IMG/VR virus record: IMGVR_UViG_3300032322_000028
Location: 1-30,962 of that record
DNA length: 30,962 bases
Origin: a virus
Strand: one strand, 5' to 3'
Within the stretch, counting starts at the first letter, position 1. Every line of letters begins with the position of its first letter. The notes under the pieces are model-generated. The model was not told the origin of the DNA. It worked only from the letters and a program-made list of their open reading frames with translations, and did no database searches. The position numbers were made by a program, and so were the translations under genes. Of the stretch, positions 1 through 30,962 are shown in pieces.

Positions 1-62
1 CCCGGGGCCATGCCCTGCGGCGCTTGTTGAGGGGCCAGAGAAGCGATTCCTTGTTGCATCAT
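1..62 (-). CDS. Partial N-terminus of a further late virion gene, cut by the window edge
   Basis: Two consecutive ATG codons (62-60 and 59-57) overlap the TGA stop of the preceding 689-residue gene in an AAATGATG arrangement, the coupling used by many neighbours here. The frame stays open to base 1 and begins MMQQGIASLAPQQAPQGMAP. It is Gln/Ala/Pro rich, like the upstream ejection-type proteins, so it is probably another internal virion protein. Only about 20 residues are visible and no family can be assigned. Which of the two ATGs is used cannot be decided. Confidence 0.6.
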   Translation of the reverse strand, partial: MMQQGIASLAPQQAPQGMAP

Positions 63-2128
63 TTGCCACCCATAGCCTTAAACAACCCAAGCGCCCCGAG
101 TCCGCCTTGCAGCGCAGCAGTCATGCCAGACTGACCGGAGTCATACGGACGCGCCGCCACGGGAAGCCCTTGCAGCATACTCTGCATAAACGTGGCCTGT
201 TGATACGGGTACTTCAGCGACTCTTGGAACTGCTGATAGCCGAAGTCCAGCGGCTGCTGCATGAAGCCCTGCTGCGTAGCCCCGGCCCCGAGCATCCCCT
301 GGAGACCCTGGAGCCCGAACTGACCCGCCTGCGTGCCGATGCCGCTCATCAGGTTGCCCGCACCAAGCAGACCCTGAAGCCCTTGCTGGCCCATGTTTGC
401 GCCAAACTGCCGGGACTGCTCGCCAAGCTGCGCCCCCGCAAGGCCGTACTGAGCACCAAGCTGCGCGCCCTGCATACCCTGACCGTAGCCGAACTGGCGA
501 GACTGCTCGCCTAGACGCTGCGCTTCAAGCCCCGCTTGCTGGTTGAGTTGCTGTGCCTGAAGGTTCTGCCCCGCGCCCAGGTTCTGAACACCAAGCAACG
601 CCGCAAGGTTCTGTTGCCCCGTGGTCAGTCCAGCCTGTTGGTTTGCGAGAGCAGCTTGCTGCGCCATCTGCGCGTTCTGGAGGTTTGCAGCCTGACCGAA
701 CTGACCTTGCTGTAAACCAAACTGCCCAAGAAGACCCTGGTTTGCGAGGTTCGCCTGCTGCTGCAACTGCGCGTTCTGAAGCGCCGCGTTGTATGCCTGC
801 TGGGCGTTGAACTGCCCGGTCTGCATCCCGGCCTGCTGATTGGCAAGGAGTGCTTGGAGTCCAGTGGCTTGGTTCAACTGCTGCGCTTGAAGCCCCGTCT
901 GAGCTTGGAGCCCCTGCGTTTGCAGCCCTGCGGACAGGTTCTGGAGATTGGCCTGCTGCTGGTTCTGTTGGTTTGCCAGAGCGGCCTGAAGCGCTTGCTG
1001 GGCGTTCATGCCAGAAGCCTGGAGGCGGTTCGCCTCCGTTTGCACCCGCGCCTGCTGCTCGTTGTTGAGGTTGGCAAGCGCCGTCTGGAGACCCGTTTGC
1101 ACGCCCAGTTGCTGAGCCGCTTGCTGAGAGGCGAGGTTCTGCTGCCCGACCGTGAGCCCGGTGCCGATGTTGGCCTGCTGAGCAGCTTGCCTAGCCTGCT
1201 GTTCTTGGTTGAACTGCTGCTGTGCGCGTTCGTAGGCGGATTGCAGCCCGGTGGCCGTGATGTCCCCTAGCTGGGTCTGGAGGTTGCGAGCAGCTTCGGC
1301 TTCCTCGATGGCCTGACGGGCACCACCAAACGCTCCAGCCTGCGCAAAGCGTGCGCCTCGCCCAGTGCGGGCGATGTCCGCCTGCCGGATGGCTTCGCGG
1401 GTTTGCTTGTCCACCACCGCCTGCATATACGGCGACATGAAGGACTCAGCAGCGCCGGGGCGGGCAAAGCTCTCTGCCGTGACGCGCTCCGAAGGAGCCT
1501 GCATCTGGAAGGCCGCGATGCCGGGGGCGTAGCCGGTCTGAGCAGCCTGGATGCCTTGCGTTGAAACGCGCTCAGTGCCGACAGGGGCAGCAGCCTCCAT
1601 GCGGAGGTCACGCAGCGACGGAGCAGATACACGCTCTGCGCCCACTCGTTCAAACCCGATACCGCTGGGCCCCTGCATCTGCGCAGCCTGAACCTGCGGG
1701 GCAGTACCAAGCTGAGCCGCTTGCGCCTGTGCGCCTTGCACATCACGCGGAGCCTGCATCTGGAATCGCTCCAGTTGCGGAGCGAACACGTTGGACGCGA
1801 AGAAGTTGCTGGGCTGGTACGCAGCGGGGCCGCTGTAGAAGTTGCCGTACTGAGACGGCGTATACCCTAGCTGAGCAGCGCGATCCGCAGCAAGACGAGC
1901 GATGCCAGTAGCTTCGCCAAACTGACCGGGCGTTTGCAGACCAGAGAAGCCACGGAAGGCTTGTTCCTGAAGCCCCGAAGGACCAGCAAAGCGCTGGCCG
2001 GTGTACTCTTGAAACGGCAGATCGGCAAGACCCTCGGCCCTGCCCAGCATGTTGTAAATGTACTGGGCAAAGTTCGGGGAAAGGGTGGACTGCGTGGGGT
2101 CGAGTTCGGTGGTATTTGTGTCAGCCAT
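59..2128 (-). CDS. Gln/Ala-rich probable ejection (internal virion) protein, 689 aa
   Basis: This is a long low-complexity protein. The N-terminal 60 or so residues are ordinary sequence (TLSPNFAQYIYNMLGRAEGL, then PFQEYTGQRFAGPSGLQ). Residues about 110-225 carry recurring QMQAP, ERVSAP and TERVST segments. Residues about 230-300 are charged and helical (SPYMQAVVDKQTREAIRQ, FGGARQAIEEAEAARNLQTQ). From about 300 to 640 it is almost only Gln, Ala, Leu, Gly and Asn in repeated units such as LANQQAG, GLQAQQLNQ and LGEQSRQFG. There is no signal peptide or clear membrane segment. Position at the end of the tail genes and composition suggest a protein ejected with the DNA; this is inference. Two ATGs are possible (2131 and 2128); the second has GGAGG at a 5-base spacing and overlaps the upstream stop as TGATG, so I chose it. 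Confidence 0.85.
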   Translation of the reverse strand: MADTNTTELDPTQSTLSPNFAQYIYNMLGRAEGLADLPFQEYTGQRFAGPSGLQEQAFRGFSGLQTPGQFGEATGIARLAADRAAQLGYTPSQYGNFYSGPAAYQPSNFFASNVFAPQLERFQMQAPRDVQGAQAQAAQLGTAPQVQAAQMQGPSGIGFERVGAERVSAPSLRDLRMEAAAPVGTERVSTQGIQAAQTGYAPGIAAFQMQAPSERVTAESFARPGAAESFMSPYMQAVVDKQTREAIRQADIARTGRGARFAQAGAFGGARQAIEEAEAARNLQTQLGDITATGLQSAYERAQQQFNQEQQARQAAQQANIGTGLTVGQQNLASQQAAQQLGVQTGLQTALANLNNEQQARVQTEANRLQASGMNAQQALQAALANQQNQQQANLQNLSAGLQTQGLQAQTGLQAQQLNQATGLQALLANQQAGMQTGQFNAQQAYNAALQNAQLQQQANLANQGLLGQFGLQQGQFGQAANLQNAQMAQQAALANQQAGLTTGQQNLAALLGVQNLGAGQNLQAQQLNQQAGLEAQRLGEQSRQFGYGQGMQGAQLGAQYGLAGAQLGEQSRQFGANMGQQGLQGLLGAGNLMSGIGTQAGQFGLQGLQGMLGAGATQQGFMQQPLDFGYQQFQESLKYPYQQATFMQSMLQGLPVAARPYDSGQSGMTAALQGGLGALGLFKAMGGK

Positions 2129-2901
2129 CATGCCCTCCGCTGGAGTTTGTGCATCAGCGCGTACATGGCTTCAGGGCCTCCTGCTTGCTGAACTGCGCGG
2201 CGGGGGACGTACGCTTCACCGTTGGACACCTTGGCGGGAGTGACGCCGCTACGGCCCTGGATGCTGGCCGGGATACTGTCGCTCGTACCAGTGCCGGGGC
2301 CTCTGATCATTCTAGCGTGCGGCACCAGCGAAGCCAAGCCTTGCGGGCCACCCGCGCCATCCACTGCCCGTTTGGTCAGCACGAAGCCGCCATCTTCCAT
2401 CTTCACGTGCCCGCCTTGGGCGTAGGCTTGCATCAGCCCGCCTTGAGCGGCGAACCGGGCAATGGGCCCGTAGGCTCCCTGCGTCATCGTCCTCGTGACG
2501 GGCTTGGGCCCTGCATAGGCTAGGCGCGTGCCGCCGCCAGAAGGCTTGGCGCGGTCTTTGTACGCAGCCAGTGCAGCCAGCAGAGACATGATGCCCTGGG
2601 GGGTCTGAGCAAAGTCAAGCGCCTTACCGCCGAGGCCTTTGAAAGAGTCGAGAAGTCTCTTAAGAGAAAATGCGGGCGCTGCACCACCAGAAACCCCGGG
2701 CGGAACCGAAACCACATCCGGGTTGTAGTCACGACTAACATCTCCGGGGACCGAAACCACATCGGGGTTGTAGTCACGGCTTACATCCCCGGGAACAGAG
2801 ACTACATCAGGGTTGTAGTCGCGGCTAACGTCCCCAGGATCAGAAGGTTCAAAGGTCCAATCTGTGTTGGGATCGTAGATGTAGTCGTACCAGTCATCCA
2901 T
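2128..2901 (-). CDS. Probable internal virion protein with a triple 15-residue repeat, 257 aa
   Basis: The acidic, Tyr-rich N-terminus (MDDWYDYIYDPNTDW) is followed by three perfect copies of PGDVSRDYNPDVVSV at residues 22-36, 37-51 and 52-66, then PPGVSGG. Residues 75-120 form a helical region (FSLKRLLDSFKGLGGKALDF). The C-terminal half holds Gly-rich turns seen in many phage ejection and tail-tip proteins: AQGGHVKMEDGGFVLTKRAV, then IRGPGTGTSDSIPASIQG and VSNGEAYVPRRAV. GAGAGG precedes the ATG at 5 bases and overlaps the end of the upstream gene. I do not recognise a named family. The GPGTGTSDSIPA plus 'NGEAYV' pattern and the neighbours suggest a virion component entering the host with DNA. 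Confidence 0.85.
   Translation of the reverse strand: MDDWYDYIYDPNTDWTFEPSDPGDVSRDYNPDVVSVPGDVSRDYNPDVVSVPGDVSRDYNPDVVSVPPGVSGGAAPAFSLKRLLDSFKGLGGKALDFAQTPQGIMSLLAALAAYKDRAKPSGGGTRLAYAGPKPVTRTMTQGAYGPIARFAAQGGLMQAYAQGGHVKMEDGGFVLTKRAVDGAGGPQGLASLVPHARMIRGPGTGTSDSIPASIQGRSGVTPAKVSNGEAYVPRRAVQQAGGPEAMYALMHKLQRRA
2704..2838 (-). repeat. Three tandem 45-base coding repeats
   Basis: Three consecutive 45-base units encode identical 15-residue peptides PGDVSRDYNPDVVSV. The DNA copies differ at several third positions (for example ACATCCGGG, ACATCGGGG and ACATCAGGG on the plus strand) while the protein copies are identical. No length change interrupts the frame. Confidence 0.95.
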
Positions 2902-2902
2902 A

Positions 2903-4978
2903 TCAACCTCTCATAATTCTCAGCAGGTCTTCCAAGGACGTTTCTTCGCCCTGGTCAAATATCGTGCCAAACGGGTTACGCGCAGTAATCTGCGCCACCC
3001 GATACTCCTCCGGGGCCCGCTGCTGTTGCTGCCCAAGTAGCGCCAGCCACAAAGGCCAGTCAATCTCCTTAGGCTTGGCCGCAGGCGCGGGAGCCGGTGA
3101 CGGAGCGGGCGCAGGAGCGGGCGCTGGTGCAGGCCTGGGCGGCGGAGTTACTACGGGCGGAGGGCCAATGATAACCTCTGGGTCTGGCGGAGGTCCAACA
3201 TCAATCGGCGTATTTATGATGTCCTCAACGCTTAACACCGGCTCAATGGCTGTTGGCGTAACGCGAGGCGCGGTTACTACAACCTTTTGCGCTTCGTCCG
3301 GCGACGGGCCTTCGCGCACAACCGGCGTAGCATAAATAGGCGTATCGCCCTCTGGCGGAGGTGTAATGCGGTTCCCGGTAACAGTGATCTTTTCTGCCGG
3401 GGGCGCAGGCATTATCGCGTCAGGAGAAACTACGTTGCCTGTATCGATTGGCGTTTGAAGAATGTCTTCAACACTCAACGCCGGAGAAGACGAAACACGG
3501 CTTCCAGTAACTGTAACCTGCTCCGCCGGGGGCGTTACTGTTGGCAGATTGTCCGGAGGCGTGTAAATTGGAGCGCGGAGAATAGCATCTAGCGCGGCCT
3601 CATCCATCGACTGAAGGCCCCTGTTGCCAGTAACCGTGACTTGTTCTGCGGGAGCGGTTGACGGCGGCTCCAAACTTCTAACAAGCTCTTCCACCGCCAT
3701 CGGTTGCACTACAGATTCTGCAAGGATTCGGTCTACCAAATCCGTTTCCGGAATACGGTTGCCCGTGACAAGCACTTGCTCGGCGGGCGCAGTATCGGGC
3801 GGCAGATCAAAACCACCGAGAAGGTCTGGCTCGTCGCCCGCTGAGCCCTCGTCGCCGTAAATCTCTCGGTATATCTGCTGATTCGTTGGGGTATCCTGGG
3901 TCCACCCACTACCCGGCCCGTAGGCGCGGGACAAGGGGCTGTCGGCTTCAGGCGGCCTAGAGCCCGCCCGCATGATTTCGCCAATGATCGAGTTGGTGAC
4001 GGCTTTTTCTACGTCCCTGCCAAGCAAGGCGCTGGTCAGCGCCGAACCGGCAACCCGCTCCACTGGAGCAGGAAGGTCAACCTGATCGAGCAGCCCAGAG
4101 GTGGCGGCGTTTACAGCCGCGCCCGTGCCGCCGCTCAAAGCCCCGGAGACGAGCGCTTCTCCAATATCCCCGCCACGAACGGCTGCGCCCAGGGCAGAAG
4201 TGCCTGCGCCAGATACGGCTTTGGATGCTATGTCTCCAAGCGTCCCGCCGCCCACGGCTTCGCCCACAGCTTTGGCTGCGCCGCCGATGTAAGGTGCCGC
4301 GAGGGAGCCGATTCCTGCCCCAAGCGCTGCTTTTTCATCGCCGCCGCTCAGGATGTACCCCATGCCTGACTTGGCAAGAACAGAAGGCACTCCACCGGCA
4401 ATGAGCCCACCGGCCATCACGTTTCCGGCCAGAGCGGTCAGAACGCTCGACGCAAGATTGAACCACGGGTTTTCGTTTTCTCGTGGGTCGTAAACTCTTG
4501 TCGCACCAACAGGCTTACCTGAAGCATCAACCGCGCTAAATAAAGTTCGCCCGCCGCCAATATCTTTTCCAGCCAGACGGTAGCCCCCTTGTTCAAGAAA
4601 GGCTTTAGCCTCGGGGCTTAGATCCAAATTTTCATCAAAGCCGGGGCTTGCTTCAAATTGACCCTCAAAACCTAGAGAGCGCAGAAGTGCTTCGTCGTTA
4701 GCGGTAAAGGCGTACGTCCCCTCCTCTATTCCAGCAGAGCCCCCGTATTCGCCGCCAACATCTACGCCCCCCATGTAAGTGGTACTCCACCCCGCCGGAA
4801 GCTGAAAGGCTGAAGCAGCAGGAGCGGGAGCGGCGGCAACCGGCGCAGGAGCAGGGGCCACAGGCGCAGGAGCGACGGGAATGAAAGGCTCAACATCCTG
4901 CCCCAGCAGATAGCCAAGATCGAAGTCCTGCCGACCTTCTTCGTCATACTGGAGAAACGGATTGACGAAATCGTTCAT
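2903..4978 (-). CDS. Pro/Ala-rich probable ejection protein with five VTGNR-type repeats, 691 aa
   Basis: Four regions can be seen. Residues 30-56 are a Pro-Ala linker (VAPAPVAPAPAPVAAA). Residues 57-170 look globular (YMGGVDVGGEYGG; YDPRENENPWFNLASS). Residues 172-340 are Ala/Gly rich and partly hydrophobic (LASSVLTALAGNVMAGGLIA; GAGIGSLAAPYIGGAAKAVG), with a glycine-zipper look that could interact with membranes. Residues 398-572 contain five copies of a [PE]A[EQ][QK]-x-x-VT-x-x-R motif, most often PAEQVTVTGNR, alternating with LSVEDILQTPI-like segments. A second Pro-Ala linker (617-636) precedes a short ordered C-terminus (WPLWLALLGQQQQR, AQITARNPFGTIFDQ). The ATG overlaps the upstream stop as ATGA. 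No enzyme motif is seen. Ejection or tail-tip function is inferred from position and composition. Confidence 0.85.
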   Translation of the reverse strand: MNDFVNPFLQYDEEGRQDFDLGYLLGQDVEPFIPVAPAPVAPAPAPVAAAPAPAASAFQLPAGWSTTYMGGVDVGGEYGGSAGIEEGTYAFTANDEALLRSLGFEGQFEASPGFDENLDLSPEAKAFLEQGGYRLAGKDIGGGRTLFSAVDASGKPVGATRVYDPRENENPWFNLASSVLTALAGNVMAGGLIAGGVPSVLAKSGMGYILSGGDEKAALGAGIGSLAAPYIGGAAKAVGEAVGGGTLGDIASKAVSGAGTSALGAAVRGGDIGEALVSGALSGGTGAAVNAATSGLLDQVDLPAPVERVAGSALTSALLGRDVEKAVTNSIIGEIMRAGSRPPEADSPLSRAYGPGSGWTQDTPTNQQIYREIYGDEGSAGDEPDLLGGFDLPPDTAPAEQVLVTGNRIPETDLVDRILAESVVQPMAVEELVRSLEPPSTAPAEQVTVTGNRGLQSMDEAALDAILRAPIYTPPDNLPTVTPPAEQVTVTGSRVSSSPALSVEDILQTPIDTGNVVSPDAIMPAPPAEKITVTGNRITPPPEGDTPIYATPVVREGPSPDEAQKVVVTAPRVTPTAIEPVLSVEDIINTPIDVGPPPDPEVIIGPPPVVTPPPRPAPAPAPAPAPSPAPAPAAKPKEIDWPLWLALLGQQQQRAPEEYRVAQITARNPFGTIFDQGEETSLEDLLRIMRG
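3200..3787 (-). repeat. Five degenerate VTGNR / VEDIL composite coding repeats
   Basis: Within the 691-residue protein the motif occurs at residues 398-408 (PAEQVLVTGNR), 443-453 (PAEQVTVTGNR), 484-494 (PAEQVTVTGSR), 527-537 (PAEKITVTGNR) and 562-572 (EAQKVVVTAPR). Between them are LVDRILAES, LDAILRAPIY, LSVEDILQTPID and LSVEDIINTPID. Spacing is irregular (45, 41, 43 and 35 residues), so this is an old, diverged repeat and not a recent tandem duplication. Confidence 0.85.
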
Positions 4979-6327
4979 GTGAGATCCCAGAACGACATGG
5001 AGCCGATGGCGGTCTGCGTGCCGGTGAGCGCCCGGACGGCGATGGTGTAAATGTCACTCACACCCCCGATGGTAGCGCCAAGTTGCAGTTCCCAGTTGTA
5101 ATCTTGGCCGTTTCCGATGAGGCCGCTGGACTGGTTTGAAGCCAGTACGTACTGCGAAAACACAATCGTGCCGCCCGTGTAGCTCGTGGCCGACAGGTCT
5201 CGCTCAACATTGTTGGAATCCGTAGCACCCCAGGAAGCTCCTGTCAGGGTCGGGTTCTTGACTGCCACAACCTCAAATTTCACCGATGAAGACGAAGTCG
5301 GAAGCACCGAATACCCGTCTGGAACAATGACCGCGCCGGTCCTGCCTGAAGCCAGCCGGATCGACATCAGGGGAACAAAGGCACTGCCAATGTTCGTGTT
5401 GGCGGTCGTCATCCTGACCACGGTCGGGACCACTTTCTTCTCGTAGCCGCCCTCAGAAATCACCGTGGAGCAAATTTGCTTGAGCGTTGCCGAAGCCGTA
5501 GTCGCCCCGGTGTTCGTGATCTCGTACCGCACAGGCAAGATCGCCGTGGTCATGTAGACGGTGGTCAGGTTGTTTGCATTCTGGAACGTATGGCAGATGA
5601 TGGTTTGCCCGTTGATCACGAACCCGGCGCGGACGGAGCCCACGCCCAGCCACTCAAAGTCTTCCCAGAAAATCTGGGTCTTCGTCAGGTCTAGGGTAAA
5701 CCCGGAGTCACCCGAGCCGTCGAGCTTGTCTCCGTTCCAATCCGCCTGCGCTACCCGGGTATCCACGGCAGCACCCGTCACGTACGTACGTCTGACGATG
5801 TAAACCGTCGTGCCGTCTCGCTCAATAAAGACGCCGTTCTCAGTGTTGAAGTATCCCACCCGGATACGCTGTCCGTCTTGCGCCGCAGGCATGGCGAAAG
5901 TGTTTAGCACCAAGAGGCTCTTACCCGGCTGGTACGGGAAAGACCTAAGCGTCTGACGCACCACGCTGGACCCGCTGCTCGTGGTCACGTTCAGGTTGAC
6001 TGTGCTCTCGTTGGCCGTGTACGTCACCGTCCCACCCGTGGCGGTGGTCTCGCTAAACAGATCGTTCTTCTCGTAGCGGTTCTGAGAATCAAACAGGGTG
6101 TACGGAGAACTGAAGCGGGCGCGGCTAAACGCATCCAGCGCAGTGCCGTAGAACTGGACGTTTACAGGTTGTGCTGCCACGATTTCTCCAAGCAAGCTGT
6201 CCAGTTGGTTGAAATAAAGCCGCAGGACGTTGACTAGGTTGTCAAGATAGTTCTGCGTGTACGTTTCCGGGGGCTTGGGAAGCGCAGGGGCGCGAAAGCG
6301 CTTGACGATGTTGACCCAGATACTCAT
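4975..6327 (-). CDS. Tail-associated structural protein, 450 aa, family not recognised
   Basis: The N-terminal 60 residues are helical (NIVKRFRAPALPKPPETYTQ, then NYLDNLVNVLRLYFNQLDSL). The rest is beta-rich and Thr/Ser/Gly-rich, for example SFPYQPGKSLLVLNTF, RIRVGYFNTENGVFIERDG and FWEDFEWLGVGSVRAGFVIN. These strands look like a receptor-binding, jelly-roll or hub domain. It lies between the nozzle and the ejection proteins, with ATGA overlaps at both ends (upstream nozzle stop, downstream 691-residue gene start), so it is probably translated at a fixed ratio with them. Minor tail, hub or tailspike-like roles are possible. No catalytic motif is visible. Confidence 0.85.
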   Translation of the reverse strand: MSIWVNIVKRFRAPALPKPPETYTQNYLDNLVNVLRLYFNQLDSLLGEIVAAQPVNVQFYGTALDAFSRARFSSPYTLFDSQNRYEKNDLFSETTATGGTVTYTANESTVNLNVTTSSGSSVVRQTLRSFPYQPGKSLLVLNTFAMPAAQDGQRIRVGYFNTENGVFIERDGTTVYIVRRTYVTGAAVDTRVAQADWNGDKLDGSGDSGFTLDLTKTQIFWEDFEWLGVGSVRAGFVINGQTIICHTFQNANNLTTVYMTTAILPVRYEITNTGATTASATLKQICSTVISEGGYEKKVVPTVVRMTTANTNIGSAFVPLMSIRLASGRTGAVIVPDGYSVLPTSSSSVKFEVVAVKNPTLTGASWGATDSNNVERDLSATSYTGGTIVFSQYVLASNQSSGLIGNGQDYNWELQLGATIGGVSDIYTIAVRALTGTQTAIGSMSFWDLT

Positions 6328-8441
6328 TTGCGGCCATCGGGTCTAACGTCGAGGCGAGGGCTACCAAGCTGCCATGTAGTCCCGATCTGGTTGGCTTCGA
6401 TCTTGATGGACATCTGCCGTCCACGCACCCGCGTATTGATCTGCCCCGTGAACTGGTCGATCTCGTAGGTCTTGCCACCAATTGTCTGGCTTGTGCCCGT
6501 TTGCACAACCGAGCCATCCGCGCTTCCCCCAACCGACAGCGGATTGTTGTATCCAGAGCCGGAGTTTTGCAGCGGCAGCAGCGTCATGGTGACAGCAGGA
6601 GCGCCCGCCGTCGAGCCACGGAACGTAACGTCAGGCAGCACCCGCCAGATAAACGAGAAGTTGTGCCCGTCATCAATGTCGAACTGCGAGGACATGATGT
6701 AGGAGTTGATCGGGGCGGGCGTTGCGGTTTCTTCGTCGTCTACCCCGTCTTCGTGGTTGACGAGGTTGTTGCTGTAGGTGGCCGCGACCGGGAAGTCTCG
6801 CAGGCCGGAATCAACCCAAGCCGTGCGAGCCAGAGAGCCGTAGTACCAAGCGCCCTCACCGCCGTTTTCGGCGTAGTTAAAAACCACGTACCTGTTTATC
6901 GTGCTGGAACCGGCGGAACAGTAGAACCACCAGACCTCGTTGAAACCCTCGTTGGTCGCGGCAAAAATCTGATCTGCCTGCGCCATGTTGATGTCGCTGT
7001 AGATGAACTTGCGCAGATCGCAGCGCAGCGTCGAGCTACGCCCGTCGTACTTGTAGAATTTGTCTATGCCCATCCAGTACACCACGCCTGCGGCGATTGC
7101 CGTTGCGTTTTGACTGATGATGGAGATGTTGTCCGTCAGTAGTTGTGAGCCCCAGACAATGGGCGGGCCCAGGTACTGAAGCGAATACAACGTGGAGTCC
7201 GTCCACACCAGAATCTCCTGGCGCGACTGAAGAGATGAAATGATCTTGGAGCCGTGCGACAGGCGCACAGAGCCTGCTTGGTTGGTGGCTGCGGGCGTCC
7301 ACATCACCGCGTTTTCCTGATCCGTCCACCGGATCAGCATGGGGTCTTGCGTCGTGGAGCCGTAGTCGTTTACACCGAAGGCAATGACGAACCGGCTCGT
7401 GTCCGAGATGATGAACGTGTTTTGCACCGTAGGAACGTCCGACGCACCGGCCAGTTGCGTGAGCGGGATGCCCCTTGGGATGATGGACTGGATGCCAGAC
7501 TGCGAGCCAGAGGTGTTGATCGCAGAGCCTGTGGCCGTAGACGCCACGTTAAACGTGGTGCCCGTGGAGTTGATTGCGTAGTACGTCTGCCCTGGGATGA
7601 GCCCGGTAGGCAGAGCGCCGGTCGTGTTGAATTGAATCGCCGTGCCGTTTGGCACATTGACCGTAGCCGTGACCACCGCAGGAGATGCGATGGAGATGGA
7701 GACCGTCTGGTTCAGCACCCCGATGTTGCTGTTCCAGTAATACATGAGCCCGCCACGCGGGCCGAAGATCAGATCCTGGCCGTAGTTGCTCTGCGTCCAC
7801 AGGCGGATGGAAACGTCAGAAGTCGTCCCGATGCCCCAGGTACCCGTGCCCCAGCCGCCACCACCCCAGCCCGAAAGCGCCACGGAGGTGGACGTACCCA
7901 CGTTGATCTCGTACAGCGCGTAAACCGCAGACCCGCCGCCAGTTGTGGTTGACCCGGCATTTGTCCCGGCATCAATGGTGTACGTCGTGCCTGTAGCGTA
8001 CGTGATCTGGTACGTGCCGTTTAGGTTCAAGCCGCCAACCGTCGTGGCGTTGCTAAACGTAACGAAGTCGTTGTTGACGAACCCGCCGCTTGCATCCGTC
8101 ACTGTAACGATGGACGAGCCGCTTTGCGTGGCAAACGGGTTGCTGAGCGTGTTGACTACGCGGTACGGCGTAATGTCGTTGTAAACGCCGCCGCTTTCGA
8201 TGTAGAACTTCAGGTGCGTGCCCACACCCATCAGGTTCAAACCGCCGAGCGTGACCCAGTTCCACAGCGAGCGGCAAACGCCCAAGAACGTGCTGGCAGA
8301 GATGCGCTTCCAGCCGCCGATAGCCTCGGGTGTTCCCTGACGGAAACGAATCTTTTCGGACTCGTACCAGCCGCCTTCCGCCGTATATCTGGTACCCTCT
8401 CTCCAGAGTCCTGGTTTTAGTTGCAGTTTCTTTAGCGGCAT
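6324..8441 (-). CDS. Tail nozzle / packaged-DNA stabilisation protein (P22 gp10-like beta-propeller), 705 aa
   Basis: The N-terminus (LKPGLWREGTRYTAEGGWYE, then KIRFRQGTPEAIGGWKRI) and the following WNWVTLGGLNLMGVGT match the pattern of P22 gp10-like nozzle proteins, which plug the tail below the adaptor and keep DNA in the head. Later strands DPMLIRWTDQENAVMWTPA, ILVWTDSTLYSLQYLG, VYWMGIDKFYKYDG and YVVFNYAENGGEGAWYYG are repeated propeller blades. Two inserted beta modules (about residues 108-170 and 240-305, with 'GLNLNGTYQIT' and 'GLIPGQTYYAIN') resemble modules in the 901-residue protein. The C-terminus (INTRVRGRQMSIKIEANQIG) is typical of the family. The gene follows the holin and has only a weak ribosome binding site (GGCGGA). 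The nozzle assignment is by remembered similarity and gene order. Confidence 0.85.
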   Translation of the reverse strand: MPLKKLQLKPGLWREGTRYTAEGGWYESEKIRFRQGTPEAIGGWKRISASTFLGVCRSLWNWVTLGGLNLMGVGTHLKFYIESGGVYNDITPYRVVNTLSNPFATQSGSSIVTVTDASGGFVNNDFVTFSNATTVGGLNLNGTYQITYATGTTYTIDAGTNAGSTTTGGGSAVYALYEINVGTSTSVALSGWGGGGWGTGTWGIGTTSDVSIRLWTQSNYGQDLIFGPRGGLMYYWNSNIGVLNQTVSISIASPAVVTATVNVPNGTAIQFNTTGALPTGLIPGQTYYAINSTGTTFNVASTATGSAINTSGSQSGIQSIIPRGIPLTQLAGASDVPTVQNTFIISDTSRFVIAFGVNDYGSTTQDPMLIRWTDQENAVMWTPAATNQAGSVRLSHGSKIISSLQSRQEILVWTDSTLYSLQYLGPPIVWGSQLLTDNISIISQNATAIAAGVVYWMGIDKFYKYDGRSSTLRCDLRKFIYSDINMAQADQIFAATNEGFNEVWWFYCSAGSSTINRYVVFNYAENGGEGAWYYGSLARTAWVDSGLRDFPVAATYSNNLVNHEDGVDDEETATPAPINSYIMSSQFDIDDGHNFSFIWRVLPDVTFRGSTAGAPAVTMTLLPLQNSGSGYNNPLSVGGSADGSVVQTGTSQTIGGKTYEIDQFTGQINTRVRGRQMSIKIEANQIGTTWQLGSPRLDVRPDGRK

Positions 8442-8453
8442 AGGTCCGCCTGT

Positions 8454-8987
8454 TTACTTGCGAGCCAACAGGTCCGTCTTGGCTGCGCTGCCTGCGCTGG
8501 AGCCGAAGTAGTAAGAAACCACTTGGTCTGCCTTTGCCGAGACGTAGCCGATGAGCGTGCCGATCATGCCCGCCGCGACGGGGTCCGTAATGCCGGTGAC
8601 CTTGCCGAGCAGGACGCTGGCAACCATTGCCAAGAATCCGCCGATGATTGTGGCAGCAAGGATGCGTGGAGTCCAGACATCTCCGGTCTTCACTTCGCGT
8701 TCGCGTGCGCTGTTTCGATCCCCGGCGTGAACCTTCTCAAGGTCAACACCCAGTTCCTTCATCTTGATCGTGAAGGCGTTCTCGGCTTCCTTGAGCTTGA
8801 GCAGCGCGTCTGCCCCACCCGAAGCGACAGCTACCGCCACCTCCTCTTCCGTACCGTCAGGCTTGCCCAGAACCGCCGTGGAGATGGTCTGAACGGCTGC
8901 GCCCGCCAGCGGTCCGCCGAGTGCCGTGGCAAGGCCAGGAGCTACCGTCCTGACGAGGTTCTTCCAGTCTTCGCGGTTCCAGGCCAT
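8454..8987 (-). CDS. Holin of the 3TM type, 177 aa
   Basis: Holins accumulate in the inner membrane and open it at the programmed time so that the endolysin reaches the wall. The sequence shows a weakly hydrophobic N-terminal segment (15-36, APGLATALGGPLAGAAVQTI), a charged helix (59-100, with AGDRNSAREREVKTGD), and two strong membrane helices (about 108-130, ILAATIIGGFLAMVASVLLG, and 134-162). The 'DRNSAREREVKTGDVWTPRI' block followed by two helices is characteristic of the GTA_holin_3TM family as I remember it. AAGGAG sits 5 bases before the ATG. It directly follows the endopeptidase gene, completing a lysis pair. Confidence 0.88.
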   Translation of the reverse strand: MAWNREDWKNLVRTVAPGLATALGGPLAGAAVQTISTAVLGKPDGTEEEVAVAVASGGADALLKLKEAENAFTIKMKELGVDLEKVHAGDRNSAREREVKTGDVWTPRILAATIIGGFLAMVASVLLGKVTGITDPVAAGMIGTLIGYVSAKADQVVSYYFGSSAGSAAKTDLLARK

Positions 8988-8996
8988 GCTCGCTCC

Positions 8997-9449
8997 TTAG
9001 GGTAGCTCGAAATGCGGGCTGTCGATGAACGGACGCCTGCCTTGCTTCCTGCGCTCATCGATGTAGCTGTTCATGGCAGACTGCATCGTGCCGTGCCAGC
9101 GCCGGATGTCCTGCACCGTCCACGCACCGCCCCACTTGATGGGCGTGTTGAGTTCGATGGCCGCAGCTTTGACGGCGTCGGCAATGTCGTCGTACAGGTT
9201 GAGTTCCCACGAGGCGCGGGTGCCGACGTAGGCCATCAGGTCCACCGCGTGGCCGGTCAGGTGGCGGGAGTTCATCGTTTGGCTGGCACCCGAGTTCACA
9301 AGATCCTGCTGGCGGGCTTGCGTTCTTAGGCCTTCAATCACACCGAAGTCAACCTTGGTCAACTGAATTGCACGCTTGACGACCGCAACAAGTGCGGGTT
9401 GCACCCCAACGAGGTTGTCCAGGCTACGCTGGCTAAGCGCGAAGGTCAT
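8997..9449 (-). CDS. M15-family peptidoglycan endopeptidase (endolysin), 150 aa
   Basis: This is a small zinc peptidase that would cut peptide stems of host peptidoglycan during lysis. The family signature S-x-H-x(3)-G-x-A-x-D appears as SRHLTGHAVD at 61-70, giving zinc ligands His63 and Asp70, and the third ligand His146 is in DSPHFELP at the extreme C-terminus. GVIEGLRTQARQQDLVNSGA (36-55) is the conserved family segment before the first motif. Between WGGAW (106-110) and the last motif lies an Arg-rich stretch of about 30 residues (RRWHGTMQSAMNSYIDERRK), longer than in typical short members. There is no signal peptide, so it depends on the adjacent holin. AGAGG precedes the ATG. Confidence 0.92.
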   Translation of the reverse strand: MTFALSQRSLDNLVGVQPALVAVVKRAIQLTKVDFGVIEGLRTQARQQDLVNSGASQTMNSRHLTGHAVDLMAYVGTRASWELNLYDDIADAVKAAAIELNTPIKWGGAWTVQDIRRWHGTMQSAMNSYIDERRKQGRRPFIDSPHFELP

Positions 9450-9458
9450 CTCAGCCTC

Positions 9459-9629
9459 TTAGTCCGTCAGACCGGCTTCGGTCGGGGCCATCGGCATGGG
9501 CACTTGCGGCATGGCTTGGGATTGGATCTCCTGCACCAGCGGGAAGACTTCCGCGTAGGGGCGCGTGCCGAGGTACTGGAGGATGCCGTTGATCAGGCCC
9601 AGGGTCAGTTCGATCTTGGTATCGTTCAT
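9459..9629 (-). CDS. Small conserved phage protein, 56 aa
   Basis: The frame starts at ATG 9629 with MNDTKIELTLGLINGILQYL and ends AGLTD-TAA. The first 37 residues look like an amphipathic helix pair (GTRPYAEVFPLVQEIQSQ) and the tail is Pro/Met rich (MPQVPMPMAPTEAG). It lies in the lysis region, five bases after the stop of the small membrane protein gene and ahead of the endopeptidase. There is no good ribosome binding site, so translation is probably coupled. I recall similar short proteins near lysis genes in environmental phages, but no function is known to me. Confidence 0.75.
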   Translation of the reverse strand: MNDTKIELTLGLINGILQYLGTRPYAEVFPLVQEIQSQAMPQVPMPMAPTEAGLTD

Positions 9630-9634
9630 GGTAG

Positions 9635-9880
9635 TCAGTTGATGAGAGTGAGAACACCCCAGGCGATGAAGCCCGGAGCAGCGGTTGCGGCGGCGTCCCA
9701 GAGATCAGGCTCCCCCTCTCCCCGGTACATCTGCTGAACTTCGTAGAGCAGACCCACCACCGTCGTAGTGTAAGCAAGCGTCGGCCCCAAGCCAAACAGC
9801 GAATTGATCGCCAACGCCACCCAGGCGCAGACGATGGCAAGAACGCCAAGGGCCACGTGCAGAATCTTGTCCTTGGGCAT
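9635..9880 (-). CDS. Small integral membrane protein in the lysis region, 81 aa
   Basis: The protein begins MPKDKILHVALGVLAIVCAW and has two to three hydrophobic segments: about residues 7-27, 31-46 (LGPTLAYTTTVVGLLYEV) and 66-80 (APGFIAWGVLTLI). A charged loop, QQMYRGEGEPDLWDAAATAA, separates the last two. This could be a second holin, an antiholin or a pinholin-like protein, because it precedes the endopeptidase and 3TM holin; the sequence alone cannot decide. A GTG at 9883 is also in frame, but the ATG at 9880 has GGAG at 6 bases and overlaps the upstream TGA as TGATG, so I chose it. Confidence 0.75.
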   Translation of the reverse strand: MPKDKILHVALGVLAIVCAWVALAINSLFGLGPTLAYTTTVVGLLYEVQQMYRGEGEPDLWDAAATAAPGFIAWGVLTLIN

Positions 9881-10197
9881 CACACGCTCCAGGGCAGCGG
9901 CGGCTGGATCACCGGGGGGTTCTTCTGCATCTCGATCTGCTGCGCCACGTTCGCCTCAGTGGCCTCCTTGGGCACGCCAGAGGCCCAGCACCACGACAAG
10001 ACTTGGTCTTGCGTCAGGTCAGCGTAGGGCGTGTAGGTGCCGTCAGCCTCGGGCGCTTGCGTGAACGAGCAGGTGCCGTACACCGTGCCCGAGAAGTCGT
10101 CCTGCGTGTCGGTGCAGCGCCAGCCGCACTCCAGCACCCACTCCGGGGGAGTGGCCGAGGTCGGGGTGGTCTTGAGCCATTCGATCTGCCAGTTCAT
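9880..10197 (-). CDS. Conserved small protein following the tail fibre, 105 aa
   Basis: It starts MNWQIEWLKTTPTSATPPEW and continues VLECGWRCTDTQDD, then a strand-rich part (GTVYGTCSFTQAPEADGTYT), and PYADLTQDQVLSWCWASG, ending with a Pro-rich tail (NPPVIQPPLPWSV). The layout 'PYADLT-x-x-Q-V-L-x-W' followed by a Glu/Ala helix and a 'PPLPW' end resembles small proteins found next to tail fibre genes, some of which act as fibre assembly chaperones or accessory caps. That role is inferred. The ATG overlaps the fibre stop codon (ATGA), which implies coupled synthesis. Confidence 0.8.
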   Translation of the reverse strand: MNWQIEWLKTTPTSATPPEWVLECGWRCTDTQDDFSGTVYGTCSFTQAPEADGTYTPYADLTQDQVLSWCWASGVPKEATEANVAQQIEMQKNPPVIQPPLPWSV

Positions 10198-13100
10198 GCT
10201 TGCCTTTCGAGTTGCGCCACGCGGGCGCGGAGGTCGGTGATGAGGGCTTGTTGTTCCTGAATGGCTTTCACAAGCGTGGGGATCAGGTTGGCGTTGACAG
10301 CCTTGTACGGTTCTTCGCCTTCAGGCGCGGGGTCTTTCCACTCACTGATCATGTCAGGGAAGACCTGCTCAAACTCTTGAGCGATGAAGCCCCGGTCGCC
10401 CTTGATGTCCTTGCCCTTGCCAGCCTTCCAGTCGAACTTGCGCGGCTTGAGAGCCATGATCATGCCAAGGCCGTCATCCAAGTCGCGGATGTTTTCCTTC
10501 AGACGCTGGTCAGAGATGGCAGTTATGGTCGTGTTGGTGGCGTTGATAACGCCTGCATTGGTTACATAGAACCGATAAGCAGAAGTTGTGAGGTTGTACA
10601 GAACATATGAATCAGATTCCGTACTTGTAATAACGCTGAAAACTTTTCCAGTTGGAAGGAATTTCACACCTTGCCCTGCGGCGGCACTTGAATTGTCCGT
10701 CCCCACCAGCAGATCACCCCCGCTCGTGATCCGGGCGCTTTCCGTCCAAGTGGCCGATAGCGTTCTTCGCTCAAAAACCAGCGGCGTATTTCCGGCACCT
10801 AAGTCCGGGCTACTGATGCGGTGTCCGTACCCGCTCGAAAAATCTGATGCTCTGAACTCGATTCCGCCCGTTGCGTTCAAGCTGCCCATGTTTGGGGCAA
10901 CCAAAATATTGCCGCCATAGGTGGGGTTCGCGGATGCGGTGGACCCGACTCCAACAGCTATTTGTGCCTGGGGGGTTGTAGTGCCAACCCCAAGCCTCCC
11001 ACTCGCATCCAGCGTCATCGCCTGCGTGAAGGAAATCGCGTTGCCTGCGGTGCCGGAGGGGGCGGTGTACCACTGGTGAGCTCCAGTGTCTTGATCGTAC
11101 TTTGCAGCAAAGTTGGTGGTTTTATATTTCCACGAGGTGTCGTAGTACGCATTTGTTGAAATAACACCGTTTATGCCTTGGAACGATACCGATCTTCCAT
11201 TAGGCAACTCAAAGAAGCCCGCAGCACCTCCCCAGTTACTCGGCGTCACCCCCAGGCCGAGGTTGCCGGAGGTGTCGAGGCGCATGCGTTCGGTGGTGCC
11301 ATTTGTGTTAAAAACGAGAAAGTCAGATGAAAATGTCAACTGACCGTAAGCACTTGTTGAGCGATTGAAACTTAAGATTGTCGGGTTAGAGGCTGTTCCA
11401 GTCGGGGCGATTTCAAGACCCGCCGCGCCTGCGTTTGACACTACAAACTTGTTTGAAGGCGAACTCGTCCCAATCCCGAGGTTGCCGGAGGAGTCGAGGC
11501 GCATGCGCTCGGTGCCGCCAATCTGGAACGCGGTCGCACCGCCGCCGTTGTCAATCGCCAGAGAGTTAGGGCTACCCGTCAGCGTGGTGCCGTTGTCCCA
11601 CTTGAGGCTTCCGACAATCCCGGCAGGCACATAAAACCCAACACTGCTCTGGTTGCCGTTCGGGCCTTGGAACCTTGCAACTTCTCCGGCAGAAGTGATT
11701 GCGACATGGAGTTTTACTCCCGGCGAACTCGTCCCAATCCCCAGCCCGGTGCCGGTGAGGCGCATGCCTTCGGAGCCGGAAACAGCAAAGATAATGTCTT
11801 TCCCGCGAAGGCTCAAATCAACCCATGCGCTTGTGTTGCGGTTGTACGAAGTGACGTAGCCGATGTTGGTGGACGTGTCTAGCTCGATGCCGTTTATGCC
11901 GTTGCTGACTACGGAGAACCTAGCGTTGGCGGTGTTAGTGGTTCCAATCCCGAGGTTGCCGGAGGAGTCGAGGCGCATGGTCTCTGACGGGGACGAGCCG
12001 GTGTTGAACAACACCTGCGTCGCATCAAATCTTAGATTTCCATACGCGCTTGTAGAGCGGTTGTAGACCTGCAACAAACCATTAGCGGGCACAAACTCTA
12101 AGCCCAAGGCCCCGCCATTGGAGACAACAAGCTTGTTTTGCGGATTATTCGTCCCAATCCCCAGCCCGGTGCTGGTGAGGCGCATTTGTTCGGAAGAATC
12201 AATCTCAAACGATGTAGCAGAAGCGCCGCCCACGCCGAGCCTAATTCGCTGTTGATTTGCGTTTCCGTAAGTGGAAGAAAGCGTCAGCGTTCCGGTAGCG
12301 CCAGAACTGCCGTAGGCAAACGCAGATAGGACTGCCTTGTTGCCGCTACCGTCGTTGTTCAGCAGCTTAATTGCGCTTTGAAAAGTGAGATCGGTCCCAT
12401 CAAACGTCAGCGCACTTCCCGTAGCCAGCGCACTTGTGCTGCTTGCGTAGACAACCCCATTGGCGGTGAAGCTCGTAAGTCCTGTACCACCGTTCGTCGT
12501 TGCCAGGGTGCCTGCGAGAGTGACTGCCCCCGTGGTGGCCGAGTTCGGTGTAAACCCAGTGGTGCCTGCACTAAAGGACGCAACCGTGCCGCCCGTTGTA
12601 GCCAGAGTGCCGCTAGTCGGGAACGTGACGTTCGTCGCCCCCGTGGTAGTCAGCGTCAGAGAGTTTGCCCCCGAAGTGGCAAGAGTAGATCCGTTGGCAA
12701 GAGTCAGCGTGCCCGTGGTGGTGCTGATCGTCAGGCCGTTGATGGACGTTGCAGTGGCTGCGCCGAGGACGGGAGTCGTCAGAGTCGGGCTCGTCGCCAG
12801 GACGTTGTTCCCCGTCCCCGTGTTCGTCACCGACACCACTTCCTTGCTGGCGTTCAGGGCCAGAGCGGTGGATGCAGTCAGCCCGGAAAGCGTCGTCGTA
12901 CCGGAAACCGTCAGGTTCGTAAACGTGCCCGGTCCACCCAGCGAACTGATCTTGACAAAGTCCGTGCCGTTCCACGCGCACACGGCAAACTCGCCAGCAG
13001 CAATCGACACGCCCGTCGTGGGGCCCGAGCCCCTGAGCGTGACTGCAAACCCGCCCGAGGTGGCGTTGATGACGATGTAAGCCTTGGACTGCGCCGGAAC

Positions 13101-13352
13101 CGTGATATTCCTTGCTGCCGCTCGTGCGCCCGTGCAGTTCAGGATCAGATACTGCGACGATGTCGCGCCCAGCACCGCGTTGGTGGTCTTGGTCAGCGTG
13201 ACATCCGCATCCGTCGAGAGCGTCTGCGTGCCCGCAATCGACGCGTCCAGATAGTTCGTGATGAAGTTGTTGACCGTGTCGCCCCAGGTGCCCTGGAGTT
13301 CACCCGTGACCGGCAGCGCGAGACCGAGAAGGTTGGTGTATGCGGTAGGCAT
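10194..13352 (-). CDS. Tail fibre with C-terminal S74 intramolecular chaperone, 1052 aa
   Basis: Host-recognition fibre. The N-terminus (MPTAYTNLLGLALPVTGELQ, then GTWGDTVNNFITNYLDASIA) is the likely virion-attachment domain. Residues about 140-330 are Thr/Gly/Ser-rich shaft (TLTLANGSTLATSGANS). From about 390 to 850 six related modules each contain a form of MRLDSSGNLGIGTSSP. The last 106 residues are a Peptidase_S74 domain: SDQRLKENI begins at Ser947, and Lys952 is five residues on, the spacing of the Ser-Lys dyad in the K1F endosialidase chaperone. RGFIAQEFEQVFPDMI and YKAVNANLIPTLVKAIQEQ are further hallmarks. The family trimerises the fibre and then cuts itself off just before that Ser. 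The final QALITDLRARVAQLERQ is a coiled coil. The ATG overlaps the upstream stop (TAATG). The receptor is unknown. Confidence 0.93.
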   Translation of the reverse strand: MPTAYTNLLGLALPVTGELQGTWGDTVNNFITNYLDASIAGTQTLSTDADVTLTKTTNAVLGATSSQYLILNCTGARAAARNITVPAQSKAYIVINATSGGFAVTLRGSGPTTGVSIAAGEFAVCAWNGTDFVKISSLGGPGTFTNLTVSGTTTLSGLTASTALALNASKEVVSVTNTGTGNNVLATSPTLTTPVLGAATATSINGLTISTTTGTLTLANGSTLATSGANSLTLTTTGATNVTFPTSGTLATTGGTVASFSAGTTGFTPNSATTGAVTLAGTLATTNGGTGLTSFTANGVVYASSTSALATGSALTFDGTDLTFQSAIKLLNNDGSGNKAVLSAFAYGSSGATGTLTLSSTYGNANQQRIRLGVGGASATSFEIDSSEQMRLTSTGLGIGTNNPQNKLVVSNGGALGLEFVPANGLLQVYNRSTSAYGNLRFDATQVLFNTGSSPSETMRLDSSGNLGIGTTNTANARFSVVSNGINGIELDTSTNIGYVTSYNRNTSAWVDLSLRGKDIIFAVSGSEGMRLTGTGLGIGTSSPGVKLHVAITSAGEVARFQGPNGNQSSVGFYVPAGIVGSLKWDNGTTLTGSPNSLAIDNGGGATAFQIGGTERMRLDSSGNLGIGTSSPSNKFVVSNAGAAGLEIAPTGTASNPTILSFNRSTSAYGQLTFSSDFLVFNTNGTTERMRLDTSGNLGLGVTPSNWGGAAGFFELPNGRSVSFQGINGVISTNAYYDTSWKYKTTNFAAKYDQDTGAHQWYTAPSGTAGNAISFTQAMTLDASGRLGVGTTTPQAQIAVGVGSTASANPTYGGNILVAPNMGSLNATGGIEFRASDFSSGYGHRISSPDLGAGNTPLVFERRTLSATWTESARITSGGDLLVGTDNSSAAAGQGVKFLPTGKVFSVITSTESDSYVLYNLTTSAYRFYVTNAGVINATNTTITAISDQRLKENIRDLDDGLGMIMALKPRKFDWKAGKGKDIKGDRGFIAQEFEQVFPDMISEWKDPAPEGEEPYKAVNANLIPTLVKAIQEQQALITDLRARVAQLERQA
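11251..12193 (-). repeat. Long imperfect direct repeats in the fibre shaft
   Basis: The DNA encoding the MRL-x-x-SGNLGIGT modules is repeated. A 36-base segment at 11470-11505 recurs exactly at 11944-11979, and a different segment at 11731-11765 recurs with one mismatch at 12151-12185. A further diverged copy lies near 11251-11290. Copies are separated by about 420-475 bases, so each repeat pair spans two modules. The repeats are in frame with each other. Confidence 0.85.
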
Positions 13353-13765
13353 TATTCAAACCTGATGAGTGCTGTGGTGGCAGTAGCCACGGGCAGGGTA
13401 ACCACGAACGGGCCGGAGGCCGTCTTGTCGTCACCGAAGTCGATGACTGCGATGGACCTGTCGGCCTTGCTGGCGTTGTAAACCAGCGCCCCACGGCAGA
13501 TGAAGGAAGCCCCCGACCACGTGGGATTGTTGAAGGTCAAGTACGCCGTGGTCCCGGAAAGCGCCAGCACTACCCCAGTCAGCGTCACGCCACCCGCAAC
13601 ATACCCAGCACCAACCACCTCGTTGGAGGTCGTGTAAACCGTCGTGTTGGAGTCCAGCGTGGCGTTGCCCGTGTACAGGGCAAACTTCAGCGTGTCCGTA
13701 TCAAGGTCGTGAATACCCTGCCAGGACTCCAGTTTGAACGATGAGGTCAGGCCCTGGAGAATCAT
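13352..13765 (-). CDS. Conserved beta-rich virion protein, 137 aa
   Basis: It starts MILQGLTSSFKLESWQGIHD, then LDTDTLKFALYTGNATLD and TTVYTTSNEVVGAGYVAGG. Next come TAYLTFNNPTWSGASFICRG, ALVYNASKADRSIAVIDFG and DDKTASGPFVVTLP. The pattern is that of a single beta-sandwich domain with no enzyme motif. I recall similar proteins next to fibre genes in many environmental phage genomes, usually called structural or tail proteins. The start overlaps the adaptor stop (TAATG) and its own stop overlaps the fibre start in the same way, so the three are co-translated. Confidence 0.85.
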   Translation of the reverse strand: MILQGLTSSFKLESWQGIHDLDTDTLKFALYTGNATLDSNTTVYTTSNEVVGAGYVAGGVTLTGVVLALSGTTAYLTFNNPTWSGASFICRGALVYNASKADRSIAVIDFGDDKTASGPFVVTLPVATATTALIRFE

Positions 13766-14424
13766 TACACCACCTGCGTCTTAGGCAGTCCGTTACGGTA
13801 TCCATCCCCGCGGTTTTTCCCGTCAAAAAGCATCTTGACAAGCGCAAGCGACTGCTGGAACTCTTTGTCGTACATCGCAATGATGTCGGGCTCCTGCTTC
13901 ATAAACCTAGCCGTTTCAACAAGCACCGCGTTAAACAGCACAGACTCGTAGTTATCACCAAGCCAGGAGCGACCAGATACTGCCGTCGTGATGCTCTCCG
14001 GATAGGCGTTGTAGGCCACCTGAAGGTTCAGCGTGGCCCCCGGGGTGGGGGCCAGTTCCAGCGTTTGCACAAGCGGGTTGCCCTGCGTGCCGTATAGCGC
14101 GTAGTACCGAGGCGTGCCGGTATCGGTTGGGTCAGGATAAGCAGACCGCAGAAAATTCACATCCTTGTTCAGGAGGTATTCCCAGTCCCCCGTAGCCAAC
14201 ACCACGGCTACGCTAAATGCGGAGAGGAAATCTGTCGGGAGGCTGACGGTGCTGGTCCCAATGACAAGCGGAATAACCGAGTTCTTTCGAGTAATGGGCG
14301 CTTGCGTAGCGTTGAAGATTTTCTGTTCGGCAAGCCGAACCATCGTGGCGAAGTCAGTCGCTGAGAACGAGTTCTCAACGTAGTCCTGAACCGCAGTCTG
14401 CAACTGCGTATAGCTAAGCGCCAC
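13765..14424 (-). CDS. Phage adaptor-like (head-to-tail) protein, 219 aa
   Basis: The sequence begins ALSYTQLQTAVQDYVENSFS, then MVRLAEQKIFNATQAPITRK, followed by strands VIPLVIGTSTVSLPTDFLSA and a long helical tail (NYESVLFNAVLVETARFMKQ; MYDKEFQQSLALVKMLFDG). This order, a helix pair, a small beta part with 'SLPTDFL', and C-terminal helices ending in 'F-x-x-x-L-x-L', resembles SU10-type adaptor proteins that sit on the portal or tail tube. The start codon is GTG (14424-14422), with a GAGG about 9 bases upstream. The next ATG is at residue 28 and would remove the conserved N-terminus. The adaptor role is by remembered similarity. Confidence 0.82.
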   Translation of the reverse strand: MALSYTQLQTAVQDYVENSFSATDFATMVRLAEQKIFNATQAPITRKNSVIPLVIGTSTVSLPTDFLSAFSVAVVLATGDWEYLLNKDVNFLRSAYPDPTDTGTPRYYALYGTQGNPLVQTLELAPTPGATLNLQVAYNAYPESITTAVSGRSWLGDNYESVLFNAVLVETARFMKQEPDIIAMYDKEFQQSLALVKMLFDGKNRGDGYRNGLPKTQVV

Positions 14425-14435
14425 GATTTACGCCC

Positions 14436-14612
14436 TCACGCCATCGGCCCGCGAGCCGTCGTGCCCTTGGTGGCTGCGCCAGTGCCGCGAATCTTGATGC
14501 CCGAAGTCTTGGGGCCGGGGTACTCCTTGGCTCGCTCGTTGCCGACCGAGACATTCAGATGCTCGACGCCCTTCTCAGTCTTGCCCGCAGGGGCAGAGGT
14601 CTTGGTCTTCAT
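14436..14612 (-). CDS. Small basic conserved protein, 58 aa
   Basis: The frame starts at ATG 14612 (MKTKTSAPAGKTEKGVEHLN), continues VSVGNERAKEYPGPKTSGIK and ends IRGTGAATKGTTARGPMA-TGA. It is Lys/Gly/Thr rich and has no hydrophobic core. The 'YPGPKT-x-GIKIRGTGAATKG-x-TARGPMA' ending is one I recall from many podovirus-like genomes, where its function is unknown. It starts three bases after the stop of the preceding 56-residue gene, with GGGGTG upstream. It belongs with the other short basic proteins of this region. Confidence 0.8.
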   Translation of the reverse strand: MKTKTSAPAGKTEKGVEHLNVSVGNERAKEYPGPKTSGIKIRGTGAATKGTTARGPMA

Positions 14613-14615
14613 GGT

Positions 14616-14786
14616 TCACCCCGTCTTCTGGTTCATGGCGCGGGAGAGGTTCTTCCCGTACTTCATGCGGTCCTCGGAGGTGGGACCGCCCTTCTTAAAG
14701 CCCTTGGCACCGTGCAGGGCACGCTCGTGCCCCTTCACGACTTTCGTCGCCTCTTCTTTGGCGACCTTGCGCATGGCGTTTGGCAT
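14616..14786 (-). CDS. Small basic protein, 56 aa
   Basis: The chosen start is ATG 14786, with AAGGAG five bases upstream. The frame is open further, but the extension lies inside the end of the preceding gene. The protein begins MPNAMRKVAKEEATKVVKGH and continues ERALHGAKGFKKGGPTSEDR, ending MKYGKNLSRAMNQKTG. It is strongly positive and probably helical in the first half. The 'ERALHGAKGFKKGGPT-x-EDR-x-KYGRN-x-ARA' pattern is conserved in related phages as I remember it, with no function assigned. It may bind nucleic acid or the inner capsid surface, but this is inference. Confidence 0.75.
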   Translation of the reverse strand: MPNAMRKVAKEEATKVVKGHERALHGAKGFKKGGPTSEDRMKYGKNLSRAMNQKTG

Positions 14787-14811
14787 TTCTGCTCCTTCGG
14801 GCACGGCCCGG

Positions 14812-15195
14812 TTAGATTGATACTGTACCAACTTCTCCGCGCCCGACCAAGGTGTTTGGCGTGAGAGCGGCATCGAAACTCTGCGAGCCTCCAATCGGGT
14901 TCCAGCCCCACTGGATGGTCAACATACCTTCACTGGGGAAACCCAGCGTGTTCGTCCCAGACTGAAGCCACGTATTCGTATCAGGCCGGGGGTCGCGGAT
15001 GGCCTGGGGGTCCGAGATTGGATACATACCAAGCTGAAGCTGCGGGTGATCCTCACTCCAACACTGTGGACATGATTTAATCGCGGTTAGCTTGGTTTTA
15101 ACAACTTCGTTTTTAAGTCTCTTTAAAGGAAACCTAAAACCACAACGGTCGCAGAATGAAAACGCCTTAGCGCCGTTGGCAAATCGGTTAGCCAT
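14812..15195 (-). CDS. Zinc-ribbon virion protein near the connector, 127 aa
   Basis: The N-terminal half has a four-cysteine zinc-binding pattern, CDRCGF (C15, C18) and CPQCW (C42, C45), separated by a basic stretch (PLKRLKNEVVKTKLTAIKS). It is followed by EDHPQLQLGMYPISDPQAIR. The C-terminal half is Gly/Thr rich with strands (TNTLGFPSEGMLTIQWGWNP; FDAALTPNTLVGRGEVGTVS). Related phage proteins keep the 'CDRCGF' and 'C-x-x-C...HPQL' parts. Placement between the 232-residue adaptor and the 219-residue adaptor suggests a connector or head-completion role; this is inferred. The ATG directly abuts the upstream TAA. Confidence 0.8.
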   Translation of the reverse strand: MANRFANGAKAFSFCDRCGFRFPLKRLKNEVVKTKLTAIKSCPQCWSEDHPQLQLGMYPISDPQAIRDPRPDTNTWLQSGTNTLGFPSEGMLTIQWGWNPIGGSQSFDAALTPNTLVGRGEVGTVSI

Positions 15196-15894
15196 TTAGC
15201 CACCAATAAACATCTGACGCGGGACGAAACGTACGGCGGACTTGTCTCTATCCTCGGTACTCGCCAAATCCCACGCCTCGTCATACTGCGCCTTCAGCAC
15301 CTGCATCCTATCCGCAGCGCCAGGAATCTTCATCGACAGGTAGTAGGCAAGCCCCGCGACGAGCGCATTGAGGAAGCGGAACGGGATGTCCTGCGTGTAC
15401 GTACCGCCTGCTCCAGCGTCTTGAATCCTGCGCAATCGCCAGTACACGAACGTGTACGTCTGCGAGCTATCCGGCACCGGCCAGACCGTGAACTGCGGAG
15501 CCGCTGCTTGGCGGTTGATCCAGACTTGGATCGGGCGTGCTTGTTGGAGCTTGTTGGGGATCGAGGAGTACGTGGAGACTGAAATCCGGGTAATTGTCAG
15601 ATCCACCTGCGTGGAAACATTGCCCGCACCGGTACGGATCACATGCTCGATCAGGTCCACCGTGTCAGCAGGCAGCGTGTACGTCGCAGTGCCGGGAGAC
15701 AGAACTTGTTGACCCTGCTCAATAGTCCAGAGGTTAGTCCCCCGATTCGCCCAGTCTGCAAAGAGGAGGTTTAAAGACCTACGTGTAGTACGTAGGTCAT
15801 ATCCTGTCCTTAATTCTGCCCCGCATCTTTCCCACGCCTCCTCCGCAATTTCGTTGAGATCGAGGTCAAATGTTGCGGTCCCGGAGGTTGTCAT
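15196..15894 (-). CDS. Head-to-tail connector / tail accessory protein (P22 gp4-like), 232 aa
   Basis: The protein begins TFDLDLNEIAEEAWERCGAE, then LRTGYDLRTTRRSLNLLFAD and WANRGTNLWTIEQGQQVL. It continues with TATYTLPADTVDLIEHVI, VSTYSSIPNKLQQARPIQVW and FTVWPVPDSSQTYTFVYWRL. The C-terminal part is helical (FRFLNALVAGLAYYLSMKI; MQVLKAQYDEAWDLASTEDR). This helix / beta-sandwich / helix layout is the one I associate with gp4- or T7 gp11-like adaptors that form a ring under the portal. The start codon overlaps the upstream stop as TAATG. The general role is probable and the exact family less certain. Confidence 0.83.
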   Translation of the reverse strand: MTTSGTATFDLDLNEIAEEAWERCGAELRTGYDLRTTRRSLNLLFADWANRGTNLWTIEQGQQVLSPGTATYTLPADTVDLIEHVIRTGAGNVSTQVDLTITRISVSTYSSIPNKLQQARPIQVWINRQAAAPQFTVWPVPDSSQTYTFVYWRLRRIQDAGAGGTYTQDIPFRFLNALVAGLAYYLSMKIPGAADRMQVLKAQYDEAWDLASTEDRDKSAVRFVPRQMFIGG

Positions 15895-16127
15895 TACCTA
15901 AACCTCGCCGTTTTCTGAGCAATGCCTTTGGGTTGTGCCACGAACTGCTTTCCAGACTTTTTGCCTGCTCGCTTGGCCCGGGTGGTCGCAGCGTACTCAG
16001 CAGGGCTCAGGGACTTGATCGCCGCCTCAGGCAGATACCGCTCACCCGTCTTGGAAGACGGCTTTCCAGACTTGGTGCGCCATTTCTGCGCAGTCCAGTC
16101 TTTGAGCGACTGCTGGGGGGCCTTCAT
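15894..16127 (-). CDS. Small basic protein, DUF5872-like, 77 aa
   Basis: The start is ATG 16127 with AAGGA five bases upstream. A longer open frame exists upstream but overlaps the preceding gene almost fully and reads as out-of-frame sequence. The protein begins MKAPQQSLKDWTAQKWRTKS, then GKPSSKTGERYLPEAAIKSL and SPAEYAATTRAKRAGKKSGK, ending QPKGIAQKTARFR. The 'W...QKWRTKSGKPS...GERYLP..A...L...EYAATT..K..G...GKQ' pattern matches what I remember as DUF5872. It is short and lysine-rich with two helices. The function of that family is unknown to me. Confidence 0.85.
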   Translation of the reverse strand: MKAPQQSLKDWTAQKWRTKSGKPSSKTGERYLPEAAIKSLSPAEYAATTRAKRAGKKSGKQFVAQPKGIAQKTARFR

Positions 16128-16128
16128 G

Positions 16129-16401
16129 TCAGTCCTTGTACCCGCCGCCCTTGGCCTTGTACTGCTTCGCCAGAAGCTGCGCCTTGCGTGCGGACCACTG
16201 CCCCGCAGCCGTACCTTGCGTGGCCTGCCCCTTGATCTTCTCAAAGAGCGACTTCCGCATCCCGGGCTTGGTGTAGTTCCCGGCGGCGTTCACGCCCCCG
16301 CCTTCGGCGTACAGCTTCGTCGGCTCCGTCCCGTCCTTGCGGATGATGGACTTGGGTATCTTCTTGGGGTTGATAGCACCCATGCCGCGCGAAATCCGCA
16401 T
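16129..16401 (-). CDS. Small basic conserved protein, 90 aa
   Basis: The protein begins MRISRGMGAINPKKIPKSII, then RKDGTEPTKLYAEGGGVNAA and GNYTKPGMRKSLFEKIKG, ending QWSARKAQLLAKQYKAKGGG. The basic N-terminus, the 'YAEGGGVNAAGNYTKPGMRK' centre and the 'GQWSARKAQLLAKQYKAKGGGY' helix at the end form a pattern I recall from many podovirus-like genomes, next to the connector genes. No function is known. A second ATG at codon 7 is possible. It follows the 91-residue gene after two bases. Confidence 0.82.
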   Translation of the reverse strand: MRISRGMGAINPKKIPKSIIRKDGTEPTKLYAEGGGVNAAGNYTKPGMRKSLFEKIKGQATQGTAAGQWSARKAQLLAKQYKAKGGGYKD

Positions 16402-16403
16402 GG

Positions 16404-16679
16404 CTACACCATCTTGCCTTTGGTATGGCCCTTAGTCACGCAGCCGTCAGCCCGGGTGACGCCACCTTTGGCGTAGCCCTTGACCTTGCCGCCGTGTGCC
16501 TTGCGGAGTTCCGGAGCCCTGCCGACTTCTCGGGCAAGCTCGTTCATCTCCTCCTCAGTGCGGGGAGTGCGGCCCATGCGCAGGCGGGCTTTGTTGATGA
16601 GATCGCGGTTGTCTCCCATCCGCATCGCTTCCATCTCGTCGGCAACTGCACGCGCCCGCGTGCGAGGCAGCTTGTCCAT
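16404..16679 (-). CDS. Small basic protein with C-terminal TKGKMV motif, 91 aa
   Basis: The N-terminal half is helical and charged (MDKLPRTRARAVADEMEAMR; LINKARLRMGRTPRTEEEMN; ELAREVGRAPELRKAHGGK). The C-terminal 25 residues are Gly/Lys rich: VKGYAKGGVTRADGCVTKGH followed by TKGKMV at the very end. The in-frame GTG at 16685 is only 3 bases from the GGAGG, whereas ATG 16679 is 9 bases away and overlaps the upstream stop as TGATG, so I chose the ATG. The final motif recurs in the 96-residue neighbour. Its function is unknown; a structural or packaged role is possible. Confidence 0.78.
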   Translation of the reverse strand: MDKLPRTRARAVADEMEAMRMGDNRDLINKARLRMGRTPRTEEEMNELAREVGRAPELRKAHGGKVKGYAKGGVTRADGCVTKGHTKGKMV

Positions 16680-16969
16680 CAGCACTTACCTCCGCCCATC
16701 ATCTTGACCATCTTGCCCTTGGTCTTGCCCTTGGACTCGATGCCGCCGCCCTTGGCGAAAGGCTTGCCCTTGGCGGGCTTCTTTTCGTCTTTCTTGCCCT
16801 TCATCAGGAAGGGGGGAAGGGGTTTCTTCATTTGGGGCTCCTTGACGGCACCACCGTCGTTATGGGCCTTCGGCCCGACAAACTTCTTGGCTACGCTGGG
16901 CGGAACGTCTGTTTTACCCGCCAGCGAGGCGTACATGAACCGGCGCTGCTTCTCGGACTGAACCGGCAC
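16679..16969 (-). CDS. Small Lys/Gly-rich protein, 96 aa
   Basis: The N-terminus MPVQSEKQRRFMYASLAGKT has the 'S-x-KQRRFM' helix I associate with DUF3008-like small proteins. It is followed by VPPSVAKKFVGPKAHNDGG. The rest is Lys/Gly/Pro tract (KGKKDEKKPAKGKPFAKGGG) ending SKGKTKGKMVKMMGGGKC. The protein is extremely basic with no hydrophobic core, so most of it is probably disordered. The TKGKMV segment matches the end of the 91-residue protein. It could bind packaged DNA or the portal region, but nothing proves this. Confidence 0.78.
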   Translation of the reverse strand: MPVQSEKQRRFMYASLAGKTDVPPSVAKKFVGPKAHNDGGAVKEPQMKKPLPPFLMKGKKDEKKPAKGKPFAKGGGIESKGKTKGKMVKMMGGGKC

Positions 16970-16971
16970 GG

Positions 16972-17220
16972 TTACTCCTGGGGAATCCTGCGCTCTCGCA
17001 GAGTGTCCATCTTGAGAGAAAGCGCGTCAAGCCGCTTGAGCAGTTCGTTCATATCCTGGCGGAACTCTGCCCGAGTGATATGGTCCCGGGCCACCTCTTC
17101 CCGAGTTCGGTTGAGCAGGACGCTCAGCCTATCAAGCTCTTTGAACTTGGATGCCATAAAGAAGCCGACCACAGCAAGGAGGACCGACAGAATGAGGTTC
17201 CAGATTGCGATGTTTTCCAT
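16972..17220 (-). CDS. Single-pass membrane protein with coiled coil, 82 aa
   Basis: Residues 6-23 form one hydrophobic helix (IWNLILSVLLAVVGFFMASK). The rest is a charged amphipathic helix with heptad spacing (ELDRLSVLLNRTREEVARDH; QDMNELLKRLDALSLKMDTL), so an N-in membrane anchor with a long coiled coil is likely. There is no lipobox and no cleavable signal peptide. The architecture resembles i-spanins and some holin-associated proteins, but the gene lies far from the endopeptidase and holin genes, so the role is open. Confidence 0.75.
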   Translation of the reverse strand: MENIAIWNLILSVLLAVVGFFMASKFKELDRLSVLLNRTREEVARDHITRAEFRQDMNELLKRLDALSLKMDTLRERRIPQE

Positions 17221-17221
17221 C

Positions 17222-17476
17222 TCAGCACTTCCAGGCTCTCAGGCTTTTATTGATACGCGAATTCGGATCATTAGCCGTCTTCTCTGAAGTCAGCTTCTTT
17301 TTCATGCCACTCATTCGGGCACAGAATGACTTCTTGCGAGGCCCGCCTTCAGGCTGCGGGGCTTTCAGCCCAGGCTTTCCGGGGTTGGCTTTGTTGTAGG
17401 AAGCACGGCCTTTGGCGTTCAAACCGCCTTCAGGATTCTTACCCTCTTTGCGCTGCCACGCAGGGGACTTAGCCAT
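17222..17476 (-). CDS. Small basic protein, DUF6321-like, 84 aa
   Basis: The protein begins MAKSPAWQRKEGKNPEGGLN, then AKGRASYNKANPGKPGLKAP, QPEGGPRKKSFCARMSGMKK and LTSEKTANDPNSRINKSLRA, ending WKC. 'AW-x-RKEGK-x-PEGGLNA-x-GRASYN', 'APQPEGG-x-RKKSFCARM-x-GM' and 'ND-x-SRINKSLRAW-x-C' match a highly conserved phage protein I remember as DUF6321. Two conserved Cys (positions 52 and 84) could form a disulfide or bind metal. The function is not known to me. It starts one base after the stop of the 53-residue gene. Confidence 0.85.
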   Translation of the reverse strand: MAKSPAWQRKEGKNPEGGLNAKGRASYNKANPGKPGLKAPQPEGGPRKKSFCARMSGMKKKLTSEKTANDPNSRINKSLRAWKC

Positions 17477-17477
17477 G

Positions 17478-17639
17478 TCACACCGCCTGCAAGGCGTCTA
17501 GTGTGGATTGCGTGGTGGCGCTATCTGCGTCCAGTGCAGACACCTGTGCGATGTCCCCTCGCTGCGCTGCGGCGGCTCGCTGCTGGGCGTTGAAAGCGAG
17601 TCGGTTTTGTAAGAGCGTGATCAGGTCATCGATGCTCAT
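17478..17639 (-). CDS. Small helical protein, 53 aa
   Basis: The start is ATG 17639 with AAGGA five bases upstream, overlapping the TAA of the 901-residue gene. An upstream extension of the frame lies inside that gene and was rejected. The protein begins MSIDDLITLLQNRLAFNAQQ, then RAAAAQRGDIAQVSALDADS and ends TTQSTLDALQAV. It is a helical hairpin with heptad-like Leu/Ala spacing. I recall similar 50-60 residue proteins downstream of large phage structural genes, with no known function. Confidence 0.75.
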   Translation of the reverse strand: MSIDDLITLLQNRLAFNAQQRAAAAQRGDIAQVSALDADSATTQSTLDALQAV

Positions 17640-17647
17640 GGCCGTCC

Positions 17648-20353
17648 TTACTGTGCAGCGAACCCTTGAAGCGAGGCATACACCGCCCCCGCACCAGAAG
17701 CCGTAGCGGTCTGAAGTTGCAGTGCCGTGTTGACTGAGCCGCGCAGCGGGACCAAGAACTGAAGCGCCCGAGGCGTCACGCCCGTGGTCGGAATGCGGGT
17801 CATCCACAGCACCTTGTGGAACGTAGCCGTCACGCCCGTGCCGCTGATCGTCAGCGTCGAGCCGCCTCGGGTGGCCGACAGCGTGATCGTCGTGGCCGCA
17901 GGTGTGGTCAGGACGTAGTACGTCACGCCCGTCGAGATGCCCGTCACCGTCGATGCTGTGAACACCACCGCATCACCGATACGCAGGTTGTGCGTGGTCG
18001 AGACGGTCAGGGTGTTGGACGCGATGGTCTGCGACGAGCAGGTTAGGTCGGGCTCGCGGATGCGAAGGTCTGTCGCGTTGGTCAGCGCCTCCGAGAACAG
18101 GTCAATGGCCGTGACGTAGTTGCACAGCAGTGCGCCAGCCGCCTCCTTGACTTGCAGCGGGGTGGCGGTGTTGACAAGACCGCCCACGTTGGCAGGGGTC
18201 TGCCACGTGACTTCCGGGATCGCGTACGGAGCCACCACAGCCGCTGCACCAGCCGTCATCGTCAGACGCGCCGCATCACCAGCAACCAGCGTGGTCGGAG
18301 CCACCGCCGTACGGACCACACCACCCACAGTCAGCGGGTTGGTGCCAGCAGCCGCGTCTTCTGCCGCGCCGCCGCCAGTGAGCGTGGTGACGGTCGTGAC
18401 CGTCGTGATCGTGCCGGAGGAAACAGTGACCGCAGGGGTGTTCTGGATCGATACCGGAGCAGCAGCCGAGATGTCGCCCGTGGGCCGCGCCAGCGTTTCA
18501 ACGCGGAACCGCTCGTAGTCGAACAACCGAACGAACGACACACGCAGATCCGTGCGCCGGATCACACCGCCACCGCACAACGTCACGCCGTTTACAGCCT
18601 GACCCGTCAGCAGCAGCCCCGTGCCGCCCGTGCAGCCCGTGAACGTGGTGCCCGTCGTGCCGGTGTAGGTGATGAGTTGGAAGCCCTGCGTGGTGTTGAC
18701 CCAGAACGTGCCAGAGGCCGGGTAGCCAGTGGTCGAGGCCACGTTGATCGTGGCCTGAGGCAGCGTGGTGTTGTTGGACGCCGAGGTGATCGTGGTGCCC
18801 AGCGTGTCTGCCGGGTACGGGGTCGGCGGGGTGTAGCCGCTGGTGGGAGGCACCAGCCACAGCGAGGCAGCAGAGGCTTGGCCGATCTTCCAGGCCCCGT
18901 CGAGATTGAGCGTAGCACCCGTCGTGTTGTCGCGCACGCCGACGATGTTGACCAGATCACCAACCGCAAAGCCGGTCGTAGCGCTGATCGCCAGGGCAAG
19001 CTGCCGCGTGCCGTCAGCGAGGGTCTGCATCGAGGCAGACTGGATCGCCATCGCACCCGCGCCCAGCGCCGACATCAGGTTGCCGCCCTGCACCTTGGCG
19101 ACGTAGCCGCCGTAGCTGGTGATCGTGCCGGAAGTACCGATGGTGATGGTGAAGGTGTTTGCCCCCGTGACCGTGACGGCGGTGGCCGTGGTCAGGTTCG
19201 GGAACTCCGCCGCGCCCTGCGCTCGGATGCCGTAGATCACCACCAAGTCGCCGGTCACCAGATTGTGAGCCACGTCCGTCGTGATCGTGGCCGTGGTGCT
19301 GGCGCTCTTGACCGCCGAGACGATCTGCGCACTCGGCACCGTCAAGCTCTTGGCGTTGACCGACCGGAAGCGCAGCTTGTAGGTCTCGCTCGGGTCGGGG
19401 CACACCTGGGTGCGCAGGCCGCGAGACGTGCTTTGCCCGACCGCGTCCACACCAACATCCGCCCACTGGGTGCGATCCGCTTGCACCAGCAGGCGGTACT
19501 CAGAGGTCGGGCTGAAGCTGTACTGATACGCGACTGCGCCAGCAAGCTGGATGGAAGCCGTCGTTGCAATGGTGGTCGTCTGGTTGCCAGCTACCGTACC
19601 ACTGGGCAGAACATCGCCCGACTCCGAGCGGATGTAGAGTGAAGCGTTGGTGGCAGTCGCGTTCTCGAAAATCTCCGAGACACCATTCTGCGCACGGCCC
19701 AGGCGTTCGCGAAAGAACACAAAGCCCTTCGCACCAGCCGGGTTGGTGATGGTCTGGGACGCAATCGTGCCGCCAGGGCCAGCGGTGGCCGTGAACTGGG
19801 TCGGACTCGGCGTCGTCGCCACAACGAGTGCCGGGTAGTTGGCAAGCTGGTTGGAGCAGTCCCGAACGCCGATGCACGAACCGACCGAGAGCCCGTGCGG
19901 CAGCACCGTATCGACGGTCAGCGTCGTGGTAGCCTGGGTGATGACGTTGATCGCCAAGTCTGCCCGGGCAGACAGCGGGCCATTCGTGTCCACCACCTCG
20001 ACGCTGAACTCCTGCCCCAGGGTCCGCTGCGACATCGAAAGGCCAACGGCCAGTTCGATGGGCATATTGAACGTGAAGGTGGATTCAACGTCCGTTTGCT
20101 GACCCGCAACCAGCGGGTTCTTGCTGATGACGAGGTAAGACGCGGCGGCAGCGTTGCCGTCTACGAATACAAGGTCACCAGAACCCAGCGTCTGAGCCCA
20201 GCGGGAGCCCTCCGTATTGGGGCTGTAGTTTTCAAACGCCTCACGAATTTTGTTCGTGATGTTTGCAGTATCTACACAGGCGCGGCCATCTACGGCTTTC
20301 CACAGAGACGCACGCCCAGTGCCACTGTCCGTCAACGGAGCAAAACCACCCAT
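17648..20353 (-). CDS. Large beta-rich virion protein with repeated FCCH-like modules, 901 aa
   Basis: The N-terminus (LWKAVDGRACVDTANITNKI; REAFENYSPNTEGSRWAQTL) is ordered, and the remainder is Thr/Gly/Val-rich beta structure. Four related modules with an 'H-x-L-x-x-GD-x-V-x-I-x-G' core are seen at about 141-200 (VLPHGLSVGSCIGVRD), 352-420 (DVAHNLVTGDLVVIYGIRA), 453-500 (TGFAVGDLVNIVGVRDNTTG) and 779-840 (TTHNLRIGDAVVFTAST). They resemble domains sometimes called ubiquitin-activating-enzyme FCCH-like in phage proteins; no ubiquitin link is implied. AAGGAGG precedes the ATG at about 6 bases, a strong site. Placement after the capsid genes suggests a head fibre, decoration or tail protein. 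The function is inferred. Confidence 0.85.
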   Translation of the reverse strand: MGGFAPLTDSGTGRASLWKAVDGRACVDTANITNKIREAFENYSPNTEGSRWAQTLGSGDLVFVDGNAAAASYLVISKNPLVAGQQTDVESTFTFNMPIELAVGLSMSQRTLGQEFSVEVVDTNGPLSARADLAINVITQATTTLTVDTVLPHGLSVGSCIGVRDCSNQLANYPALVVATTPSPTQFTATAGPGGTIASQTITNPAGAKGFVFFRERLGRAQNGVSEIFENATATNASLYIRSESGDVLPSGTVAGNQTTTIATTASIQLAGAVAYQYSFSPTSEYRLLVQADRTQWADVGVDAVGQSTSRGLRTQVCPDPSETYKLRFRSVNAKSLTVPSAQIVSAVKSASTTATITTDVAHNLVTGDLVVIYGIRAQGAAEFPNLTTATAVTVTGANTFTITIGTSGTITSYGGYVAKVQGGNLMSALGAGAMAIQSASMQTLADGTRQLALAISATTGFAVGDLVNIVGVRDNTTGATLNLDGAWKIGQASAASLWLVPPTSGYTPPTPYPADTLGTTITSASNNTTLPQATINVASTTGYPASGTFWVNTTQGFQLITYTGTTGTTFTGCTGGTGLLLTGQAVNGVTLCGGGVIRRTDLRVSFVRLFDYERFRVETLARPTGDISAAAPVSIQNTPAVTVSSGTITTVTTVTTLTGGGAAEDAAAGTNPLTVGGVVRTAVAPTTLVAGDAARLTMTAGAAAVVAPYAIPEVTWQTPANVGGLVNTATPLQVKEAAGALLCNYVTAIDLFSEALTNATDLRIREPDLTCSSQTIASNTLTVSTTHNLRIGDAVVFTASTVTGISTGVTYYVLTTPAATTITLSATRGGSTLTISGTGVTATFHKVLWMTRIPTTGVTPRALQFLVPLRGSVNTALQLQTATASGAGAVYASLQGFAAQ

Positions 20354-20379
20354 CGTGGCCTCCTTTTAAGAGTCAACGA

Positions 20380-20859
20380 TTAAGCGCTGACCGGATTGCG
20401 CGAACCGTCAGAAGCGCGTTGGGCGTAGGCCACCGTGACGATTGCTCGGCCCGCAGTTGCAGACGCCACCGTGATGGCATTGCGCACGTAGACCGGCGTA
20501 TCTGCCGTGGTCGAGGTCTGCCACGCCAGTTGCGTTGCGGCAGTTGCCGTACCCGAGAAGCGGCCACCAGCGCCCGTGGAGACGCCCGCCATCAGTTCAG
20601 CGCCACCAGAGGTCGAGCCCACCGAGATGGTCATCGTCGCGCCACCAGCCACCGCCACCACTTGGTCAACGAGGATGTTGATGATCTGCGCACCAGCCGG
20701 GAGATACCCCAGGAGCGCGTCGTAGTTGCCGATGGCGGTCGGGTTTGCCAGATTCCCAGTGTCGAACGACTGGGTCAGCGTCACGAGGCCGGTGTTTTCG
20801 GTTGCGCCTTCGCGCACCGTACCCGCACGAATGGGGCCAGAGAAGGTCGAGAAACCCAT
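20380..20859 (-). CDS. Virion protein, possibly head decoration, 159 aa
   Basis: The protein begins MGFSTFSGPIRAGTVREGAT, then GLVTLTQSFDTGNLANPTAI, LLGYLPAGAQIINILVDQVV and ATMTISVGSTSGGAELMAG. Later strands are QLAWQTSTTADTPVYVRNAI and GRAIVTVAYAQRASDG. The strand pattern and 'SGPIRAGT...G...LVTLTQS' opening resemble phage decoration or stabilisation proteins. GAGGA lies about 7 bases before the ATG. The gene sits at the other side of the homing endonuclease from the major capsid gene, so it was probably next to the capsid gene before that insertion. Confidence 0.82.
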   Translation of the reverse strand: MGFSTFSGPIRAGTVREGATENTGLVTLTQSFDTGNLANPTAIGNYDALLGYLPAGAQIINILVDQVVAVAGGATMTISVGSTSGGAELMAGVSTGAGGRFSGTATAATQLAWQTSTTADTPVYVRNAITVASATAGRAIVTVAYAQRASDGSRNPVSA

Positions 20860-20966
20860 GATTTTTCCTCAGTCTGCGCCCGTCGTCCTTGAGGAAGGTC
20901 TGCCGAGTCAGTCGGCGGGCTGGGGTTGAATCTCGGAATAGGGGTTTTGTATCACAGTATCGCCGT
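20860..20966 (-). other. Spacer after the endonuclease gene, with a small hairpin
   Basis: These 107 bases lie between the endonuclease stop and the next virion gene, an unusually long gap for this region. A perfect 5-base-pair stem with a 5-base loop is at 20902-20916 (GCCGAGTCAGTCGGC). No T tract follows it on the minus strand, so it is not an intrinsic terminator; a leader or processing element is possible. No convincing promoter is seen, only a weak TTGCGT / TACAAA pair. Confidence 0.35.
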
Positions 20967-22001
20967 TTACGCAAGTCCTGCTTTGCGACAAGCGGTACAC
21001 GCGCCTTTTGTCAAGCGCGGGGCGATATGCCCATGCTTGCAGGGCTCTCCGGTGAAGTAGTGCTTCTCGCCCTTGTCCTTGGCTCCCTGCCGCGTGCGGG
21101 GCAGGTGTTTGAACTCTTCCGGAATCTCAACGGACGCAGGGGGCTCTACAGGCGCGTCTGCGTAGCAGAACAGCCATCCGGCCAGCTTACCCTTGGTAAT
21201 CGGCTTCTGAGCCTTCATGGTCCGGACAAGCATCTGATACGGCACGCCAAGCGTTTCACCGGCAAGGGCAGTTCCTGGGAAGTCTTGGCGCGACCCGTCA
21301 GGCAAGATGGCGTAGACCGGACGGCGCATCTTCTCCTTGGACGCTTCGGTGTGGGCGCGGCCTGCCCAATGCCCGTAATGCCCTGCGGCGGCAGCGGCTT
21401 GGATCTTGGCGCGGCCTTCTTCCGATACCTTGCGCCCTGGGCCTTTGGGTTTGCCTCTTTGAGCGTCACCGATCTTTTGTCTGGTTTCTTGGCTGCGCTC
21501 CTTGCCCTCCCAGTACGCAACAGGGTTGGCCTTTTTGCTGGCGCTGATCTTGGCCTTGGTTTCATCTGTGTGCTGCTTTCCAACGCGGGGGTGGTTAAAG
21601 TAGTCCTCGGCGTAGAAATCTTTGAGCGTCTGGGAAATCTGTTGCTTTTGTTCTTCTGATACGGGCCTACCAAAGTTTGGATGCCTTTCTTTTTGGATAC
21701 CACGCATGGGCGCACCCGACCTCAGCCCCGCGTTGTAGCAATAAGGTTTGCCAACATGCTGCACAAGCCACAAATCTTCGGCCTCCTGCAAAGACTCTTC
21801 GTCTGGGATCTGCGCAACTACTTTAAACGCAAACTTTTCTTCGCCGTACTTGTTCCACGCGGCTTGCAAATGCAGGCAGTGATGAACCCCGCGCCTTAGT
21901 TTATTTCGGTGCGTTCTAAACCGCTCTCTTTGGTTGCTTGTACTTCCGACATAGAACTTATCGTTCACGAGGTTGATGATCTTATAGATGACTTGGGTCA
22001 T
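20967..22001 (-). CDS. Free-standing GIY-YIG homing endonuclease with NUMOD3 motifs, 344 aa
   Basis: These enzymes cut a specific site in rival DNA lacking the gene so that repair copies the gene in. The N-terminal catalytic domain (1-92) has VIYKI (Tyr6), FYVGS (Tyr17), an Arg-rich helix (RERFRTHRNKLRRG), ESLQEAEDLWL with Glu73/Glu75 and CYN (Asn90). A string of NUMOD3-type DNA-binding motifs follows: GRPVSEEQKQQIS (111), GKQHTDETKAKIS (141), SQETRQKIGDAQRGK (170), GRKVSEEGRAKI (189) and GRAHTEASKEKM (214). Residues 228-280 look like a NUMOD-type helix-turn-helix. The C-terminus has a Cys/His cluster (C321-x-H-x-H, C335-x-x-C338). All key residues are present, so it is probably active. CGGAG lies 6 bases before the ATG, and it has its own promoter. 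It does not interrupt a gene. Confidence 0.92.
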   Translation of the reverse strand: MTQVIYKIINLVNDKFYVGSTSNQRERFRTHRNKLRRGVHHCLHLQAAWNKYGEEKFAFKVVAQIPDEESLQEAEDLWLVQHVGKPYCYNAGLRSGAPMRGIQKERHPNFGRPVSEEQKQQISQTLKDFYAEDYFNHPRVGKQHTDETKAKISASKKANPVAYWEGKERSQETRQKIGDAQRGKPKGPGRKVSEEGRAKIQAAAAAGHYGHWAGRAHTEASKEKMRRPVYAILPDGSRQDFPGTALAGETLGVPYQMLVRTMKAQKPITKGKLAGWLFCYADAPVEPPASVEIPEEFKHLPRTRQGAKDKGEKHYFTGEPCKHGHIAPRLTKGACTACRKAGLA

Positions 22002-22030
22002 GGCTAGCTCCGTTACAAGGCCAAGACCGT

Positions 22031-22059
22031 AATCTACACGCCGTGTATGGCGTTGTCAA
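22031..22059 (-). promoter_or_regulatory. Sigma70-like promoter for the homing endonuclease
   Basis: On the minus strand a perfect TTGACA (22059-22054) is followed by a 17-base spacer and TAGATT (22036-22031; 4 of 6 to TATAAT). Transcription would start near 22024, about 23 bases before the endonuclease ATG. An 11-base palindrome ACACGGCGTGT (22046-22036) fills the spacer next to the -10 box and could be an operator. The promoter lies just downstream of the capsid gene terminator. Confidence 0.65.
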
Positions 22060-22066
22060 CAGCGGG

Positions 22067-22095
22067 CAAAGAAAAAGGGCCCCGGAGGGCCCTTT
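22067..22095 (-). terminator. Rho-independent terminator after the major capsid gene
   Basis: The minus-strand sequence has a 9-base-pair perfect stem, AAAGGGCCC / GGGCCCTTT (22095-22087 and 22082-22074), with a 4-base loop, followed by a T-rich run (TTTTTCTTT through 22068). It lies about 40 bases after the capsid stop. It would end or reduce the head-gene transcript before the endonuclease. Confidence 0.88.
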
Positions 22096-22132
22096 GCAAG
22101 CGTAAGTGCTTGATTTTACTGACGTTTTTGCG

Positions 22133-23041
22133 TCAGGCGCCAGGGCTTCCAAAGGCTCCCAAAGGATCAGAGACTCCAAAGCTGTAGCGCTCTCGCGCCT
22201 TGTACCGGCTATTGCCGGTGTCGAAATCGCCGTCCATCGACGTAGACATCGCCACGCGCACGAAGTGCTTCAGGCCGTTGGGAACGTCGGTCTTGAGGAA
22301 CCATGCGTTCGTGTCGGTCAGGAAGTGGTTCACGGCGTACCCTTCCGGGATCGAGCCGTTGCTCTTCAGCGCGTTGATGTCGTTGTCCGTGGTCCCGACG
22401 CGCAGAGAGGTCTCCAGCAGGCGGGTGGCGACGAACATCAGGCTCGGCGGAACGATCAGCTTGCGGGGCTTGGCTGCGATCAGCAGGCCACGCTCGTCCG
22501 TCCACGCGGCGATCTGAATGACGGCGGCTTCCAGGGAAGTCTCGTTCAGGTCAGCGCCAGTGGTCGGGCGGTTGCTGTTGGTGCCACCGTTCACGAGCGG
22601 GTGATCCGTCGCAAACAGGCTCTTGCCGTCGCCGTACGTGACGGCACCGGAGAACCCGCTGTTCAGGATGGCCGCAGCCTTCACCTGCTTCGTGTACGCC
22701 ATAGCCCGAGCGAGGGCCTTGGTGTAGCGCGCCGAGAGACTGTCGTACAGGTTGTCTTCCACCGCCTCTTCGGTGATGGCGAAACCCATAGCGATGGTCT
22801 CGTGGTTGTACCGCGCCGTCCAGGCTTCCTGGGCGTTGTCGTAACGAATGGCTTGGCCTTCGTTCTTGACGGGTGCGGCGCTGAAGCCGGAGAGCTTGGT
22901 CTCCTCTTCAAACGAGCGCTCGGAGGTCTCCGTTTCGTAGATCTCCTTGTGCTCTTCGCCGTAGCGCTTGTACTCCATGCCGAACAGCGCGTTCAGGCCG
23001 GGGAGCAGTTCCTTGAGTAGTTGGGCACGAGAAATTGCCAT
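22133..23041 (-). CDS. Major capsid protein (Mu gpT-like HK97 fold), 302 aa
   Basis: This forms the icosahedral shell. The protein begins MAISRAQLLKELLPGLNALF and has KRYGEEHKEIYETETSERSF. The E-loop region is around 50-80 and the helix DNLYDSLSARYTKALARAMA (96-115) is the spine-helix candidate. The block ILNSGFSGAVTYGDGKSLFA then TDHPLVNGGTNSNRP (125-159) is the 'dGk-x-LF-x-x-HP' signature I associate with Mu-like gpT major head subunits. RKLIVPPSLMFVATRLLETS and the C-terminal ERYSFGVSDPLGAFGSPGA fit. AAGGAG lies 7 bases before the ATG. A strong terminator follows. It sits directly after scaffold, unknown and decoration genes, the usual head order. Confidence 0.9.
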   Translation of the reverse strand: MAISRAQLLKELLPGLNALFGMEYKRYGEEHKEIYETETSERSFEEETKLSGFSAAPVKNEGQAIRYDNAQEAWTARYNHETIAMGFAITEEAVEDNLYDSLSARYTKALARAMAYTKQVKAAAILNSGFSGAVTYGDGKSLFATDHPLVNGGTNSNRPTTGADLNETSLEAAVIQIAAWTDERGLLIAAKPRKLIVPPSLMFVATRLLETSLRVGTTDNDINALKSNGSIPEGYAVNHFLTDTNAWFLKTDVPNGLKHFVRVAMSTSMDGDFDTGNSRYKARERYSFGVSDPLGAFGSPGA

Positions 23042-23053
23042 TTGAGTGCTCCT

Positions 23054-23896
23054 TTAGGCAGTCGTGCTGCTGTAGTAGCCGTGGATCAGCAGGTTGACCT
23101 TCACCAGCACCTCGGGGTACTGCGTGAAAACGATGGTCGAAGCTGCCGGGATTGCGGTCACGCCGCCAGGAACTGCGATGGCCGCGTTGAGCGTCACCGA
23201 GGTTGCGCCAGCCGACGCGGCGGTTGCCACGAAGGACGAGGTCTCGATGAGTTGACCATTCGGGGCGATGTACGCCACGCTGGTGCCCACCGGAATCGCC
23301 GCAGGCAGGCCCGTACCCGTGAGGGTGATGGCGGTGCCAGACGAGGAGCCCGAGGCCGAGACCGAGAACGCAGTGTCGTCCACCACGCCCACGCAGCGCA
23401 CCGGCAGGATCGTGGACACCGGGGTAGCCGTGGGGGCCAGCACGGCGTTAGCCGAGTTGCCCGTGGCGGTGGAGCCGGTGTTGTTGACCATGCTCAGGTT
23501 GGTGCCAACCATCGCCAGCGCGCCCGAGGCGACCGTCGTGCCAGACGAGCAGACCACGGCCTTGAAGACCGTATCCGGATCGTCACACACGATAGCCACC
23601 GCGTCACCGGCCAGCGTCGAGGCGGGCCAGTATTGCGAGAAGCGCTTTTGCTTGGTCACCGGGTCGGTGAACGAGCAGCCGAGGAAAATTCCAGTGATTT
23701 GGTTTGCACCCGTGCCGGTCGAGACCGAAGCGCGAGTGATGAAACCACGCGACAGCACCACGAAATCTCCGTAGAAGAGATCCGTGGCGAAGGCGTACTG
23801 GATGGGCAGAGAGCGGGTGGAGCCCGCAAACACCTGCCCGCCGATCAGATTGACCGGCTGAAGACCGTAGGGACGGTCAACGCTGGGGTATGCCAT
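23054..23896 (-). CDS. Probable head decoration / structural protein, 280 aa
   Basis: It starts MAYPSVDRPYGLQPVNLIGG, then QVFAGSTRSLPIQYAFATDL and FYGDFVVLSRGFITRASVST, and continues TGIFLGCSFTDPVTKQKRFS and YWPASTLAGDAVAIVCDD. The C-terminal half is Thr/Ala/Gly-rich beta repeat (ITLTGTGLPAAIPVGTSVAY; GATSVTLNAAIAVPGGVTA). The 'DRPYGL-x-PVNLIGGQVF-x-GSTR' start is one I remember from environmental podoviruses directly ahead of the capsid gene. Gene position and beta-rich composition favour a capsid-binding decoration protein. CGGAG is 6 bases before the ATG. Confidence 0.85.
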   Translation of the reverse strand: MAYPSVDRPYGLQPVNLIGGQVFAGSTRSLPIQYAFATDLFYGDFVVLSRGFITRASVSTGTGANQITGIFLGCSFTDPVTKQKRFSQYWPASTLAGDAVAIVCDDPDTVFKAVVCSSGTTVASGALAMVGTNLSMVNNTGSTATGNSANAVLAPTATPVSTILPVRCVGVVDDTAFSVSASGSSSGTAITLTGTGLPAAIPVGTSVAYIAPNGQLIETSSFVATAASAGATSVTLNAAIAVPGGVTAIPAASTIVFTQYPEVLVKVNLLIHGYYSSTTA

Positions 23897-23899
23897 TTG

Positions 23900-24367
23900 T
23901 TACTCCGAAAGTTGGGAACCGCGTCCGAACTTCACCTTGCTCTGGCGCTCGCTGAAGAGCGGCATACGAGGGTTGTTCTCGCGCATGAACGCGTTGTCCA
24001 CTGAATCCATCTGGCCCTCCGCCTGACGGCGGTAGAACTCATTGCGTTGTTCAGCGAACTCCGCAGGGATTTTGCACAGCATCAGTCCGCCGACCTGAAT
24101 GGTGTCTGCGAACCGCCCCTTGATCTCAGAACCAAACACCTGCACTTCCGGGTGGTCCGAAGCCTTGACGGGCTCGTACCCTTCGCGCAGTTTGGAAGAG
24201 ATATTGCTGGGGTCGTCGGTGCCGAGGGTGCTGATACGAATCCACCGATACACGTAACCCGGCTCCGGATTCGGATCGGGAAGCAGCGACGGCGGGGCCC
24301 ACTTTTTCGCCCTTTCGGACTTTGCGCGAGTTTCGAGTTCGCGGGGGGCACGGGTATTTTCAGCCAT
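23900..24367 (-). CDS. Conserved head-region protein, 155 aa, function unknown
   Basis: The protein begins MAENTRAPRELETRAKSERA, then KWAPPSLLPDPNPEPGYVYR and WIRISTLGTDDPSNISSKLR. It continues GYEPVKASDHPEVQVFGSE, TIQVGGLMLCKIPAEFAEQR and NEFYRRQAEGQMDSVDNAFM. The N-terminal 30 residues are charged and likely disordered, the middle is a small mixed domain, and the end is helical. The gene overlaps the scaffold stop by 8 bases, with GAGGAAA upstream. I recall homologues in the same place between scaffold and capsid genes, without an assigned role. Confidence 0.83.
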   Translation of the reverse strand: MAENTRAPRELETRAKSERAKKWAPPSLLPDPNPEPGYVYRWIRISTLGTDDPSNISSKLREGYEPVKASDHPEVQVFGSEIKGRFADTIQVGGLMLCKIPAEFAEQRNEFYRRQAEGQMDSVDNAFMRENNPRMPLFSERQSKVKFGRGSQLSE

Positions 24368-25280
24368 TGTCTTTCCTCATTTGTTCTGCCACGGAGCGAG
24401 CGTAGACTTCCAGGGGAACTCCAAGCCGCTTGGCAAGGTTCACTTGAGATTGCGTCAGCACGATTTTCTTGGGCGCGGTGCTGCGGGTTGCGGGGGCCAC
24501 TACAGAAGACTTCTTTGCGGGCTTCTCAGAGGTAAACGCATCTGGGAAAGTCCTGCGCATTTCTGCGTCAATCTGCTTGTAGTAGTCCTCGCTTGAAGGG
24601 TTTACGCCTTTCTCGACAAGCTCGTTGTGTACCTCAAGCGCCATCGCAGTCATTCGACGGTTTGACCCAAACCACGAATTGGCTTCCTGCCACGCAAGTG
24701 CCTTGGGGTCGGGCTGCGGTGCCGCTGGAGCGGTTTGTACCACAGGCTCTGCGGGTTTTGCAACAGGGGGCCTGAAGTTATTTACCCGCTCGGCCCGAGA
24801 TACCGCCTTAGCCAGCTCTTCTTGCGCCGATACGATACCGTCCGTATCAAACGCCTCATGCGCTTCCTTGAGTTTCCTCTTGGCCTCGTCTACCTCGGTG
24901 GCAACCACCTTTTTGGCCTGCTCAAGGAGCGCTTCCTGGCCCTTGCCCAAACTGCCCTGGAGTTTCTTGTTCTCCTCGACCAAAGCCTGAGCAAGGCGTA
25001 GGGCTTCTTCCTTCTCGCGCTGGGCAGCTTCCTTGGCGCGGCGCTCCTCGTGGTATCCCTTGGAGAAGTGCTGGATGCGCTTCTTGACACCCTCGGAGTA
25101 TTGCGCCAACTCCTCGTCGGTCACATCAGCCGGAGCATCTTTCATGGGCGCACGCCCACGGTCCTGCTCGGGCGTGTCGTCTACGACCTCGATTTCTGCG
25201 CCTTCACCGGCCTCGATTTCGTACTCCACCTTTTCTTCGGCGGGCTTTGCCTGCTCGTCCGGGAACTTGAATTCAGACAT
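24360..25280 (-). CDS. Capsid scaffolding protein, 306 aa
   Basis: Scaffolds guide capsid assembly and leave or are degraded before DNA entry. The sequence has an acidic, disordered N-terminus (EYEIEAGEGAEIEVVDDTPE), long coiled coils (VKKRIQHFSKGYHEERRAKE; REKEEALRLAQALVEENKKL; EVDEAKRKLKEAHEAFDTDG), a Pro/Ala linker (PVAKPAEPVVQTAPAAPQPD), and a small C-terminal helical domain (SQVNLAKRLGVPLEVYARSV) that would contact the capsid protein. The composition, length and position just before the capsid genes are typical. AGGAG lies 6 bases before the ATG. No protease domain is seen. Confidence 0.88.
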   Translation of the reverse strand: MSEFKFPDEQAKPAEEKVEYEIEAGEGAEIEVVDDTPEQDRGRAPMKDAPADVTDEELAQYSEGVKKRIQHFSKGYHEERRAKEAAQREKEEALRLAQALVEENKKLQGSLGKGQEALLEQAKKVVATEVDEAKRKLKEAHEAFDTDGIVSAQEELAKAVSRAERVNNFRPPVAKPAEPVVQTAPAAPQPDPKALAWQEANSWFGSNRRMTAMALEVHNELVEKGVNPSSEDYYKQIDAEMRRTFPDAFTSEKPAKKSSVVAPATRSTAPKKIVLTQSQVNLAKRLGVPLEVYARSVAEQMRKDNG

Positions 25281-25289
25281 TGTTACTCC

Positions 25290-25688
25290 TTAAACCCTCT
25301 TCACACCGCGCGGATCTTGAACCACCGCCTCGACCGAATCGTCGTTGATGATCCGGAATTCCTGCCCGTGAATCTTCATCCGGGTGCCCGTGTTGGGGCG
25401 AACCAGAACGAAGTCTCCAACCTTGCAGGAGGGGCCGGAGGGGAAGCGCAGGGGGTCTCGATAGGCATCAGGGCCCATCTTCATCACGAACAACACGGGC
25501 GATAGCACTTCCTCGTATTGCACCGTCTGCCCCGCCTTGACTATCCCGCTTTCGTACTCCTCTTCCGCACGCGGCACGGCGCACAGGAGGTGATACGTCA
25601 CAGGATCGGGCACCTGTCTGGCCTTTTCGGCCTCCGTTGCTGGGAGCGTGGAAACGCTTTCCCCATCGCTTAGGAGTAGTTCACTCAT
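25290..25688 (-). CDS. GroES-like co-chaperonin, 132 aa
   Basis: GroES-type proteins cap GroEL and help fold substrates; in phage T4 the analogue gp31 folds the capsid protein. Here VTYHLLCAVPRAEEEYESGI (30-49) fits the first strand and mobile loop, with GIV (48-50) at the place of the GroEL-binding tripeptide. PVLFVMKMGPDAYRD (64-78) matches the 'G-x-V-x-x-VG' region. CKVGDFVLVRPNTGTRMKIH then GQEFRIINDDSVEAVVQD (88-125) matches 'VGD-x-V-x-x-x...G-x-x-x-x-x-dG-x-e-y-x-i-x-x-e-D-I'. About 28 N-terminal residues are extra. The start at 25688 has GAAGGA at 6 bases; the longer frame overlaps the 62-residue gene and was rejected. It sits between portal and scaffold, consistent with capsid folding. 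Confidence 0.8.
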   Translation of the reverse strand: MSELLLSDGESVSTLPATEAEKARQVPDPVTYHLLCAVPRAEEEYESGIVKAGQTVQYEEVLSPVLFVMKMGPDAYRDPLRFPSGPSCKVGDFVLVRPNTGTRMKIHGQEFRIINDDSVEAVVQDPRGVKRV

Positions 25689-25737
25689 CAGTTTTCCTTC
25701 GCAGGGGGTGAAATGGGGCACCCCCGAAACCCCGTCT

Positions 25738-25926
25738 TCAATCTTCCTCTTGGAGTTTCTTTTGCAGGTCGATGATGTGGTTGAAGGCAAAAGACAACCC
25801 CCGAATCTCTCCGCACAGGTTTCGGTACTCGTCAAAGTCCTTTGCCGCACCTGACACAACTGTCTGCGCAAGAACATCGCGGCGCTCTTCGATTTCTTTC
25901 AGAACGCGATCAAATACTGTGGACAC
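25738..25926 (-). CDS. Small conserved helical protein, 62 aa
   Basis: The start codon is GTG (25926-25924), with AAGGAG 6 bases upstream inside the end of the portal gene. The protein reads MSTVFDRVLKEIEERRDVLA, then QTVVSGAAKDFDEYRNLCGE and IRGLSFAFNHIIDLQKKLQE. It is nearly all helix, with two likely helices around a short turn. I recall close relatives right after portal genes in environmental phages, with no known function. A portal- or scaffold-associated role is possible. Confidence 0.82.
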   Translation of the reverse strand: MSTVFDRVLKEIEERRDVLAQTVVSGAAKDFDEYRNLCGEIRGLSFAFNHIIDLQKKLQEED

Positions 25927-25929
25927 CTA

Positions 25930-28404
25930 TTACTCCTTGGGTTGAGCGGGCTTCTGCGCCTTCATGATCGCCTGCTGTGCTTGTTGGCGCATCTTCAACT
26001 GATGCGCCTGCTCTTTTTGACGAAGCTCTTGGTTGGACTTCGCGGCCTTGGCTGCGAGTTCCTGTTGCGACATCATGGCCTTAAGCTGGGGGTTTTCCCC
26101 CTGCTTGCGCTGCGCTTCCAACTGAAGTCGAGCCTGCTCGATCTGCAACTTGCCCTGCGCGATCTGGAAGTCCCTCATGCTGTCGGCTTCCTTGCGCTGA
26201 AGCTCTTGAGCCTTTAGCTGAAGCTCCATCTGGGCCATCTGAAGCTCAGGGTTCTGCGCCTGTTGTTGAGCCTGCTGCTGTGCAAACATGGCTTGGTTCT
26301 GCACCATCGTTCTCTGTGCAGCGGCGGCGATCAGCGGAGCCAGGGCCTTCTCGTCTTCCGGCGCGATGGGGGCGTTGTTCTCTTCGTCCAAAGCGGGAAG
26401 AGGAACGCCAAGCTGCATCTCGACTTGGGCGCGGTACGCAAACGCAGCGTGCTCGGCAATGTGCGCCATGAGCGCCGCCATCATCTGCTGGGCCATCGGG
26501 TTTTGACCCAGGACCGCCGCGATGTTGGGGTCTTGCATGAACGCTTGGTGCGTCATCATGTGGGCTTGATGGTCTTGATAGGCAAACGCCTTGATCGGCT
26601 CCATCCGCATGATCGCCATGTTCTCCGTCACCGGATCGCGTGGCTTCTGATCATCGTCAATGGGCACCAGCTTGTCTGCGTTCTTGATCCCCAGCACCTC
26701 CAGCATCTGGCGGTGAAGCTGGGGGAGGTTGTAGATCTGCGGAGCGCCTTGGGCCAACTGAAGCGCGGCTTGGTACTGCATGATCCGCTGCGCCATCGTG
26801 GCCGCGTTCGGATCGGACACGGGGATGACCTCCACCATGTCGTAGTCGCTTTGCTTTACACCAGGGTTCCCGCCCTCTGGGGTGTACGAGTATTCCGAGG
26901 GGGTGAAGTCGCGGATGATGGCCTTCAGGAGCTTGAACTCCATCCGCAGGCTGGCGTGGACCCGGGCCTGGACGGCGGACATCGTTTTAAGCTGCCGCTC
27001 CAGAATTGCCAGCGTGGTTCCCACCGGGGCCTGGGCCGACATATCGCTGACTTTTAGGTCAGCAACCGAGGCAAGACGGCGTCCGTCTTCCGTGACCCGC
27101 TCCAGAAGCCCCGCCAAAACTTGGCTCGGCTCCTTGTACGGCAAGGACATGATGTTGTCCCTAACCGTCCCGCTGGGGATGTCCACATCCCTGAACTCGC
27201 CCGGAGCGATGGGCGTGTCGTCGCCCTTGATACGCAAGCCCCGGCTCTTCAGACCCCCGGGGAGATTGGACAGCGTCCCTGCATCGACAAGCTGCCGAAT
27301 GATCGAGGTACCCGCACGGGCGTAACCGCCGATCAGGTGGATAAACCCTAGGCCGTACGCACCGAAACCGGGGATGTACGTGTACTGGACGAAGTGCTGG
27401 CGCTTGAGGCGCTTTTCATCGTCTTCGTTCCAGTTGCGCCGGATGGCAAGGACTTTCTGAGTCCCCCTGTCAATCGTGATGACGTACGGCAGCGCCACTT
27501 CATCTTCGTCTTCGCCCAAGTCCCAAGCGGCGTGGACCTCGTATAGTTGGTAGCGGTCGTCGTCCGTCAGGGAATACCCTTGGTCTTCTGCCTTCTTCTT
27601 CTCAATGTCAGAGAAGAACTGCGTCGGTTCACCTAAATCCGTATCCAAATAAAACCCGGAAACTTGAAGGCGTTTAATTTCATTCTTCGTCTTCCTCATT
27701 ACGTGCGTCACGCGCTCGGCTGTGTAAACGTTTGACGCGCCGTAGGGAATGATCAAATCTTCTGCCGGGATGAACGGGGCCGCAGGCATATCCGTGTTGG
27801 GGTCCGGATAGAGCTTCTTGAACGCCGCGCCGATGAGCCCAAGGGAGAACAACAGACGCTCGTGCTCTGAGCGGTAGTCGATCATCTTCTCGGTCAGCCA
27901 CAGGTTCATGTCCTCGCGGACACGGTCGGCGGCTTCCTCCTTCATGCGGTCAATCGCACCCATGATCTGCGTCTTGACCGGGCCTTGAGCGGGGAAAGTC
28001 TCCGTGATCATCTCTGACTGGAACCGCACCGCCGCCTCAGTGAGGAGGGGCGAAAAGACCCCGCAGGCACCGTTCCAGGGCTCAGTGCGCTCCTCGTACT
28101 TCATCCCCAGGACTTCCAGGCCCTTGACGTACATCTCCACCCAGTCCTTGCGGGAGTTGATGTCTGCCTCGATTAGCTCCATGAGTTCAGAGCCAAGCGT
28201 CTCCAGCTTGTCTGAGTCGAGGGTTTCTGCGAGGTTGGCACTGAATTCATCGGAGAGCGCGCCCTCGTCGGGCATGAGGTCGATCTCAACGCCTCCGGCA
28301 CGGAGGGTTACGTCCTCCGGATCTTCAATTTCAATTTCAATCGCAGGCCCGTCCATGAGGGCGGGGTCAAAAGCGGCCAGTGCGGAGTCAATATTCGTTG
28401 CCAT
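25930..28404 (-). CDS. Portal protein, long P22-like type, 824 aa
   Basis: The portal is the dodecameric ring at one capsid vertex through which DNA enters and leaves. The N-terminus is acidic (AIEIEIEDPEDVTLRAGGVE). The conserved portal core includes RKDWVEMYVKGLEVLGMKYE, RTEPWNGACGVFSPLLTEAA and VRFQSEMITETFPAQGPVKT (85-145), then ERLLFSLGLIGAAFKKLY, YTYIPGFGAYGLGFIHLIG and RDVDIPSGTVRDNIMSLPYK. A very long Gln/Ala-rich helical tail (about 690-824: QMELQLKAQELQRKEADSMR; AQGKLQIEQARLQLEAQRKQ) would build a barrel extending into the capsid as in P22 gp1. AAGGA lies before the ATG, which follows the terL stop after 9 bases. The length (824) exceeds that of most portals because of this tail. 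Confidence 0.9.
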   Translation of the reverse strand: MATNIDSALAAFDPALMDGPAIEIEIEDPEDVTLRAGGVEIDLMPDEGALSDEFSANLAETLDSDKLETLGSELMELIEADINSRKDWVEMYVKGLEVLGMKYEERTEPWNGACGVFSPLLTEAAVRFQSEMITETFPAQGPVKTQIMGAIDRMKEEAADRVREDMNLWLTEKMIDYRSEHERLLFSLGLIGAAFKKLYPDPNTDMPAAPFIPAEDLIIPYGASNVYTAERVTHVMRKTKNEIKRLQVSGFYLDTDLGEPTQFFSDIEKKKAEDQGYSLTDDDRYQLYEVHAAWDLGEDEDEVALPYVITIDRGTQKVLAIRRNWNEDDEKRLKRQHFVQYTYIPGFGAYGLGFIHLIGGYARAGTSIIRQLVDAGTLSNLPGGLKSRGLRIKGDDTPIAPGEFRDVDIPSGTVRDNIMSLPYKEPSQVLAGLLERVTEDGRRLASVADLKVSDMSAQAPVGTTLAILERQLKTMSAVQARVHASLRMEFKLLKAIIRDFTPSEYSYTPEGGNPGVKQSDYDMVEVIPVSDPNAATMAQRIMQYQAALQLAQGAPQIYNLPQLHRQMLEVLGIKNADKLVPIDDDQKPRDPVTENMAIMRMEPIKAFAYQDHQAHMMTHQAFMQDPNIAAVLGQNPMAQQMMAALMAHIAEHAAFAYRAQVEMQLGVPLPALDEENNAPIAPEDEKALAPLIAAAAQRTMVQNQAMFAQQQAQQQAQNPELQMAQMELQLKAQELQRKEADSMRDFQIAQGKLQIEQARLQLEAQRKQGENPQLKAMMSQQELAAKAAKSNQELRQKEQAHQLKMRQQAQQAIMKAQKPAQPKE

Positions 28405-28413
28405 GTTGTTTCC

Positions 28414-29967
28414 TTAATAGTATGCAGCGCGCCGCATGCTGCGGAACTGTTTTGGCTCTTCCGGCTCATCAGAGGGGAGTCTGATAAACCCGCCGTTGCG
28501 CATGCGCTGAAGCGCCTGCGTGCATGTATCCACATAGTCGTCGTGGTCCCCGGCGGGGAACGACGCGACTTCCTCGATTACCTCTCGTGCCCATCTAGTA
28601 TCGGGAGCCCAGACGCGGCCCGAGGCGAAGATATCAGAAACCGCATTCAGGCGTGCAACTTTGTCTGTCGAAGAGCCGAGTTTACCTCTGGAAGGACTGA
28701 ATTCCCCGATTGGTATGCCCATCGCCCGAAGTTCCTGAATAAGCGGCGCGCCTGCGGCTTTCTTTTCAATCAAGCACGCGTCTGGCTCCCATTCCTTGTA
28801 ATACTCGATGGCTTTCTTCTTCAAATCAGGGAATGACCACCGGCCTTTAATAGCGTCGAGGAGAATAATGTGCGCATTGTCGTTATCCTCTTCGTTGAAC
28901 CACACGCCCCACGTGGTGCAGGCGCTGTAGTCAGCGGAGGTCTTGGTCTCGTGCGCAGTATCCCATGACTGGATGATGTACTCGCACTTGGGCGGCGTCT
29001 CGGGCTCCCATATCTGCCACATGTCCCGCTTGATGACTGCCGCCACTTCGGATGTGGGGCTCTGCATGTACTGCGCCTGCCAGAAGCGCGGGTCCATGCC
29101 TGCGCGCTTGGCTTGAAGCTGCTCCAGGGGCCACTGCTCGGGCCACAGCGACTTCTCCTTGTCCGTGTGCTCGTACAGGATGGCCGGAAGCTCCACGATC
29201 TCCCATCGGTCAGCGTCGGGATTGAGCGCTTGGTGCTTGATCAGCATACCCGTGAGGTCAAGATTCGACCAGCGGGTCATGATCACGATGATTGCGCCCC
29301 CAGGCATGAGGCGCTGGAGAGGGCCGGTCTGAAACCAAGACCACGCGGCATCAAAAGGCGTGCGCGTACCCGCCTTCAAGTCCTGCTCAGAGTGCGGATC
29401 GTCAATAACGAAGAGGTCCGCGCCCCGCCCTGCAATACTACCACCCACGCCCACCGCGTAATACTGCCCACCGGCAGTTGTAGACCACTTTCCAGCCGCT
29501 TTTTGGTCTTCCGCAACCTTGGTTTTGGGAAAAAACGAGGGGAAATCTTCGCCAGAAATCAGATTTTTGATGCGCCGACCGAAATCTTCAGACAGGGACG
29601 CAGTATGCGTGCCCATAATGATCTTTTTCTGAGGAAACTTGCCTAGATAATATGCTGGAAATAGGTAGCTAGAGAACTCCGACTTACCCATACGAGGCGC
29701 TATGTTAATTATAACCCTCTTTTTTTCTCCCGCAATTACTGCGTCAAATATTTTTGCTAGTTGCCTATGATGCGCGCCTTCCTTGAAGCCGGGGTATATG
29801 GCGTGGGCAAAGCCCAGCAGGCTGTTTTGCGCGGATACGATGCGATGCCTGCGCTCGCGTTCTTCCAGAAGATCGAAAAGCTCCATTTTCTCCTTGACGG
29901 AGAGCGTGGGCAGCGCGGCGTGAAGCGCTTGAGCCTCTTGCGGCGTGAGAAAATCAGGCAGACGCAT
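28414..29967 (-). CDS. terL: Terminase large subunit, 517 aa
   Basis: TerL is the ATP-driven packaging motor and DNA-cutting nuclease. The ATPase domain shows Walker A APRMGKS (90-96, Lys95), Walker B LFVIDD (185-190) and the coupling motif IVIMTRW (227-233). The RNase-H-like nuclease domain shows IIQSWDTA (Asp336), ACLIEKKAAGAPLIQEL (Glu401) and GDHDDYVDT (Asp476/477/480). Length is normal and all key residues are present. The start overlaps the upstream small-subunit stop by 14 bases, and no strong ribosome binding site is seen, so coupled translation is likely. The class of packaging (pac or cos) cannot be read from this sequence. Confidence 0.95.
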   Translation of the reverse strand: MRLPDFLTPQEAQALHAALPTLSVKEKMELFDLLEERERRHRIVSAQNSLLGFAHAIYPGFKEGAHHRQLAKIFDAVIAGEKKRVIINIAPRMGKSEFSSYLFPAYYLGKFPQKKIIMGTHTASLSEDFGRRIKNLISGEDFPSFFPKTKVAEDQKAAGKWSTTAGGQYYAVGVGGSIAGRGADLFVIDDPHSEQDLKAGTRTPFDAAWSWFQTGPLQRLMPGGAIIVIMTRWSNLDLTGMLIKHQALNPDADRWEIVELPAILYEHTDKEKSLWPEQWPLEQLQAKRAGMDPRFWQAQYMQSPTSEVAAVIKRDMWQIWEPETPPKCEYIIQSWDTAHETKTSADYSACTTWGVWFNEEDNDNAHIILLDAIKGRWSFPDLKKKAIEYYKEWEPDACLIEKKAAGAPLIQELRAMGIPIGEFSPSRGKLGSSTDKVARLNAVSDIFASGRVWAPDTRWAREVIEEVASFPAGDHDDYVDTCTQALQRMRNGGFIRLPSDEPEEPKQFRSMRRAAYY

Positions 29968-30601
29968 CGTCGCTGCTGTTTTCTGCCGAAGGTAGAGGCG
30001 TTATGTCTACTGGGGCAGCGTCCACCACCCCCATGAAGCGCGAGAGTTTCTCCTTGATCTTGGCATCAAGCTCGTTGTCGGTGACGTTGGTACGCTTGAC
30101 TTCCACGCGGTCGGTGAAGAGCGCGACTTCAGTGACCTTGCCCAGCATCTCCAGGGCTCGCAGCCTGATGCGAGCGTCGGGGTTCTTGGTCTCTTCAAGG
30201 ATTTGCGCTACGGCATAGCCCCGAAGCTCCTTGGCTTGCTCTACAAAGGCCCAGTCGTAGGCAGTGAGCATGCCTGTCAGATGCCGCACAGCGGTGGGTG
30301 TATTGAGCGTCAGGAGGGCTTGGCGTTGCGCTGCGGGGGGTGCAGCCTGGATGAGCGTTGCAAAGGTCTTCTGCGCGGCTGAAGCCGCTGCATCGTCGGC
30401 AGTAGGTGCGCCCATCTGCTCCAACCAGTCTGCGGTTGACATCTGAGCGTCCAAGAGCGCTGCTGGTGCGGCCTGGGCAACAGGCAGTACATCGTCAAGG
30501 AATGCCGCAGGCGGGTCAAAGTTGATGAGGTGTTCCAGCATTTTTCGCAGAGCTTGCGCCCGGTTGGCGCGGAGTGTATAGTCGGCGCGGGCTTGTTGCA
30601 A
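29954..30601 (-). CDS. Probable terminase small subunit, 215 aa
   Basis: It directly precedes terL and overlaps it by 14 bases. The N-terminal half is helical and Ala-rich (RADYTLRANRAQALRKMLEH; ASAAQKTFATLIQAAPPAAQ). The C-terminal part, AQILEETKNPDARIRLRALE then MLGKVTEVALFTDRVEVKRT, has the 'LGK-x-x-E-V-x-x-F-x-x-R-V-E-V' pattern I associate with small terminase subunits, followed by DNELDAKIKEKLSRFMG. The start is uncertain. An ATG at 30697 would place the hairpins and promoter-like box inside the gene. TTG 30601 has GGGAGGAG 11 bases upstream and was chosen; ATG 30541 would give 195 residues. Confidence 0.65.
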   Translation of the reverse strand: MQQARADYTLRANRAQALRKMLEHLINFDPPAAFLDDVLPVAQAAPAALLDAQMSTADWLEQMGAPTADDAAASAAQKTFATLIQAAPPAAQRQALLTLNTPTAVRHLTGMLTAYDWAFVEQAKELRGYAVAQILEETKNPDARIRLRALEMLGKVTEVALFTDRVEVKRTNVTDNELDAKIKEKLSRFMGVVDAAPVDITPLPSAENSSDDASA

Positions 30602-30622
30602 GTCCGTGCTTTCTCCTCCCTG

Positions 30623-30642
30623 GCGGGCTGCTGCCCGCTTTT
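30623..30642 (+). terminator. Hairpin with short T tract (rightward)
   Basis: A perfect 6-base-pair stem GCGGGC / GCCCGC with a 4-base loop is followed by TTTT when read on the plus strand. It is the first of two tandem hairpins. Read leftward it would instead be part of the 5' leader of the terminase transcript, directly before the GGGAGGAG site. Confidence 0.55.
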
Positions 30643-30668
30643 GCCCCGGCTGGTCCGGGGCATTTTTT
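30642..30668 (+). terminator. Rho-independent terminator (rightward), second of a tandem pair
   Basis: An 8-base-pair stem TGCCCCGG / CCGGGGCA (30642-30649 and 30655-30662) with a 5-base loop is followed by six T on the plus strand. No plus-strand gene to its left explains it. It could stop antisense transcription from running through into the control region. Confidence 0.65.
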
Positions 30669-30694
30669 ATTATAGTGTGTCTAAGTATTGACAA
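30669..30694 (-). promoter_or_regulatory. Candidate leftward promoter of the late operon
   Basis: On the minus strand a perfect TATAAT (30674-30669) lies just upstream of the hairpins and the terminase genes. The best -35 match, TTGTCA (30694-30689), is only 14 bases away, too close for a normal sigma70 site, so an activator or phage factor may be needed. Transcription would start near 30662 and place both hairpins in the leader. Confidence 0.4.
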
Positions 30695-30717
30695 CACGTA
30701 CTAAATTTTTGTATTGT
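30688..30717 (+). promoter_or_regulatory. Candidate rightward promoter
   Basis: On the plus strand a perfect TTGACA (30688-30693) is followed after 18 bases by TATTGT (30712-30717; 4 of 6). It overlaps the leftward candidate's -35 region, so the two would be back to back. No gene lies to the right inside this window. Confidence 0.35.
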
Positions 30718-30918
30718 GGTGGGGGTGCTTTGTAATTTAGGGGTGGGGGTGAGTTGGGCGATTGCTATTTTTGTGTAGTGTGGGGTAAATTGGAAAAAAT
30801 GGTTGCTGCGGTTGGGGATTAGTGTTCATACAACGACGCAGTACCTTGCTGCACACAGGGGCTCCCCCCGTATGGTGGGGTTCCAGGCTGCTGCAAAAAG
30901 GATCGAAGTACCCCCATA

Positions 30919-30927
30919 TGGTAGAAT
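30919..30927 (+). promoter_or_regulatory. Candidate extended -10 promoter at the right edge (rightward)
   Basis: TGGTAGAAT fits the extended -10 pattern TGn-TATAAT (5 of 6 in the hexamer). No -35 box is clear, which is usual for extended -10 sites. The transcript would begin near 30934, at an imperfect hairpin (ATCGGT / ACCGAT), and leave the window. Confidence 0.35.
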
Positions 30928-30962
30928 AGAGGCATCGGTTGGGTGGTCTGACCGATATCAAC

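Follow-up and report, generated by a model that had tools for sequence, protein, structure and literature searches.

Why would a phage encode a lid for a protein-folding chamber among the genes that build its head? Bacteria close their protein-folding chamber with GroES, and a sequence-only reading of the present window, an IMG/VR virus record of 30,962 bases with its structural genes on the minus strand, had placed a GroES-like co-chaperonin inside the head gene cluster and proposed that the capsid or another large virion protein depends on it. Here we ask whether the gene is what it seems and which protein such a lid would most likely serve.

Family, fold and anatomy of the GroES-like gene

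The open reading frame call and its translation confirmed the gene at 25290–25688 on the minus strand and its claimed length of 132 aa. The open frame continues upstream of the ATG at 25688 to position 25877. The ATG at 25688 was preferred because nearly all of the closest 80 relatives align from residue 1 of the 132-aa form and because a Shine-Dalgarno-like AAGGA lies 6 nt upstream, and the longer ORF starting at 25877 was dropped on the same evidence. Comparison with relative L002 gave a dN/dS of ~0.07, indicating strong purifying selection on the gene; the value for a second relative, L026, was disregarded because the sequences were out of register. A tRNA search and an Rfam search of the window returned no tRNA and no Rfam match. 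The gene and its parts are:

25290–25688, minus strand: Cpn10/GroES-family co-chaperonin, 132 aa, 14.6 kDa, pI 5.0 (PHROG 3188, profile against GroES chains, AlphaFold2 model with PDB matches, tblastn to annotated phage GroES)
25695–25699, minus strand: AAGGA, Shine-Dalgarno-like, 6 nt upstream of the ATG (sequence)
25614–25688, minus strand: N-terminal extension, residues 1–25, outside the GroES barrel (structural matches start at residue 22–28)
25539–25547, minus strand: GIV, residues 48–50, where the GroES mobile loop has its GroEL-binding tripeptide (conservation in relatives)
25422–25475, minus strand: segment corresponding to the GroES roof, residues 72–89, rewritten as GPDAYRDPLRFPSGPSCK (near-invariant alignment columns)
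25293–25316, minus strand: C-terminal tail, residues 125–132 (DPRGVKRV), with P126 invariant (alignment; the Cpn10 domain match stops short of it)

The protein is a member of the Cpn10/GroES family, PHROG 3188, and a chance match is excluded. It matched the PHROG 3188 “co-chaperonin GroES” profile at E = 5e-9 over residues 28–124, and all 46 aligned relatives matched this profile as well. Taken alone, the window protein reached E = 0.0042 and 17.5 bits against Pfam Cpn10 (PF00166), under the gathering score of 21.1; the same Pfam model was matched by 44/46 aligned relatives, the best at 3.5e-13, and a profile built from 46 diverse relatives covered the whole domain of solved GroES chains with E-values down to 9e-11. 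The AlphaFold2 (AF2) single-chain model, with a mean pLDDT of 83.8, adopted the GroES beta-barrel fold, and its best PDB matches were all Cpn10 proteins, led by 8wuc_a (Z 9.9, rmsd 2.9, 92 residues). T4 gp31 scored below the GroES chains (1g31, Z 7.5; 2cgt, Z 7.8), and the best unrelated PDB chain reached Z 6.4. Profile, fold and synteny thus bear out the proposed GroES-like co-chaperonin inside the head cluster. Weak phmmer matches of the window protein to lysostaphin were rejected as a short chance match. Relatives are encoded in more than 600 IMG/VR stretches, and the family is already known and annotated in public phages, phage lids of this kind having been known before.

The GroES domain occupies residues 26–124, and the motif from which the family had originally been read, VGDFVLV...G...K.HG.EFRII..DSVEAVV, is found in the sequence. 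So is the GIV tripeptide at the mobile-loop position, which is kept in kind across the family: G48 is invariant and residues 49 and 50 are always hydrophobic in 249/249 distinct relatives. The GroES of Alcaligenes phage QDWS535 (3531–3872) carries ~7 extra residues ahead of the mobile loop compared to the others. An N-terminal stretch of 28 phage-specific residues had also been proposed; phage-specific it is, but the barrel starts near residue 26, leaving an extension of ~25 residues, which varies in length between branches and has low pLDDT at residues 1–7. This extension is less conserved than the family-specific roof segment (residues 72–89) and short C-terminal tail. The family consensus at the roof position reads G-x3-Y-x-D-x3-F-P-x-G-P-x-C-K, and the single-chain AF2 model predicts an ordered coil there (about residues 72–92, pLDDT ~95), with no beta-hairpin.

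The head genes and their capsid family

The head genes surrounding the GroES-like gene, all on the minus strand, are:

28414–29967, minus strand: terminase large subunit (PHROG 38, E = 4e-105)
25930–28404, minus strand: portal protein, 824 aa, 92 kDa (PHROG 1216, E = 1e-25)
25738–25926, minus strand: 62-aa ORF separating portal from GroES and conserved within the freshwater branch (tblastn synteny, 131 loci)
24360–25280, minus strand: 306-aa protein directly downstream of GroES, probable scaffold by position only (PHROG 28737, function not annotated)
22133–23041, minus strand: major capsid protein of 302 aa and 33 kDa, the suggested principal client (Pfam Phage_capsid_4, E = 1e-13; Mu-like gpT, E = 9e-11; PHROG 371)

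The earlier placement of the gene between portal and scaffold is correct as to position, but the 62-aa ORF intervenes after the portal gene and the scaffold role is assigned by position only. The 306-aa protein adjoins GroES in 300 loci, and the full order of terminase, portal, 62-aa ORF, GroES, 306-aa, 155-aa and 280-aa proteins and major capsid protein recurs in ~300 loci, as far as the contigs extend. Phages MinM2, HTVC027P and DSL-LC04 show the same order; in some of them, additional small genes follow the portal gene ahead of GroES. We identify the capsid protein by profiles only, because its AF2 model reached just pLDDT 38; phmmer of this protein against the PDB gave no useful match. A Cpn60/GroEL gene was absent from all 30 related records searched (21 plus 9 further capsid-family phages), and the lid therefore presumably uses host GroEL.

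Several other genes of the window deserve mention. Just downstream of the capsid gene lies a GIY-YIG/NUMOD3 homing endonuclease (20967–22001, minus strand), relatives of which occupy that place in only some related contigs by tblastn. Still within the structural region, a 159-aa protein (20380–20859, minus strand) has a weak Rz-like spanin PHROG match (3e-6), and a lysis role for it there is doubtful. Two separate proteins (13765–14424 and 15196–15894, minus strand) match the Pfam SU10 adaptor family, which suggests that one phage carries paralogous tail adaptors. A 1052-aa fibre-like protein (10194–13352, minus strand) has an S74 intramolecular chaperone domain at its end, and a 257-aa protein contains three tandem in-frame copies of a 45-nt unit at 2702–2845 (SVPGDVSRDYNPDVV repeats).

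The association of the lid with one capsid family was followed from the capsid side. A tblastn search with the window capsid protein yielded 21 phage records, or 15 distinct genomes after near-identical ones were merged, and Cpn10 was present in 15/15 of these, down to ~27–30% capsid identity. Six of the genomes were matched by the window GroES in tblastn; Pfam Cpn10 was run over the whole of each of the remaining nine, all nine giving a protein above the curated cut-off that also matches PHROG 3188. In seven of these nine the gene precedes those for the scaffold-like and capsid proteins. It is relocated upstream of the terminase in vir526, and ct7ZZ929, with the same capsid family, carries a divergent cpn10 (400–864) near a single-stranded DNA-binding protein gene, outside the head cluster. 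Caulobacter phage GB2A gp089c (6266–6697), annotated as hypothetical, is a Cpn10/GroES protein by Pfam and PHROG.

In contrast, Cpn10 was found in 0/15 control phages, of which 12 have related terminases and fall outside the capsid match list and three come from the same spring-water study. A conservative Fisher test, 12 against 15, gave p ~6e-8, a value that overstates independence, the genomes being related. Among IMG/VR loci with enough upstream sequence, GroES accompanied the window-type capsid gene in 60/60 cases (67/69 when nine annotated phages are included, two of them with the gene elsewhere), and the Caulobacter-type capsid gene in 77/77 loci with enough flank. More distant capsid relatives had Cpn10 in 3/3 records longer than 40 kb and in 2/12 shorter fragments, which cannot settle absence. 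The presence of Cpn10 in every near-complete capsid-family genome checked suggests that these phages fold their shell with a lid of their own. The sequence-only reading had held that the capsid depends on a cap from the phage, and the 15/15 against 0/15 distribution supports this only indirectly. Its appeal to another large virion protein as client is an argument that is not needed, and the major capsid protein, at 33 kDa, should itself fit an ordinary GroEL–GroES cage. Neither the capsid–GroES pairing nor its survival after gene relocation is described in the literature searched, a body that leaves out most subscription journals.

The proposed client of the lid

Family, GroES fold, mobile-loop signature, head-gene position, lack of a phage GroEL gene in the records searched and constant capsid-family company were established by computation. 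The explanation that we favour, and regard as quite probable, is that the gene encodes a phage Cpn10/GroES co-chaperonin, probably a heptameric lid on host GroEL, most likely serving the major capsid protein. The subunits would assemble into a heptamer that may dock on host GroEL via the mobile-loop G-I-V tripeptide; the phage lid would replace host GroES in late infection, and phage proteins would then fold inside a GroEL cage whose roof is altered. The client would most likely be the major capsid protein, the product of the fourth gene downstream.

Three observations count against the capsid as client. A mirror-tree analysis of distance correlations did not pick out the capsid protein, GroES giving a higher partial correlation with the portal (0.46) than with the capsid protein (0.35); a 33-kDa capsid protein should fit the normal cage; and Cpn10 was seen in just 2/12 of the shorter fragments with more distant capsids. 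The first two agree with a general substitute for host GroES that would keep GroEL working for all late phage proteins, including portal and tail proteins, whenever the host protein is scarce or incompatible, with no special capsid client; so does the finding that gp31 can stand in for GroES with every E. coli client (PMC6318259). We treat this as a serious rival and a real possibility, if one that falls short of probable; it would not predict a lid in 15/15 genomes with one capsid family against 0/15 controls, even though a related terminase is present in 12 of the controls. The capsid linkage could also reflect co-inheritance of a gene block instead of a folding need, with Cpn10, perhaps of minor activity, kept merely because portal and scaffold genes flank it. 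The gene order conserved in almost all loci is what such a block would give, but strong purifying selection (the dN/dS above), the persistence of Cpn10 at other places in vir526 and ct7ZZ929, and phage CRP-901, in which the portal lies elsewhere yet GroES remains by the scaffold and capsid genes, make this explanation improbable; in ct7L0027 the portal is distant as well. Finally, the rewritten roof, the extended termini and the proximity of the portal gene could point to a GroES fold with a new job, as a component of the virion or an assembly platform, that has lost GroEL binding. Retention of the GroEL-binding tripeptide in every relative would be unexpected if binding were lost, and we consider this explanation very unlikely.

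Returning to the lid on host GroEL that would serve the capsid protein, a further-reaching proposal is that the Phage_capsid_4/PHROG 371 capsid lineage obligately needs a phage Cpn10, and that the altered lid changes the chemistry or opening of the roof, not the size of the cage. We offer it tentatively, with more doubt than confidence. Phages of the lineage are recorded from Cyanobacteria, SAR11, Roseobacter, Caulobacter and Alcaligenes, and one of its viruses has been assigned to a methanogen. An action on the roof is proposed here because the putative client is just 33 kDa, a size at which the enlarged cage suggested for T4 gives no obvious reason to encode a lid. Cage enlargement as the general purpose of phage lids would also come into question if the client fits the normal cage.

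The phage genome records and literature searched give GroES as a core gene and do not state its client. That the lid is constantly paired with one capsid family, in freshwater and marine phages that are widespread, recasts the question of why phages carry GroES as a testable pair of one lid and one capsid protein, and cultured members of the pairing exist in Caulobacter phages RW, KcrB and GB2A and Alcaligenes phage QDWS535.

Comparison with known phage and bacterial lids

The nearest known counterparts are the PHROG 3188 GroES proteins of HTVC023P-type pelagiphages (HTVC023P, HTVC027P), roseophages CRP-901/902, cyanophages MinM2 and Pag-Yong1, and DSL-LC04, which belong to the same family and are likewise encoded just upstream of a scaffold-like gene, with the same capsid family downstream. 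A published set of 82 HTVC023P-type genomes has 13 core genes, a co-chaperonin GroES among them (PMC9599517). The window protein shares only 28–50% identity with these proteins by tblastn; its N-terminal extension is shorter than in the marine branch, and its mobile loop reads E-S-G-I-V-K in place of K-T-K-G-G-I-V-L.

With bacterial GroES/Cpn10 (PF00166), the window family shares the beta-barrel, the position of the mobile loop and a whole-domain profile match. The window protein is longer, however, at 132 aa compared to ~95 aa, the difference lying in extra N- and C-terminal pieces, and the roof hairpin of bacterial GroES appears in the model to be replaced by a conserved Y-D-FP-GP-C coil.

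T4 gp31 shares the phage-encoded Cpn10 fold with the window protein (Z 7.5–7.8) at ~16% identity in the structural alignment. It works with host GroEL to fold the capsid protein gp23 (~56 kDa), and it is without the GroES roof loops, its cage being ~8% larger for gp23 (PMC6318259). Because this family member lacks the roof loops, a roof hairpin is not required for membership of Cpn10. The two phage lids thus differ both in the roof, missing in gp31 and rewritten in the window protein, and in the capsid protein that accompanies them, 56 kDa in T4 and 33 kDa in the window phage.
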